64,000 bases of DNA from Methylomonas albis (GTDB lineage: Bacteria > Pseudomonadota > Gammaproteobacteria > Methylococcales > Methylomonadaceae). Position 1 is the first letter of the stretch. Every line of letters begins with the position of its first letter. Both the position numbers and the translations under genes were made by a program. Below are positions 1 to 64,000 of the stretch, one piece after another. The DNA is taken from assembly GCF_014850955.1 (NCBI RefSeq), contig NZ_JACXSS010000001.1, positions 868,001-932,000 on the forward strand, written 5' to 3'. Below the pieces are notes generated by a model. The model was given only the letters and a program-made list of their open reading frames with translations. It did not search any database and was not told the DNA's origin.

Positions 1-55
1 AGGACTAGAGAGTGTTTGAAAAGCCGTTTCTTTACTGTTTTCAACATAGTAATTC

Positions 56-2416
56 TCATAATTCCCGCAGGGGTACCGGTTTAGCAATGCCGTAGCCTTG
101 CGCGTAATTCACACCCAAGGTTTGTAGTAGATCGAAAATCTTTTGCGTCTCCACAAATTCGGCGATGGTCTTTTTGCCCATCACATGGGCGACCTCGTTA
201 ATCGCTTTAACCATAGTCAAATCCACACGATCGTCCAGTATGTCCTTTACAAACAGCCCGTCTATTTTTAAATAATCGACTGGTAGATTCTTCAGATAAG
301 CAAATGACGACAGGCCGCTGCCGAAATCGTCCAGGGAAAAAGAGCAGCCTTTTTGACGTAGCGAATCGATAAATTGCCGGGCATAAGAAAGATTGCTAAT
401 GGCGGCAGTTTCGGTAATTTCGAAACAAATTTTATGAGTCGGTATCTGCCATTTGCGGAATTGTTCATCGATAAACCCCAGCATGGCTTGGTCCGACAAC
501 GATAAGCCGGACAGATTTACCGAGCACATTTCCAAACGATCCAGGAAGCCGGGCGTAGTCGCCAAATACTCGAACAAGCGTGAGATTACCCAGCGGTCTA
601 AAGGTGAAGCCATGTTGTAGCGTTCCGCGGCGGGTAGAAAGGCGCCGGGTGGAATCACTTTGCCTTGGTCGTCTCGGTAACGGATCAAAGTTTCAAAATG
701 CAGGCCGCCGCGATCAGCAGCAATAGGCACAATCAATTGGCCGAATAGCTGGAAGCGGTCTTTTTCGATTCCAATACGGATTTTCTCGACCCATTGCATT
801 TCGCCTTGGCGCAACGTGAGCTCTTCGTCGTCAGGACTAAATATATGTACCCGATTGCGGCCTTTTTCCTTGGCAGCGTAACAGGCGGCATCAGCTTCCT
901 TCAATACATCTACAGCATTGCCGCAGGCGCGATTGATCGGGGCGATACCAATGCTAACCCCGATATTGAAACTACGGTTTTCCCAGGCAAATTGGAAATC
1001 GCATACCGCATTGCGCAGCTTTTCGCCGGTGATAATGGCTTGTTCCAGCGAACAATAGGACATTAGGATGCCAAATTCGTCACCGCCCAGTCTAGCCAAT
1101 ATGTCCATTCTACGCACTTGCTGGCGGAGCACCTCGCCGAGTTGCCTTAGCAACTCATCGCCCGCCAGATGGCCGCAGGTATCGTTCACGATTTTGAATT
1201 GATCCAAATCCAAATAGCACAATACGTGGTAGCTATCGTTGGCTTGTGCTTCCAGTACCAAATTTTGAATATGAATATCGAACTGGCGGCGGTTGACCAG
1301 ACCGGTCAATTCATCGTGGCTGGCCTGGTAGGCGATTTTTTCCGACAGGCGCCGTGTTTCGGTAATGTCCTCGCAAACTAATAAAAGGTGAGGGCGATTG
1401 TTTTCGTCCTTGACCAGGCGCGCGGTTTCCCTAGCCCAGATGATATTGCCGTTACGGCAAATGATGCGGCTTTCCAGCTTATGGACTTGCTCGGGATGAT
1501 TGCGGCAGATTTGGAAGAACTGATTGCAGTTACTGATGTCTTCGGGATGGGCAAAATTGAATATAGAGCAGCCTTGCAGTTCCTCAACACCTAAACCCAA
1601 TTGTCTGGCGCCAAAGCGATTTACCGAGATGATTTGCCCTTGCAAATCCAGGTTAAAGACCATGGTTGGGTTGTTGTCGTACAAGGCCTGGAAATTATTT
1701 TTAACGCTAACCAAGGCCTTGTTTTGAATCTCGACGGTATCCAGCATATCGTTGAAGGCATCGACCAAAATGCCCATTTCATCATTGCTGTGCTTGGCTG
1801 CACGTAAGGAATAATCGTGTTCTTGACTGACTTTTTGCGCGGTTTTAGCCAGTTGGGCGATGGGTTTGGCAACCCGATTTAATAAGGGTGCGGTTAGTAA
1901 AAAAGTAATAAACAAAGCCACAAACAACACAATTAGTACGACGCCGACAAACTGTAATTCGCGCCAGAAAGCGGCACTCAGATCGGAGGACAGAAAAATG
2001 GCGCCGACAATTTCATCGTCCAGGCGCATGGGTTGATAAACGTAGAGACTGAGCTTATCGAAATGGTTGTGCAGGCCATGTGAGGCAGCCGGACAAGGGG
2101 CGGATTGCTTGTCCAGTGAGGTAAATAGCTGACCCTTTTTGGTGTAGACGCAAGCACTGCGCAAATCGGGCAGGTTATTCAAGGAGACCAGGTTTTCCTT
2201 GGCCAAATTGGTGTCGTCGAACATCACTGCGGCGACACTTCGATTGGCGATCAAACTGGCCACAGCCATTAAGTCGCTCTGAGCTTTGTGCTTCACTTCG
2301 GTGACATTAACCGTCACTAAAATCACCAAAGCCAGCAGCATGGAAAACAGGCTGGAGGTAATAGCGATGGTAAATAATTTACCTTTGATCGATAGCCGGG
2401 AGAAGAGTCTACTCAT
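56..2416 (-). CDS. YfiN-like GGDEF/EAL c-di-GMP enzyme with HAMP and PAS
   Basis: Inner-membrane enzyme predicted to make and/or degrade c-di-GMP. The 786-residue protein has a first membrane segment (about residues 12-38), a periplasmic sensor of about 130 residues, a second membrane helix near 160-175, HAMP, PAS (about 240-360), GGDEF and a C-terminal EAL domain. The GGDEF motif is intact, with an RxxD inhibitory site five residues before it. The EAL domain keeps the expected acidic and lysine positions (ETL in place of EAL, NLSG, EITE, DDFGSG, LKIDG, EFVET), so both activities look possible. I chose the ATG at 2416 (MSRLFSRL) over an upstream start because it overlaps the yfiR stop by only 8 bases. 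Co-location with a YfiR homologue suggests the YfiR-YfiN (TpbB) arrangement, where periplasmic YfiR represses the cyclase. Classical YfiN lacks PAS and EAL, so this is an extended version. Confidence 0.88.
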   Translation of the reverse strand: MSRLFSRLSIKGKLFTIAITSSLFSMLLALVILVTVNVTEVKHKAQSDLMAVASLIANRSVAAVMFDDTNLAKENLVSLNNLPDLRSACVYTKKGQLFTSLDKQSAPCPAASHGLHNHFDKLSLYVYQPMRLDDEIVGAIFLSSDLSAAFWRELQFVGVVLIVLFVALFITFLLTAPLLNRVAKPIAQLAKTAQKVSQEHDYSLRAAKHSNDEMGILVDAFNDMLDTVEIQNKALVSVKNNFQALYDNNPTMVFNLDLQGQIISVNRFGARQLGLGVEELQGCSIFNFAHPEDISNCNQFFQICRNHPEQVHKLESRIICRNGNIIWARETARLVKDENNRPHLLLVCEDITETRRLSEKIAYQASHDELTGLVNRRQFDIHIQNLVLEAQANDSYHVLCYLDLDQFKIVNDTCGHLAGDELLRQLGEVLRQQVRRMDILARLGGDEFGILMSYCSLEQAIITGEKLRNAVCDFQFAWENRSFNIGVSIGIAPINRACGNAVDVLKEADAACYAAKEKGRNRVHIFSPDDEELTLRQGEMQWVEKIRIGIEKDRFQLFGQLIVPIAADRGGLHFETLIRYRDDQGKVIPPGAFLPAAERYNMASPLDRWVISRLFEYLATTPGFLDRLEMCSVNLSGLSLSDQAMLGFIDEQFRKWQIPTHKICFEITETAAISNLSYARQFIDSLRQKGCSFSLDDFGSGLSSFAYLKNLPVDYLKIDGLFVKDILDDRVDLTMVKAINEVAHVMGKKTIAEFVETQKIFDLLQTLGVNYAQGYGIAKPVPLREL

Positions 2417-2990
2417 GCTCGGCCCCCTCCACCAGTGTGGCAACTTCGATGAGTTTGGCGCTGACATTAAAACCGCTTTGCTTCAAAGCCTTGAGGTTAA
2501 TGTGCAGTTTGACTTTGCCATCGTCCAGCGCAAACCCGATCATCCCGCCGGATTCGGCAAAAAACGGCTCACTGCTGACGGTCAATGATTTTTTCAAGGA
2601 ACCGACCAGTAACACACCCGGTAAGGCAAGATCCGCGCGCTGCTCGGGGTTGTCAAAATAGACGATATCGCAATCCTTAACCTGCTTAGGGGCGTCGAAC
2701 TTGAACAAACGGATTGGCTTGTCCTGAACGGTTTTACTCTCCAGCGGACTCAGTAAACTACCGAAGGGGTCGCGGCCGATGATGCAGATATTAAAGGTCG
2801 GGCTGGTTTTTTCCGGCCAAGTGATGAATTTGGTGAAGTTATATAAATAAGCTGCCTTGACTTTGTATTCCAGGTTCAGTTCGTCAGCCTGTGATGACTG
2901 GCTGACGCAGCAGCATAGGATTACCCACTTTACAAGCTCGACGGCACGCCGCAACAACAATGCGTCATCAGTGGAAAAGACGGAAACCAA
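2409..2990 (-). CDS. yfiR: YfiR-family periplasmic repressor (DUF4154)
   Basis: Predicted periplasmic protein of 193 residues related to Pseudomonas YfiR, which binds the periplasmic part of the diguanylate cyclase YfiN and keeps it off. The N-terminus has a hydrophobic stretch (about 11-30) ending in SSQA, a plausible signal peptide cleavage before ADELNL. The family start YKVKAAYLYNFTKF follows. Two cysteines are visible in the mature part (about C69 and C107); in P. aeruginosa YfiR, disulfides set stability. The gene ends 8 bases inside the downstream GGDEF/EAL gene, so the two are translationally coupled. It starts 47 bases after apeB and may be read from msrB-apeB. The exact start is uncertain because the first ten residues are unusual for a signal peptide. 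Confidence 0.85.
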   Translation of the reverse strand: MVSVFSTDDALLLRRAVELVKWVILCCCVSQSSQADELNLEYKVKAAYLYNFTKFITWPEKTSPTFNICIIGRDPFGSLLSPLESKTVQDKPIRLFKFDAPKQVKDCDIVYFDNPEQRADLALPGVLLVGSLKKSLTVSSEPFFAESGGMIGFALDDGKVKLHINLKALKQSGFNVSAKLIEVATLVEGAEHE

Positions 2991-3037
2991 GGTTATTCCC
3001 TACCGGATAAAATCATCAGGCAAGGATAGTTGAAAAA

Positions 3038-4342
3038 TTATCGGTTGCTGAAAAATCCCCGCAAGGCCCGAATCATATAGGCATGGTCGAGTACGCCAGC
3101 GCTTTCGCGAATGCTGTGCATGGCCCACATCGGCGAACCGACATCGACACTGCGGATACCCAATTTAGCCGAGGCTATCGGGCCTATGGTGCTGCCGCAG
3201 GGCAGGTCGCCATGATGCGCATATTTTTGATAAGGCACCTCGGCCTGCTGGCATATCTGCACAAACGTGGCTTCGGAAATGCATTCGGAGGCATAACGGT
3301 GGTTAACGTTTACCTTGATGACCGGCCCATGGTTGACGATGATTTTGTGGCCGGGTTCGTAGGCACCGGGAAAGTTGGGTTGATAGGCATGCGCCATATC
3401 GGCGCTGACCATAAAACTGTTGGCTAGCGAGCGCCTGTAGTCGTCAAGCTTATTGCCCATTGCATTAGAGATGCGCTCAAGCACATCGGGCAGAAAACTG
3501 CCGGCGGCGCCTTTACAGCTTTCACTGCCGATCTCCTCATGATCGAAAAACGCGCAGACCAAGGTGCTGTCGGCATCCAGGGTCGAGGCATCCAGCAATG
3601 CTGTGAGTCCGGCATGGCAGGATGCCAGATTGTCCAGTTGGCTATCGGCATAAAACTGTTGCTCGTCGCCCCAAAACGTACCTTTCTGGGTGTCGTAAGC
3701 ATTGAGTTCCCAGCTTAAAATTCGGTCGGCAGCAATGCTCGTGGCTTGTTCCAGCAATTGGCGAAACCGGTCGGTGGGTAATTGCTGTTCGACACTGGCC
3801 GAGAATATCAGCGGTAACTCGCTTTGCTTTTTAAGTTTCAGGCCGTCTTCGTTGACACCCCGATTCATATGGATGGCCAGATTCGGCAGACGCAGTAGTG
3901 GTTCGGCGAAGCGTAGCAGTTGGCTGGCGATATTGCCGTCGCTATCCAGGTAGGCAATTCGGCCGGCCAGGCTCAGGTCGCGGTCGGCAAACGTGGCGAG
4001 AATTGGGCCGCCGTATACTTCCACAGCCAGACGCAGCAGTTTGTCCGAGTCGATCAGCGGTTGCGGTTTTACACGCAGACCCGGCGAATCGGTGTGTGCG
4101 CCGAGTATTTTGAAGCCGGTTTCCGCCAACGCCTGTTTGCCGATCACAAATGCGGCGATTGAAGAATCGTCGCGGATCACATAATAGCGGCCGCCGGCCG
4201 CTAACGACCACGAGTCGCTTTCCAAAATGCGTTGGAACTGGTATGCCTGCAAACCTTGCTCTATCGTCGCCACCGCATGCCAGGGGCTGGGGCTGGCGTC
4301 GATAAAATCCAGCAAATCTTGCACGTGTTTTTGCGCTGTCAT
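3038..4342 (-). CDS. apeB: M18 family aminopeptidase
   Basis: Cytosolic zinc aminopeptidase of the M18 (aspartyl aminopeptidase, ApeB/DAP) family, which removes N-terminal acidic residues from peptides. The length (434 residues) matches the family. Visible metal-binding and catalytic motifs are GAHTDSPG (His about 83, Asp about 85), [11 protein letters not shown] with the paired glutamates, [11 protein letters not shown], and [13 protein letters not shown] near the C-terminus. Its ATG overlaps the stop of msrB by four bases (ATGA at 4339-4342), so the two are co-translated. Nothing unusual is seen. Confidence 0.95.
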
Positions 4343-4734
4343 GATTGTTTGTCCAGCGTCAGCGCCACGGAATTAATGCAGTAACGCAGGCCGGTCGGTT
4401 GCGGTCCGTCTTCGAATACATGGCCTAGATGGGCGCCGCAAGATTGGCAGGTCACTTCAACCCTGCGCATGCCATGGCTGTTGTCGGGATGCTGATCCAG
4501 GCTTTCCGGATTCAAAGGGTTCCAAAAGCTGGGCCAGCCGCACCCGGAATGGAATTTCTGTTCGGAGGTAAACAGGGCGTGACCGCAGCAAACGCAACGG
4601 TAGACGCCGGCTTCGTCGCAATCGGTATATTTGCCGGTAAAGGGTGGCTCGGTGCCTTTTTCCCGGCAGACATGAAATTGCTCGGGAGTTAGCTTCTCGC
4701 GCCAGGCTTGTTCGGTATCGTGTTGATCGGTCAT
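4339..4734 (-). CDS. msrB: Peptide-methionine (R)-S-oxide reductase
   Basis: Reduces the R-diastereomer of methionine sulfoxide in proteins using thioredoxin. This is a single-domain MsrB of 131 residues. Zinc is held by two CxxC pairs (C47/C50 and C96/C99). The catalytic cysteine is C119 in RYCINS; C65 in the SGCGWPSF motif is a possible resolving residue. No MsrA domain is fused. It is the first gene of the minus-strand group and overlaps apeB by four bases. Confidence 0.96.
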
Positions 4735-4848
4735 CGTGATGTTCCGTAGTGGCTAGGAATAACCGGCATTGTACAGTCTGCCTCGGCATCAAAAGCAATC
4801 AAAAGCCAGGAATATTTCAGTTGATTATATCAGTGAGCTCTAATATTC

Positions 4849-4877
4849 TTGAGTCGCAAGGTTTCGAAGCTTATAAC
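4849..4877 (+). promoter_or_regulatory. Putative sigma70 promoter of sqr
   Basis: A TTGAGT hexamer (4849-4854) lies 17 bases before TATAAC (4872-4877), giving a good -35/-10 pair about 60 bases upstream of the sqr ATG. Recognised by eye only. Confidence 0.5.
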
Positions 4878-4939
4878 GACGGTATAAAAATAATAAATAC
4901 TTCGATCGTGTTCATCTAAACAGCAGAGAGGGGAAGGTC

Positions 4940-6217
4940 ATGGCTAGAATTGTAGTGTTAGGCGCGGGCATCGGTGGCGTGCCGATGGCGTACGAGTTGA
5001 AAGAGATTGTCGGCAAGGCGCATGAAGTAGTGGTGATTTCGGATTCGCCGACTTTCCACTTTGTGCCGTCCAACCCCTGGGTGCCGCCGAAATGGCGTAA
5101 ACCGGAAGATTTAAAAATTGAGTTGGCGCCGGTGATGGCGAAAAAAGGCATCAACTTTATTCAAAAGGCGGCTACTAAAGTTGATCCGCTTAATAACAAA
5201 ATTGATCTGGCCGATGGTTCATCGGTTGAATACGACTATCTGGTCATCGCTACCGGCCCACGTTTGGCTTTTGACGAAGTACCGGGTATGGGACCGCATG
5301 GCGGCTACACCTCGTCAGTTTGTCATGTTGATCATGCAGCGATTGCCGCGCAGGATTGGGAGAAGTTCATGGCAGATCCCGGTCCGATCGTGGTTGGTGC
5401 GGTGCAAGGTGCGTCTTGCTTTGGGCCTGCTTATGAATATTTGATGATTTTGGAAACCGAATTGCGTAAGCGTAAAATTCGCGACAAAGTGCCAATGACC
5501 TTTGTCACCTCGGAACCTTATATCGGCCATCTGGGCTTGGGCGGCGTCGGCGATACCAAAGGTTTGCTGGAAAGCGCATTGCGCGACAAAACCATCAAAT
5601 GGATCACCAATGCCAAGGTCGATAAAATCGAACCGGGCATGATGTATGTGACTGAAGTCGATGACGACGGCAACGATAAGAAAAAGCACGAAGTACCGTT
5701 CAAACACTCGATGATGCTACCGGCCTTTACCGGTATCGACGCGGTGCGGCATTCCGGTGCAGAAGGTTTGACCAATCCGCGCGGGTTTGTGATAGTCGAT
5801 CAGCATCAGCGTAATCCGACTTACAAAAACATTTATTCGGTGGGCGTCTGCGTGGCGCTACCGCCGGTGGAAAAAACCCCGGTACCGACCGGTACGCCGA
5901 AAACCGGTTACATGATTGAATCCATGGTTACCGCTACGGCCCACAACATACGTGACGAATTGGCCGGTAAACAGCCGTCCGATGTGCCCAGTTTAAGCGC
6001 CTTGTGCTTGGCCGATTTGGGCGATACCGGCGTAGCGTTTTTGGCCGTACCGCAAATTCCGCCTAGAAACACCACTTGGTCCAACCACGGCAAATGGGTG
6101 CATTTGGCTAAAATCGGTTTTGAGAAATACTTTATGCGCAAGGTCAGAAAAGGTATCAGCGAACCGTTCTACGAACGGATGATGTTGAAGCTGATGGGTG
6201 TAGTTCGTTTGAAATAG
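4940..6217 (+). CDS. sqr: Sulfide:quinone oxidoreductase-type flavoprotein
   Basis: Membrane-associated FAD enzyme predicted to oxidise sulfide and pass electrons to the quinone pool, for detoxification or energy. The 425-residue protein starts with the dinucleotide-binding pattern VVLGAGIGG. It has ATGPRL in the second FAD-contact region, and its cysteines at C128, C160 and C356 match the three redox cysteines of characterised SQRs as I recall them; a further cysteine is at C304. The C-terminus has an amphipathic, basic segment suited to membrane contact. A strong ribosome site (GAGGGGAAGG) precedes the ATG. Immediately downstream is a small DUF2892-type membrane-protein gene often seen with sulfur enzymes, here carrying a stop. 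A related flavocytochrome c or NDH-2-like role cannot be excluded. Confidence 0.85.
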   Translation: MARIVVLGAGIGGVPMAYELKEIVGKAHEVVVISDSPTFHFVPSNPWVPPKWRKPEDLKIELAPVMAKKGINFIQKAATKVDPLNNKIDLADGSSVEYDYLVIATGPRLAFDEVPGMGPHGGYTSSVCHVDHAAIAAQDWEKFMADPGPIVVGAVQGASCFGPAYEYLMILETELRKRKIRDKVPMTFVTSEPYIGHLGLGGVGDTKGLLESALRDKTIKWITNAKVDKIEPGMMYVTEVDDDGNDKKKHEVPFKHSMMLPAFTGIDAVRHSGAEGLTNPRGFVIVDQHQRNPTYKNIYSVGVCVALPPVEKTPVPTGTPKTGYMIESMVTATAHNIRDELAGKQPSDVPSLSALCLADLGDTGVAFLAVPQIPPRNTTWSNHGKWVHLAKIGFEKYFMRKVRKGISEPFYERMMLKLMGVVRLK

Positions 6218-6226
6218 GAGATTGGT

Positions 6227-6427
6227 ATGTCTATTGATCGCATGGTGATGGCGTTTGCCGGCTCGTTCATCCTGATCAGTCTGGCGTTGGCACATTGGCA
6301 TTCGCCGAACTGGTTATAGTTCTCCGCCTTTGTGGGCGCCAATCTGTTGCAGGCGTCGTTCAGCGGTTTTTGTCCGCTGGCGATTATTTTGAAAAAGCTC
6401 GGCGTCAAATCGGGCTGCGCGTTTTAG
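6227..6427 (+). pseudogene. DUF2892/YgaP-type small membrane protein, in-frame stop
   Basis: Reading from the ATG at 6227 gives a 66-codon frame that closely resembles the small DUF2892 (YgaP transmembrane) family: an opening like MSIDRMVMAFAG, a hydrophobic hairpin, and the family ending [13 protein letters not shown] followed by VKSGCAF. Codon 31 is TAG (6317-6319), in the turn after HSPNWL where relatives have a leucine. A single base (TTG to TAG) would explain it. The frame is otherwise clean to its normal stop at 6425-6427. It begins 9 bases after sqr, with a GGAG ribosome site in the sqr stop region, so it was or is co-transcribed. Either a real nonsense mutation, a base error, or readthrough. 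Confidence 0.85.
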
Positions 6428-6508
6428 GCGCCATTTATCAAGCGCTTGCTCGGGCTGAGCCGTTCACGTTTCAGCCCGCGTTTTCGCGACCGATGCCGAT
6501 AATCTCAA

Positions 6509-8176
6509 TCAGATCTTAAAACGTCCGACACGGCTTGCCAGGGTATGCGCAAGCTGATCAATTTGGCCGGCCAATGCGGCAACTTCATCGCCTCTGGCGG
6601 CGGTTACTCCCGCCAAGTCGTTGATTTTTACGGTCTTGCGGTTGATCTCGTCGCTGACGCAGCTTTGTTCCTCGGCGGCGGTGGCGATTTGCGCATTCAT
6701 AGCGTTAATCAAACCTACCGCTTGCGTAATTTTATTCAGAGTATCGCCGGCGGACATTGCCCGCGTCACGCTGCTCTCGGCTTTGTTGCGCCCTTCGTTC
6801 ATGACGTGTACAGCCCGGTTGGCTTGACTTTGCAGCGCTTCTATCATCGATTGAATTTCCTGCGCGGAGCCCTGGGTACGGGAAGCCAGCGTCCGTACCT
6901 CGTCGGCAACCACGGCAAAGCCGCGGCCTTGTTCGCCGGCACGCGCCGCCTCGATTGCCGCATTCAGTGCTAGTAGATTGGTTTGATCGGCAACGGCTTT
7001 GATCACCTCGAGAACCGAACCCACGTTGGCGCTTTCTTTTTCCAGGTCGTGCACCACGGCCGCAGCGTTTTGCACGGCCTTCGCCAAGTCGCTGATGGAT
7101 GCGACCGTTTCGTTAACCGCGGTTTTTCCGACAGCGGCATCGCTGTCGGCGTTGCGGGCACTATCGGCGGCGTTGACCGCACTGCGCGCCACTTCGTGTA
7201 CCGTCGCCGTCATTTCGTTCATCGCCGTGGCTACATGTTCGATTTCCTGACGTTGCTCGATAATGCACGAGCGGCCGCCTTCCGCCGCTTGACGCTGGCG
7301 TTCCGCGGCGCTGGCCAGAGAAACGCTGGTCTCTACGATGCTTTTTACCAAATCCTGTAGTTCGGCAACGAAACGGTTGAAAGCGGTGGCCATCCGGCCA
7401 ATTTCGTCTTTGCCGGCCACTGGCAAACGCAAGGACAAATCGCCGCCACCTTTGGCGATATCCTCCAGATGTTTGATAAGTGCGTTAATCGGTGTGATAA
7501 CGCTTCGCGGGGCTGACAAAATGACGACTAAGGCGATAAACAAGCCTGCCAAAGCAATGCCTGCATTCGCGAATTGACTTTGCCGGCTAAGCTTGGAAGC
7601 GGTTTCTTCGGCAAGATGCGCTTGCTTTTCGGTGAATTCGGTGAGTTCGTTAATCACACCGCGCATTTCGGCGAATTGGCCCTCCGCCGCGCCGAAACTG
7701 AGAGCAAGAGCCTGGGCTTTATCTTCCTGGTTGCCGGAGGCTTGCCGTGACACGATTTCACGACTGAGGGCTTCCCAGCGCGAGCGCGAATCGCGATATT
7801 TGCTTACTTGCCCGCCGATATTCGCCGCCATTACGTCATTGCGTTTGGCGATGTCGATAAACTTTTGAATACGTTCAGCCGACTGTTGCAGATTTTCTTC
7901 GATCTGAGCGATTTGTTTGCTCGCGAACTGTGGTGATGAATCGTTGTTACTGAGCAATAAGGTTCGTTCGGCCACCTGAACCTGATAGAGGTCTCGGTCT
8001 GCTTCCAATAGATTCTCGATACCCGGCAGGTAGGTTGTGCCCATGTCTTCGGTGGTTTGCCGGATTTGGGCTTGGCTGAGTAACGAGGTGCCGGCAATAC
8101 TTAATATTACGGCTGACAACACCATGAGAGGGCCGGTCAATTTCCAGCGTAATGAGAGATCTGCTATCCAATTCAT
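6509..8176 (-). CDS. Methyl-accepting chemotaxis protein
   Basis: Membrane chemoreceptor of 555 residues. It has a first membrane helix near the N-terminus (about 10-35), a periplasmic helical ligand-binding domain of about 150 residues, a second membrane helix (about 205-225, ALAGLFIALVVILS), HAMP (from SVITPINALIKHLED), and a cytoplasmic coiled-coil with the conserved hairpin tip EQGRGFAVVADEVRTLA. There is no C-terminal CheR/CheB docking pentapeptide. I moved the start from 8215 to the ATG at 8176 (MNWIADLSL), which has a ribosome site (AGGAAT) and removes a non-conserved leader. The ligand is unknown. It stands alone between sqr and the nif operon. Confidence 0.93.
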   Translation of the reverse strand: MNWIADLSLRWKLTGPLMVLSAVILSIAGTSLLSQAQIRQTTEDMGTTYLPGIENLLEADRDLYQVQVAERTLLLSNNDSSPQFASKQIAQIEENLQQSAERIQKFIDIAKRNDVMAANIGGQVSKYRDSRSRWEALSREIVSRQASGNQEDKAQALALSFGAAEGQFAEMRGVINELTEFTEKQAHLAEETASKLSRQSQFANAGIALAGLFIALVVILSAPRSVITPINALIKHLEDIAKGGGDLSLRLPVAGKDEIGRMATAFNRFVAELQDLVKSIVETSVSLASAAERQRQAAEGGRSCIIEQRQEIEHVATAMNEMTATVHEVARSAVNAADSARNADSDAAVGKTAVNETVASISDLAKAVQNAAAVVHDLEKESANVGSVLEVIKAVADQTNLLALNAAIEAARAGEQGRGFAVVADEVRTLASRTQGSAQEIQSMIEALQSQANRAVHVMNEGRNKAESSVTRAMSAGDTLNKITQAVGLINAMNAQIATAAEEQSCVSDEINRKTVKINDLAGVTAARGDEVAALAGQIDQLAHTLASRVGRFKI

Positions 8177-8549
8177 ATAAATTCCTATTCGGACCAGGTG
8201 GGTAGAATGCGGCAACTATTCGGCGTCCAAGTGCCAGAAGTATTGATGCAAATCAGCGTATCTACAAGTTAAGGTGAATCTATTTTTCTTTTGGAATCGA
8301 TCTTTGCGCTGGCTTGAATGATTTTCTACATAAAAATCTGCAAACGGAATAGGCCGGGAATTTACGAAAACGCAAGGTGCCGGACGCTGTCGCAAGGATG
8401 CCGTTGTCGGCCAGCAGTGGTAAGCAAATACACCGAACAAGAGCGCCAGCATTTTTCGGTAAAGCTGAAATGGGTCCCATCCGATTTCAGCGCGAAAAAT
8501 TTGCTGGCAGTTTATGCCTTCGGCGGCCCCGATTCGTCCGCGTCACCTC

Positions 8550-8575
8550 GTTTCGACCCAACAGGGGGTCGAAAC
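8550..8575. repeat. Perfect 10-bp inverted repeat (hairpin)
   Basis: GTTTCGACCC (8550-8559) and GGGTCGAAAC (8566-8575) are exact reverse complements separated by six bases. No T-run follows, so it is not a classical terminator. It is REP-like in appearance. Confidence 0.6.
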
Positions 8576-8985
8576 ATCGGCTCTCGCATGACTTGACGCC
8601 GTGTCGCGATGCCTTGCAGGTTTTCTCCGCTTCGCTGCGAAAACCCGCCTGGCGCTACGGCTATCGGGGACTAAAAATCGTCACTTCGCTATCGCTCCGT
8701 TTCCAAGATTTTCAGCGGTGGAGATAATGATAAAGCCGGGACGCTGCCTCCCATGACCGGCTTCTCTGCGCTAAGCCGAATTACCGGCAAAACTTTCCCG
8801 CCGAACAGGATTTGCTGCAAAAACTTAGGCCGGGCCGATAGTTCAAAGCTTGCTGAAAATACGATTGTCGCTGGGGTTTGGGGGCGATCATATTCCGCTA
8901 TTGGAAACATGATCGTTACTTGGGTGTTTGTACTTCGCTCAGAATTGCTGGTAATTGTAGTCATCATTCCCCGTCAAGCGGCTTT

Positions 8986-9001
8986 TGTCGTGTTTGCTAC
9001 A
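8986..9001 (+). promoter_or_regulatory. NifA upstream activator site
   Basis: TGT-N10-ACA with exact spacing (TGT 8986-8988, ACA 8999-9001), the consensus NifA binding site. It lies about 80 bases before the expected transcription start of nifE, a normal distance for an enhancer site. Confidence 0.7.
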
Positions 9002-9045
9002 ATTTAAATTCAATAAAACCAGATAAAAATCAGTGTCTTATCAAA

Positions 9046-9061
9046 TGGCACACCGGTTGCT
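9046..9061 (+). promoter_or_regulatory. Sigma54 (-24/-12) promoter of nifE
   Basis: TGGCAC (9046-9051), five bases, then TTGCT (9057-9061): an exact match to the RpoN consensus TGGCAC-N5-TTGCW. Transcription should start near 9072, which places the nifE start at 9093 and rules out longer starts. With the NifA site upstream, this shows the operon is NifA/RpoN controlled. Confidence 0.92.
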
Positions 9062-9092
9062 TTGTCACTATCAAAAAGCGAGGTGTGATGCC

Positions 9093-10547
9093 ATGAAATC
9101 GACCAAAGACATTGCGGAACTGCTGGATGAACCAGCTTGCGAGCATAACAAGAAGGAAAAGTCCGGCTGCGCTAAACCTAAGCCCGGCTCGGCCGCGGGC
9201 GGTTGCGCTTTTGATGGTGCACAGATTGCGCTATTACCGATCGCCGATGTCGCGCACATTGTGCACGGCCCTATCGCCTGTGCCGGTAGCTCTTGGGATA
9301 ACCGCGGCACCCGGTCTTCCGGATCGCAACTCTACCGTATCGGGATGACCACGGATCTGACCGAACAAGACGTGGTGATGGGGCGCAGCGAAAAACGCCT
9401 GTTCCACGCCATTAAACAAGCTATCGAAACCTACAACCCGCCGGCAGTGTTTATTTACAACACTTGCGTACCGGCCTTGGTCGGCGACGACATCAACGCT
9501 ACCTGCAAGTCCGCCGTCGAACGTTGGGGTGTGCCGGTCGTGCCTATCGATTGCGCCGGTTTCTACGGTACTAAAAATCTGGGTAACCGAATCGCCGGCG
9601 ATGCGATGGTCAAGCACGTGATCGGTACCCGTGATCCCGATCCGCTACCGCTGGGTACGGAGCGGCCAGGGATTAAAGTTCACGACGTCAATCTGGTCGG
9701 CGAATACAACATCGCCGGCGAATTCTGGCACGTACTGCCCTTGCTGGACGAGATGGGCTTGCGGGTGCTTTGTACGCTATCCGGCGACGCGCGTTTCCGT
9801 GAAGTGCAAACCATGCATAAGGCCGAAGTCAACATGATGGTCTGCTCCAAAGCCATGGTCAACGTGGCTCGCAAGTTACAAGACAGTTACGGCACACCTT
9901 GGTTTGAAGGCAGTTTCTACGGTATTACCGATACTAGCCAGGCTTTGCGCGATTTCGCCAGAGTGATCAAAGATCCGGATTTAATCGAACGCACCGAAGC
10001 CATCATCGCCCGCGAAGAAAACCGCATCCGCGAAGCGCTTACGCCTTGGCGAGAACGCCTAAAAGGCAAACGGGTGCTGTTGTTTACCGGCGGCGTGAAA
10101 AGCTGGTCGGTGATCTCGGCGCTGCAGGATTTGGGCATGGTGGTGGTTGCCACCGGCACTAAAAAATCCACCGAAGAAGACAAAGCACGGATTCGCGAAC
10201 TGATGGGCGAAGAGACCTTGATGATCGAAGACGGCAGCCCGAAAGCCTTGTTAAAAGTCGTCGCCGATTACAAAGCCGACATTTTGATCGCAGGTGGCCG
10301 GAATATGTACACCGCATTGAAAGCGCGTATCCCGTTCCTGGACATCAATCAAGAACGCGAATTCGGTTACGAAGGGTATCAAGGCATGCTGGAACTTGTC
10401 CGGCAATTGGCCTTGACCCTGGAAAGCCCCGTTTGGGAAGCAGTTAGAGCGACGCCGCCATGGCGCACCGGCGGTCTGAGAAAATCGGAAACGCTGGTTG
10501 CAGAAGCGCTAGTTGAACAAGAGCCTTTATCGGCTCAGGCGGCATAA
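9093..10547 (+). CDS. nifE: FeMo-cofactor scaffold protein NifE
   Basis: Subunit of the NifEN scaffold on which NifB-cofactor is converted to FeMo-cofactor before transfer to NifDK. The 484-residue protein follows the NifE pattern: a cysteine-containing N-terminal part, then [28 protein letters not shown], and the nitrogenase component 1 fold to the end. I chose the ATG at 9093 ([11 protein letters not shown]) because it lies downstream of the sigma54 promoter and has an AGGTG ribosome site; the open frame extends further upstream only through the promoter. nifN starts one base after its stop. Confidence 0.97.
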
Positions 10548-10548
10548 C

Positions 10549-11946
10549 ATGGCTGAAATTGTCAAACGCAACAAAGCCCTGTCGGTCAACCCCTTAAAGG
10601 CCAGCCAGCCCACCGGCGGTTCTCTGGCGTGCTTGGGCTTTGATCGGGCTATCCCGATGCTGCACGGCTCGCAAGGTTGCACCGCGTTTGCCAAAGTGTT
10701 CTTCGTACGGCATTTTCGCGAGCCGATTCCCTTGCAAACCACCGCCATGGATCAGGCCAGCTCGGTTTTGGGTGCCGATGAAAACGTCATCGAAGGCATC
10801 AGATCCATCGCCGAAAAATCCAACCCGGCTTTGATTGCAGTCTTGACTACTGGTTTGGCGGAAACCCAAGGTTGCGACGTACACCGTAACGTCCGCGAGT
10901 TTCGCGAACGTTACCCGGAATACGATCATGTCGCGGTGGTGGCCGTTAACACCCCGGATTTTACCGGTTGTGTGGAAACAGGCTACGCGGCCACTATTTA
11001 CGAAATCGTCAAGGCTTTGGTACCCGATGCGGCCAGCGCCGGCACTAAGCCGGGCAATCGCCAACGGCAAGTGAATTGTTTGGTCAGTCCGATGCTGACA
11101 CCGGGCGATTTGGAAGCCTTGCGTGATCTAATCGAACAATTCAATTTACGCCCAGTGCTGGTGCCGGATTTATCCGACTCACTGGACGGCAGCCTCACCG
11201 ACGACGACTTTTCGCCGGTGACTATCGGCGGTACGCCGGTGTCGGAATTGGCCACGCTGGGCGAAGCACGGGCCTCGCTGATCATAGGGGCCTCGTTGCG
11301 TAAATCCGGTGAACTGTTGCAGGAAAAAACCGGTGTACCTAGCCACTATTTCGATCATCTGTACGGTTTGCAAGCCAACGATGCCTTGATCGCCGCCTTG
11401 GCGGACATCAGCGAAATGCCGGTACCGCAAAAAATCGAACGGCAGCGCGCGCAGCTGCAAGACGCCATGCTGGATACCCATTTCATGCTCGGCCAGTTGC
11501 GGATTGCTATCGCCGCCGACCCGGATCAACTCAACGCATTGATCCATTTGGTGCAAGGCATGGGCGCGGAAGTGGTAACCGCGATCTGCGCCGGCAACAC
11601 CCCGGTGCTGGCCACAGCGCCGGTGGATAGCATCAAAATCGGCGATTTGGAGGATTTGGAAGTGATGGCGAAAGAGCGCAAGGCGCAATTGCTGATCGGT
11701 AACTCGCATGCCGTGGCCAGTGCCGAACGCTTGGGGATACCCGTCCTGCGTATCGGCTTTCCGCTGTATGACATCATCGGCGGCTACCAAAAAACCTGGA
11801 TTGGCTATAGGGGCACCCGGCAAACCTTGTTCGATCTGGCCAATCTGGTGATCAATTTTGCTCACGAAGAAATCGAGCCGTATTACTCGCCGTATGCACA
11901 AAAACCCGAATCAGAACGTCAAGCCGGCTCGTCGTCATGTCACTAA
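10549..11946 (+). CDS. nifN: FeMo-cofactor scaffold protein NifN
   Basis: Partner of NifE in the alpha2beta2 scaffold complex for FeMo-cofactor assembly. The 465-residue protein has the NifN opening (NPLKASQPTGG, LHGSQGCTAFAKVFFVRHFRE), the component 1 type oxidoreductase fold, and the late motif GNSHAVASAERLGIPVLRIG. The start ATG at 10549 follows the nifE stop by one base, with an AGGCGG ribosome site inside the end of nifE, so translation is coupled. The length is normal and there is no NifB or NifX fusion. Confidence 0.97.
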   Translation: MAEIVKRNKALSVNPLKASQPTGGSLACLGFDRAIPMLHGSQGCTAFAKVFFVRHFREPIPLQTTAMDQASSVLGADENVIEGIRSIAEKSNPALIAVLTTGLAETQGCDVHRNVREFRERYPEYDHVAVVAVNTPDFTGCVETGYAATIYEIVKALVPDAASAGTKPGNRQRQVNCLVSPMLTPGDLEALRDLIEQFNLRPVLVPDLSDSLDGSLTDDDFSPVTIGGTPVSELATLGEARASLIIGASLRKSGELLQEKTGVPSHYFDHLYGLQANDALIAALADISEMPVPQKIERQRAQLQDAMLDTHFMLGQLRIAIAADPDQLNALIHLVQGMGAEVVTAICAGNTPVLATAPVDSIKIGDLEDLEVMAKERKAQLLIGNSHAVASAERLGIPVLRIGFPLYDIIGGYQKTWIGYRGTRQTLFDLANLVINFAHEEIEPYYSPYAQKPESERQAGSSSCH

Positions 11947-11990
11947 CTCGTCGCATACACGTTTTGCATACCAACGATCAAAGGATGTCC

Positions 11991-12422
11991 ATGGAAACTG
12001 CCATTAAAGTCGCTTTTGCCACCACCGACATGGTTTATGTGAATCAGCATTTCGGTTCCGCTAAATCGTTTGCGGTTTACGCGGTCGATCCGGAACAGTC
12101 GGAATTAATGGAAGCTGCTCAGTTCGGCGAGCTGGCGCAGGACGGCAACGAGGACAAATTGTCGGTGAAGATTCAATTGCTCGAAGGTTGCGCGGCCGTT
12201 TACTGCCTGGCCATCGGTGCCTCGGCGGTTAATCAAATCCTCGCGCAAGGCATTCAGCCTATGAAAGTCCAGGAAGGTAGCGCGATCAAGGATCTGATCT
12301 CGGATTTACAGGCCGAAATGAAAGCCGGTCCTTCCAGCTGGCTATCCAAAGCTATTAACCTACACAAGGGGCCGAATCCGGAGCGCTTTAACGCGATGGA
12401 AGAGGAAGGTTGGGATGAATAG
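11991..12422 (+). CDS. nifX: Nitrogen fixation protein NifX
   Basis: NifX binds NifB-cofactor and VK-cluster and shuttles them to NifEN. The 143-residue protein consists of the NifX/NafY cofactor-binding domain (IKVAFATTDMVYVNQHFGSA near the start, then EDKLSVKIQLLEGCAAVYCL) with a C-terminal tail containing WLSKAINLHKGPNPERF. Two ATGs are close together (11985 and 11991); I prefer 11991 because of its spacing from AAAGG. Third gene of the operon, 44 bases after nifN. Confidence 0.95.
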   Translation: METAIKVAFATTDMVYVNQHFGSAKSFAVYAVDPEQSELMEAAQFGELAQDGNEDKLSVKIQLLEGCAAVYCLAIGASAVNQILAQGIQPMKVQEGSAIKDLISDLQAEMKAGPSSWLSKAINLHKGPNPERFNAMEEEGWDE

Positions 12423-12526
12423 CTCACCTGCGAAGAAGCCGTCGCGATAGCGGCACTAAACACGAATACCTTTCGGCGGCCAAAACTGTTTGCGCTGCTT
12501 AAACAAAAACCAATAGGAGAAACACC

Positions 12527-13000
12527 ATGGCCCTACCCGCATTAGTCGTCGAAGCCGGCGACCCATACATGACCTCGGATATCGTTGTCGAGATGGTCAA
12601 ACAACTACGCGCGCTTGATACGTACGACACCTATGAAGGCTGGTCTGACGAAAAAGTCATCGATCCCTTGGTCATGACCAAAGAACGCAAACGCGAAGTT
12701 CCGATTATCGGCGATCCTGATGAAATTACTTTGGCGCGGGTTAAAGCGTATTACAACTCCATCGCCTCGCTGATCGAGAAAAAAGGCGGCTTGATGGCCG
12801 TGCCGGTGATCAACATTACCCACGAAGGTTTTGGCCGGGCTTTGGTATTGGTTGGCAAATTGATTGTGGTGGATAAAGTGTTGCGCGATGTGCATCGCTT
12901 CGGTTTTCCCAGTCTGGAAGATCTGGCATCCAAAACCGATGCGACGATCGAAAAAGCCCTGGGCTTGATCACCACCTACAGAGAAGTAGCTGAAGCTTGA
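12527..13000 (+). CDS. NifX-associated nitrogen fixation protein (DUF269)
   Basis: Small protein (157 residues) of the NifX-associated family DUF269, found next to nifX in many diazotrophs; its biochemical role is not settled. The recognisable core includes DTYDTYEGWSDEKVIDPL and a helical C-terminus with SLEDLASKTDATIEKAL. A strong AGGAGA ribosome site precedes the ATG. The 100 bases between nifX and this gene contain no clear signal. Confidence 0.92.
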   Translation: MALPALVVEAGDPYMTSDIVVEMVKQLRALDTYDTYEGWSDEKVIDPLVMTKERKREVPIIGDPDEITLARVKAYYNSIASLIEKKGGLMAVPVINITHEGFGRALVLVGKLIVVDKVLRDVHRFGFPSLEDLASKTDATIEKALGLITTYREVAEA

Positions 13001-13008
13001 GGTGAGTT

Positions 13009-13224
13009 ATGACCGACGAAGAACTCAAAAAACTGGAAAAAGAAGTAAAGAAAAATAAACGTATGGCCAATGAGGCAGCGTCGGTACTCCACGATTTGAT
13101 CGAGGACAAACTGCCGGATGCCTATGGCGAACTGATGGGCATCGCGCAGGCAACTTATGATGCTTGCAAAGCCTGGGATGAAGCCAATAAGAAATTTTTG
13201 GCTGCCAGCAGCGAATCGGCTTAG
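13009..13224 (+). CDS. CCE_0567-family nif protein (DUF683)
   Basis: A 71-residue, highly charged helical protein of the CCE_0567/DUF683 family, which sits between the DUF269 gene and a nif ferredoxin in many nif clusters. The cyanobacterial member forms a helical bundle reported to bind metal. The lysine-rich N-terminal helix (ELKKLEKEVKKNKRMANEA) is the family signature. It starts 8 bases after DUF269 with a GAGGTGAG ribosome site. Confidence 0.9.
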   Translation: MTDEELKKLEKEVKKNKRMANEAASVLHDLIEDKLPDAYGELMGIAQATYDACKAWDEANKKFLAASSESA

Positions 13225-13233
13225 GAGGCGAGT

Positions 13234-13545
13234 ATGAGCGAATTTGTAACCGGTGTTACTTATGGCGGCACAGTTTGGACGCCTTCGTACGTTACCGATA
13301 TTAACCAGCGTACCTGTATCGGCTGCGGCCGTTGTTTCAAGGTTTGTCCACGCGACGTATTCGACTTGGTGGAAAAAGACGAATCGCTTGCCGAAGCATT
13401 TGAGGACGACTACGGCGATTTTGAAGATGACGACAACACCATGGTGATGAGCCTGAAAAACGCGTCTGACTGTATCGGTTGCGAGGCGTGCTCCAAGGTT
13501 TGCCCTAAGGACTGTTTTACGCATCAGCATAAAGAAGCTGCTTAA
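13234..13545 (+). CDS. fdxB: Nif-specific ferredoxin III (2[4Fe-4S])
   Basis: Low-potential electron carrier predicted to serve nitrogenase or FeMo-cofactor assembly. The 103-residue protein has two [4Fe-4S] motifs, CIGCGRCFKVCP and CIGCEACSKVCP, separated by a long acidic insert (EAFEDDYGDFEDDD), which is typical of the ferredoxin III nif-specific family. It follows the CCE_0567-type gene by 9 bases with a GGAGG ribosome site. Confidence 0.93.
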   Translation: MSEFVTGVTYGGTVWTPSYVTDINQRTCIGCGRCFKVCPRDVFDLVEKDESLAEAFEDDYGDFEDDDNTMVMSLKNASDCIGCEACSKVCPKDCFTHQHKEAA

Positions 13546-13568
13546 ACAGCTTTAGTAGTTTGGGTAGG

Positions 13569-13590
13569 GTGGGCACCGACGTGTGCCCAC
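13569..13590. repeat. Hairpin after fdxB
   Basis: GTGGGCAC (13569-13576) and GTGCCCAC (13583-13590) form a perfect 8-bp stem with a 6-base loop, 24 bases after the fdxB stop. There is no T-run. It may stabilise or partly terminate the nifENX-fdxB message before the next gene. Confidence 0.5.
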
Positions 13591-13763
13591 GCGGTCAGCG
13601 GTATATCTACATCTAAACTGATGGTGGATTTTACAGACCGGCTGTCGCGATATGTTTCTGCGGATAAGCAAAGAAATGTACCTTGCCTGTCGGTGCGAGA
13701 ACACACATTCAAATACCTGTCGCGATAGCGACACCCATTTCATTTCAAAAAAGGAAAGCTATC

Positions 13764-14087
13764 ATGCCGCGTCCCGATAAACACGTATTCGTTTGTACTC
13801 AAGCTCGTCCGCAAGGTCATCCGCGCGGCTCTTGTAGCGCCAGCGGCTGTGCCGAAGTGATGAATGAGTTTATGAACCAAATCCAGGCTCGGAATCTGTT
13901 CGAGAAAATTGGTTTAACTAACACCGGTTGCATGGGGCCTTGCATGCTCGGACCCAGCGTTTTGGTCTATCCGGAAGGCGTTATGTACGGTAAGGTGACC
14001 AAAGACGACGTGGCGACCATCATCGATCAACATTTGTTGGGCGGTACGCCGGTCGAGGCTTTGGTTGCGCCTGCCGAGGTTTGGTAA
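13764..14087 (+). CDS. Thioredoxin-like [2Fe-2S] ferredoxin
   Basis: A 107-residue (2Fe-2S) ferredoxin of the thioredoxin-like fold. Four cysteines in the pattern expected for the cluster are visible: C in VFVCTQAR, C in RGSCSASGC, then C in TGCMGPC. Proteins of this type are common in nif clusters (Azotobacter FeSII/FdxD-like types), where they act in electron transfer or nitrogenase protection; which applies here is not shown by the sequence. It lies 218 bases after fdxB, with an AAAGGAAAG ribosome site. The start is the ATG at 13764. Confidence 0.85.
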   Translation: MPRPDKHVFVCTQARPQGHPRGSCSASGCAEVMNEFMNQIQARNLFEKIGLTNTGCMGPCMLGPSVLVYPEGVMYGKVTKDDVATIIDQHLLGGTPVEALVAPAEVW

Positions 14088-14090
14088 ACC

Positions 14091-14597
14091 ATGAGTCAGC
14101 TCGGCTTTTTTGAAGAGCGGGTTTTATTCAGTCCGGATGTGCCGGAAGAAGTGAATAAACTGCTACAGATGGCAGTGGCCGCCAGCCATGCCGACAGGCC
14201 CTTGGCGGAAAAGTATTTTAAACAGGCGCAAGCTTTGGATAGCACTTGTCTGCAAACCTATTTTGCTCTGTACAAATTCTATTTTTACCAAGGCCGTCTG
14301 CTGGAAGCCGAGTGCGAGGTGATGGCTGCGCTGGCCGAGGCCGCGCGTCAGGGCGGTTTTCCGGCTGACTATCGGCAGCTGGGACGAGAGCTGGGTCAGT
14401 GGGACATGTATGTCAGCGACATCACCTTGTTTTATCTGTATAGCTTAAAAGCTCTGGCGTTTATCAAGCTGCGGCGGCAACTGGACGCGGAAGCGCAATC
14501 GATTCTGGTACTGATGCGGGCACTCGATCCGGAAGACCGTTCCGGCGCGTCGGTGATCATGGATTTGGCCGCCGCGGTGATGGAGGATGCCGCATGA
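14091..14597 (+). CDS. TPR-like nif-cluster protein of unknown function
   Basis: A 168-residue, probably all-helical cytosolic protein with TPR-like helical pairs (ADRPLAEKYFKQAQALD, then CLQTYFALYKFYFYQGRLLEAE). It has no catalytic motif or cysteine pattern. It starts four bases after the ferredoxin and its stop overlaps the next gene by four bases (ATGA), so it is firmly part of the nif operon. A scaffold or adaptor role is a guess. Confidence 0.75.
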   Translation: MSQLGFFEERVLFSPDVPEEVNKLLQMAVAASHADRPLAEKYFKQAQALDSTCLQTYFALYKFYFYQGRLLEAECEVMAALAEAARQGGFPADYRQLGRELGQWDMYVSDITLFYLYSLKALAFIKLRRQLDAEAQSILVLMRALDPEDRSGASVIMDLAAAVMEDAA

Positions 14598-14974
14598 CCG
14601 CTAGCAGCATCAGCGAACATGTCGAGGCCAAACGGGTTTTCGGCGAGACCGTTTGTCAACGCATTACAGAGAATATCGTCAAGCTGGGTTTCCCGTTGCA
14701 AACAGAACTTAGTTTGCCGAAATTCGATAGCGCCGAGTTCAGTTTAGTGACCGACCCGTTTACCCAAACTCAGGACCTGGTCGGTTACTGGTATAGCAGT
14801 AGTAAGCAGCGCATCGGCCAGATCAAATTTCATGGCGACGGCAGTTTTTATGCCGAATACGACGTTGTGCAGCCGCACCCAAGCAAAAAGCAATGGTTCG
14901 TCGAAGCAATCAATGCCTGGGGGCAGCAAGACAACATCAAAACCGAAGCAAAATTGCTGGACATCCCGCAATAA
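14594..14974 (+). CDS. Conserved nif-operon protein of unknown function
   Basis: A 126-residue soluble protein I do not recognise. It looks beta-rich in the middle (LVGYWYSSSKQRIGQIKFHG, SFYAEYDVV) and has no cofactor motif; its single cysteine is near residue 20. It overlaps the preceding TPR-like gene by four bases and precedes the DUF364 gene by nine, so it is translationally coupled in the operon. Confidence 0.7.
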   Translation: MTASSISEHVEAKRVFGETVCQRITENIVKLGFPLQTELSLPKFDSAEFSLVTDPFTQTQDLVGYWYSSSKQRIGQIKFHGDGSFYAEYDVVQPHPSKKQWFVEAINAWGQQDNIKTEAKLLDIPQ

Positions 14975-14983
14975 GGGGGGGCA

Positions 14984-15946
14984 ATGGCTAACCCAAAACG
15001 TTTGTACGAACTGCTGCTGGATTATTGCAGTAGCGATGCCGTGGTGGACAACCTGATGATAGGCTTGGTGTGGACCGTGTGCCAATGCAAGGGCAAAGCG
15101 ACCGCCGGCTTAGCGATGAGTCCCGGTCAAAGCACGCGCACCTTGCCGTGGTCCGGCACTTTGGGCGGCAAGCCGGTCACCGATCTGGCCGCCTGGATCA
15201 CCGAATGGGAGCCCTACAAGGCCACAGTGGCGATGGCGGCGATCAATAGCTGCATCAATGCCCGGCCCTTGCCGGAATCGGTGGTGCTGGACAGTCACGA
15301 CGAACACGCCAACCTGGCGGTGTTCGATTATTTTCTGCCGCAATTGCAAGGCAAAAATGTGGTGGTGATCGGCCGGTATCCGGGTATCGAGCGCTATCAA
15401 GACAAAATGCATTTAACTATTTTGGAACGGCAGCCGTCCGCTGCCGATTTGCCGGATTCGGCATGCGAGTTTTTGCTGCCGCAAGCCGACTGGGTGTTTC
15501 TGACTGCCAGCAGTATTCCGAATAAAACCTTTCCGCGTTTGGCAGAGCTATCCAGTCACGCTAAAACGGTATTGATGGGGCCGACGGTGCCCTGGCTGCC
15601 GCAGTTACACGAGTTCGGTATCGATTATCTGGCCGGCGTGGAAATTGTCGATCAGGAAGCCTTGTATCACACCGCTGCCCAAGGCGGTGGCGTGCGCATT
15701 TTTAACAACGGCTTACGCTATCGCGTCGCGGAACTGGCGCCGCAAAGCAGTATCAGCTGGTTGAAACAGCAAATCGCCGATTGTTTTACCGAACGGACCC
15801 AGCTCACCGAGGCGATGGAACAATGGTATCGCGATGGCAATAAGGCGCGCTTTCCGCATTACCCCTTGCTGGACCAGATCAACAGCCGGTTATCGCACCT
15901 GGATAGCAGTTTTAAATCGCTGTGGGACAACTATGCCGCTGGGTAG
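14984..15946 (+). CDS. DUF4213/DUF364 putative heavy-metal chelation protein
   Basis: A 320-residue cytosolic protein of the DUF4213 plus DUF364 architecture. The N-terminal part (about 1-110) covers DUF4213, including NLMIGLVWTVCQCKG. The C-terminal part (about 115-260) is a Rossmann-like DUF364 domain with GKNVVVIGRYPG, then LPQADWVFLTASSIPNKTF and VLMGPTVPWLP. The family is called putative heavy-metal chelation from structural work; no reaction is proven. Its place inside a nif operon suggests handling of a metal or metallocofactor, which is inference. A short C-terminal extension follows the domain. Confidence 0.82.
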   Translation: MANPKRLYELLLDYCSSDAVVDNLMIGLVWTVCQCKGKATAGLAMSPGQSTRTLPWSGTLGGKPVTDLAAWITEWEPYKATVAMAAINSCINARPLPESVVLDSHDEHANLAVFDYFLPQLQGKNVVVIGRYPGIERYQDKMHLTILERQPSAADLPDSACEFLLPQADWVFLTASSIPNKTFPRLAELSSHAKTVLMGPTVPWLPQLHEFGIDYLAGVEIVDQEALYHTAAQGGGVRIFNNGLRYRVAELAPQSSISWLKQQIADCFTERTQLTEAMEQWYRDGNKARFPHYPLLDQINSRLSHLDSSFKSLWDNYAAG

Positions 15947-15949
15947 TGC

Positions 15950-16402
15950 ATGAATATTGCAGTGCCGGAAGTGTTCGCAAGGCATAGATTGTTGTTGATG
16001 TACAAAGGCGATATCAGCGCCCTAACCATGTTTGCGCAACAGGCCGCCGGTAGCGTGTGCTTTCCGCAATCCTTGCCGCCGCTGTCCAGCGCTTTGGACG
16101 AAGATGCCACGGTTGAGGAAAGCAAAGTGGTCATACATCCGGCAACCCTGGTTAGCGCAATCAATCGGATGCTAGGGTTCGATAACGATTTACTGTATGT
16201 CGAAGCCGGTTACCAAGAATACGTCGATACCCCACGAGGGATCGTCACCGTTTACATGGCGCGTTTCAAACTATTGGATCCGCCGCATCGCTTGATGCAA
16301 CCCCTGGGCTGTCACATGCGCACGTTACCGGAATTACGCGGCCGGCCACCGGCCGAGATGGAGTTGCTGCGCCGCGCTTACACGAAAATGATGGAGGGCT
16401 AA
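15950..16402 (+). CDS. Nif-operon protein of unknown function
   Basis: A 150-residue soluble protein not recognised. It has no signal peptide or membrane helix. Its most distinctive parts are FDNDLLYVEAGYQEYVDTP and the C-terminal PPHRLMQPLGCHMRTLPEL, which contains a His/Cys/His group. It starts three bases after the DUF364 gene and ends one base before the GlcF-like gene, so the three form one tightly packed unit. Confidence 0.7.
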   Translation: MNIAVPEVFARHRLLLMYKGDISALTMFAQQAAGSVCFPQSLPPLSSALDEDATVEESKVVIHPATLVSAINRMLGFDNDLLYVEAGYQEYVDTPRGIVTVYMARFKLLDPPHRLMQPLGCHMRTLPELRGRPPAEMELLRRAYTKMMEG

Positions 16403-16403
16403 C

Positions 16404-17678
16404 ATGTTCGATATTATGGATTTTGGCAGTGGCGAGTTCACGGGTGATAGCAGCCCAGATATGCCCGTGCCTAGCGGTCCGTATATCCCGGAAGCCAGCG
16501 ACTGCATGCGTTGTGGTATGTGCGTCAGTAGCTGCCCAACCTTCCGTTTATTCGAAATCGATGCGGAAACGCCCCGGCAACGGATCCGCACCATCAGTAA
16601 AGTATTGGTCGAGGATGCGCCGATCAGCGCCGAAGAACGCGCTCATCTGGACAACTGCCTACAGTGCCGGGCTTGCGAAACTGCCTGTCCCAGCAGGATG
16701 AGTTACGGCTCTTTGTTTGACCAAGCCAGAGCGAAATTACAGCAATCGAGTTCGCGGCCTTGGTTAGCCAAACTGGCTCTGTATTTTATCGAGCACAAAC
16801 GCCGGCGGCGCATGTTGTTGCCCTTGTTGTCTTTGTATTTACGTTCCGGTTTACAAAAACCGCTAAGAGCCAGCGGCTTGCTGCGCAAATTAAAATTAGC
16901 TACTGCCGAAAGTTTACTTAACGAACCGGCCTTGGGCAGTTTGGCCGGGATTTATCCGGTCGGCAGGCGGCAGCGGCAGCGCGGACGAGTAGCCTTGTTT
17001 ACCGGTTGTCTGGCCGAGCATTTCGACCGCGCCACCCAACGCGCCGCTATCAAATTACTCAATACCATAGGCTACGAAGTCGTGGTGCCGGAAGGCCAGG
17101 GCTGTTGCGGGGCGATTCATCAGCACAACGGCTGCTCCGCGCAAATCTTAAAAGATAAAAATATCGAAGCGTTTTACCAGCTGGAAGTGGAAGCGGTGAT
17201 TTATGTCGCCAGCGGTTGCGGTGCCATGCTTACTGAATATCAAGGCGACGATAGCGAAACCGCCGGCTGGTTCGGCCGCAGCTTGCAAGACATCAACGAA
17301 TTTTTATTGGCGCATTGGCCGGACACGCTGGAACCGGCGGCTTCCAATTTAAACGTCGCGGTACACGAGCCTTGCAGCCAGCGCAATGTGTTGAAAAACG
17401 GTCGCGCCGTTCACGAGCTGTTGCGGAAAATCCCCGGTTTGAACATCGAAGCCTTGCCGGACAATCAACTCTGCTGCGGTGCCGGCGGCAGCTATATGCT
17501 CAGCCACCCCGACAATGCTCAGCAACTGCGCAATGCCAAGCGCCAGGCCATTGAAGGCTCCGGTGCGGATGTGATGGTCAGCAGCAATTTCAGCTGCGCG
17601 TTTTACCTCAATGCCGAGCGCGCCGAGACTGCGCGGAAACTGGTGCACCCGATACGCTTGTTGGCGGATAGGGTGTAA
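16404..17678 (+). CDS. GlcF/HdrD-like Fe-S oxidoreductase subunit
   Basis: A 424-residue iron-sulfur protein related to glycolate oxidase subunit GlcF and heterodisulfide-reductase-type proteins. Two [4Fe-4S] motifs (CMRCGMCVSSCP near 33-44 and CLQCRACETACP near 78-89) are followed by two CCG (cysteine-rich) domains with GQGCCGAIHQHNG and LCCGAGGSYML. Such proteins move electrons between a flavin partner and quinone or a disulfide. No glcD or glcE partner is nearby. Here it closes the nif operon, one base after the previous gene, so a role in electron supply to nitrogenase or cofactor assembly is possible. Plain glycolate oxidation is the alternative. Confidence 0.85.
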   Translation: MFDIMDFGSGEFTGDSSPDMPVPSGPYIPEASDCMRCGMCVSSCPTFRLFEIDAETPRQRIRTISKVLVEDAPISAEERAHLDNCLQCRACETACPSRMSYGSLFDQARAKLQQSSSRPWLAKLALYFIEHKRRRRMLLPLLSLYLRSGLQKPLRASGLLRKLKLATAESLLNEPALGSLAGIYPVGRRQRQRGRVALFTGCLAEHFDRATQRAAIKLLNTIGYEVVVPEGQGCCGAIHQHNGCSAQILKDKNIEAFYQLEVEAVIYVASGCGAMLTEYQGDDSETAGWFGRSLQDINEFLLAHWPDTLEPAASNLNVAVHEPCSQRNVLKNGRAVHELLRKIPGLNIEALPDNQLCCGAGGSYMLSHPDNAQQLRNAKRQAIEGSGADVMVSSNFSCAFYLNAERAETARKLVHPIRLLADRV

Positions 17679-19140
17679 TTTAGTCCTTGGTCAAACTTTA
17701 CATGCAATGGCCAAGTTAGAACCCTTATTGCCAAATAAGCTGTCATGACAAAAGGTGCGGTAATCGTACCCTTCGAAGCCAACATTCCTCCGGCTGCGCT
17801 ATCGCTAATTGGCGCGAACTGTCCCGCCCTTTTGTGTTTAGAGCAATTGCTTTCTAATTTACAAACCTAACATTGCTTGCTCGAAGCCGGCGCATAGCGG
17901 CGGGCCCAGCTTCACTGTCGTTCAGCAACCGACCCCTCGCCCGTGATCGGTATTGATGGACGCCGAATCGCTAAGCGGCCAAGATCGAGCACAATTTCGG
18001 AATGATTTAGCTTGGAAGCCGAATGACCGAGATAATTTCTTGAACGATTCGGTCCAGAGCTCGAATGACCGAGATAATTTCTCGAATAATTCAGCCCTGA
18101 GCTCGGACGACCGAGATAATTTCTTGAACGATTCAGTTCAGAGCTCGAACGATCAAGTAATTTTCTGGAATCATCTAGTTCGAAACTCGAGTAATTTAGA
18201 AATTTTCTTGAACAATCAAGCTCAGAACGACATTGGCCGAGATATTTTCTCCATCGTTCTCTCTCCGAGCTGAATCATTGGAGCTCGACACTTAAATGAT
18301 CGAGTCTGACTAGGTGCACCTGTTTGGCCCGCAGAATGGTGGATAAAATTGCCCAACCGACGTTTAACATCGGGTTTTAACCGGGGGCCGACAATTAGGT
18401 GTTAATCGACAATTAATTGCTAAGCTTGCTCTAGGGTCGAACGGCAAAACCGACCCGTTGCTGCCATTCAAGCTGGTCAGCCTTCTATGTCTGCCGTGAT
18501 TCGTATAGTCGCCATTCAAATTTTGAAACGACAAAAATTAGGGCTATCGGCTTGGGTATTTTTTATCGCCAATAAATTATAAATTCGCCCAACGGCAACA
18601 GACGACCAAGTCCTCTCCAATTGCCAATTTAGTTCTCAATGCATCCGTATCTGATTTTGACTGCGTTCTGCACCGAAGTGGATTAATGATTCATTGGCCA
18701 GTCGTTTGGGATTCGAAATCGTGATCAGCACCAAACGGCTACGCCTATTCTGCTTTGTTCGCTTCGGCAACTGAATTGGTGGAGACAAATGACCGGCAGC
18801 GCTATGCACCACCAAGGGTGTAGAGGACTCAGAGACATAAATCTGCTCTTGCCACTGCCGAGAAAGCCGGTGATGAGGATGGCCGACGGGGACTTTTATC
18901 AATGACATAAATAGCGGTATGGTTTGGATAATTGAACGATGAATTTTAAACACACCAATTGCACAATGGTGTGCTTCAATAACACCGTTATTCAGTTTCA
19001 TACGGTAATGTTGACACCGCAAACTGACAACATTCATTCGTTAGTTTAACGAACACGGGAGACAAGAGCAGCGCTACTCAAACGCGTGGCGCTACGTTTC
19101 ATAAGTCTGGCGGCTGTTGTCGTCGGAAGTAATTCAAGTA
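17679..19140 (+). other. Gene-poor region between nif operon and NACHT gene
   Basis: About 1.45 kb with no gene I can support. It contains a 42-bp minisatellite (17983-18276) and a minus-strand open frame (18636-19037) with no recognisable domain. The nif cluster ends on its left and foreign-looking defence genes begin on its right, so it marks the border of an accessory island. Confidence 0.55.
17983..18276. repeat. 42-bp tandem repeat, about seven units
   Basis: Units start at 17983, 18025, 18067, 18109, 18151, 18193 and 18235. The three from 18025 to 18150 are the most alike (core GACCGAGATAATTTCT, then GAGCTCG); the outer units are degenerate. Because 42 is a multiple of three, one frame stays open (17956-18273), giving a 14-residue DRDNF-type repeat. 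No signal peptide or ribosome site supports expression. Confidence 0.75.
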
Positions 19141-22100
19141 ATGCCAAAAATCATGGACTACGATTTATCCCGCCTCTCTACCCGCTCTTTCGAGCAACTG
19201 ATTCAATCCTTGGCGCATTCGGTCGTCGGCCCCGGTATTGTTATTTTCGGCGACGGGCCGGACGGCGGGCGCGAAGCCACCTTCGAAGGAAACATAGCCT
19301 TTCCCAATAACGCCGAGCGTTGGCAGGGTTACGGCATTGTTCAGGCGAAATTCAAGCAGCGCCCGGAAGGTAGCGGAAAGGACGGCGATTGGGCGTTACA
19401 AGAACTCAAAGACGAACTCAAAAAATTCACCTCGGCTGAGAGCAAGCTTAAGAAACCCGAATATTACATTTTTGCCACCAACGTGGTGCTGACGCCGGTT
19501 GCCGAGGTAGGCGGCAAGGACAAGTTAACTCGTCATTTGGAGAGTCAAAAAGTAAAGTTAGGGCTTAAGGACTTTCGCATTTGGGATTACGACCAATTGC
19601 GGGTCATGTTGGATGGCTGCGCCGATGTGCGTACGACTTATACGGCCTGGATCACAGCAGGCGACGTGTTGGCGGAATTGATAAAGATGATGCAGCCGCA
19701 ACGCCACAATTTTCGTGAGGTCATGACGGGCTACCTGCAAAAAGAGCTGTGCGCCGATCAATATGTCAATCTCAATCAAGCAGGGCACCAGCAGAAAGAT
19801 CGCATTCTACTGGCGCAAGTCTTTGTCGATTTGCCGACCGGGGATCAGCTTCAACCTCATGGGGTTATTGCCGGTCTCTTGGAAATCGGATCGTGGAATT
19901 TAAGCCCCAAAGCCACGCCGCATGAAGCATTACTAAATTTAAGTTCCAGCGCGACGTTGCCTGGTCGCGTGGTGTTTATAGGCGGCCCCGGTCAAGGTAA
20001 GACCACCCTCAGCCAATTTCTGTGTCAACTTCACCGGGTTGCGCTGTTGGACGTGGAAGATCGGCAGCTGATTTCGCCGGAGGCTAGGACGGCGTCCGCG
20101 TTAATCGTCGACCAAATTGCCCATGAAGGTTTGGAATTGCCTAGCATGCCGAGATTTCCCGTTCGGATCGTACTGAATAGCTTTGCCGCCGATTTGGCCA
20201 TCGGCAAAGCCACGTCTCTATTCGATTACCTGTTGCGACGTATCGCGCATCTGTCGGAAAGGACTTTAACAACGGACGATTTACGCGGTTGGCTGAAGGC
20301 TTATCCGTGGCTCATCGTCCTGGACGGGTTGGACGAAGTGCCGGTATCGTCGAATCGCGAGCAGGTCATTGACTCGGTGCAAAATTTTCTGATCGATGCC
20401 CAAGCTTGTAATGCCGACTTGCTATTAGTCGCCACCACCCGGCCCCAAGGGTACAACAACGATTTTTCTCCCGCTTATTACCGGCACTTCGAGTTGTTAC
20501 CGTTGGCTGTGCCTCGGGCGCTGCATTACGCCGACCGCTTGCTGGAACAGCGCTGGGGCGGCGACCGCGACAAAATCGACACCTTAACGCAACGCTTGCA
20601 GCGCGCCGGTGCCGAAGAAGCCACCGCCCGCCTGATGCGTAGCCCTTTACAAGTCACCATCATGGCGATGCTGGTGGAAAATGTCGGCCAACCGCCGCGC
20701 GAACGCTGGCGCTTGTTCAACGACTACTATGACGTGATCTACAAACGCGAACAACAGCGCGACATCCCCGCCGCCGAGCTTTTGAATTCCTATAAAGCCG
20801 ACATCGATGCAATTCACCAGCGCGTGGGATTGCGCTTGCAAACCATATCCGAACAGTCCGGCGGAACCGCTGCCCTATTGCCGCAAGCCGAGTTCGCCGA
20901 GCTGATAAAACAGCGGCTGGCGGGCGAAGGCCACGCCGGGGCAGATTGCGAACGCTTGCAAGCGGACATCGTCAACGCCTCGATCGATCGCTTGGTGTTT
21001 TTGGTGGCGCCGCAGGCGGATAAAGTGGGTTTTGAGATACGCTCACTACAGGAATTTATGGCGGCAGAGTGCTTGATGAACGGCAGCGATCAAGACGTCA
21101 GCCAACGCTTGCGTGCCATCGCGCCGGCGGCGCATTGGCGTAACGTGTTTCTATTCGCCGCCGGGCGTTGTTTTCACGAACGTCAACATTTACGCGATAC
21201 CTTGTATACCCTGTGTTGCGAGCTGAACGAGGGCGAGGGAATTGATGGCGGTGAATTGGAAAAAGCCACCCTCGCTGGATCGAGATTGGCTTTAGAAATT
21301 CTTGAAGACGGTGCTTTAGTAAAAGCACCTGCCCAGCTAAAACTATTTGCGAAACTCGCGTTGCGTTTATTGGAATTGCCTCCTTGTGAGGCTAAAGTCC
21401 GTTTGGCAAACCAATATGTTGCTTCGTTAGAAGAATGTTTTAAATCTGCGATAAAAGAACGGATGGCAACTAGCGACATCGAGCGCCGTTTAGCTGCGTG
21501 GAGCGTGTTATTACATTTGGACTGTCAAAATATAATTTGGGCCAATGAATTGGCGAGAAACAACTGGCCCAGCAATGCCGAAGAATCAATTCAAATTATT
21601 AAATCTTTATCGGGAGTCAGCAAGGGTAACTGGTTGGCGGATAAGTATGCAATGGCTATTTTGAATACTTCGCCGTTACAATCCCACTACGGAAATGAAA
21701 AAGGTTGGGCAAGAGATTGTAGTGGCTTGATCCTTCACTCAAAGGATTGGGTGAATTTTTATGGGAAATTAGAAAAAATTGACGAAACAAAAATTTGTAT
21801 TGAAGGGGTTGATGATGATCGTTTCGAGATGTCTTTTGTCCCTATTGTTGATAGTAAAGTCAGCGACCTGGATAAATCATTAAACAAAGTAGAAGCCAAT
21901 AAGCAATGGAAGTGGCTAATACAGGCGTGGAGATTTTCATTGGGCTTGGGCTGCTCAAAATCACACTTAGCGGAGTTACTTCAAGAGTTTTTTGGCTGGA
22001 CTTTAAACGAGCAAAAGTCAATTGGAAAAATGCAGAACATGCTTGCATGGCCTATTTCGGCTTGTATTTCAGCTGTTCATGCAACTGAGGAAAAAGCACA

Positions 22101-22344
22101 ATTGATTACAGCTATAAAAAAAGGAAATTTAGGCGACAAAGAAGATTGGCTGTCTGCGCAAGTTCGTTGGGAGAATGCCGGGATAACCAAAGATGACCTG
22201 AAGTTTATTCCCGAAAGAAACCTTCCTTTCGACAACCAAATTGCCAAAATTGGCTATCCTTTCGACTTGCCTGGAGCAACTATAATTTATCAGGACTCTA
22301 GAGGCTGTTGCCGTTTTGGGATGATAGCCTTGAAATCGAACTGA
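19141..22344 (+). pseudogene. NACHT NTPase with PD-(D/E)XK-like N-terminus, 5' part, IS-interrupted
   Basis: Large STAND NTPase of the bacterial NACHT (NLR-like) group, members of which abort phage infection. Residues about 1-160 look like a restriction-endonuclease-type effector, with GDGPDGGREATFEG followed by YGIVQAKFK (the D...E...QxK order of a PD-(D/E)XK nuclease). The NACHT core has Walker A GGPGQGKTT near residue 281 and Walker B LIVLDGLDEVP near 390; the conserved SLQEFMAAE stretch is near 635. The C-terminal sensor part is AT-rich. The own frame runs only to 22300, where an IS5-family element begins; the last 14 codons and stop (to 22344) are IS sequence. I chose the ATG at 19141 with GGAAG upstream; a TTG at 19117 is possible. 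The rest of the gene continues at 23156. Confidence 0.88.
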
Positions 22345-23153
22345 ATAGCCCAAATGCTTGAGTTTTTCAATCAACCTATACTCAAGCGATGCCACGACAG
22401 TTGTTTACGGATGAATACTGGAATAAATTCAAAGCCATCATGTTGAGCCTGGGGATTTATGACAAGCCTTCGCTACGACAAACGGTAGAGGGGATTTTTT
22501 ATCGCTTGCGAGTAGGCTGCCCCTGGCGAGACTTGCCTATAACGTTTGGCAAATGGAATGCCGTGTATAAACGATTCAACGCGTGGTCGCTTCAGGAAAA
22601 ATTGATGGGTATCTTTCGGGGACTGGTGGTGGAACCGGATTTGGAATGGGCATTTATCGACGGCAGTATTGTGAAGGCTCATCAACATAGTAGTGGCGCG
22701 GCCCATGAGCAGGAAACAGCCATTGGAAAATCCGTCGCGGGCAACACCACCAAAATCCATATGGCCGTTGATGCTTGCGGGCTGCCCATTCATTTCTCGG
22801 TGACGGGGGGCGAGGTGCACGACTGTAAAGAAGCGCCGGAATTGGTGGCTAAACTCCCTTTGGCTGCCCACATGATTGCTGATAAAGGCTATGACAGTGA
22901 GTCTTTACGTATTCAAATTCGAGACAAAGGGAGTGTGCCTATCATTCCTAGAAAACAGAACTCAACCATTGGGAATGACGAAATGGACTGGTGCCTCTAC
23001 AAGTATCGCCACCTCGTTGAAAATGTATTTGCGCGACTGAAACATTTCAGAGCCATCGCGACGCGATATGACAAATTGAAACGCAATTTTGAAAGTGTCG
23101 TCGCTTTGGCCTGCGCTTTCATTTGGTTGCCCATGTAAAACGGCAACAGCCCC
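22301..23153 (+). mobile_element. IS5-family insertion sequence (853 bp)
   Basis: The terminal inverted repeats agree at 16 of 17 positions: left end from 22301 and right end reading back from 23153 share GGCTGTTGCCGTTTT after G(A/G). The element is flanked by a TA repeat (22299-22300 and 23154-23155), fitting the 2-bp or TNA-type duplication of IS427/IS1031-like IS5 members. It holds one transposase gene. Removing it plus one TA restores the NACHT reading frame exactly. Confidence 0.9.
22389..23138 (+). CDS. IS5-family DDE transposase
   Basis: Intact 249-residue transposase catalysing cut-and-paste or copy movement of its element. It has the IS5-type N-terminal helix-turn-helix region (LRQTVEGIFYRLRVGCPWRD) and the catalytic triad in context: D in FIDGSIVKAHQH, D in MIADKGYDSE, and E in YRHLVENVFARLKHFR. 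Both ends and the gene are complete, so the copy may still be active and the insertion recent. Start ATG at 22389. Confidence 0.95.
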   Translation: MPRQLFTDEYWNKFKAIMLSLGIYDKPSLRQTVEGIFYRLRVGCPWRDLPITFGKWNAVYKRFNAWSLQEKLMGIFRGLVVEPDLEWAFIDGSIVKAHQHSSGAAHEQETAIGKSVAGNTTKIHMAVDACGLPIHFSVTGGEVHDCKEAPELVAKLPLAAHMIADKGYDSESLRIQIRDKGSVPIIPRKQNSTIGNDEMDWCLYKYRHLVENVFARLKHFRAIATRYDKLKRNFESVVALACAFIWLPM

Positions 23154-23155
23154 TA

Positions 23156-23898
23156 ATTTTTTCACGATGCAACAGCTATATAATATTTGGAAGTCTTTGG
23201 AACCATCTAAGGCAAAAACTAATATGGCTGGCAATGTATTGTTCGCGTTATCTGTAATGGGAGGTAAAAATGAAGTAATGAAAGACATTAATATTAATGA
23301 TATTTTTGAGTTAATTAACAATCACAACAGTAAATACTTTTCCTGGCACGTGCTTGGATCATTTCCAGAAACAGCCTGGTCTTTCGAGAGATTATATTCA
23401 GTTTTAGAGGCTTTAGAAAAAGATTCGTTCGTTTTTTATCGCGAGTACAAAACTGATAATAACTTTGTAGACAAGCTGGAACCTTTGCTGATTGCAAGCC
23501 CCAATAATGGCTGCTTGACAAGATTATTATCCATCGCCTGCTTAGTTGGACATAAAGCTAGTGTTGAGATTAAAGCCTTTCCAGGCAACTTTATTGATGA
23601 AAGATATCAATATTCTGCCTTGATTTTACGAATGTCACAGGCTGATTGGGATAAAAACGAAGCCATTCGATTAGCAGAAGCTATAATAAAACTAGCCGAA
23701 TATCAAGACGAAGCAGTCGATTCCGCGTTAAAGGTTATTGCAGCACAAAATTTAACCGGTGGAGCGGTTGAACTGTTTTTGTATCGGCTTTTCGAAGGCT
23801 TGCCAGCCAACACAAGGGAACTCCGCCACGATGTCCTGCAAGCAATGCTGGAACAACAGCGGCATCGGCAAGCGCATGTTGCCGTTCTTCCGGTTTGA
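23156..23898 (+). pseudogene. NACHT protein, 3' part separated by the IS
   Basis: C-terminal about 247 codons of the NACHT protein, now cut off from its NTPase. Across the deleted IS the frame would read YQDS-NFFTMQQLYNIW without stop or shift. The segment is helical and AT-rich up to about 23700 and looks like the continuation of the ligand-sensing repeat region. An ATG at 23167 follows the junction, but there is no ribosome site, so independent expression is doubtful. Its stop lies 6 bases before the zeta-toxin-like gene. Confidence 0.85.
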
Positions 23899-23904
23899 CC
23901 GATA

Positions 23905-24501
23905 GTGTTTAGCGCCATACCTACTTGCTGGATCATCGCCGGCCCGAACGGCGCCGGAAAAACCACCTTCGCGCTGAACTTTCTACCAACGCTGGCGGGA
24001 TGTCGGCGCTTCATCAACGCAGACTTGATTGCCGCCGGCCTGTCGCCACTGGCGCCGGAACGGCACTTGCTGGAAGCCAGCCGCTTGTTTTTACAGGAAA
24101 TCGAGCGGGGTGTAAGCGCTCGCGAGAACTTTGCTTTCGAAACGACTTTGGCGGGCCGGAGTTATCTGAAACTGATACACCGATTGCGGGTGCAAGGCTG
24201 GCGAATCGAATTGATTTATCTGGCCTTGCCCAGCGCGGAAATGTCCAGATTGCGCGTTGCGGAGCGGGTCCGTCACGGCGGTCATAACATTCCATCCGAA
24301 GACATCGTTCGCCGCTTTCCGCGCAGTCTTTATAATTTGCTTTACGAATTCGCGCCCATTGTGGACTCCACCTCGTGTTATATGAATATCAGCGGCATTC
24401 CCGAGTTGGTGTTTGAGCAAAACAAGCATCAGCCTGTAAGAATTCATCACTTGGAATACTATAGCCACCTACTAACCCAGGCCAGTCATGCAAAACTCTG
24501 A
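23905..24501 (+). CDS. Zeta-toxin/AAA-type P-loop kinase
   Basis: A 198-residue P-loop protein of the zeta toxin type; zeta toxins phosphorylate UDP-N-acetylglucosamine and block wall synthesis, though many relatives are uncharacterised. The Walker [12 protein letters not shown] is at residues 13-23, followed by [13 protein letters not shown] and [13 protein letters not shown], both typical of the family. The start is GTG at 23905, as no ATG exists before the P-loop. It begins 6 bases after the NACHT stop and overlaps a small downstream gene by 14 bases, giving a toxin-first pair. A nucleoside kinase role is the alternative. Confidence 0.82.
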
Positions 24502-24676
24502 AAATTTAACGCCCATACCGGACGCCTTCGCCATATTGGAATGCCTGCGCCAAACCGCCGCGCAAACCTTGGAACGCAAACGGCGCTTGGGGCATTATGC
24601 GGTGATTTGGCAGGATGGCGGACCAGTGTTGGTCGGCGATGACGCGCCTAAGCCCGCTGACGATTCGAGCTCGTAG
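24488..24676 (+). CDS. Small protein paired with zeta-toxin-like kinase, possible antitoxin
   Basis: A 62-residue protein ([20 protein letters not shown], then [17 protein letters not shown]) whose start lies inside the kinase gene. Small proteins with this charged helix and short beta-hairpin ending commonly follow zeta-type kinases, so an antitoxin role is likely by position. It does not look like the classic epsilon antitoxin, which precedes the toxin. Confidence 0.7.
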
Positions 24677-25230
24677 TTTTTCTACTGGCTTTAGCCATCG
24701 CGCTGTTCAATTAACCGCCCAACCTCGACTCGATATCCTTACATCAAACGCCGGGCCATATCCGCTTTGCGGGCGATCATCTTCTCGGTTAATTTTGGAG
24801 GGAGGGCGGATAAGCGGAGCGTCATCCGCCGCCTTGGGATGCCTCTCGATACATGACACTATCGCTTATGCTTCCTACGACTGCGGATGATTATATGGTG
24901 GCAAATGAAAACAGTTAGAGGTCATTGAAATTGCTTCAGCATGAGGCAGTTCTTGGCTGAACGCAGTCCGCTGTCGTCTGACCAACTCGCCGCATCCCTT
25001 CTGGAATGCCCATTCCTGGATACCAATAACACCTTCCTCAGATTGCCCCTCATCCAAAGTTAAGCCGTTCCTAATATATTCTTAATTAAACCCTCAGGCT
25101 TCCTCTCATCTTGTCTCGGTAATCTATTACCCAAGCGAATAGGGATTAATAACTCGTTCGCATCAGGTTGGGTTTCCAGGGACGGTGACCCTTAGTCATT
25201 GGATAAAGACGATTTAGGGGTTAAGCCATC
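24677..25230 (+). other. Intergenic region before the EPS operon
   Basis: No gene is seen. A small hairpin (GGCGGAT 24805-24811 with ATCCGCC 24824-24830) sits in a REP-like patch. The last 150 bases are likely to hold the EPS operon promoter and leader, but I cannot assign boxes with confidence. Confidence 0.5.
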
Positions 25231-26652
25231 ATGCCACTCGGTTTGGGAAATATTTTCAACGGGCTTTTTAAACAGTACGGTCACACGGTAATTCTGTTGC
25301 TGCGCGTCATCGACGTCGCCATGTTGTTTGCTGCCGCTTGGGTGACTCATTATTTCTGGTTGCGCGAATATATTGTGGATCAGGATTATCGGATCGTCAT
25401 TGCGCTGGGCATACTCGGCGCCATCATCTTCTTTGAAATAGGTCAGGTGTACCGGCCTTGGCGTAACGATGCGATGCGCGGCGAAATTGCCCGTATCGTC
25501 AGAGCCTGGATTTCGGCGTTAGTGGCTGTGGTGTCCATCGTCGCCTTAATCAGATTGCATTTTTGGTTCGGTTCCAGTTACCGCTGGATTGCATCCTGGG
25601 GCGTGCTGGGCTTGGCTTTTGTGTTGGTGGCTCGTGGCGTGTTGTCGCAAGTGCTGCGTTTCTTGCGGGCCCGTGGTTGGTCGCAGGGTCGTATCGTCAT
25701 GGTGGGTTTGAATCAAATGGCGGTGGCGGTGGCGCGGCAGTTGAATCATTCGTCCTGGGCCGGCCTGCAAGTGGTCGGTTATGTGGACGATAGGGGCGAT
25801 GATAGAAACTCGATTAACGATTTCGCACTGCCGCGTCTCGGTAAACTGGAAGACCTGCCAGGCATCATCGCCGCTCAAGCCATTGATGAAGTGTGGGTCG
25901 CCTATCAAGGCGAATCATTGACCGAACGTGCTCAATATCAGCTGCGCCATCTGCCGGTCAGCATCCGTTTAGTGATCGACTGTTTTGCCTTCAAACAAAG
26001 CAAATTCCTCAGTTTGAACACCGTGGCCGGCATCCCGACTCTGGATTTCTCAGTATCGCCGTTGCATGGCATCAATCGCTATATCAAGGAAATCGAAGAT
26101 CGACTTTTGGCTTTGATTTTGTTGCTGCTGATTAGCCCGCTGATGTTGATTTTGGCAGTGGGTGTGAAGCTGAGTTCGCGGGGCCCGGTGTTTTATCGCC
26201 AGGAGCGGGTGGGTTGGAATAATCGCTCATTCACGATGTTGAAATTCCGTTCGATGCCGGTGGACGCCGAAGCCAAAACCGGCGCGGTCTGGGCCAAGCC
26301 TGGTGAGAATCGGGCCACTCCTTTCGGTGCCTTCCTACGCAAAACCAGTCTGGACGAACTACCACAATTGATCAATGTGTTACGCGGCGACATGTCGCTG
26401 GTTGGTCCACGCCCCGAGCGTCCGGATTTTGTCGAAGTATTTAAAGAGCAAGTGCCTAACTACATGAAAAAACACATGGTCAAAGCCGGCATCACCGGTT
26501 GGGCGCAAGTCAACGGCTGGCGCGGCGACACCGATTTGAACCGCCGCATCGAACACGATTTGTATTACATCCAGCATTGGTCGCTGTGGTTTGATCTGGA
26601 GATCGCCTTCCGCACCGTGCTGACCGGTTTTATCAATAAAAACGCCTACTAA
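25231..26652 (+). CDS. Undecaprenyl-phosphate glucose phosphotransferase (WcaJ-like)
   Basis: Inner-membrane priming enzyme that moves a sugar phosphate, usually glucose-1-P, onto undecaprenyl phosphate to start exopolysaccharide repeat-unit assembly. The 473-residue protein has four N-terminal membrane helices, a Rossmann-like CoA-binding domain (about 145-260, [15 protein letters not shown]), a hydrophobic anchor (about 290-315), and the bacterial sugar transferase domain with [43 protein letters not shown] and [15 protein letters not shown]. It is the first gene of a long EPS operon. Confidence 0.94.
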
Positions 26653-26664
26653 GGACACGCTTAC

Positions 26665-27765
26665 ATGTTTAGATTGATTCCCATCATGCTGATCTTAACC
26701 TTGCCCGGTTGTTTCCTGGCGCCGGGCATGGATATGAATACCGATAACGGTCTGACCGAAATCGAGATGCCGATGAAAAAGGATGGGCAATTGGTCAAGG
26801 AGAAAGTCCGCATCGTGCCGATTACCGCCGATCTGATCATCGAGCGCGAGGCGAACCGTCGCCAGGCCATTAACAATTTGCCGCCGGTGGATCCCAACAA
26901 AACCAGCTACCGCATCGGCCCGCAGGATAGATTGCAAATTACCGTCTGGGAACATCCGGAACTGAACGATCCCGGCGGCGAAAAAATTGCACCGGAAATG
27001 GCCGGTAAAGTGGTGGATGAGAATGGCGACCTGTATTACCCCTATGTTGGAAGCATCCATGTCGCCGGCAAAACGGTCACGGAAGCACGCGCCGACCTGA
27101 CTCGCGAGCTGTCCAAATATTTCAAAAAGGTCAAACTCGACATTCGCGTGCTCTCCTTCCAGGCGCACCGAGTAGCGGTGGTCGGTGAAGTCGTGCGCCC
27201 CGGTGTGCAAACCATGAACGAAACGCCTTTAACCGTAGCGGAAGCTATCACCCGCGCCGGCGGCTCGACCAAGGATTCCGATTTTGCCAATGTGGCGCTG
27301 GCCCGCGACGGCAAACTCTACAAACTGGATGTGCAGGCCATGTACGAAAAAGGCCTGACCACCCAGAATTTGCTGTTGAAAGACGGTGATGTGTTGAATG
27401 TGGGCGATCAAAAGGACAGCAAGGTATTTGTGATGGGCGAGGCCAACCGCCAGCAAGCCATCCAGATCAACAAAGGCCGGATGAGTTTGTCGCAAGCCTT
27501 GGCCGAAGCGTCCGGAGTTGATTTCAATACCTCGCGGCCCGGCGACATCTACGTGATCCGCGCCGGCGATATGCAGCCGGAAATTTTCCAACTGGATGCC
27601 GAATCGCCCGACGCGATGATTCTGGCCGATCAATTTCCGCTGCAAGCGCATGACACCTTATTTATTGGTACGGCTGGCGTCACGCAATGGTCTAGGGTGC
27701 TGAACCAGATTTTACCTGGCTCGTTTACCGCAATCATGTCGCAAGCCGCGATGATGGGGATGTAA
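26665..27765 (+). CDS. Polysaccharide export lipoprotein (Wza-like)
   Basis: Outer-membrane channel component for EPS export. The 366-residue protein starts with a lipoprotein signal (ILTLPGC, Cys16). The polysaccharide export (PES) domain (YRIGPQDRLQITVWEHPEL near 91) follows, then SLBB-type repeats (VVGEVVRPGVQTMNETPLT and VFVMGEANRQQAIQI). The C-terminus is short. It starts 12 bases after the priming transferase and ends 3 bases before the Wzc gene. Confidence 0.94.
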   Translation: MFRLIPIMLILTLPGCFLAPGMDMNTDNGLTEIEMPMKKDGQLVKEKVRIVPITADLIIEREANRRQAINNLPPVDPNKTSYRIGPQDRLQITVWEHPELNDPGGEKIAPEMAGKVVDENGDLYYPYVGSIHVAGKTVTEARADLTRELSKYFKKVKLDIRVLSFQAHRVAVVGEVVRPGVQTMNETPLTVAEAITRAGGSTKDSDFANVALARDGKLYKLDVQAMYEKGLTTQNLLLKDGDVLNVGDQKDSKVFVMGEANRQQAIQINKGRMSLSQALAEASGVDFNTSRPGDIYVIRAGDMQPEIFQLDAESPDAMILADQFPLQAHDTLFIGTAGVTQWSRVLNQILPGSFTAIMSQAAMMGM

Positions 27766-27768
27766 CAG

Positions 27769-30123
27769 ATGATTTACTCACAAAACGAAGCCACGCCGGT
27801 CTTACAACCGCTGAATCAGGCGCGGATGCCAGAGCCTAGCGTCAGTATTCGCGACTACGTCGATTTGCTGATCGAAGGCCGCAAAACCATTTTCATCGCG
27901 CTGTGTTCGGTGTTGCTGGTCACCACCGTGTATCTGGTACTGGCGCCGCGCACCTACAAAGCCGATGCCTTGTTGCGGATCGATAAAAACAAGGCGCTGT
28001 TGTCTGCAACCCTGCGCAGTGAAAACAATCGAGCGCCTGCTGAAGCGGAAAGCCCGCGCGCACAACGGGAAGTGGAGATTTTGCGCTCGCGCTCGGTGCT
28101 GGGCAAAGTGGTGGATAACTTGAATTTGACCATAGAAACCGAACCCTACTTTTTTCCGTTGGTCGGCGAAACGCTTGCGCGCCGACACGATGCGCATGAC
28201 GGCATAGCTGATGCCTGGTGGGGATTCAGCCGCTGGGCTTGGGGTGGCGAAAAACTGAAAATTGCCGCGTTCAGCGTGCCCGACCGTTATCTGGAAAAAG
28301 AGTTTACCTTGATCGCGTTGGAAGCCGGGCGTTTTCAACTGCTCGACCCGCGCGGCGACGAATTGCTGGCTGGCCAAGTCGGTGAAGTGTTGAGCGCCGA
28401 GATCGGCGAGAAAACCCCGGTGACGATTAAAGTTGAAACGCTGGAAGCGCATCCGGGTACGCATTTTGAATTAACCCGCCGCACCGCGCTGTCGGCCATT
28501 GAAACATTGCAAAAGGCCTTCGCGGTCAAGGAAGTATCGAAAGACACCGATATTCTGAGCGTGGAATTGAAAGGCAGCGACCCGGAACAACTGGCTAAGT
28601 CAGTGAACGATATTGCGGCGATTTACGTCAACGCCACGGTGAATTGGGAATCGGCGGAAGCCTCGCAAAAACTGGGTTTTCTGGAAAGCCAGTTGCCCAT
28701 CGTTAAGGAGCGCCTGGAAAAAGCCGAGCAGGGTTTGAGCGCCTATCGTCAGCAACACGGCGCGGTGGATATTTCCGCCGAAGCCGAAATTCTGTTGAAA
28801 CAGGCGTCGGACATGGAAACGCTGGGCATTCAGCTCAAGCAAAAATACGACGAACAAAGCCAGCGCTTGGAATCCGAGCATCCGGACATGATTTCCACCA
28901 ATGCCCAGATTAAGCGCGTGAATAACAAGCTGGCGGCTTTGGAAAAACGCATCAAGGATTTACCGAAAACCCAGCAAAACATGGTGAGTTTGTCGCGTGA
29001 TGTGCAGGTCAATACTGAGCTGTATACCTCGTTGCTGAACAGCGCGCAGGAACAACGCATCGCTGCCGCCGGCTCCTTGGGTAATTCGCGTATCGTCGAT
29101 TTTGCGGTGACGCCGGAAAAACCTTACTGGCCCAAACCCAGCTTGTTGCTGGCCATAGCCAGCTTGCTGGGTTTGAGCTTGGGCTCGGCCTTGATTTTTC
29201 TCAGACATTCCTTGCAACGCCACGACAACTATCCGGCCTTGCTGGAATATCAAGTGGGCTTGCCCTTGTTTGCCGCGATTCCGCACAGCAAAAAGCAGCA
29301 TAAATTAGGACGCTTGTTGGGTAAGGATAAAGACAACGGTATTCTGGTCTCTCAGGATCCGCTGGATATTTCCGTCGAGTCGCTGCGCGGCCTGCGCACC
29401 ACGCTGGAAGCCACTCTGGCTCAGCACGAAAGCAAGGTGATCATGGTCAGCAGTCCGGCGCCGGGCATGGGCAAGTCTTTTGTTAGTTCTAACTTGGCGG
29501 CCTTGCTGGCCAGCATTAAAAAGCGGGTGCTGGTGATAGACGCCGACATGCGCAACGGCCGTTTGCACGATACCTTTTCAATCGGTAAGCAACCGGGTTT
29601 GTCCGATTTATTGTCCGGCCGGGCGACGCTGGGCGAAGTGATTGTCAGCTTGCCGGATGTGGGTATCGATTTGATCCCGCGAGGTAATATGGTGCTGAAT
29701 CCCGCGGAATTGCTGGTGCTGGGCGAATTGTCGGAAACCCTGGAGCAGCTGAAAAGCTTTTACAACCACATCGTCATCGATTCGCCGCCGATTCTGGGCG
29801 CCACCGACGCGGCGATTCTGGGCAAGCATGCCGACGCCACCTTCTTGGTCGTGAAAGAAGGTCGTTACACCGCGCAGGAACTGGAAGTCAGTGCCCGGCG
29901 TTTCCAACAAGTGGGCATCAAGCCCAATGGTTTCATCATCAACGACATGAAGGAAGGCTCGTCTTACTATCCGTATTACGGCTACGCCTACCAACGCGCC
30001 GACCAGGAACCGAAGGACGAATCCACCTGGAGCGATAAGTATCATGCAGTCGGCGACTGGTTGGGTAAGCAACTGGATAGAGAGTTGTTGCCGGTTCCCA
30101 GCGAAACTGACGAGCGAGTTTAA
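27769..30123 (+). CDS. Polysaccharide co-polymerase / tyrosine autokinase (Wzc-like)
   Basis: Inner-membrane protein controlling EPS chain length and export, fused to a BY-kinase. The 784-residue protein has an N-terminal Wzz domain with first membrane helix (about 38-58), a long periplasmic coiled-coil, a second helix (about 455-480), and a cytoplasmic kinase with Walker A SSPAPGMGKSFVSSNLA, A' VIDADMRNGRLHD and B HIVIDSPP. A tyrosine-rich SYYPYYGYAY stretch near 725-735 is the likely autophosphorylation cluster. It lies between wza-like and wzy-like genes, as in Wzx/Wzy systems. Confidence 0.94.
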   Translation: MIYSQNEATPVLQPLNQARMPEPSVSIRDYVDLLIEGRKTIFIALCSVLLVTTVYLVLAPRTYKADALLRIDKNKALLSATLRSENNRAPAEAESPRAQREVEILRSRSVLGKVVDNLNLTIETEPYFFPLVGETLARRHDAHDGIADAWWGFSRWAWGGEKLKIAAFSVPDRYLEKEFTLIALEAGRFQLLDPRGDELLAGQVGEVLSAEIGEKTPVTIKVETLEAHPGTHFELTRRTALSAIETLQKAFAVKEVSKDTDILSVELKGSDPEQLAKSVNDIAAIYVNATVNWESAEASQKLGFLESQLPIVKERLEKAEQGLSAYRQQHGAVDISAEAEILLKQASDMETLGIQLKQKYDEQSQRLESEHPDMISTNAQIKRVNNKLAALEKRIKDLPKTQQNMVSLSRDVQVNTELYTSLLNSAQEQRIAAAGSLGNSRIVDFAVTPEKPYWPKPSLLLAIASLLGLSLGSALIFLRHSLQRHDNYPALLEYQVGLPLFAAIPHSKKQHKLGRLLGKDKDNGILVSQDPLDISVESLRGLRTTLEATLAQHESKVIMVSSPAPGMGKSFVSSNLAALLASIKKRVLVIDADMRNGRLHDTFSIGKQPGLSDLLSGRATLGEVIVSLPDVGIDLIPRGNMVLNPAELLVLGELSETLEQLKSFYNHIVIDSPPILGATDAAILGKHADATFLVVKEGRYTAQELEVSARRFQQVGIKPNGFIINDMKEGSSYYPYYGYAYQRADQEPKDESTWSDKYHAVGDWLGKQLDRELLPVPSETDERV

Positions 30124-30131
30124 AAACGCCG

Positions 30132-31385
30132 ATGAGACTCCGACTGGAAAAAGACTTGCCCGTGTTGTTGATTGCGCTGGTCGGCGCATCAACGGTGGCT
30201 TCGCTGCCGCAAGTGGAGTCGGCCTGGCTGGGCATCAAGGAAGTCTACGGCGAACAGGAAGTCGGTTTGCGGATTTTGCGTGAGGCTTTATTGGCTGTGC
30301 TGATCGTGTATATCTGGCTGGAGCCACGGCTGCGTAACGGTATTTTTACCAGTTCGGTGCTGGCGTTTCTGGGGGTGATTTGTAGCTATGTGTTGTTTGA
30401 AGTGGCGTATGCCTTGTATCTGGATTTGCCCTTGGTAGTGCCGATGACCGGCTTGCGGGTGTTTGAATATCTGCCGGTGGCTTTGATCGGTTTCGTCACC
30501 AGTCGATTGGGGGCTGGCGATTATGTGCTGTACAAATTCGCCAGCTATCTGCGCTACTACTTGGTGCTGCAGACGATATTGGCGATAGCTCAGGCTTTGT
30601 GGGCGCCGCCCTTGTTCGGCGTGTCGATGTTGGGCGGTGGCCGGCCGTTCGGCACCTTCGTCAGTCCTAACTTATTCGGGGCGACGATGGCGACTTGTGC
30701 GTTGGTGTTTGCCGTCGTGCCGGGCATGCGCCGTTGGTTAGCGTTGAGCGTATTTTTAGCCTTGTTGAGCGGCTCCCGTACCGCGTTTATCAGCTCCTTG
30801 CTGGTGGTATTTTTTCAAGTTTATGCCGCGTTGCGGCCGCGCGACCGTTGGGCATTGGTGATGCCGGCACCGATGTTGGCGGTGGGGGCCTTGATTTTGG
30901 CTTCCAGCCCCTTATTGAGCGGTCGCGACGATGCCGATCCCACCCAAGACGGCAGGTTGGATTTGTGGCAACGGGTGTTTGCCGATCATGTGCATGGGCC
31001 GATGGATGTGTTGTTTGGCTGGGGTTTGGGTTTGAGTTCTAACACCGTTAATCTGCTGTTCGGTGCCGAATATTTTCCCGGACAGTTCGATTCCGACAGC
31101 CTGTATTTGTTTTTACTGAACGGTTATGGCGTGATCGGTTTACTCGCCTACCTGGGTTTTCTATGGATGACGACACGGATGTCTATCCACCCGAATAAAG
31201 GCTTGGTGACGATGTTTATCTTTGCGGCCGGCCTGACTTTTAATATGTGGGAGTATTTTCCGCAGAATGCCTTATTGATGTTGCTGTGGGGCATGGTACT
31301 CGGTTGCGCGGTCAAAACGCGTCGGGCGACTGCCGAAATGGTGCAAGCGCCCTTATCCGCGCAAACCGGCTACTCCCAGCGTTGA
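30132..31385 (+). CDS. O-antigen ligase/polymerase-type membrane protein (Wzy-like)
   Basis: A 417-residue polytopic membrane protein with about ten hydrophobic segments and a larger periplasmic loop. The region SVFLALLSGSRTAFISSLLV followed by DGRLDLWQRVFADHVHGP and LFGWGLGLSSNT matches the Wzy_C/O-antigen ligase domain. In this operon it most likely polymerises the EPS repeat units in the periplasm. It starts 8 bases after the Wzc stop. Confidence 0.88.
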   Translation: MRLRLEKDLPVLLIALVGASTVASLPQVESAWLGIKEVYGEQEVGLRILREALLAVLIVYIWLEPRLRNGIFTSSVLAFLGVICSYVLFEVAYALYLDLPLVVPMTGLRVFEYLPVALIGFVTSRLGAGDYVLYKFASYLRYYLVLQTILAIAQALWAPPLFGVSMLGGGRPFGTFVSPNLFGATMATCALVFAVVPGMRRWLALSVFLALLSGSRTAFISSLLVVFFQVYAALRPRDRWALVMPAPMLAVGALILASSPLLSGRDDADPTQDGRLDLWQRVFADHVHGPMDVLFGWGLGLSSNTVNLLFGAEYFPGQFDSDSLYLFLLNGYGVIGLLAYLGFLWMTTRMSIHPNKGLVTMFIFAAGLTFNMWEYFPQNALLMLLWGMVLGCAVKTRRATAEMVQAPLSAQTGYSQR

Positions 31386-31402
31386 CCATCAATAGTCCGT
31401 AT

Positions 31403-32722
31403 ATGTTTAGTGTGTTGAAACGATCCAAATTATTTGGCGAGGCCTTTTGGGCCTTGTTCGGCCAGGCGGCATCGGCGCTGGCCTTATTGCTGGGTACGCG
31501 TTTATTGACCGAACTGGTCAATCCGGTTGTATACGGCCAAGTGGCGTTGTTGAACGGTTTTGTCGCATTGGGCGTGGCGGTGTTTTCTTATCCATTTATC
31601 TGCGCCGGTATGCGTATCGTCCCGGAATGCGAATCCGTCGGCGAGCGCAGCGCTTTACATGCCGCCGTCGCCGGTTTGACGCTGCAAACCACTATGTTGG
31701 CCGTTGGTTTACTGATGCTGGGTGGCTTTGCCTACGGCTATTTTGCCGATGGTAACAGCATGTTGTTTTTGTTGGCCGGGGTATTGTTGGCGATGACGGT
31801 GCAGCGCGAACTGGGCATACAGTTGGCGATTGGCGAACGCAAACAGCGCTTGGCCAGTCTTTGGCAAACCAGTGACAGCGTGTTAAGGCCCGCATTGGCG
31901 ATTGCGCTGGTCTGGTGGCTGGGCGGTAATCCGGAATGGGTGTTGCTGGGTTATATCGCGGCCAGCTTGCTGTCCAACTTGGTGTGGATCTTTGTGAAAC
32001 GCCGTAGCGCGATGCGGATTCAAGCGACCGTTAGCCGCTCTTTCCGCCACGAAGTCTGGGTTTATGCCTTGCCTTTAATTCCAATGGAAATAATTTTTTG
32101 GATCAACGGTTTGGGTGATCGCTATGTGATCGGCTATATGCTCACAGCCGCCGATGTGGGCTTGTATGCGGCGACTTATATGATCGTTAACGAAGCCTTC
32201 AACCGCAGTGCGATGGTGTTGTTGCGCACGTTTCAGCCCGCGTATTTTCAAGCCTTTTCCGCACAACAATTGCAAAAGGCCTTTTCGATTTTATGGGTCT
32301 GGATCGCCAGCGTCGCGGCCTTGGGTGCGCTTGGTTTATTGCTGTTGCTGCTGACCAAGGATTGGGTGGCGTCAGTGGTGTTGGCAAAATCCTATCATGC
32401 GGCAGTCGATTTAATGCTGGCCATGGCGCTGGGCTGTGCTTTGCATGCCTTGGGTACGGCGGTGGCGCAACCGCTGCTGGCGCATAAACGCACCAAAACC
32501 TTGTTGAAAGGGCGATTGTGCGGGGCGGTGACGGCGGCGATTACGATTCCGGCGCTGGTCAGCCAATTCGGTTTGCCTGGCGCGGCCTGGGCCAATCCGG
32601 TTTATTTCGGTATCGAAGCCTTGGTGCTGGCGCTGTTGGCAAAACCTTGGCGGTCGGTTCATGGCGCCGGGCTTGGGAATTTTCAAAAATTGGTACAAGA
32701 GCCGCTCGCGGCTGATGTTTAA
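31403..32722 (+). CDS. Polysaccharide flippase (Wzx-like, MATE/MOP superfamily)
   Basis: A 439-residue membrane protein with about 12-14 helices, of the polysaccharide biosynthesis (RfbX/Wzx) type, predicted to flip undecaprenyl-linked repeat units to the periplasmic face. The N-terminal pattern FGEAFWALFGQAASALALLLGT and the mid-region WINGLGDRYVIGYMLTAADV, then GLYAATYMI, are typical. I use the ATG at 31403 (MFSVLKRSK); the upstream open frame runs back into the wzy-like gene and is not conserved-looking. Confidence 0.9.
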   Translation: MFSVLKRSKLFGEAFWALFGQAASALALLLGTRLLTELVNPVVYGQVALLNGFVALGVAVFSYPFICAGMRIVPECESVGERSALHAAVAGLTLQTTMLAVGLLMLGGFAYGYFADGNSMLFLLAGVLLAMTVQRELGIQLAIGERKQRLASLWQTSDSVLRPALAIALVWWLGGNPEWVLLGYIAASLLSNLVWIFVKRRSAMRIQATVSRSFRHEVWVYALPLIPMEIIFWINGLGDRYVIGYMLTAADVGLYAATYMIVNEAFNRSAMVLLRTFQPAYFQAFSAQQLQKAFSILWVWIASVAALGALGLLLLLLTKDWVASVVLAKSYHAAVDLMLAMALGCALHALGTAVAQPLLAHKRTKTLLKGRLCGAVTAAITIPALVSQFGLPGAAWANPVYFGIEALVLALLAKPWRSVHGAGLGNFQKLVQEPLAADV

Positions 32723-32741
32723 GCGTGACAAGGTGGAGACG

Positions 32742-33686
32742 ATGACATACGCAACAATTACAACAGAGACTTACGGCGCCGTGCTGCACGAATGCGTGGC
32801 TTGCGGCGGGGGAAAAATCGGTTTTTGGCGGCAAAAAGACTATCTATACACCGACAGTGCCAGCGGCAAGGCGTTTCAGATTTATCGCTGCGATTGCTGC
32901 GGCACCGGGTTTTTGAATCAGCCGCCACATCGGCAATGGTTGCAAGCCATCTATCAATACTCCGGTCAGGCACTGACGCAGGCTATTACCCTGGATGAAG
33001 TATTGGACAGAGAAGCGGTATTTCCTAACTGCACCGTGGACGCTAAGCGCATGGCGCTGCAGGCCGACACGTTGAACAAATCCGGCAATCAGCAGGCTTT
33101 GGATATTGGTTCCGGGTTTGGCTTTTATACCCGCGCTTTGCGCCTGTTGGGTTATAGCACCGTCAGTATCAATCCCGGTCAGTATGAAAATCGGGTGTTC
33201 CAGGATTTAAACGGTGACGAGCCTTTGCCCATCATGTTTGAGCAGTATCAGACGGAGCAAGCCTTTGGGGTGGTGGTCATGTCGCAGGTGTTGGAACACA
33301 TACTGGAACCGGATCGCACTATTGCCAAGGTCGCCGGTTTGCTGGAAAGCTGCGGTGTGCTGGCGTGTGCGGTACCGAACTACGCGTCGTTTTTGGTCAA
33401 ACTGCTGGGCACCAAGGAGAACGCCTGTCTGTGGGTGCCGGAACACGTCAATTACTTTACCGAGCAAGGTCTGAAAAGTTTGCTGGAACGCAATGGCTTA
33501 AAGGTGATTAAAACCGAGCAAGTCACCCGAATTCAATATAACGCGCTATCCAGGCGTTTGGGTCTGAGTGGCGGCTTGGCAAGGCTGGCTGACACCTTGG
33601 TGAAGTATGCGCAGATACCGTTCGCAGCATTAATGGATGTGTTGGGCTGGGGCATTTACCTGAACGTTTATGCGGTGAAGCAATAA
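32742..33686 (+). CDS. Class I SAM-dependent methyltransferase
   Basis: A 314-residue cytosolic methyltransferase of the Methyltransf_23 type. The N-terminal part has a zinc-like cysteine pattern (CVACGGGKIGF and CDCCGTGFL). The SAM-binding motif is ALDIGSGFGFYTRALR, followed by VVVMSQVLEHILEPD and VPNYAS. It could methylate a sugar or a lipid-linked intermediate of the EPS. I chose the ATG at 32742, which has a GGTGGAG ribosome site, over earlier ATGs overlapping the flippase gene. Confidence 0.85.
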   Translation: MTYATITTETYGAVLHECVACGGGKIGFWRQKDYLYTDSASGKAFQIYRCDCCGTGFLNQPPHRQWLQAIYQYSGQALTQAITLDEVLDREAVFPNCTVDAKRMALQADTLNKSGNQQALDIGSGFGFYTRALRLLGYSTVSINPGQYENRVFQDLNGDEPLPIMFEQYQTEQAFGVVVMSQVLEHILEPDRTIAKVAGLLESCGVLACAVPNYASFLVKLLGTKENACLWVPEHVNYFTEQGLKSLLERNGLKVIKTEQVTRIQYNALSRRLGLSGGLARLADTLVKYAQIPFAALMDVLGWGIYLNVYAVKQ

Positions 33687-33689
33687 ATC

Positions 33690-34481
33690 ATGTTGACCGT
33701 CGTTATCCTGACTCAAAACGAGGAAGCCAATCTGCCGCGCTGTTTAGCCGGCATCCCCAAGCGCTATCCCATCGTAATTGTTGATTCCGGCAGCACCGAT
33801 AATACCTTGGCGATTGCTCAAGAGCGGGGCTGCACGATGCATAGCAATCCCTGGCCCGGTTTTGCCGAACAACGCAATTTTGCGATTCGGGAATGCGGCA
33901 TAAACACGCCGTGGCTGTTGTTTGTCGATGCCGATGAAATCTATCCGCAGGCCTTTTACGACTGGTTTGAAGCTAAATTATCCGAAACGCAGGGCATCGA
34001 TGTGTTGATGGTGCCGTCGGTGCTGTATCTGCGCGGCAAGCGTTTGAACCATGCGCCTGGCTATCCCATTTATCACCCCAGACTGGTGCGCCGCGAGACT
34101 ACCCGTTTTGTGTGTAATCACACCGGGCATGGCGAAGCGGTGCTGGATACTTGTCGGATCGGCTATGCCGATATTCCCTACGAACATTATTTTTACCACG
34201 GTGAAATTATCGAGTGGATGCACAAGCACGTCGGCAAGGCGGCCCAGGAAGTGCAACTGCAACCGACCGCCGGCGCGGTGATGACCACGCGCGGCCGCTT
34301 AAGCGTATTGCTGGGTCGATCCTGGCTGCGGGTTCTGGCTCGATTTGCCTATCACTATGTGTTACGTGGCGGTTTTTTGGACGGTGCGGCCGGTCTGGAG
34401 TTTGCTTTGATGTTTACTTGGTACGAGGCCACGATTTATCTGCAAGCAAGAGCCGGTAATCGGGTGAGGAGTGCGGTATGA
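33690..34481 (+). CDS. GT2 glycosyltransferase (WaaE/KdtX-like)
   Basis: A 263-residue cytosolic or membrane-associated family 2 glycosyltransferase. The GT-A start VVILTQNEEANLPRCL, the VDSGSTDNT nucleotide-binding part, and LLFVDADE (DXD-like) are clear. It resembles the WaaE/KdtX group of inverting beta-glycosyltransferases. It starts 3 bases after the methyltransferase and overlaps the next gene by four bases. Confidence 0.9.
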   Translation: MLTVVILTQNEEANLPRCLAGIPKRYPIVIVDSGSTDNTLAIAQERGCTMHSNPWPGFAEQRNFAIRECGINTPWLLFVDADEIYPQAFYDWFEAKLSETQGIDVLMVPSVLYLRGKRLNHAPGYPIYHPRLVRRETTRFVCNHTGHGEAVLDTCRIGYADIPYEHYFYHGEIIEWMHKHVGKAAQEVQLQPTAGAVMTTRGRLSVLLGRSWLRVLARFAYHYVLRGGFLDGAAGLEFALMFTWYEATIYLQARAGNRVRSAV

Positions 34482-35347
34482 AAATTTCGCTGGTGTTGGC
34501 AACGCTGGGTAGAGACTGTGAAGTATTGGATTTCTTGAAATCGCTGCTGTTACAGACCTATAAAAACTTCGAGCTTATCGTTATTGACCAAAATCGCGAC
34601 GGCAAGATCGATTTCATTCTGGAGCCTTACCAAGCGTTGATAGACATCAAGCATATCAAGGTGGATTTCACCGGTAATGCCCGTGCCAGGGATTACGGCA
34701 TAAGTTTGGCTAAAGGCCGTATCGTCGCCTTCCCCGACGATGATTGCGCCTATGACAAGGATGTGTTGGAAAAAGTGGTCGCGGAATTTAAGCGGCGCGC
34801 AGACCTGGCCATTCTGGTGGCTGGTTCCTACGATTTTTCCGCGACTCGCTTCAGCATCGGCGTGAATAGCCGCAAAGCCGGCTATTTCAACCGCTTTCGG
34901 ATGATGGGCGTCGAGTTTACTCAGTTTTTTGATCTGCAACGGGTCGATAGGCAGCAGTTTCATCTCGATCACGATTTTGGCATCGGTTCCAAATATTCGG
35001 GTGCGGAGGGTTTTGAGTTGCTGTACCGCTTGCTGCGCGCCGGCGGTAATGCGTTCTACACGCCGGAGATCAAGATTTTTCACGCCAACAAGGATCATTA
35101 CAAACTCGGCACTGCCAGGATGTTGATGTATTCCACCGGCATCGGCGCTTATATCCGCAAGTTTACCAATCAGCATGACGCGTTCATTTGGTATTACATC
35201 GTGCGCAAGATGTTCGTCGCGCCGCTGTTGAAAATGGCCTTGGCGCTGCTCACCTTCAATCCGCAAAAGCTGGCGTATTCGTTTTATAACCTGGTGGGTA
35301 TTTGGCGCGGGTTTTTGGCATACGGCAAATCAGAAAAATGTATTTAA
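34478..35347 (+). CDS. GT2 glycosyltransferase
   Basis: A 289-residue family 2 glycosyltransferase. Visible parts are ISLVLATLGRDCEVLDFL at the start, QTYKNFELIVIDQN, the metal-binding FPDDDCAYD, and a C-terminal hydrophobic segment (about 245-275). The four-base overlap (ATGA) with the previous gene indicates coupled translation. Donor and acceptor sugars cannot be read from the sequence. Confidence 0.88.
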   Translation: MKISLVLATLGRDCEVLDFLKSLLLQTYKNFELIVIDQNRDGKIDFILEPYQALIDIKHIKVDFTGNARARDYGISLAKGRIVAFPDDDCAYDKDVLEKVVAEFKRRADLAILVAGSYDFSATRFSIGVNSRKAGYFNRFRMMGVEFTQFFDLQRVDRQQFHLDHDFGIGSKYSGAEGFELLYRLLRAGGNAFYTPEIKIFHANKDHYKLGTARMLMYSTGIGAYIRKFTNQHDAFIWYYIVRKMFVAPLLKMALALLTFNPQKLAYSFYNLVGIWRGFLAYGKSEKCI

Positions 35348-35369
35348 ATACTGATTCAGGAGAAATGAA

Positions 35370-36572
35370 ATGGATGTAGGTATTGTCACGACCCATGTGC
35401 CGCCGGCGAAAGGCTATGGCGGGGTATCGGTCACTTGTGGGGTTCTGACCAAAGCGTGGACCGAACGCGGCCATAAGATGGCCTTGGTCGCCGCCGACGA
35501 GTCGATAGACGGTCGCTTGCAAGCCGAGGATGTAAAGCTGGGCAAGCAAGTCGATGTCAGACTTTACCGTTGCTACGGTTTTCGGCGCTGGGGTTTTGGT
35601 TTGGGAGCCATTCCTAAGATTTTCCAACTCTGCTGGCAGGCTCCACGGATTTATATCCACGGAATTGCCACCTGGCCTTCGACCTTGGCGGCTGTGTTTT
35701 GCGTGTTGCTGCATCGACCATTTATGGTGGCGGTACACGGCGGCTTGATGCCGGAGCACGTGGCGCTGATTCGGCGGCAAAAACCGCACAAATGGTTGTT
35801 CTACAAATGGCTGACGTTTCCGACTTTGCGCCGGGCCATCGCGGTGCATTGCACCAGTGATACCGAAGCGGCAGGCGTCACCGACGTGTTGGGGCGGGAC
35901 GCCAAGGTTTTATTGGTGCCGAATGGCATCGACAGTCGCGAGTTTCAGCTTGCAGACTATCCGGAAGGCGAGGGTACGCAGCTGTGTTTTTTAGGGCACG
36001 TGCAGCAAGAAAAAGGTATTAATGCGTTTATCCGGGCCTGGTTGCAAACGCGCCGGCCTAGTGACCGCTTGGTAGTGGCTGGCCGCAGCGTCGATGGCGC
36101 TTATTTTGAAGAGTTTCAGAATTTGCTGACACAAGCTGAAGGCGCTATCAGCTACAAAGGTTATCTGCCGGTCGCTGAAGTGAAGCAATTGCTGGCCGAC
36201 AGTCATTTCCTGGTTTTGCCGTCCGGTTTGGAACAGACTGGCGGCATGCGCGAAAATTTTGGCAATGTGGTCGCCGAGGCGATGGCGGCCGGTCGACCGG
36301 TGCTGGTCGCGAAAGGCCTGGCCTGGGATCACTTGGCGGCGTATGGCGCCGGCTTAGTGTTCGAGCGCAACGAGGCGTCGGTCTGCGCGGTGTTACGGCA
36401 AACGCAGGTGGTCAATCAAGCAACTTGGCAAGAAATGTCGCTGCGTAGCCGTCAATATGTCGAGCAGCAGTTGGATCCGGTTAAATTAGGCGATAAAGTC
36501 TGGAAGGTGTTGACTAAGGCGAATCATCCCAGTCCGGCGCAATCCTTGATAGAGGGTTCTTCTTATGAATAA
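35370..36572 (+). CDS. GT4 glycosyltransferase
   Basis: A 400-residue GT-B fold, retaining family 4 glycosyltransferase. The N-terminal glycine-rich loop PPAKGYGGVSVT and the C-terminal nucleotide-sugar site (LCFLGHVQQEKG, then NFGNVVAEAMAAGRPVLV with the EX7E-like glutamates) are seen. A ribosome site (AGGAGAAAT) precedes the ATG. It overlaps the next gene by 8 bases. Confidence 0.9.
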   Translation: MDVGIVTTHVPPAKGYGGVSVTCGVLTKAWTERGHKMALVAADESIDGRLQAEDVKLGKQVDVRLYRCYGFRRWGFGLGAIPKIFQLCWQAPRIYIHGIATWPSTLAAVFCVLLHRPFMVAVHGGLMPEHVALIRRQKPHKWLFYKWLTFPTLRRAIAVHCTSDTEAAGVTDVLGRDAKVLLVPNGIDSREFQLADYPEGEGTQLCFLGHVQQEKGINAFIRAWLQTRRPSDRLVVAGRSVDGAYFEEFQNLLTQAEGAISYKGYLPVAEVKQLLADSHFLVLPSGLEQTGGMRENFGNVVAEAMAAGRPVLVAKGLAWDHLAAYGAGLVFERNEASVCAVLRQTQVVNQATWQEMSLRSRQYVEQQLDPVKLGDKVWKVLTKANHPSPAQSLIEGSSYE

Positions 36573-37515
36573 AGTGGGCTTGATTGTACCGACCCTAAAT
36601 GCCGGTGAACTTTGGGAATCGTGGTTGCAGGCTTTTGCCGCGCAGACGGTGAAGCCGGATTATTTGCTGCTGATAGATTCCTCATCCACTGACAGGACGG
36701 TGGCTTTAGCAATTGACGCGGGTTTTGAGGTGCAGGTGATAGCCAAGCCCGAGTTTAATCACGGCGGCACCCGACAATTTGGCGTGAACCGGCTGGTGGA
36801 TGCCGATATTCTGGTGTTTCTGACTCAGGATGCTTTGTTGGCGGCCCCCGATGCCATAGAAAAGTTACTAGCAGTGTTTGCTGACGACAGCGTCGGCGCG
36901 GCTTACGGCCGGCAATTGCCGCATCGCAACGCCGAGCCAATCGGCGCGCATGCCCGTTTATTCAATTATCCGCCGAAAAGCCAGTTGCGCAGCATGCAGG
37001 ATAAGGCGCAATTTGGTATCAAGACCGTGTTTATTTCCAATTCGTTTGCCGCTTACCGGCGCAGTGCATTAATGGACGTTGGTGGGTTTCCACTCAATAC
37101 CATCATGAACGAAGACACTTTTGCGGTGGGCAAGATGTTGCTAAACGGCTGGAAAGTGGCCTATTGCGGCGATGCCGCCGTATTTCATTCTCACGATTAC
37201 GGGTTTTTCGACGAATTTAAGCGCTATTTCGATATTGGTGTTTTCCATGCGCATACGCCCTGGTTGCAGCAGACTTTTGGCGGAGCTTCCGGCGAAGGCT
37301 TACGTTTTGTCTTATCAGAGTTGAAGTATCTATCAAAAAATGCGCCTTGGCTGATGCCTTCGGCGCTTTTGCGGACAGTCCTGAAATGGCTGGGTTATAA
37401 ACTGGGTTGCGCTCTGCATGCTAAACTGCCGTGCAGTTTGAATAGACGTTTTAGTTTGCATAAAGCCTATTGGTTAAAAGCCGTTCCCGAGAACGTCGGT
37501 AACCTCAGATCGTAG
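36565..37515 (+). CDS. GT2 glycosyltransferase (rhamnosyltransferase-like)
   Basis: A 316-residue family 2 enzyme resembling RfbN/RfbF-type rhamnosyltransferases: VGLIVPTLNAGELWESWLQA, LLLIDSSSTDRT, and FNHGGTRQFGVNRL followed by ILVFLTQDAL. A C-terminal hydrophobic region is near 255-285. It is the last gene of the uninterrupted EPS operon that begins with the priming transferase. Confidence 0.9.
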   Translation: MNKVGLIVPTLNAGELWESWLQAFAAQTVKPDYLLLIDSSSTDRTVALAIDAGFEVQVIAKPEFNHGGTRQFGVNRLVDADILVFLTQDALLAAPDAIEKLLAVFADDSVGAAYGRQLPHRNAEPIGAHARLFNYPPKSQLRSMQDKAQFGIKTVFISNSFAAYRRSALMDVGGFPLNTIMNEDTFAVGKMLLNGWKVAYCGDAAVFHSHDYGFFDEFKRYFDIGVFHAHTPWLQQTFGGASGEGLRFVLSELKYLSKNAPWLMPSALLRTVLKWLGYKLGCALHAKLPCSLNRRFSLHKAYWLKAVPENVGNLRS

Positions 37516-38019
37516 CGCAATTGTCCTAGTCGTAGCCGGTAAAATAATTTATCCCGTTGTCGCCGGTCGAGAGTTTGATCGCCATACCTAGCAAATGATG
37601 CACCAACCGGCCGTAAGTGTTGAGGCGGCCACTAGTGTCGGCAGCTTCTCGGTGTTTCGCGGGCGACGAATTTTGCGGCAGTGTTTTACTGGTAAAGAAC
37701 ATTGCGGTCATTCCGCCGCAGGTAACGCCCAAAAAAACGCTCTGGCAGCAGAAGCGAGCGCTCTGATTTGTGGAACCGATTGTGGTAAGGCAAAGTGTGT
37801 CGCCATCGGTTTGGCAAGCGGCTGGATGCCGCGAAATCGTTTTGAAATTAATCCAATCCTCATCAAATCTTAATTCTGATATGTTCCCATTGTTTCGAAA
37901 CTGCTGTTTTTACGGAAAAAGTGGCAGAAATTGGCTACATTTGTTGTCGATTCTTTGATTTTGAAGAGTAGTGCCCGGATGTTTGGGGAATTTGATTAAT
38001 TACGCTACGGAGTTTTATT
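37516..38019 (+). other. Intergenic region after the glycosyltransferases
   Basis: About 500 bases without a supportable gene; short frames on both strands have no family features. The right end becomes AT-rich and probably carries the promoter of the acyltransferase gene. Confidence 0.5.
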
Positions 38020-38775
38020 TTGATTTCTGAAAAGCATTCCTTTGATAGTTGTTTTGAGGTTTTTTTTGCTGACACTCCGGAAAGCAAGCGAATTCACTAT
38101 AACCTAAGATACCAAGTCTATTGCGACGAGTTGGGTTATGAAGACAAAGAAAATTTCCCCGAACAAATGGAGTTCGACGAATGGGATCCACATGCCGTCC
38201 ATTTCATAGTCCGGCAAAGATACTCGGGGCAATGGCTGGGGGCTTTACGATTGGTTTATCAGAATCAAGCCAGTTTCCCGTTCGAAGCCAAATGCGTTCC
38301 CGAGCATCGAATAAGTGCTCGCCAATACCAGCAATCCATAGAAATATCCCGTCTATGTGTGTTACGAGAAGCTAGACGATTTGCTCCGAGGGCATTCCAG
38401 CCATGTGACATGGGCGCTGAACAAATAGTAAAGGGAAACGGCAACGGCAACGTTAGGTATCTGCATACTATCAAGAATCAGTCCCGCAGCATCATGTGGG
38501 GGTTGTACCGCGCGGCGGTTATCTATTCGGCGCGGAACGATATTAAACGATGGTATATATTAGTAACACCATCGTTGGCTCACGCGGTCAAAAAGGAGGG
38601 CTTTGAAATGCATCAAGTCGGGAAGGCTTGCGATTATCGTGGCCAGCGTATTCCCTATGTGTTGGATGTCGAGCATATTCTTGCCAATTCCTTGTGGCAA
38701 AAGGACTATAGAGCGGATTACCGCAAATATTCCGATTTGCTCGCGCAATCCGCCGCTAAGCGGTACATGGCCTAG
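38020..38775 (+). CDS. PEP-CTERM/exosortase-associated acyltransferase (LuxI-like fold)
   Basis: A 251-residue cytosolic protein of the exosortase-system acyltransferase family, related in fold to LuxI-type autoinducer synthases and GNAT enzymes. The N-terminal YNLRYQVYCDELGYEDKENF, then EFDEWDPHAVHFIV and GALRLV, are diagnostic, with SIEISRLCVLREARRF further on. The only usable start is TTG at 38020 with an ACGGAG ribosome site, since the frame is closed upstream by TGA at 37993. No exosortase or PEP-CTERM protein is in the window. It may modify the EPS, but the substrate is unknown. Confidence 0.85.
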   Translation: MISEKHSFDSCFEVFFADTPESKRIHYNLRYQVYCDELGYEDKENFPEQMEFDEWDPHAVHFIVRQRYSGQWLGALRLVYQNQASFPFEAKCVPEHRISARQYQQSIEISRLCVLREARRFAPRAFQPCDMGAEQIVKGNGNGNVRYLHTIKNQSRSIMWGLYRAAVIYSARNDIKRWYILVTPSLAHAVKKEGFEMHQVGKACDYRGQRIPYVLDVEHILANSLWQKDYRADYRKYSDLLAQSAAKRYMA

Positions 38776-39160
38776 TGTGTTGAAATTTAATCAATTTATT
38801 TTATAGCTCGGTGCCTCAGCCTCATTAATCAGTTCGCTGCTTGATATTCAAGTAGCGCCTGTCAGCATGCGTATACCGCTCAAACAGGGCCGCGCCCGGT
38901 CGGATCTTTCGCAGGTGAATCGGAGCGTTTCCTAAATATTTTATCGACATTTTCGGTGCTTTCGTAGTTACCTAAGCAATAGCTTCCCACCGACAAAGGC
39001 ACGAAGCGTTGGTGGTTTGCTGTCCTATTCCAGCAGCTTACGGTAAAGTTGCAGAGTCAAACTGATATACTGGCTTTCGTCTGCATCAGGTTGGCTAGCT
39101 GCTGATGCTGATCGGAAGCCTACGTCATTATTATAAAAACTATATTAGCCAGGATTATTT
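38776..39160 (+). other. Intergenic region
   Basis: About 385 bases with no gene and no clear repeat; it presumably holds the promoter of the coiled-coil gene. Confidence 0.4.
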
Positions 39161-40546
39161 ATGGAAGCTTATTTACCCATGATTCAAAGCATATTGTTGG
39201 ACTGGTATCGATTCACTCTGGAAAACCAGGAATATGCCGGATCTTTAGCGCTTGCCGTGTGGTTGCTGACTGCGATGTTTTACAGTATCAGGATTTATTT
39301 TTTAAAAAAAACCAATGCCATCAATTTAAAAGCGCGCCTTGCCTTACAAGCCGATTTCGATGCTGCGCAACAGCAACAGCAAGCCTTGCAAGAACAATTG
39401 ACTGCCAATACCGAGCAGCTGGAAGCTGCCAAAGCCGTTGCTGATAACGAAACGCAACGAGCGGCCGGTCTGGAAGAAAAACTGGTACAGGCAAATCGGC
39501 AGGTGATCGACAGCATCAAAACCTTGGCTACCAGTTTTGAATTGACCGAGCCGGCCTTACCGGCTGCCAACGATCTGCAATCGACCGAATTGTGGCCCCG
39601 ATATTTCGCGCTTACCGCGCAAATTACCGAACGCTTTAAAGCCGAACAACAAGGCAAAACCGAGCTGCAACTGGCGCTGTGGGCGGAAACCTCCAAAGTC
39701 GCTGAAAAAGATGCGCTATTGGGGCCGTTGCAATTACGTCTGGAATCGCAAACCGAACAGCTTAATAAGCTGGAATTGGCGGTGGAAGAGCAAAAAATTC
39801 TGCGCGAGCGCGAACAAGCCAACGCGGAAAAACTGCTGGCAGAGGCCCAAGCCAAACATCAAGCCGAACTGGTGCGTTACGCCGACTCGGCTAAACATTC
39901 GGCCGCGCCTGCGCCTGCTTACTCGCAGCCGGCATCTCAATCAGAGCCAAAAGTTGTCATTAACGAGTCGCCCGCAGTTATTGAGCCTTCCGCGGCTTTT
40001 GCCGCACAGCCAGTTGTGAACAAAACTCAGCAGGCGCCTGTCGAGCCGCCAAAGCCAGTCGAGCGTGAAGTTGCGCCGGTTGTTGATAAGCCCAAAGCTG
40101 TGGTTGCCGAGCCGGCACCGGCGAAACAGTCGTCCGTTGATAAATTGGCCGCGAAAAGCGGCGGTTTCGGCAAGTTTAAGCAAATGTTGAACAACACCAT
40201 GCAGCAAATGGCCAAGTTGGATCAAAAGCTGGGCACGCAGACCGAAGTCGCTGCCGAGGCCATCCAGGAAGAGCTGGCAGAAGTCGCCGCACCCATAATG
40301 GACGCGGCTGTCGAGCTTAAAGAGAATGTGGTGGAAATCGCGGAAACTGCCGCCGAAGCGATCAAAGAGCCGGCGGCCGGCGTCGGGGGTAAGCTGAAAG
40401 GTTTATTCGGTAAAAAAGCGCCAGAGCATGTCGTTGCGCCTGAACCGGTAGCAGCGGAACCCGAGCCGATTGCCGAAACAGCAGCCGCCGTAGTCGAACC
40501 CGCCAAGCCTGCCGGGCTAAAAGGTTTGCTCAAAAAGTGGAAATGA
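39161..40546 (+). CDS. Membrane-anchored coiled-coil protein of unknown function
   Basis: A 461-residue protein with one N-terminal membrane helix (about 22-44, SLALAVWLLTAMFYSIRIYF), a Gln/Ala/Glu-rich coiled-coil (about 55-245), a Pro/Ala/Val-rich linker (about 250-330), then amphipathic helices. Two related basic motifs close it: KLKGLFGKK near residue 413 and LKGLLKKWK at the very end; GFGKFKQMLNN near 337 is similar. No catalytic motif is present. It looks like a structural or tethering protein. It stands alone between the EPS locus and a terminator-like hairpin. Confidence 0.75.
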   Translation: MEAYLPMIQSILLDWYRFTLENQEYAGSLALAVWLLTAMFYSIRIYFLKKTNAINLKARLALQADFDAAQQQQQALQEQLTANTEQLEAAKAVADNETQRAAGLEEKLVQANRQVIDSIKTLATSFELTEPALPAANDLQSTELWPRYFALTAQITERFKAEQQGKTELQLALWAETSKVAEKDALLGPLQLRLESQTEQLNKLELAVEEQKILREREQANAEKLLAEAQAKHQAELVRYADSAKHSAAPAPAYSQPASQSEPKVVINESPAVIEPSAAFAAQPVVNKTQQAPVEPPKPVEREVAPVVDKPKAVVAEPAPAKQSSVDKLAAKSGGFGKFKQMLNNTMQQMAKLDQKLGTQTEVAAEAIQEELAEVAAPIMDAAVELKENVVEIAETAAEAIKEPAAGVGGKLKGLFGKKAPEHVVAPEPVAAEPEPIAETAAAVVEPAKPAGLKGLLKKWK

Positions 40547-40568
40547 TAGTTTCCGCTGTTTAAACATC

Positions 40569-40595
40569 AGCCGGGCAGGCGTTGTTTGCCCGGCT
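40569..40595 (+). terminator. Hairpin terminator after the coiled-coil gene
   Basis: AGCCGGGCA (40569-40577) pairs with TGCCCGGCT (40587-40595), a 9-bp GC-rich stem 23 bases after the stop. The following tract is only moderately T-rich. Confidence 0.55.
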
Positions 40596-40790
40596 GCTTA
40601 ATTTGTCTGAGCATTCCAATAAATCCGCCACCGATTCCTGTTTTTAAACAGCAGGTACTCCAATCGAAACCCACTGTGTGCGGCAACCCGCTAAAAGCAG
40701 GCGTAGGGTGTGGTGAGTTTACGAACCGCACCAATCGCTGACTATGCGCTTCACGCAGTTCAACGATTTGGTTTGTCTCATAATCCAGCT

Positions 40791-40865
40791 GTAGGGTACG
40801 CATCGCGTACCTTGTTAGGCTCTCCAGTTGCCGATGTCTCTTGTGGTACGCGGTGCGTACCCTAC
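40791..40865. repeat. REP/MITE-like inverted repeat
   Basis: Arms at 40791-40811 and 40845-40865 match at 20 of 21 positions as reverse complements (core GTAGGGTACGCA), with a 33-base spacer. A second palindromic patch with the same GTAGGGTG start lies at about 40702-40733. The whole 40547-40939 interval has no gene other than these repeats and the hairpin. Confidence 0.7.
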
Positions 40866-40939
40866 ATGGCTACATAGCTGCATAGCGAAGCGGCGCAGCA
40901 TTATTTTGTCCGAGTGTATGCGATTGTTAGGTGATGATT

Positions 40940-41983
40940 TCACTGCTCACTGACTTCTTTAACCCAGTTATAGACAGGCTGTAACTCTGCAATTTTGTTT
41001 TTGAGATTTTCTTGCATGTTTCCGTTCAAACCCAAGGGTGACCATATTGTCAAATGAGGTGAGACCTCCATAACGCGCACCTGCTCTCCATTCCTTGGTT
41101 TATTTTCAAGCGTAACGGTCTGTTTAGCCCGGCTAAGATAATTACCTTTTTCATTTAAGCATCCCAACGCTTCTTTTAACGTATTTAACCATTGATGAGT
41201 ATTCATCTCAGCTAATGTAAATTCTTTTCCGCCAAGATATTTCTCGATAATGGTTGGCCTCGATGTAACTTGCCAGGCATCTCGTGAAAAACGAATAAAG
41301 ATATTGTCAGGATAATCCATCTTGGCAGTTATCTCGGAGATTTTTGGTTTATCTATCTCTGACAGAATAAACTTCGAAATTGGCCAATTTCTATACTTCA
41401 TGCCTTCCAAGTTCACTCCGAGGCGAACAATATCTGTATCTGTTGAGACTGACAGATTCCATTGCACTCCCTCATTTCCATCGCTCATACCAAAACTGGG
41501 TTTATTTAACTGTCCAAAAGGTCTACCTTTGACATTTAGTAATGAGGCGAAGAGTTGAAGTAGCTCAGCGTATTCTGAATCAATGCGCCTGAATGCACGT
41601 TGTCGTTTTCTAGCTTTATTTTTCGATTTTGTTGTAGGAGGTGTAATTTCTTCAACATTTTCTTTCTTTATTTCTGTTTGTTTTTCAAATATAGAAAGTA
41701 ATGCCGTATTTGCATCGTCAGCATTTATGTTGAAAAACTCACGACCCTTTTGACGCAGAGGGGCTAATTTTGAATGAACAAGAGACTCTAGTTTTTTACA
41801 GTCATCTACGGCAATGTAATGTGCTACCGACCAAATGAAATCACCAGTAGAACTATTGTTAATTTCATCGCATCTTTCATAAGGTGTTCTCCTAGTCATT
41901 CCGATTTTGCATACTGGAAGGTCAATATCCTTTACCTCAAGGATATAAACGTAACCATTATTATCGTTTGCTAATTCTTCCAT
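40940..41983 (-). CDS. T5orf172/GIY-YIG domain protein
   Basis: A 347-residue cytosolic protein. Residues about 8-95 form a T5orf172 (Mug113-like, GIY-YIG superfamily) domain: GYVYILEVKDIDLPVCKIGMT, then RTPYERCDEIN, and the LESLVHSKLAPLRQKGREFF end. A lysine/arginine-rich linker (about 115-130) follows, then a C-terminal part of about 200 residues I do not recognise. The gene is clearly richer in A and T than its neighbours and stands alone between repeats, which suggests horizontal transfer. DNA binding or nicking is possible; the function is unknown. Confidence 0.8.
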   Translation of the reverse strand: MEELANDNNGYVYILEVKDIDLPVCKIGMTRRTPYERCDEINNSSTGDFIWSVAHYIAVDDCKKLESLVHSKLAPLRQKGREFFNINADDANTALLSIFEKQTEIKKENVEEITPPTTKSKNKARKRQRAFRRIDSEYAELLQLFASLLNVKGRPFGQLNKPSFGMSDGNEGVQWNLSVSTDTDIVRLGVNLEGMKYRNWPISKFILSEIDKPKISEITAKMDYPDNIFIRFSRDAWQVTSRPTIIEKYLGGKEFTLAEMNTHQWLNTLKEALGCLNEKGNYLSRAKQTVTLENKPRNGEQVRVMEVSPHLTIWSPLGLNGNMQENLKNKIAELQPVYNWVKEVSEQ

Positions 41984-42294
41984 TCAGTTTTCTTCACCTA
42001 ACAAGTTATTAAGCTGTTAACAGCATATCTACCTAAAAACCCTGTTCGATATACTAATTTATTGATTAGTCGAGAATTTTTCCTTCTGTATATCATCGCT
42101 GTCAGTTTGTGATGGTTGGTAAAGATCCAATTGCCGCCGTTAAATCATGTCATGCGATAGACTGCAACCGCGAGCTTGTGACCGATAGTGACTTCCAAAA
42201 AAATCAAAATCACTACCGGCATAATCTTATCGAAATTGGTAACCGCCGCGTCATCGGAACACGTGGCGGATTTCAATCGGAATCGCCAATCCGC
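41984..42294. other. Intergenic region, AT-rich left half
   Basis: About 310 bases between the T5orf172 gene and the 3' end of the caspase gene. The left half is AT-rich and should contain the T5orf172 promoter. No other feature is seen. Confidence 0.4.
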
Positions 42295-44556
42295 CTAAAC
42301 TTCCGGCACAAAAAAGAACGGGCTGCCTTCGTGGCCGGCGTGCTGCAAGGGCGCATATTGCGGCATTTGTTCAAAGCCACCGCGCGCTGCCGACGCGCGT
42401 ACTTGATTGGCGACATCCCGGAAGATGTCGTAATCCTCGATGATACGTTTGTTGCCGCGCAGTACTTTCAAAAAGGCATTGGCAAACACCGAGTGATCGC
42501 CGCCGCCTTGATCCATCACCGGTTTCACCCCGCCGGAAGTCAGCACGGTGCGGGCTTTGCGGCTATTCATGGCTTTTAACCAGCGTTCGCGCTTGGCATC
42601 GTCCATGCCTTCAGGCAGTTTGGCGACTGCCGAACCGGTCAGCGCGCCGGAATAGCAGGAGTCGGCTACCACCATAATGTGCTTAGCCGGCATGATGCTC
42701 AAAAACTCGGTGATGCTTTGGCTGGAAATCCAGTTGGCGCTATTGCCGGTTTCCGAATCGACCGGCAGCCAATAGGCGGTCTGACTTTTCTTGTCGATCT
42801 CGCCGTGGCCGGCGTAATAAACCAGCAAATTATCCTGTTCGGTGAGTTTTTGATTCAGTTCGTTGAATGCCGACATGATCGTGTGGCGATTGGCATTGAT
42901 CAGCAATTTGGTTTTGAACCCGTAGCGCTCGCGTAACAGCAGTTCCAGGCTTTTTGCGTCGGCTATTGGGGTTTTTAATGACGGATAAGCGCCGTATTCG
43001 TTATTGCCGATGATGATGGCGTAGAATTTGCCGAACTGAATGTCGCCCGAGCGCTTGATTTCACTGCTATTGCTGCTTGGGAATACCTCCTCTGCCGAAT
43101 TGCCGGACGCCAGCAAACGCAGGCTCAAATTGCTGCTCTGATTGCGTTTGTCGGTGGCAACGATGCGCACCAAGGTTTCGTCGCCTTTCAAGCTAACGTC
43201 GGTTTCAAAACGGCCGTTGGCATCGACTTTTATGGCTTTGTCGTTTAACAGCAAGCGGCTTAGGCCGGTCGCCGCGTCGATTTTGCCGACGATGCGTTTG
43301 CTGCTTTCGCCCAAGCCAAATTGAATGCTGGGAATACCCCGGGTCACGGTGACGGCGGGTTCCAGCAATTCGATATTCGGACCGTTGCCCGAGGCCACCA
43401 CGTTGGATGCTTGTTGCTGCAATTTTTCTTTCAGCGCGGCAATTTCCTTGGCTTGCTGTTGCAAGGCTTGCTTGCGCAAATCTATTTGATTCCTGTCCAG
43501 TTTATCTTGTGAGGTCAGCCAGCCGGTCAGTTCCGCAGATTGTTTTTGGTAGGTTTCGATTTTTTCGTTGAGCTTGTTTTCGATGTCATTGGTTTTGCTT
43601 TCGACGGCTTTGGTGCTGGGGCTTTGCTGGCGGGCGGCTTCCAGTTCGCGTTTCATACGCTGCCTTTCCTGGCTGAGAGATTGCGTCAAGCTGCCCAATT
43701 TGGCTTGTTGGTCTTTTAATTGGCTTTCTTTTTCGTGCAATTGCTTTTCCAGCGATTCGATGTCGCTGGAGCCGCTAGGCGTAGCGGACTTCTGTTGTTG
43801 CAGTTTGTTACGCAAGGCTTCCAACTCGTCCTGGGCCTTGCGCAAATTTTCCTGTTGATCCAGGGTTTGCTGGCGGGTGCTTTGCAATTGCTCGCGCAGC
43901 TGTTCCGCTTCGCGGCGGGATTCGGCTACTTCGCTGCGTAAGGTCGCCAATTCTTCGCTATTGGCGATGGCTTGGGCATTGACGGCGGGCGCGAACTGGA
44001 TGCCGGCGTCTTCCAGGCCGGCCGATTTGCGGTACCAACGCAACGCGGCTTCCTTGTCTTCGGTAACGCCCAGACCTTTTTCGTAAAGATGGCCCAAGTT
44101 CAATTGTGCTTGCGAGTTACCTTGATTGGCGGCTTTTTCGTACCACTGCGCGGCGGCTTTGTAGTCGGCTGGCGTACCCAGGCCTTTTTCGAAAATCTCG
44201 CCGACATACAGTTGGGCGGCGGCGTCGCCTTCCTGGGCTTTGGGTAGCCAGATATTTAAGGCGCTGGCGTAGTTGGCGCGGTCGTATGCGACATATTCTC
44301 CGCCGCGGACTTCGCAATCGGCGGCGGTCGTGCGGATGGGGCGGCGGGCGCTGAGATAAGTCATTTGCGAACCTAGCTTACGCACCTGTCCGGGCAGCAG
44401 GCAATCGACGACAAACAGTTTGCTGGTGTCGGCCACGATATAGCCTTCGGTGGCCTTGGCCATTTCTTCCTGGCTGACATCGCGGGCGCAGGCGGACATC
44501 AAAATACCGCCAATTGCCAATGCCAACGTACGGTTCAATACTCTTTGTGTCGCCAT
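42295..44556 (-). CDS. Caspase-like (C14) lipoprotein with Sel1 repeats and coiled coil
   Basis: A 753-residue envelope protein. It has a lipoprotein signal (GGILMSAC, Cys23), a short N-terminal domain, two Sel1 repeats (about 110-185, EKGLGTPADYKAAAQWYEKA and EKGLGVTEDKEAALRWYRKS), a long coiled-coil (about 200-400), a beta-rich linker, and a C-terminal caspase-like peptidase (about 510-750). The catalytic His is in YYAGHGE and the catalytic Cys in VVADSCYSGAL. I chose the ATG at 44556, because the upstream start lacks a signal peptide and the downstream one is followed directly by a hydrophobic core. The substrate is unknown; secretion makes it unlike cytosolic suicide caspases. Confidence 0.88.
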   Translation of the reverse strand: MATQRVLNRTLALAIGGILMSACARDVSQEEMAKATEGYIVADTSKLFVVDCLLPGQVRKLGSQMTYLSARRPIRTTAADCEVRGGEYVAYDRANYASALNIWLPKAQEGDAAAQLYVGEIFEKGLGTPADYKAAAQWYEKAANQGNSQAQLNLGHLYEKGLGVTEDKEAALRWYRKSAGLEDAGIQFAPAVNAQAIANSEELATLRSEVAESRREAEQLREQLQSTRQQTLDQQENLRKAQDELEALRNKLQQQKSATPSGSSDIESLEKQLHEKESQLKDQQAKLGSLTQSLSQERQRMKRELEAARQQSPSTKAVESKTNDIENKLNEKIETYQKQSAELTGWLTSQDKLDRNQIDLRKQALQQQAKEIAALKEKLQQQASNVVASGNGPNIELLEPAVTVTRGIPSIQFGLGESSKRIVGKIDAATGLSRLLLNDKAIKVDANGRFETDVSLKGDETLVRIVATDKRNQSSNLSLRLLASGNSAEEVFPSSNSSEIKRSGDIQFGKFYAIIIGNNEYGAYPSLKTPIADAKSLELLLRERYGFKTKLLINANRHTIMSAFNELNQKLTEQDNLLVYYAGHGEIDKKSQTAYWLPVDSETGNSANWISSQSITEFLSIMPAKHIMVVADSCYSGALTGSAVAKLPEGMDDAKRERWLKAMNSRKARTVLTSGGVKPVMDQGGGDHSVFANAFLKVLRGNKRIIEDYDIFRDVANQVRASAARGGFEQMPQYAPLQHAGHEGSPFFFVPEV

Positions 44557-44623
44557 GGTGTGCCGCCTCGAATGATTGATTTTATCCGGCAACCATAGCA
44601 GAAATCCGCTAGCCCGCAAATGG

Positions 44624-45436
44624 CTAGGGCAGATGGTCCAGGCGTTTTAGCATGTGTGGCCAAATGGCTTGCCAGCCATGGCCGTGATCGGCATCGACGA
44701 TTTGCACATTGCAGTTGGGGCGTTGCTGCAGGGCTTGTTGGAATAATGCCGGCGGAATGTTGTTATCGCGCTGGCCCAGCAGATGCCATTCCGCAATGCT
44801 GGGCTTAGCGGCGCGCTTAGCCGGGTTTAGAGAGTCATGCAAACGCTGGTAGCCGTGATGATCGGCCCAAATATCGATGTCGTAATTCCCCGCCAGCGTC
44901 ACCACCGCGACGGTTTGCGGCAAGCGTTCGGCTATCAATAGTGCCAAGGTGCCGCCGCCGCTGTGGCCGATCAACACCACTTCGCTGTAACCGTTTAGCG
45001 TGCAGAACTCTGTTAATGCTTGGGTCATAGCCGCTACCACGCGCTCCCCGTAGCGGGCGCTGGTCCACAAGCTTTGTGTGCAGCCGGGATCGTCGGCGTG
45101 GCCGTTGTAGCAAGGCCGTCCCAGGTACAGGGTGGGCTCGGGGTCGGAAGCCATTAGTGCCATAACGGTGGAGGTGCGGGTAGTCGGGTCCGCTGCCGGA
45201 AACAATCCGCGTTCCCAGGGTCGGCCGTCACCTTCCAGGTAAACATGCAGGCGTTTACCGGCTGATAGCGGCAAATGGGTGAAAGAGGTTAGTTTGAAGC
45301 CGGCTGCTTCAGACTCTAAGGCTTGAAAGCCGAATTCCATAGCTTGATCGTGCAGTCGGATCGCCGGGGTAGTGCAAGCTGCGACCATAAACAGCAAGCT
45401 TAGTTTGATAGGGCAATGTCGCCGTTTGACTGGCAC
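44624..45436 (-). CDS. Alpha/beta hydrolase lipoprotein
   Basis: A 270-residue alpha/beta hydrolase-fold protein with a probable lipoprotein signal (LLFMVAAC, Cys21). The nucleophile elbow is GHSGGG (Ser about 156), and an Asp/His pair near the end (VDADHGHGW) completes a likely triad. The N-terminal YLEGDGRPWERG looks like the oxyanion/lid start seen in secreted esterases. It lies just upstream of the caspase lipoprotein on the same strand (67 bases), so the two may form an operon. The substrate is unknown. Confidence 0.82.
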   Translation of the reverse strand: MPVKRRHCPIKLSLLFMVAACTTPAIRLHDQAMEFGFQALESEAAGFKLTSFTHLPLSAGKRLHVYLEGDGRPWERGLFPAADPTTRTSTVMALMASDPEPTLYLGRPCYNGHADDPGCTQSLWTSARYGERVVAAMTQALTEFCTLNGYSEVVLIGHSGGGTLALLIAERLPQTVAVVTLAGNYDIDIWADHHGYQRLHDSLNPAKRAAKPSIAEWHLLGQRDNNIPPALFQQALQQRPNCNVQIVDADHGHGWQAIWPHMLKRLDHLP

Positions 45437-45440
45437 GAGC

Positions 45441-45614
45441 TTAATTCTACTTTGTCAGACTACAAAAAAGGTTCGTCATACCCGCAGGGAAGCGGGTACC
45501 CAGTGCCAGGGATGGTAAGCTTACGATCCGTCCATGGCGTCTGGATTTCGGCAATCCCTGCCGAAACGACGGACTTAGAGATGTAGTTCGAGTAATCTGA
45601 CAAAGTAGAATTAA
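45441..45614. mobile_element. MITE-like element (174 bp)
   Basis: Terminal inverted repeats at 45441-45463 and 45592-45614 match at 22 of 23 positions (left end TTAATTCTACTTTGTCAGAC). There is no coding capacity. The interior carries a short hairpin (ACCCGC...GCGGGT near 45481-45497). It fills almost the whole gap between the autotransporter and hydrolase genes. A non-autonomous transposon, likely with a TA or TTAA target. Confidence 0.75.
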
Positions 45615-45714
45615 TGCGTTTTGAAATTGTCCATGCTGCTTGCGCGGCAAGCAACATGGTTTGGACGTTTGATCGAGAGGGGCATCGACCTGGTAGACCC
45701 GTTGGTCTGCCTGT

Positions 45715-47469
45715 TTAAAACGACAGCCGCAAGCCGCTGGAAAAGGCGTGGTTTGAAACGTTTTCCCGGTCGATGATAGTGTTGTAGGCCACGAAAGCGG
45801 ACATGCCATCGGCAAATTGGCCGGCCATATTAAAGCCGAGTTGCATGTAGTCACGGTCCGGATTGTCGGAGCGGATGTTAAAGCCGGTATTGTTTTGCAC
45901 GAAGCGTACGACACTGACTTGGGCGTTATAGCTGGATTCGTGTACCCATTCGGCATTGACTTGCGGCACGATGACGCCCCAAGGCAAGCTCCAGGCATAA
46001 GAAGCCCTGGCGCCGGCTTTGGTCAGCATGGATTCTATGTTTTGTTTGCCGTAGCTGGTGCCGAAACTGGCTCCGCCGGATTCGCGATAGCCGTCCACTT
46101 CGGTTTTGGCGTAGTCGAAACCGATATACGGCCCGACCACTACCTTGTCGATGTGGTAGTTATAACCGGCGCCCAGACTGGAGGCATATTGCATGCCCGA
46201 GGTGCTGCCTTTTGCCGAGGTGTTGAAAAAGCTCATTGTCCGCTCTGATTCGTAATCGATGCCGCCAACGCTGGCCAGCGCATCGATATAGAAATCCTGA
46301 ATATTCAAAGTGCTGTATAGCGAGCCGGTATAGGCTGCGGTATAGAGCTGACCGGCGCGGTTGCTGAAATCGGCCTTGTTGTGCGCGTTATTAAAGGCCA
46401 GACCTACAAAAAAATTATCGGTGAACGCATAATCCGCACCGACCGTGACACCTTGACTGTCAAAGCTATAACCCTGTTCGTTCACGGATCGCTTCCGGTC
46501 ACCGAAACTGCCGTCGATATTGCCGTATATGCCCAGACGTTGAAATATTTCCGGCAGTTCGTCACCGCCGGCGCCACCTATTTTGGTGCCACCCAGGTTG
46601 ATGCCGCCCGCATTGCCGGCGCGTAAAGTGGCGATGCGATCCATCACGCTGCTGAAGTTCGCGCGCGAGGTGGCAACCGTGGTGGCGGAAATCGTGTTGA
46701 TCTCTTCCGGAGTGATTTGATCGATAACATCGGCTTTGGCGGCCGCGCCCAGACCGGCGATTCTGGCGCAATCCCTAATGACAGCGGAGCTGGTAGGTGA
46801 GGCGCATAAGCTGTTGATTGCCAGGGATGTGGCGCTGGCGTTAGAAGTAGATTCGATAATTTGCGATTGGGAAATGACTGCGCCGCCGCTGCCGGCATAG
46901 CTAATCAATCTCGCGCTGCCCGAGCCGGTGCCGGTGCCGGGAATGATCAGCCCCGAGTCGCCGACTATTAATAACACATTGCCGGTGTTGCTGTTTATAT
47001 TGGAGCCCGCGATAGCGTCCGTTGACCCGAAGGGATAGTTCGCTACCGCGACAGTGTAACTCCCCGAACTTAGCGCGTAGTCGTTAATCAGCGAATTGTA
47101 ATTTGGTGAAACGCCTGCCGCGCCGCAGTCTATTTGGTTACAGCCGTCGTCGTTCTGTGTGATAACCGATAGACTAGTAAAATTGCCGGTGCCGTCCAGC
47201 AGGTAAATATAGGGATCCGTAGTAGGGCCGCTGGTGGCAATATCGACTAGCGTGGTCTGTGACAGCGAAAAGGGCAGATAGCCGACCGACCCAGACCCCG
47301 AGCCGGTTAGATTGAATGTGCCGCTCGCGAATTCCACGCCTGTCGCGAGTGGCGACGCCAGCAGCAACGTGATTAAGGAGCTTGCGGTTAGGGATTGCCG
47401 TTTGCTCAATCCTGCAAAAGCGGTTTTAGAACAGAGTGGTTCAAAAAAAAACAGTGATTTCATGAGCAT
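45715..47469 (-). CDS. Autotransporter with pre-peptidase-like passenger
   Basis: A 584-residue outer-membrane protein. The signal peptide (about 1-43) ends near ASPLATG-VEF. The passenger (about 45-180) has a PPC-like beta domain (PFSLSQTTLVDIATSG, DPYIYLLDGTGNF, LSSGSYTVAVANY). A helical linker (about 210-290) leads to a C-terminal autotransporter barrel (about 305-584; YGNIDGSFGDRKRS, GVTVGADYAFTDNFFVG) ending in SGLRLSF, with the terminal Phe required for barrel assembly. The passenger is short and shows no protease triad, so adhesion or a structural role is more likely. Start could be either of two close ATGs. Confidence 0.88.
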   Translation of the reverse strand: MLMKSLFFFEPLCSKTAFAGLSKRQSLTASSLITLLLASPLATGVEFASGTFNLTGSGSGSVGYLPFSLSQTTLVDIATSGPTTDPYIYLLDGTGNFTSLSVITQNDDGCNQIDCGAAGVSPNYNSLINDYALSSGSYTVAVANYPFGSTDAIAGSNINSNTGNVLLIVGDSGLIIPGTGTGSGSARLISYAGSGGAVISQSQIIESTSNASATSLAINSLCASPTSSAVIRDCARIAGLGAAAKADVIDQITPEEINTISATTVATSRANFSSVMDRIATLRAGNAGGINLGGTKIGGAGGDELPEIFQRLGIYGNIDGSFGDRKRSVNEQGYSFDSQGVTVGADYAFTDNFFVGLAFNNAHNKADFSNRAGQLYTAAYTGSLYSTLNIQDFYIDALASVGGIDYESERTMSFFNTSAKGSTSGMQYASSLGAGYNYHIDKVVVGPYIGFDYAKTEVDGYRESGGASFGTSYGKQNIESMLTKAGARASYAWSLPWGVIVPQVNAEWVHESSYNAQVSVVRFVQNNTGFNIRSDNPDRDYMQLGFNMAGQFADGMSAFVAYNTIIDRENVSNHAFSSGLRLSF

Positions 47470-47770
47470 TTATCCGAAATAGTTTCTGCAACTTATTATA
47501 GGTGCATGTCAATGTTTTCAATAGTAATTAAATTTTGTTTGGAGATTCGGCATTGACTAAACGAGCTTGTTATTCCTCAAGGTAAATTTCTGGTGATCGT
47601 CAGGCTCGGGAAACAGCAAATGCGCCGGTGGAGCAGATTTGCCGGGCCTGGTCGGGATTTATCCAGGCCGATTTTGGGGATTGGAGGTTTTAGATTGTAA
47701 AGGGCATTTGCAGCGACACGAACAATCTCTTCGGCTAAAATCCTTACACTTTCCCTGACTGTAGTTTGCC
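47470..47770. other. Divergent intergenic region
   Basis: About 300 AT-rich bases between the divergently read autotransporter and kinase genes; both promoters should lie here. No repeat or RNA gene is seen. Confidence 0.4.
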
Positions 47771-49438
47771 ATGTCCAGATTCGAGCTCGCATTGACAGCC
47801 TTTCAGCAGGCTCAACTAGCCTATGAAGATTTATTGGCCCTGACGGGCGCTTTAAGCGCGGAACCCGAACAGGTTTTAGATGCGGCCCGGCAATTCTTGG
47901 AAAACGAATATCGGAACGGAAAAATTAGCGCGGATGTTTATCGCGGTTTGCAATCGGCCATGCAAGACGAAACTCGGATTGTCGGCGATCAAACCCAAAT
48001 GGCGCCCTCGCGGGTCTCCGCTCCAGACGATGCAACTAGCATAGTTTCCGCGCCGGCTGTGGCGGCGACGATACTGCCGGCTACACCTGCTACGCAAACA
48101 CCCACACTGACGACCGAATCCTTGTTGCAAGGTTTGGACCCCTCACAGCCGCGCGCCGAGCTGACAGTGGGCAGCACCTTGAAAAGCCGGTTTGTGCTTG
48201 AAGAGTTGCTTGGGGTAGGTGGCATGGGTATGGTGTTTAAAGCCACCGACTTGCGCAAAGTGGAGGCATCGGATAAAGAGCCTTTCGTCGCCTTAAAGGT
48301 GCTGAACCAGGATTTTCAGTTCAATCCGATGGCGCTGGTGGCCTTGCAGCGGGAGACTAAGCGTGCGCAAACTCTGTCTCATCCCAATATCATCAAAGTC
48401 TATGACTTTGATCGGGACGGCTCGCACGTGTTTATGTCGATGGAGTACTTGCAGGGCAAGCCGCTTAGTCATTTGATCCGCGAGCATGTCGACAGCGGAT
48501 TACCCTTCAAAAAAGCTTGGCCTATCATCAGCGCGATGGCTGAAGCCTTGGCGCACGCGCATAAAAAAAATATCGTTCACTCCGACTTTAAGCCCGGCAA
48601 CGTCTTTGTCGGCGACGACGGTGAAATCAGGGTGCTGGATTTTGGGATCGCCTGCGCGATTGGTCGCAGCGAAAAAGACGGTCACGATGCCACCATTTTT
48701 AATGCCCGGTCGCTAGGCGCCATGACTCCGGCCTATGCTAGTTTGGAACAGCTGCAAAATAGCGACCCCGATGCGCGTGACGATATTTATGCCTTGGCGT
48801 GCATCACTTACGAATTATTGAGCGGCAAGCATCCGTTCGGTCGTTTGTCTGCGGAAAAAGCCATGGAGGTCAATCTGCAGCCCAAGCCCATCGCTCAGCT
48901 TAAGCGCCGGCAGTGGAAAGGTTTGCAAAAGGGTTTGGCCTTTAAGCAGGAAGATCGCAGTGCCAATGTCAACGAATTTTTAGCGGCCATCGGACCGCAT
49001 TCGTCCGTCTATTATGGATTATGGTCGACAGGCGTTTTGCTTGCTTGCTTGATTGGATTGAACATCTATTGGACCTTAAGCGAAAAACAGACCAATACCG
49101 AGGCTGTGCCGGTTGCCGTGGAATTGAATCCTGAGCAAAATCAAAAAATCAAAGACTTGCTGGAGTTGGCGGATATTCATTTTGATGTGGGCTATCTGAC
49201 GGCGCCGACCGGCAGCAATGCGTTCTGGGCTTATCAGGAGGTTTTGAAAATCGATCCTTACAACAAAGGGGCTATAGACGGTATCAATAAAATTGCCGAT
49301 ACGCTGGAGCAGCAGGCTTGGGAATTTTATGAAAAGAACGACCGCTCGGAGGCATTGAAAAAAGTGCAGGAAGGTTTAGAAGTCAATCCTGCGCATAAGG
49401 GCTTACAGAGTTTGCGTGATAAGCTTAGATTCAACTAG
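47771..49438 (+). CDS. Membrane-anchored Ser/Thr protein kinase
   Basis: A 555-residue Hanks-type kinase. After a 135-residue N-terminal region comes the kinase domain (about 138-410), with a GVGGMGMVFKA P-loop, catalytic lysine in FVALKVL, catalytic loop HSDFKPGN and metal-binding DFG (VLDFGIA). The loop has Ser in place of the Arg of HRD, so it is a non-RD kinase, and the usual GTPxYxSPE reads MTPAYASLE. A membrane helix (about 420-440, LWSTGVLLACLIGLNIYW) precedes a periplasmic TPR-like C-terminus. All residues needed for catalysis are present. No cognate phosphatase is nearby. Confidence 0.9.
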   Translation: MSRFELALTAFQQAQLAYEDLLALTGALSAEPEQVLDAARQFLENEYRNGKISADVYRGLQSAMQDETRIVGDQTQMAPSRVSAPDDATSIVSAPAVAATILPATPATQTPTLTTESLLQGLDPSQPRAELTVGSTLKSRFVLEELLGVGGMGMVFKATDLRKVEASDKEPFVALKVLNQDFQFNPMALVALQRETKRAQTLSHPNIIKVYDFDRDGSHVFMSMEYLQGKPLSHLIREHVDSGLPFKKAWPIISAMAEALAHAHKKNIVHSDFKPGNVFVGDDGEIRVLDFGIACAIGRSEKDGHDATIFNARSLGAMTPAYASLEQLQNSDPDARDDIYALACITYELLSGKHPFGRLSAEKAMEVNLQPKPIAQLKRRQWKGLQKGLAFKQEDRSANVNEFLAAIGPHSSVYYGLWSTGVLLACLIGLNIYWTLSEKQTNTEAVPVAVELNPEQNQKIKDLLELADIHFDVGYLTAPTGSNAFWAYQEVLKIDPYNKGAIDGINKIADTLEQQAWEFYEKNDRSEALKKVQEGLEVNPAHKGLQSLRDKLRFN

Positions 49439-49551
49439 CGAATCGATTAACCTCAGATATTTCGCGGTTTGTGCGTCGATTTTTCGATAATGCGCGGGCC
49501 GTTGCCATGCTAGAATTCGGGGCATTATGACTTCCTATTCGCCGATTCCCA

Positions 49552-52500
49552 GTGGCTTCCCAATTACTCCCAGTATCCGATGATGCAACCCCCGCGCGAC
49601 TGCGGGAAATTCCTTACAACTACACCTCGTTTTCCGACCGCGAGATCGTGATTCGCCTGTTGGGCGAAGATATGTGGTGGGTGCTTGATTCGTTACGCGA
49701 CGAGCGCATTACCGGACGCTCCGCTCGGATGTTGTACGAAGTGCTGGGCGATATATGGGCCGTGCAGCGCAATCCCTACCTCGAAGACGATTTGCTAGAT
49801 AACGCCAAACGGCGCCGAGCCCTATTGCAAGCCTTACGGCATCGTTTAGGGCAGATGGAAGGTCGGCAAACCGAGTTGGAACGCCAACACGCCGAGCGTG
49901 CGGACCGAGTAGCGCAATTGATAGCCGCCGCCCATCAGGCGGTGAATGAATTCGAAGCGCATTTCGAACGCACCGCGCAATTGCGCCGGAGTGTCCTGAC
50001 CTTGCTTTCGCGATACACTCGTAAAGATAACATCAGCTTTGACGGCTTCGCGCGGGTTAGTCATGTGACCGACGCGACCGACTGGCGGGTGGAGTATCCG
50101 TTTGTGGTGCTGTACCCAACCTCTGAAGACGAAGTCGGACATTTGGTGCGCGGTTGTATCGAACTTGGCCTGACTATCATCCCGCGCGGTGGCGGCACAG
50201 GTTACACCGGCGGTGCAGTGCCTCTCAATGCTTATTCCGCCGTGATCAACACCGAAAAGCTGTTGGTAGTGGGAGCGGTGGAACGACATACCCTATTGCC
50301 GGGAGTGGAGAGCTCTTATGCGACGATCCACACCGGTGCGGGCGTAGTGACCCGGCGGGTGATGGAAACCGCCGAACAGGCCGGTTTGGTGTTCGCCTGC
50401 GATCCGACTTCCGCCGATGCCTCTTGCATCGGCGGCAATATCGCGATGAACGCCGGTGGAAAAAAAGCCGTGTTGTGGGGAACTGCGTTGGACAATCTGG
50501 CCTCCTGGCGGATGGTGATGCCGGACGGCAACTGGCTGGAAGTCGAGCGCCTGAATCATAATCTCGGCAAAATTCACGAGCAAGACAAAGCCGGGTTTTT
50601 GTTGAAACGCTTCGACGCCAGTGGCAAGCAATTGCTGGGTGAAGAAACGTTGGAAATTTCCGGCAGCTTTTTCCGCAAGACCGGGCTGGGCAAGGATGTT
50701 ACCGACAAGTTTCTTGGCGGTTTGCCGGGGATTCAAAAAGAGGGTTGCGACGGCATCATCACCTCTGCGCGCTGGATTCTGCACGAAATGCCGCCGGTTA
50801 GCCGTACTTTTTGCCTGGAGTTTTTCGGGCAGGTGCGGGAAGCCGTGCCGTCGATAGTCGAGATTCGCGATTTTCTGGCCGACTTGCCTAAAGAGGGCGT
50901 CAATCGGGTGATGTTGGCGGGTTTGGAACATCTGGACGAACGCTATGTGAAGGCGGTCGGTTATGCGACCAAAGCCAAGCGCCACGGCCGGCCGAAGATG
51001 GTATTGATCGGCGACATCGTCGGCGACGATGAAAACCAGGTGGCAATGGCAGCTTCGGAAGTGGTGCGCTTGTGCAATGCGCGCGGCGCCGAAGGCTTTA
51101 TCGCGGTCAATCCGGAAACTCGGAAAAAATTCTGGCTGGATCGTGGTCGCACGGCGGCGATTGCCCGGCATACCAATGCCTTTAAAATTAATGAAGACGT
51201 GGTGATTCCGCTGCCGCGCATGGGCGATTATTGCGACGGCATCGAGCGTATCAATATCGAATTGTCGTTAAACAACAAATTGCGCTTGTGCAAGGCCTTA
51301 AGTGAATTACTGGCCGGCAATTTGCCATTACGGGCTTATGAAGAAGGCGTAAACAAGTCCGAATTACTGGACGAGCGCCGTGCGCTGGCGTTGGATGCGC
51401 TGACGGCGGTACGCGAGCGTTGGCAATGGATTTACGACAACCTCGATTTGCCGTTGGCCGAGGCCGAAAAAGTCTTCGAGTCACAAGGTATCCAGGCAAG
51501 CGAACTGAGCAATCGCGCCGCCGAGCCGATTTTGTTTCATCGCTTGCAGGATTATTCCTTGCGGGTGTCCTGGAAGCAAGAGTTGTTACCGCGACTACGG
51601 GAGATTTTTGAGGGCGATAACTTTAAGCCTATCGTCGAGCGTGTGGAGGCGGTGCACAAGGAAGTCCTGCGCGGCCGAGTATTCGTGGCCTTACATATGC
51701 ATGCCGGCGACGGCAACGTGCATACCAATCTGCCGGTCAATTCCGATCATTATGAAATGTTGCAAGAAGCCAATGCCGCCGTGGCGCGGATCATGGCCTT
51801 AGCGCGTTCATTGGGTGGAGCGATTTCCGGCGAGCACGGCATCGGTATCACCAAGTACGAGTTCTTGACTGAAGACGAATTAGCGGACTTTCATGCCTAT
51901 AAAAACCGCATCGATCCGGAAGGCCGTTTCAATCGCGGTAAATTGATGCCCGGTGCCGATTTGCGTTCGGCTTACACCACCTCGTTCAGTCTGATGGGCT
52001 TTGAATCGCTGATCATGCAGCAAAGCGATATTGGCGCGATTTCCGATTCGGTGAAGGATTGCCTGCGCTGCGGAAAGTGCAAGCCGGTTTGCTCGACGCA
52101 TGTGCCGCCGGCCAATTTGCTGTATTCGCCGCGCAATAAAATTTTGGCGACTTCCTTGTTGATTGAAGCGTTTTTGTACGAAGAGCAAACCCGGCGCGGG
52201 ATTTCGATTACTCATTGGAAGGAATTCGAAGACGTCGCCGATCATTGCACGGTTTGCCACAAATGTTTCAATCCTTGTCCGGTGGATATCGATTTCGGTG
52301 ATGTGTCGATGAATATGCGCAATTTGCTGCGCAAGATGGGTAAACAAAGTTTCAATCCGGCGAAAACCCTGGCTATCGCATTTTTGACCGCTTCCAGTCC
52401 GAACACGGTCAAGGCAATGCGCACGGCGATGATAGATTGGACTTATAAAGTCCAACGCATCGGCAATACGTTGCTTAAGCCTTGGAGCAAAGCCCAGATC

Positions 52501-53463
52501 ACGCAGCCGCCGGCTACGGTCGGCAAGCCGCCGGTGCGCGAGCAGGTGATTCATTTTATGAATCGAAAAATGCCCGGCAATTTACCGACGAAAACAGCGC
52601 GGGCGCTGCTGGACATCGAAGACGGGCAAATCGTGCCCATCATTCGCGATCATGCGAAAACCCGGGCCGATTCCGAGGCGGTGTTTTATTTCCCCGGCTG
52701 CGGTTCCGAGCGCTTGTTCTCGCAAGTCGGTTTGGCGACGCAAGCGATGTTGTACGAGATAGGCGTACAAACCGTGCTGCCGCCCGGCTATTTGTGCTGC
52801 GGCTATCCACAGCGTGCGGGCGGACAGTTCGATAAAGCGCAGAAAATTACCACTGACAACCGGGTTCTATTTCATCGAGTGGCTAATACGCTGAATTATC
52901 TGGATATTAAAACCGTGGTGGTCAGTTGCGGCACCTGTCAGGATCAATTGCAGGATTACGAATTCGAGAAAATTTTTCCGGGCTGCCGCTTGATCGATAT
53001 TCACGAATATCTGCTGGAAAAAGGCGTACGGCTGGAAGGTGTGGATGGCGCTCGTTATCTTTACCATGATCCGTGCCACAGCCCGTTCAAGCAGCAAGAT
53101 CCGATGAAAGTGGTCAATCAGTTGATTGGCGCGCCGGTCGCGAAATCCGAGCGTTGTTGCGGCGAGTCGGGTACTTTGGCGGTGGCGAGGCCGGACATTT
53201 CCACGCAGATTCGTTTTCGCAAGGCTGAGGAATTACAGAAAGATGCCGCTAAATTGCGAGCGGACGGTTACGACGGCGCGGTAAAAATGTTGACTTCCTG
53301 TCCGTCGTGCATGCAAGGTTTGCAACGGTTTGAGGACGAAGTCGAGCAAATGGAAGTCGATTACATCGTTGTGGAAATTGCCAAGCATGTGTTGGGCGAT
53401 AACTGGATGACCGGCTATCTGGATCGGGTCAACAAAGGCGGTATTGAGCGGGTTTTGGTATGA
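49552..53463 (+). CDS. FAD-linked oxidoreductase fused to Fe-S/CCG domains (YdiJ-like)
   Basis: A 1303-residue fusion enzyme. An N-terminal region (about 1-150) of DUF3683 type is followed by a PCMH FAD-binding domain ([12 protein letters not shown] near 212), an FAD-oxidase C-terminal domain with [10 protein letters not shown] and GEHGIGITK, two [4Fe-4S] motifs ([11 protein letters not shown] near 837 and [12 protein letters not shown] near 899), and two CCG domains ([11 protein letters not shown] near 1082 and CCGESG near 1200). It thus combines GlcD- and GlcF-like parts and probably oxidises a 2-hydroxyacid such as D-lactate or D-2-hydroxyglutarate, passing electrons to quinone. The start is GTG at 49552 with a weak ribosome site; the ATG at 49527 is in another frame. 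Confidence 0.9.
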
Positions 53464-53551
53464 GCTAAGGTTGTCTATGGGCGGGCCGGCGATTTTTCAG
53501 TCGGCTTTGCCCTTTGGTGATGATGGCGGAATTTACTTATCTTTGGGCAAT

Positions 53552-53580
53552 AAAAAAGCCGCGATAAATCGCGGCTTTTT
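53552..53580. terminator. Bidirectional terminator
   Basis: A-run, stem AAGCCGCGA/TCGCGGCTT with a short loop, then T-run. It works in both directions, for the plus-strand oxidoreductase gene and the minus-strand tRNA cluster. Confidence 0.85.
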
Positions 53581-53585
53581 AAATT

Positions 53586-53661
<76 letters not shown>

Positions 53662-53673
53662 AAAATATAGTAA

Positions 53674-53747
53674 TGGAGGCTGCGACCGGAATCGAACCGG
53701 TATATACGGCTTTGCAGGCCGCTGCATAACCATTTTGCTACGCAGCC
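53674..53747 (-). tRNA. tRNA-Cys (GCA)
   Basis: 74 bases including CCA; acceptor GGCTGCG, anticodon GCA in the loop CTGCAAA, T-arm GTTCGATTCC. Lies between the two tRNA-Gly copies. Confidence 0.97.
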
Positions 53748-53761
53748 TTTATAGGTGCAAT

Positions 53762-53791
53762 AAAAAAAGCCGCGATAAGCCGCGGCTTTTT
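53762..53791 (-). terminator. Terminator downstream of tRNA-Gly copy 2
   Basis: 8-bp stem (AAGCCGCG 53767-53774 with CGCGGCTT 53781-53788) and flanking A and T runs; nearly the same as the terminator at 53552-53580. Confidence 0.8.
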
Positions 53792-53796
53792 AAATT

Positions 53797-53872
<76 letters not shown>

Positions 53873-53922
53873 TTGGCTTACTATCCTGCGTATTATAAAA
53901 AGATATTTATTTGTGTCAACAA

Positions 53923-54468
53923 TTATTGCAGGTTTATTGCTGAGGTCCAGGCTTTTCTGCCTTGGCATTCGCCGGATTCAGTGATTTCGACTTCCGCCCA
54001 CAAAACATTCTTGTCGGTGGTATCTGCTTGAGATTGGATCAGTTTGACCGGGGTATTCAGCGGCATGTGTTTACAAGCGCCGTCACGATCATTTTCTTCG
54101 GTATCATCGTAAGCCGCCATCGAGCCAGGGACGGCGACCAATCTAACGGTGGCATTTGGATCGTAAGTATTTGGACTTTTCAGTACATAATTTTGTCCGG
54201 GGACCATGGCTTTTGCTTGATGTACAGGCAATTTAGCATCGGAACCGCCGCCAAAAATCAAGGCGACTAAGACTAGCGCCACAGCGCCCACGCCGCCAAA
54301 AAATACTTTAGGGTTGGATTCTTTCAGTGCCAGTACGTTAGCCAGGATATTGCCGGCAGCGTCTTTTGCCGCAGCGGCTGAATCTGCCGCCGGACTGGTT
54401 TCCGGTTGTTTAGGCTCTTCAGCTTGATTAGCGGTTTCGGTCTCGTTGTTGTTTTCGTCAAGGCTCAT
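53923..54468 (-). CDS. Membrane-anchored protein of unknown function
   Basis: A 181-residue protein with an acidic, Ala/Glu/Pro-rich cytosolic N-terminus (about 1-53), one membrane helix (about 56-72, FFGGVGAVALVLVALIFGGG), and a periplasmic C-terminal domain of about 105 residues. The latter has GQNYVLKSPNTYDPNATVRL and two cysteines (GACKHM and GECQGR) that could form a disulfide. The beta-rich pattern is SH3-like, which is a guess. It is read from its own promoter, away from the tRNAs. Confidence 0.72.
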   Translation of the reverse strand: MSLDENNNETETANQAEEPKQPETSPAADSAAAAKDAAGNILANVLALKESNPKVFFGGVGAVALVLVALIFGGGSDAKLPVHQAKAMVPGQNYVLKSPNTYDPNATVRLVAVPGSMAAYDDTEENDRDGACKHMPLNTPVKLIQSQADTTDKNVLWAEVEITESGECQGRKAWTSAINLQ

Positions 54469-55039
54469 GCGATGTTTCCTCTTAAGCTAGTTATTATTAT
54501 GGTTAAGTGGCTAAAGTTACCACGCCGTTCGAACATTTCAAGCATTCATTTTTTTGTCATTTAGTCGTATCTTAAGTGGAACTGTAGCAAAAATGAACAA
54601 GCCGGGATAAAAAAGCTGATTGGGTTAATGGTTTGCTGTCTTTAAGATGGGATTGGCCAATCAGAATATCGAGTTCGGCCTTACCAGAATAAATCTGGAT
54701 TCTTTGATTGTGGTTGTCGTGGTGCTCGGGCTTGTGATGATGGGAGCCGGATTTTTTGGTCCAATCACGAGTGCAATTTTCGCTTCGACTTATTCTTTTT
54801 GCGGCTTATTCGTAAGCCCCATAGCACCGGCCTGTCAAAATCCTTTGGCCTGCGGCAAGTAATTAAAGGGCTGCATATCGGAACAATTCAGGGAGGTATG
54901 CGTTTTCTTTAATGCTAACAGAGCTACATGGCTGTTTGAGGATGTGAGGCAATTCCCTCTGTCGCTTTAGCAAGATAGGCAGTCTCCAAAACTCTATAGC
55001 TGCTGCTTTACAGTGTTCGATTGATAAAGCGGATTTTTG
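54469..55039. other. Intergenic region
   Basis: About 570 bases between the membrane-anchored protein and the DUF3616 gene. A hydrophobic 71-codon frame (54647-54862) is present but lacks a ribosome site and family features, so I do not call it. No RNA or repeat is recognised. Confidence 0.4.
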
Positions 55040-55960
55040 TCAAAGCCCCATTAAAACGCATCGAAACCCCTTCTGCTCGCCGTCATCGGTCAGTAATACG
55101 ACACGATCATTCTCGCCCGAAAAAAAGAACGCCGCTTCGATATTCAACTCTCCCAGATCGATATGTTCCAGCCGCTCCAGCTGTCCTGAAGCACTATCCC
55201 ATAAATACAACCAATGTTTCTCCAGCCGCTTTTCGTTAGCATGGTAAGGGCCGGCGACGATCAGGTATTGATTGTCTCGGTGCAAGACGATGTCGCGAAT
55301 GCCTAAGCCATCTAAATCCAACTCTATCGGTTCGGCGAATTGTGCGGTTTGGCCTTGCAATAGTGCCAGTGGGTTGAGTAAATGCACCAGGATGGCTTTG
55401 CCGTTTTTCAGGTAGCCGTTGTCGCTTACGCCGCCGGCTAGCGGGTTTCTAAAGCCTATCAATAAGCCTTGCTGCGCTGTGGCTGCCAGACCTTCGATGC
55501 TCAAACCGCCCTTGCCTTTGGGTGGGGTGCGCTCGGCTTGCTCCCAGTCATAGCGGGCAAAGCGTTCGTCTTGTTTCAAATCGGCGATCAATTGTGTGTA
55601 AATCGCGCCATATCGCTGGGCGCTGAATTTATCGGGCTCGGCTTCGGATAGATGAATGCCGAGCAAACGCTGCCGAGCCGGCCGTTCTTTACCTTCGCTA
55701 TTGGTACTGTGCGAGCCTATCCAGAAATAAACATCGCCAATATGCGCGCCACCTTCCAGATCGATTTCCTGCTGCTTGCCGTCTTTGATTTCGCCGTCGA
55801 AAACCTCTGAGAGGGCAATCGCAGGCTTTAAGGCTTTTTTTGCGTTTATGTCGAACACGCTGAGTTCGTTGCTTTCGTCGTCCGCGACGATGAAGTGGCG
55901 GTCATCCAGTGCAATCGCACCGGATACATTGGACCGGCCTTTGTAGGTTTTTATATCCAT
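55040..55960 (-). CDS. DUF3616 protein
   Basis: A 306-residue cytosolic beta-propeller-like protein of the DUF3616 family. The repeated pattern of short strands with Asp turns (GAIALDDRHFIVADDESNEL, KGGLSIEGLAA, DIVLHRDNQYLIVAGPYH) fits the family. No function is known. It is a single gene with no operon partner. Confidence 0.82.
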   Translation of the reverse strand: MDIKTYKGRSNVSGAIALDDRHFIVADDESNELSVFDINAKKALKPAIALSEVFDGEIKDGKQQEIDLEGGAHIGDVYFWIGSHSTNSEGKERPARQRLLGIHLSEAEPDKFSAQRYGAIYTQLIADLKQDERFARYDWEQAERTPPKGKGGLSIEGLAATAQQGLLIGFRNPLAGGVSDNGYLKNGKAILVHLLNPLALLQGQTAQFAEPIELDLDGLGIRDIVLHRDNQYLIVAGPYHANEKRLEKHWLYLWDSASGQLERLEHIDLGELNIEAAFFFSGENDRVVLLTDDGEQKGFRCVLMGL

Positions 55961-56158
55961 ATCGGAAATGCTGGCAAGGCTTTGATTTTAAGGAAGATGG
56001 TCGCCCGGTGATGTCATCAAATTAAAGTGGAATGTCAGGGGGGAAAGCCGGCTCCAGGTCGTCTGGGCGTGAGAGGCTTCGCCGTCCATGGCCTCTTCGG
56101 TTTCCCGCATTCCCCGCCGGACGACGGATTGGTTTAAGTAAAGAACTGAGCGGGGTAC

Positions 56159-56848
56159 TTACTCGTCAGGGCTGCCGATGAAACGATAAACCAACGCGCC
56201 CAATACGGCACCGATAATCGGTGCAACCCAGAACAGCCATAGTTGCGCCAAAGCCCAATCGCCGACATAAACGGCTACACCCAAACTGCGGGCGGGATTG
56301 ACCGACGTGTTGGTGACCGGGATGCTGATCAAGTGAATCAGCGTTAAGCCCAAACCGATGGCGATAGGGGTTAGGCCGGCTGGGGCGCGGGCGTCGGTGG
56401 CGCCGAGGATGATCAGCAAAAACATCATGGTCATCACTACTTCGGTAATTAACGCCGATAGCAAGGAGTAGCCGCCCGGCGAATGTTCGCCGTAACCGTT
56501 GGACGCAAAGCCTGCGGACACATCAAAACCGGCTTTGCCGCTGGCGATTAAATACAGCACGCCGCCGGCCACAATTGCGCCGATCACTTGCGAGACAATG
56601 TACGGTAACAATTGATTGGCGGGAAAACGCCCCCCCATCCACAGGCCAACAGACACAGCCGGATTCAGATGGCAGCCGGAGATATGGCCAATGGCAAAAG
56701 CCATGGTTAGTACCGTTAAACCGAAGGCCAGTGAAACGCCAAGTAAGCCGATGCCCACATTCGGAAACGCCGCCGCCAATACTGCGCTTCCGCATCCGCC
56801 AAGAACTAACCAAAAAGTCCCGAAGGACTCCGCAACATATTTTTTCAT
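56159..56848 (-). CDS. aqpZ: Aquaporin Z
   Basis: A 229-residue inner-membrane water channel with six helices and both half-helix motifs, HLNPAVSVG and SVNPARSLG. The selectivity-filter residues expected for a water-specific channel (His in LTLIHLISI, Arg after the second NPA) are visible. I use the ATG at 56848 ([11 protein letters not shown]) with the ribosome site AGGAGAG; the longer frame adds a hydrophilic leader not typical of the family. A CRP/FNR-like site lies about 97 bases upstream. Confidence 0.95.
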
Positions 56849-56944
56849 ATGACTCTCCTGCGTGTTGTTATAGTTTTGCCTGTCATCGATTACTTGTTTT
56901 TGGTTAATAATCAATCGGCTAGAGCACTGTATTCTGTGTCTTTG

Positions 56945-56960
56945 TGTGATGTCAATCACA
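56945..56960. promoter_or_regulatory. CRP/FNR-family operator
   Basis: TGTGA (56945-56949), six bases, TCACA (56956-56960): a perfect CRP-type palindrome, also readable as the FNR-like GTGAT-N4-ATCAC. It lies in the region between divergent aqpZ and draT and could act on either. Confidence 0.6.
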
Positions 56961-57154
56961 AAAAACGGCTAGATTCTTGCTTTGTATTTGCTATTTTCAG
57001 CTAGCTACTCAGTTGCGTGGATTGCTGTAAGTTTTGCTGCATCGCGAATTCCAGAGGAATTAGTCCAAGCAGGTCTGTTCTGTATGGCTAATTTCCCTAT
57101 TCGATGTGAGAATTAGCGTTTGTCAGATTGCCTGACATTCTTCCCGGTTAATCC

Positions 57155-57961
57155 ATGCCCGACATTTCGAAACACGGCCACAGCACCAACTTGATCGGCA
57201 TGGCGACGGCTTGCATGGCTAGTCATCTGTTTAACCAATACCCCAAGCCCTTGCATATTGCCGGTACCCGTGAGTCGGTGCCCGGACTGTTCGAGCAGTT
57301 GGCCGGCCAAGCCACGTTGGCCGAGTGCGGACGAATATTTCAAGACTATATGTGCGTGGTGTTTGGCTTCGAAACCGAGCAACGTTTGCGCGACGATGCC
57401 GAGGGACGGCGCCGGTATCGCAACAGTTATCTGCGCTTGATTCAGGATTGGGGGCTGGATTCCAACAATGCGCAGGGCGCGGTGCTGAAGGGCTGGGTGG
57501 AAAGCCGCTTTGGCCTGTTCCCCAATTACCATAAACAACAAATCAGCAGTTTTATGAGCAAGGATTGGATAGTCTACATCGAAGAAAAGATGAACAGCCG
57601 CTACCATAATAATTGCATTTATATGCAGCTGGATTTGTTGTACGAGTTTTGCCAGTGGGTGATTGAGCGCTTTCAAGTGCCGGCCGCGACCCATAAAACC
57701 CTGTATCGCGGCGTCAATGCCTTGGACGATTGGGTGGTTGCCGATCAAGACAAGCAGCATAAGATTGTGCGTTTCAACAGCATCGTGTCGTTTACCGACC
57801 GCTACAGCATCGCCAGCGAATTTGGCGGCTATATCTTGGAAGTTGAGGTGCCTATGGTGAAGTTAGTGTTTTTTACCGACCTGCTGCCGCACCACGCCTT
57901 GCGTGGCGAAGCGGAATATCTGGTAATTGGCGGCGATTATCGAGTGAAGGTGCAACGATGA
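57155..57961 (+). CDS. draT: NAD-dinitrogen-reductase ADP-ribosyltransferase DraT
   Basis: Transfers ADP-ribose from NAD to an arginine of the nitrogenase Fe protein (NifH), switching nitrogenase off in response to ammonium or energy loss. The 268-residue protein follows the DraT family throughout: an N-terminal helical part, then LYRGVNALDDW and RFNSIVSFTDRYSIASEFGG, and the C-terminal GEAEYLVIGGDYRV carrying the expected glutamate. Its stop overlaps the draG start by four bases (ATGA). The nearest nif genes are about 40 kb away in this window. Confidence 0.94.
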   Translation: MPDISKHGHSTNLIGMATACMASHLFNQYPKPLHIAGTRESVPGLFEQLAGQATLAECGRIFQDYMCVVFGFETEQRLRDDAEGRRRYRNSYLRLIQDWGLDSNNAQGAVLKGWVESRFGLFPNYHKQQISSFMSKDWIVYIEEKMNSRYHNNCIYMQLDLLYEFCQWVIERFQVPAATHKTLYRGVNALDDWVVADQDKQHKIVRFNSIVSFTDRYSIASEFGGYILEVEVPMVKLVFFTDLLPHHALRGEAEYLVIGGDYRVKVQR

Positions 57962-58832
57962 ATGAGCAGTTAATGAGTCGGGCTTTAGGCGCTTACTTGG
58001 GTTTTGCTTGCGGCGATGCGTTAGGGGCGACGGTGGAGTTCATGTCGCCCAAGCAAATCCAAAAACGTTACGGTGTGCATACGGAAATGATTGGTGGCGG
58101 CTGGTTGGGGCTGGAGCCGGGGCAGGTTACCGACGATACACAAATGTCGTTAGCGTTAGGGCAAGCCATCATCGACCATCAGGATTGGAATTTACAGGCC
58201 GTGGCCGACAACTTTCTGGCTTGGCTGGAAAGCGATCCGCCGGATGTCGGCAATACTTGTCGGCGCGGTATCGTGCGTTATCGCGACGAGGGTGTGTTAA
58301 TTGGCTTGCCGCGTGACGACGAAGCCGGCAACGGTGCTTGCATGCGTAACCTGCCGGTGATACTGGCGACGCTGAATCGGCCGGATGATTTTGAAATTTG
58401 GAGTTTGCAACAGAGTCGGATTACCCATCATAACCCACTGTCCGACGCTGCAACCTTGGCTTTGGGGCGGATGACCAATCTATTGATTAACGGACAAGGC
58501 TTGGATGTCTGTCGGCTGGAAGCTGGGCGTTTGATAGACCAATACCGCGAATTTGCCTTCGACCCGTATCCGGGCAAAGCCTCCGGCTACATCGTCGATA
58601 CCGTACAGACGGTGCTGTATTATTTTTTTAATACTGACAGTTTCGAATCCTGCCTGATCGCTATCGTGAATCAGGGGGGGATGCGGATACGACGGGGGCC
58701 TTGGCGGGGATGTTGGCCGGGGCGAAATACGGGTTGGAACAGATTCCAATTCGCTGGCTCGAGCAATTGGATGGGCAGGTTGCTGGGCAAATACGGCGGC
58801 AGCTGGTGGCACTTATTCAAATGAATGCCTGA
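57958..58832 (+). pseudogene. draG: ADP-ribosyl-dinitrogen reductase glycohydrolase DraG, frameshifted
   Basis: DraG removes ADP-ribose from NifH and restores nitrogenase; it uses a di-metal centre. Up to NQGG (about residue 240) the protein is normal, with GFACGDALGA and VTDDTQMS holding the first metal ligands. At the G7 run 58674-58680 the frame slips, and as given the protein ends with an unrelated tail at 58824. Adding one G restores DADTTGALAGMLAGAKYG, the second metal-binding motif, and a normal end at 58832. As read, the protein should be inactive. Sequence error, real mutation or reversible slippage are the options. Confidence 0.9.
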
Positions 58833-58869
58833 ATAAGCGGTTGGATGCAGGTTACCGGTGAGTAGCAGC

Positions 58870-59556
58870 TCAAGCCGCTACTTCAAATAAAGCGCCAACG
58901 CCAGCCGTCAAGGCCATCGCCAACGTGCCCCAAAAACACACTCGCACACCGGCGGCCAGCATGGCAGCGCCGCCGGCACGGGCGGATAGGACGCCTAGCG
59001 ATACCAACAGCAATAAGGAGCCGCTCGCTACGGCCCAAATCAACACTGCTGCCGGTGCCCAAAACACAATCAACAAAGGCAATATGGCGCCGATCGAAAA
59101 ACTAGCTGCCGATGAAAATGCCGCCAGCACCGGGCGCGCGGCGGAGGTGTCGGTGATGCCCAGTTCGTCGCGGCTATGCGCGCCTAGCGCATCGTGCGCC
59201 ATTAGCTGTCTGGCCACCTCAGCGGCCAGCGTTTCGTCCAGGCCGCGCCCAACGTAAATAGCCGTCATTTCCGCATGTTCGTGTTCCGGATAGGCGGCGA
59301 GTTCCCTACGCTCACGTTCCAAGTCGGCATGTTCTGTGTCGGCTTGCGAACAGACTGACACATATTCGCCGGCGGCCATGGACATCGCGCCGGCTACCAG
59401 GCCGGCAATGCCAGCGATCAAGATATGTTTGGCATCCACGCCGGCTGCTGCGACGCCCAAGATCAGACTGGCGGTGGAGACGATGCCGTCGTTTGCGCCC
59501 AGCACGGCCGCGCGGAGCCAGCCGATTCGGTGGTTTTTGTGTCTTTCGATATGCAT
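58870..59556 (-). CDS. VIT1/CCC1-family Fe2+/Mn2+ transporter
   Basis: A 228-residue inner-membrane protein with five helices, of the VIT1/CCC1 family of iron and manganese exporters. Family parts are VLGANDGIVSTASLILGVAAA at the first helix, AGAMSMAAGEYVSV at the second, and the cytosolic metal-binding stretch with ERRELAAYPEHEHAEM. No ferritin-like domain is fused. A link to iron handling for nitrogenase is possible but unproven. Confidence 0.9.
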   Translation of the reverse strand: MHIERHKNHRIGWLRAAVLGANDGIVSTASLILGVAAAGVDAKHILIAGIAGLVAGAMSMAAGEYVSVCSQADTEHADLERERRELAAYPEHEHAEMTAIYVGRGLDETLAAEVARQLMAHDALGAHSRDELGITDTSAARPVLAAFSSAASFSIGAILPLLIVFWAPAAVLIWAVASGSLLLLVSLGVLSARAGGAAMLAAGVRVCFWGTLAMALTAGVGALFEVAA

Positions 59557-59727
59557 TCGGCTTTTCGCTATCCAAGTAGATGAGACTATGCCTGGATAGT
59601 AACCTGATTTCCTGGTCTAGGCCGAGCATTGTTGTCGGTTCTGAATGGGCTGGTTTGGTGCGTTACTTTCTGATTTGCGGCAATCGGCCTAGAATAGCCG
59701 GTTAATCTCTACTGTCATTGGTCACCG

Positions 59728-60660
59728 ATGAAAGATCAGTCGTTTACTTTCGAACAAATTCATATTGAAGTCGCCCGTAACGCGTCCGACGATTTCAACC
59801 TGTTTCATGACAAGCATAAATGGTTGCAGGTCACGCATAATCCATTCAAAGGCCCGATCGTGCTGGGGTTTCAATTGAATACCTTGATCGAATATCAGAT
59901 GCGCTTGTATCGGGAAGCGCATCACGAAGATCAGATCATCGCCGACAACCAGCTGCGTTTTAGCAATTACCAGATCATTTTTGTCAATGCCTTAAGGCCG
60001 CGGCAGGAGATGACGCTGGATATTAAAAAAACGCTGATCGCGACTATCCCGGAACTGACCTTGACTAATCGCATCGCGATTAAATCGCAAGGCAAAACTA
60101 TTTTGCTGGGCTATAAAAAGGAAACAAAAAATCCTTTGTTTTTGGTGGACACCGACCTAAGCAGTCTGCCGGATTTGAATGCGCTTGCCGATAAGACCAT
60201 CGTGCCCGGCACCGAGTTTTTTCTGAAGCGTAAGTGGATGAATAACGGCAATGTGAAGAACTTTCTGTCCGGTTCGTTTGCGGAGCAGTCCGATTACTTT
60301 GATGAGTTGATGCAGCTTGCGCACTATCCGGAAGTGTTTCCATGCAGCTTGACATCCGGGGCCTTGCTGGAGAAGGCGCAAATGGAGGATCACGATTTCA
60401 AGCGCAATCCGATGGTGTATACCTCGCATGATATATCGGTCGATCGCGTGCATCTGGCTAAGTTGAAAAACAACGATAAACTGCATATTCTGGTCAGGCA
60501 ACTGCCGGAGTCGCCGGACAAAACGCTGAACCACACCAGCATCATGTTACGTACCTACGAGTGCTTCGGGGTGTTGGAAAACAAAGCGGTTTTATTCAGG
60601 ATCAAACTGAATTTGGTGCCTTTGGAAGAAATTATTAAAAATTTGAGTGGGAAAACATAG
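59728..60660 (+). CDS. Hotdog-fold-like protein, function unknown
   Basis: A 310-residue soluble protein. The N-terminal part (EVARNASDDFNLFHDKHKW, then GPIVLGFQLNTLIEY) resembles the hydratase/MaoC hotdog pattern, where Asp-x5-His forms the active site. The second half (from about 165, TSHDISVDRVHLAKLKNNDK) could be a second hotdog. No named family is recognised with certainty. Its neighbours acpP and fabF make acyl-chain chemistry plausible, but the gap to acpP holds a separate promoter. Confidence 0.7.
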   Translation: MKDQSFTFEQIHIEVARNASDDFNLFHDKHKWLQVTHNPFKGPIVLGFQLNTLIEYQMRLYREAHHEDQIIADNQLRFSNYQIIFVNALRPRQEMTLDIKKTLIATIPELTLTNRIAIKSQGKTILLGYKKETKNPLFLVDTDLSSLPDLNALADKTIVPGTEFFLKRKWMNNGNVKNFLSGSFAEQSDYFDELMQLAHYPEVFPCSLTSGALLEKAQMEDHDFKRNPMVYTSHDISVDRVHLAKLKNNDKLHILVRQLPESPDKTLNHTSIMLRTYECFGVLENKAVLFRIKLNLVPLEEIIKNLSGKT

Positions 60661-60695
60661 CCTCAGGCCACGAATCGCCCCGTCGTGGGCGAATG

Positions 60696-60725
60696 TTGTG
60701 AATTTTTTGGAACATAAAGTATAAT
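60696..60725 (+). promoter_or_regulatory. Sigma70 promoter of acpP
   Basis: TTGTGA (60696-60701), 18 bases, TATAAT (60720-60725): a perfect -10 with a fair -35, about 110 bases before acpP. Confidence 0.7.
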
Positions 60726-60836
60726 CCGCGCTGTCGTTAGGCAAGGCCAGTGACGAGATTGCAAATTCAATTAATACAACACTAAAGATAGGTAAGTGCT
60801 CGCAGTCAGGCATTTGCATTGTTCGAGGAAAAAAAT

Positions 60837-61070
60837 ATGAGTAATATCGAAGAACGAGTTAAAAAGATTGTCGCAGAACAATTAGGCGTAAAAGAAGAAA
60901 TCGCGAACGATGCGTCTTTTGTTGACGATCTTGGCGCTGATTCTTTAGACACAGTTGAACTCGTCATGGCTCTGGAAGAAGAATTCGAATGCGAAATTCC
61001 AGACGAAGAAGCTGAAAAAATCACCACAGTCCAATTGGCTATCGATTATATCAACGCCAATCTGCAGTAA
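60837..61070 (+). CDS. acpP: Acyl carrier protein
   Basis: Carries growing fatty acyl chains on a phosphopantetheine arm. It is an acidic protein of 77 residues with the attachment serine in [10 protein letters not shown]. The sequence is standard for a proteobacterial AcpP from the opening [11 protein letters not shown] to YINANLQ. The ATG at 60837 with GAGGA upstream is preferred over a slightly longer frame. A strong hairpin follows before fabF. Confidence 0.98.
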
Positions 61071-61083
61071 GTTGTTTCCAAAA

Positions 61084-61110
61084 GTTAGTGGATGGTTTCC
61101 ATCCACTAAC
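61084..61110 (+). terminator. Hairpin between acpP and fabF
   Basis: GTTAGTGGATGG (61084-61095) and CCATCCACTAAC (61099-61110) form a perfect 12-bp stem with a TTT loop, 14 bases after acpP. Without a strong T-run it probably acts as a partial terminator or RNA stabiliser, giving more acpP than fabF message. Confidence 0.75.
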
Positions 61111-61160
61111 CGGTTTATCCCCCTTCTCTGGTTGTCTTCTTTTTTTACCGGTAGTTTACT

Positions 61161-62404
61161 GTGAGCACACGTCGAGTTGTTATAACGGGCTTAGGCGCTA
61201 TTACGCCGTTAGCCAATAATGTTGCCGATACCTGGGATGGCATTGTCAACGGTAAGAGCGGCATTAGTCCGATCGATTCATTTGACATATCCCCCTTTGC
61301 AACGACGTTCGGCGGTGTGATTAGAAACTTCAATATCGGCGACTACATAGCAGAGAAGGATGCCAAGCGCATGGACGGCTTCGTGCATTACGGCATTGCG
61401 GCGGGCTGTCAGGCGATTGAGGATTCCGGTTTTGAAGTCACCGAAGAAAATGCCGAGCGGATCGGCGTAGCCATCGGCGCCGGGATCGGCGGTATCACCG
61501 GCATTGAAGAATGCTATGCCACTTATGTGGGGGTGGTCCCAGACGGATTTCACCGTTCTTTGTACCGGGTAACATCATCAATATGATTTCCGGTAATCTG
61601 TCGATCAAATACGGTTTGAAAGGCCCTAACTTTGCCATTGTCACCGCCTGTTCGACCGGTACCCATAATATTGGCGACGCGGCAAGATTGATCAAATACG
61701 GCGACGCCGATGTGATGGTGGCGGGCGGTGCGGAACGGTGCACGAGCTCGCCGACCGCGATGGGCGGATTTGCTTCGGCGAAAGCACTGTCGCGTCGCAA
61801 TGACAGTCCGACGACAGCCAGCCGGCCTTGGGATCGAGACCGCGACGGCTTCGTACTCAGCGACGGTGCGGGTGTGGTGGTTCTGGAAGAATTGGAACAT
61901 GCCAAGGCGCGCGGGGCGAAAATCTACGCGGAACTGGTCGGTTATGGGATGAGCGGCGATGCTTATCACATTACGTCGCCATCCGAGGGCGGCGAAGGTG
62001 CGGCGCGCTGTATGCGCAATGCGATGCGTGACGCCAAAATAAATCCGCAAGACGTGCACTATATCAACGCCCATGGTACCTCGACACCGGCTGGTGATAT
62101 TGGCGAAACGCATGCGATGAAATTGGCGCTGGGTGATTCCGCGTATAACGTGGCGGTCAGTTCCACCAAGTCGATGATCGGTCATTTGCTGGGCGCGGCA
62201 GGCGGTATCGAAGCGGTATTGACAGCCTTGGCTATCCAGAATCAAATCGCACCGCCGACCATCAATTTGGAAAATCCCGATCCCGAATGCGATCTGGATT
62301 ACGTCCCGAACATCGCCAGAAACATGAACATCGATGTGGCCATTTCCAATTCGTTTGGCTTTGGCGGCACCAATGGTTCTCTGGTTTTCAAGCGTTACCA
62401 ATAA
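61161..62404 (+). pseudogene. fabF: 3-oxoacyl-ACP synthase II FabF, frameshifted
   Basis: Condensing enzyme that extends acyl-ACP with malonyl-ACP. From the GTG at 61161 the frame is normal through [16 protein letters not shown], then stops at 61586. The remainder continues in another frame from [17 protein letters not shown], with catalytic Cys in VTACSTGTH, His in [11 protein letters not shown] and the [13 protein letters not shown] region, to a normal end. One G is missing in the run 61529-61533; with six Gs the two parts join as YVGGGPRR. Because FabF is a core enzyme and the rest is intact, a sequence error is likely. Other fabF copies could exist elsewhere. Confidence 0.92.
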
Positions 62405-62431
62405 GCGCTTCCGCTTCCGCAGTGTCTGGCT

Positions 62432-63253
62432 ATGTTTTTATTAAACGGCGAGCACAGACACTGTGTCGATGTTTCTGATCGAGGTTTTCAGTACGGCGAC
62501 GGTCTATTCGAGACCATCGAAGTGCTGCAGGGCAAACCGCTGTTTTTTGATCGACATCTAAAACGGCTGGCAGCAGGCTGTCAGCGGCTGCTGATCCCGA
62601 TGCCGGATACTGCCTTGCTTGATACTGAAGCCCGGCAATTGTGCGAGTCCAGCGAGCGGGCCGTGTTGAAGTTGATGGTCACGCGTGGCAGTGGCGGCCG
62701 CGGTTATCGGCAGCCAGAGCAAATTATCCCCACCAGACTGTTCAGTCTGTATCCTTATCCTGATTATCCCCAACAGTTTCAAACCGACGGTATTAGCGCG
62801 CGATTCTGTACGCAGCGTTTGGCAATCAACCCGAGCTTGGCCGGTATCAAGCATATGAACCGACTCGAGCAGATTTTAGCCAGAGCGGAATGGCAAGATG
62901 ATTCGATTCAAGAGGGTTTGATGTTGGATATTCAAGACCGGGTCGTGGAAGGCACGATGAGTAATCTATTCATCGTCAAGTCAGGAAGTTTATACACGCC
63001 GCTGCTTGGGCAGTGCGGCGTCGCGGGTATCGTGCGGGAGTTGATTATGGCGTTTGCGCAGCGGATCAAGTTGCCGTTATTTGAGCAAACAATTGATCAA
63101 GTTGCCGTTTTGCAGGCTGACGAATTATTTGTCAGTAACTCGGTGATCGGTATCTGGCCGATAAAGCGGTTGGAAGCGCAGGTTTTTAACGTCGGTGTGG
63201 TCACTCGGTGTTTGCAAGACCTGCTCAACACAGCCCGTATGGCGGAGGTATAG
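62432..63253 (+). CDS. pabC: Aminodeoxychorismate lyase
   Basis: PLP enzyme splitting 4-amino-4-deoxychorismate to p-aminobenzoate and pyruvate in folate synthesis. It is a 273-residue member of the class IV aminotransferase fold. The PLP lysine is in AGIKHMNRLEQI (about 141), and GLMLDIQDRVVEGTMSNLF is the conserved cofactor region with its glutamate. The position between fabF and mltG is the common gammaproteobacterial order. It starts 27 bases after fabF. Confidence 0.95.
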   Translation: MFLLNGEHRHCVDVSDRGFQYGDGLFETIEVLQGKPLFFDRHLKRLAAGCQRLLIPMPDTALLDTEARQLCESSERAVLKLMVTRGSGGRGYRQPEQIIPTRLFSLYPYPDYPQQFQTDGISARFCTQRLAINPSLAGIKHMNRLEQILARAEWQDDSIQEGLMLDIQDRVVEGTMSNLFIVKSGSLYTPLLGQCGVAGIVRELIMAFAQRIKLPLFEQTIDQVAVLQADELFVSNSVIGIWPIKRLEAQVFNVGVVTRCLQDLLNTARMAEV

Positions 63254-63255
63254 CA

Positions 63256-64000
63256 GTGTTCAGAAGCATAATCGCATTTACCTTATTGATGGTGCTGGGT
63301 TTGGTGTCGATTTGGGCCGGCATGCATTATCATCTGATCCTGAAAAAGCCGGTAGTCATGACCGAAACAGTCATAGAGATTAGAAAAGGCGATACACTGG
63401 AATCGGTGGTGAAGAATCTGCGTGCGCAGCAGGTGACCGTCAATCGCTTATGGTTCCGCCTGTTTGCGTATCGACATAACTTGGATCACTTGCTGAAGGT
63501 AGGCGAGTATGTGCTGGCTAAAGGGGCTACTGCCGCCGATATTCTGCAACAACTGACCGACGGTAAGACCCGTAAGTATTCGATTACTTTTCTGGAAGGT
63601 TGGTCTTTCAAGCAAGTATTTAACACCATCAAGAGTAATCCCAACCTGCAACACACGCTGACTGATAACCAACTGGAAGAGTTGATGGCGCAAATCGGCT
63701 CAGATAAAAATCATCCAGAAGGTTTGTTTTTTCCAGACACTTATTTCTTTGAAAAAAACACGTCCGATGTCGATCTATTGAAGCGTGCGCACGAAAGAAT
63801 GCAGGCGGTATTGAACGAGGAATGGCAAAAACGCGATGACGGCGTGCCGTTAGAAAACCCCTATGAAGCCCTGATTTTGGCGTCAATTGTCGAAAAAGAG
63901 ACCGGTGCCGGCGAAGAGCGCAGAAAGATTGCTGGGGTATTTGCTCGGCGCTTGAAGAAAGGCATGTTGTTGCAAACCGATCCTACCGTGATTTACGGTA
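63256..64000 (+). CDS. mltG: Endolytic transglycosylase MltG, partial (3' end outside window)
   Basis: Inner-membrane lytic transglycosylase that cuts nascent peptidoglycan and limits glycan length. The first 248 residues are present: an N-terminal membrane helix (about 5-27), a LysM-like region with ETVIEIRKGDTLESVV, then the YceG domain with NPEGLFFPDTY-type motif (HPEGLFFPDTYFF) and the catalytic glutamate in ASIVEKETGAG. The start is GTG at 63256, three bases after pabC. The gene runs past the window end at TDPTVIYG. Confidence 0.93.
   Translation, partial: MFRSIIAFTLLMVLGLVSIWAGMHYHLILKKPVVMTETVIEIRKGDTLESVVKNLRAQQVTVNRLWFRLFAYRHNLDHLLKVGEYVLAKGATAADILQQLTDGKTRKYSITFLEGWSFKQVFNTIKSNPNLQHTLTDNQLEELMAQIGSDKNHPEGLFFPDTYFFEKNTSDVDLLKRAHERMQAVLNEEWQKRDDGVPLENPYEALILASIVEKETGAGEERRKIAGVFARRLKKGMLLQTDPTVIYG

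Follow-up and report, generated by a model that had tools for sequence, protein, structure and literature searches.

An interrupted nuclease-NACHT gene of Methylomonas albis, its recent IS5-family insertion and its putatively exchanged sensor

We analysed a stretch of 64,000 nucleotides from Methylomonas albis (contig NZ_JACXSS010000001.1, positions 868,001 to 932,000; hereafter the window, to which all coordinates refer unless another sequence is named). On its forward strand lie the two parts of a broken gene, a 5' part at 19153-22300 and a 3' part at 23155-23898 that encodes the remaining sensor and the C-terminal tail, and between them stands an insertion sequence (IS) of 853 bp at 22301-23153. 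A small gene for a zeta-toxin-like P-loop kinase (23905-24501, forward strand; Zeta_toxin, 3.9e-8) begins 6 bases past the stop of the NACHT gene. When the two parts are searched separately, they match one gene of Methylomonas koyamae R-45383 (locus L031), the first, stop-free up to the IS, at L031 10001-13150 (88% amino acid identity over 1050 residues) and the second at L031 13157-13894 (96% over 246 residues), and together they tile on its 1296-residue protein. Because the annotatable ATG of four relatives (M. koyamae, L033, L108 and L111) aligns with the second ATG of the window's frame, at 19153 (MDYD...), this start appears likelier than the one at 19141. The first-pass annotation had proposed a rejoined protein of about 1300 residues; the single rejoined protein holds, and its uninterrupted length from the likelier start would be 1296, not 1300.

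The inserted element carries a DDE transposase with DUF4096, terminal inverted repeats and a short target duplication, all features of the IS5 family. Its transposase ORF (22389-23138, forward strand, 249 aa) matches DDE_Tnp_1 at 4.6e-22 and DUF4096 at 8.2e-19; its terminal inverted arms (22299-22317 and 23137-23155) are 95% complementary with the TA counted in; and one TA copy stands on the left (22299-22300) and one on the right (23154-23155), as established from the flanks, the M. koyamae comparison and the other copies of the element. The present element resembles IS5-family elements with a TA duplication (the IS427-like group) in its DUF4096 and DDE transposase, its terminal inverted repeats and the TA on both sides; its own particulars are a length of 853 bp and a single 249-aa transposase ORF.

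The site of insertion can be read to the base. M. koyamae R-45383 has an uninterrupted site with a single TA (L031 13148-13165), so that ACTC-TA-ATTTTTTCACG in M. koyamae corresponds to ACTC-TA-[IS]-TA-ATTTTTTCACG in the window. The IS together with one TA amounts to 855 bases, or 3 x 285, and the right part (23155-23898) is in the same frame as the left. When the frame is read through with the IS in place, internal stops are confined to the IS (first 22342, last 23077): the first is encoded by the IS itself from its base 42 (22342-22344), and from 23080 the frame is free of stops to the end of the gene at 23896-23898. Since every internal stop lies within the IS, no other damage to the gene is visible. 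The M. albis genome (5.40 Mb, 2 contigs) holds seven complete copies of the element, all flanked by TA; five of these, including the copy in the NACHT gene, are identical, one has a single mismatch and one is 98% identical. The insertion is real in the assembly and, given the identical copies, recent. Across the genus, 13 of 37 genomes, M. albis itself counted, match the element at E <= 1e-50, and the M. koyamae R-45383 genome has no match at that threshold. The first-pass annotation had described an 853-bp IS5-family insertion, an exact restoration of frame upon removal of the IS and one TA, a recent arrival and an otherwise undamaged gene, and each of these points is confirmed by the observations above; the uninterrupted allele that it had advised seeking in sister strains is present in the sister species M. 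koyamae.

Homologues that end at the position of the IS, or a 3' part without homology to the C-termini of NACHT proteins, had been named beforehand as signs against a split gene, and neither appears. Seven uninterrupted relatives run to 1296-1314 aa, and the 3' part alone is matched in 4 of 236 other genomes of the family, at 39-96% identity. The 3' part alone has no match in the distant relatives L033 and L022, though their proteins are equally long. In all, nine full-length genome copies were inspected and seven of them are uninterrupted, a count that leaves aside G199 (gene across two contig ends), L034 (gene cut by a contig end) and the plasmid relatives, four of which were opened.

Several lines of evidence point to an Mrr-like PD-(D/E)XK nuclease at the N-terminus (19153-19752, forward strand). 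Residues D37, Q64 and K66 (codons 19261-19263, 19342-19344 and 19348-19350) are identical in nine of nine sequences, and E14 is conserved in seven of the eight that cover it; we take D37...Q64-x-K66 to be the PD-(D/E)XK active-site motif. PADLOC assigns PDC-S73 (4.4e-8, residues 5-190) and Aga_REase-TIR (8.7e-8, residues 5-165) to this region and matches three of four relatives, L022 being the one without. Mrr_cat is matched weakly in two of eight sequences (best E 0.0096), and a sequence profile compared with solved structures matched no solved nuclease. Structure models were computed for residues 1-690 and 600-1296; in the first, of middling confidence (pLDDT 74, pTM 0.59), the order of helices and strands is consistent with an alpha-beta nuclease core. 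The conserved D...QxK on this predicted core, taken with the alignment, thus fits an Mrr-like PD-(D/E)XK nuclease.

The central module extends from a P-loop (GGPGQGKTT) to a Walker B motif (DGLDE) at 19981-20337 on the forward strand, and its model best matches NOD2, NLRC4 and NLRP3. The P-loop, the DGLDE Walker B and the NACHT fold together place it among NACHT-type STAND NTPases; the Pfam NACHT family scores below its curated cut-off in the left part of the window's gene and in all four relatives scanned. The C-terminal region, whose stretch before the IS occupies 21373-22300 on the forward strand, is variable by identity profile and dS and is predicted to form an alpha-solenoid instead of leucine-rich repeats; no LRR family of Pfam matches the window's two parts or the four relatives. 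The protein thus has the tripartite order of effector, NACHT and putative sensor. The earlier designation as a nuclease-type bacterial NACHT protein is supported by the D37/Q64/K66 residues, the PADLOC matches and the NACHT-fold model. We consider it very probable that the locus is a bacterial NLR-related defence gene, composed of an Mrr-like nuclease, a NACHT switch and an alpha-solenoid sensor, that was inactivated when an active 853-bp IS5-family element recently inserted into its sensor-coding part. Against this reading stand the sub-threshold Pfam NACHT scores, the weak Mrr_cat matches, the missing PADLOC match in L022, the profile comparison that met no solved nuclease and the middling confidence of the first model; in addition, of ten ORFs neighbouring the gene in relatives, three match PADLOC models and seven match none.

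Proteins of this kind have tested relatives. AVAST Avs3 is a nuclease-STAND-TPR sensor; it resembles the present protein in its effector, STAND switch and large helical sensor, and 8dgc appears in the Foldseek list (E 1.9e-5). The ATPase module here is, however, nearer to the NACHT of animal NLRs than to Avs3, and the protein is about 1300 residues long against about 2000 in the listed Avs3 chains. As described in PMC12169576, bNACHT25 and bNACHT32 (clade 6, tested in E. coli) likewise combine a PD-(D/E)XK DNase N-terminus, a central NACHT and a helical C-terminal sensing part; here the C-terminus differs in being a solenoid some 550 residues long, with what appears to be a swapped sensor (see below). 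Pfam yields no NCH1 domain at E <= 0.05 in the proteins studied here, and its library may lack an NCH1 model. The Mrr_cat-STAND-repeat proteins of P4-satellite hotspots, as described in PMC9122126, also unite an Mrr-type nuclease with a STAND NTPase and repeats at the C-terminus; they are carried on phage satellites, whereas the Methylomonas gene is chromosomal and adjoins a gene for a zeta-like kinase. A search of 50,697 phage records gave no match to the M. koyamae protein, and the alignment has none in viral contigs.

According to the same description of bNACHT25 and bNACHT32 (PMC12169576), changing an active-site residue abolishes defence, and infection leads to degradation of DNA. By analogy with these relatives of tested function, the intact Methylomonas protein would wait with a nucleotide in its NACHT pocket, its solenoid would detect infection, the NACHT would oligomerise, and the nuclease would then degrade DNA and arrest growth of the infected cell. 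The intact protein probably stops phage-infected cells through such DNA cutting.

The present allele can yield no more than some 1063 residues (1067 if translation starts at 19141), of which the last 14 are foreign, and it has lost the final 247 residues of the sensor half. This product is most likely non-functional, against which it may be said that the truncated protein might still fold, given that the break, at model residue 450/451, falls past a low-confidence loop (444-448) and ahead of the helix that follows. A break beside a predicted loop, and a left half with no other damage, would also suit an adaptive split, in which the truncated protein, retaining the nuclease, the NACHT and more than half of the sensor, is a working or altered defence protein and its right half is dispensable. 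We judge this improbable: all seven uninterrupted relatives retain the missing part in length, and an insertion recent enough to leave identical IS copies gives no time for the absence of further damage to signify selection.

A reversible switch, in which some cells of the population would regain the defence gene by losing exactly the IS and one TA, draws on the same undamaged frame and on the recent activity of the element, and yet we hold it to be very unlikely. A length divisible by three has a one-in-three chance and is irrelevant to exact excision, the element is flanked by 2-bp repeats only, and all seven complete copies in the genome are simple TA-flanked insertions. Reactivation by precise excision at high frequency is unlikely, and the suggestion of the first-pass annotation that excision could reactivate the gene finds no support in these data. 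Inactivation by a recent insertion is the reading retained below.

The gene appears to have been broken elsewhere as well. In Methylomonas sp. WSC-7, the copy at the same chromosomal site carries a GAG to TAG change at codon 18, the position of E14, and a plasmid of Rhodococcus qingshengii carries a distant relative whose annotation shows an IS3-family transposase gene between two pieces. These comparisons are no more than suggestive of recurrent loss. A costly or autoreactive gene, or one whose target has vanished, might favour such events, and the IS would then have been selected as a loss-of-function mutation, for which three independent breaks (the window's IS, the WSC-7 nonsense codon and the plasmid IS3) may be cited. 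This explanation is possible but doubtful, in that three events are few, the same picture would arise from neutral loss of defence genes that are seldom needed, and the WSC-7 stop depends on one base of a draft assembly, with a downstream start possible.

The surroundings of the gene differ between the species that share it. Against 23 kb of the M. koyamae contig, blastn recovers 19149-24651 on the forward strand as the only stretch in common (blocks 19149-22300 and 23153-24651), from which the NACHT and kinase genes appear to move together as a module amid different neighbours. In the window, the module occupies a variable slot (17679-25230) between a GlcF-like Fe-S/CCG-domain gene and a sugar-transferase gene. 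In ten of 37 genus genomes the two flanks lie no more than 10 kb apart; their slots contain the NACHT and kinase genes in two (the window and WSC-7), an AbiL-like pair in one (G112) and other genes or little in seven, among which ORFs of four (G113, G122, G127 and G133) were scanned against families. Blocks common to the window and WSC-7 extend, with gaps, from 13649 to 33054. One 150-bp window just before 19150 is 90% identical to WSC-7, and four windows past 24650 are 87-95% identical; the same flanks reach 37-53% against M. koyamae.

Within the gene, the affinity changes. Residues 1-740 are, by region, 92-94% identical to WSC-7, and residues 741-1235 only 51%, whereas the latter are 93% identical to M. 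koyamae. The synonymous sites follow the same division. Relative to M. koyamae, dS is lowest for the sensor (0.06) and higher for the nuclease (0.16), the NACHT part (0.41) and the linker (0.99) (a dS of 3.68 lies near saturation and was taken only as 'high'). At fourfold sites, differences from M. koyamae number 66/297 in the chassis, the part upstream of the sensor, and 5/148 in the sensor (p 3e-8), and differences from WSC-7 number 57/322 and 53/81 (p 3e-16). Fast protein evolution alone was considered as a cause of the sensor's difference from WSC-7 and was rejected, because synonymous sites differ too; selection on the protein alone would not yield such a pattern, which argues for recombination. 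As judged from these alignments, the gene is a mosaic, with a chassis and chromosomal site of WSC-7 type and a sensor half of M. koyamae type, its sensor having been replaced by recombination. Over the final 61 residues, too, M. koyamae is nearer (dS 0.09, as against 0.75 to WSC-7), which puts the downstream limit of the exchange somewhere from residue 1235 to the kinase gene and speaks against a sharp breakpoint; the exchange may run to the end of the gene. Since the sensor is of M. koyamae type both left and right of the IS, and M. koyamae lacks the IS, the sensor exchange most likely preceded the arrival of the element. The first-pass annotation had made no mention of the mosaic sensor, of the kinase gene that accompanies it or of the separate nonsense codon in WSC-7.

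The sensor is also the fast part in four distant relatives, in which 100-residue blocks beyond residue 800 are 11-42% identical to M. koyamae, compared with 35-83% for blocks before it. In the 15 listed plasmid relatives (from a total of 50), the match stops by residue 760 in 13 and extends to 789 and 868 in the other two. We tentatively propose, as a conjecture that falls somewhat short of an even chance, that a fixed chassis is combined with an exchangeable sensor cassette (residues ~741 to ~1235 or the gene end), which would be swapped wholesale by interspecies recombination guided by the conserved chassis upstream and by the conserved gene end and kinase gene downstream. A resident defence gene would thereby acquire a new target at a single step, and the IS and the nonsense codon would represent repeated loss once that target is gone.

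Proteins of the nuclease-NACHT kind are already known; what deserves attention is the sensor exchange. Bacterial NLR-related proteins are relatives of animal inflammasome receptors, and diversification of putative bacterial sensors by retroelements has been reported (PMC10907252). Among the matches listed for literature on bacterial NLR/NACHT proteins, IS and defence genes, sensor recombination and Methylomonas defence, no title or abstract start reports the Methylomonas gene or an exchange of bNACHT sensors; subscription literature fell mostly outside this scope, and this is hence no proof of absence. Here two species agree in chassis and chromosomal site but differ in their sensors, and the window's sensor recurs in a third species in other surroundings, so that such natural pairs permit a direct test of which part sets phage range. 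The fresh IS likewise offers a loss of defence to set against an intact allele, free of other confusing decay.

All three of the closest Methylomonas copies have the kinase gene next to the NACHT gene. In M. koyamae and WSC-7 it appears as an ORF equal in length to that of the window, the M. koyamae kinase is 94% identical in amino acids, and dN/dS of the kinase gene is 0.08-0.13. No match to it was found at E <= 1e-4 in L033 and L107-L112, some of these loci being short, and we rejected the zeta-like kinase as a fixed partner of the family, since it stands beside the gene in three Methylomonas only.

The source genome of the window encodes two further NACHT proteins, at loci elsewhere in that genome. 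The first (L114:3726-7676, plus strand; about 737.7-741.7 kb of contig C1) is an uninterrupted protein of 1316 aa comprising a metallophosphoesterase, a NACHT module and leucine-rich repeats. It is a strict-sense bacterial NLR whose N-terminus is of the phosphoesterase type. The second (L113:5040-7535, plus strand) is an 831-aa NACHT relative, 31-33% identical in its NACHT part. A short ORF of 136 aa lies upstream of this gene and overlaps it, as if the effector were separate or a truncated piece.

Relatives of the nuclease-NACHT gene also reside on plasmids. According to its annotation, a distant relative on a Rhodococcus qingshengii plasmid (L115:2998-7138) is in two pieces with an IS3-family transposase gene between them; a Swt1-like HEPN gene lies upstream. 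A conjugative plasmid of Klebsiella variicola carries a 1320-aa relative (L118:417-7951); close to it are genes for a Lit-like phage exclusion protein and an IS110-family transposase.

At the chromosomal slot where the window carries the NACHT and kinase genes, the genus genome G112 instead holds an AbiL-like ATPase/RloB-type pair (L100:1892-3570). Upstream of the NACHT gene, window positions 18636-19037 (minus strand) may hold the remnant of a CobW-like gene, judging from a CobW_C match (E 0.0028) below the cut-off. In Methylomonas sp. WSC-7 (L032:4131-5340), six-frame translations inspected by eye suggest a similar remnant, adjoined by an ORF resembling an IS3-type transposase.
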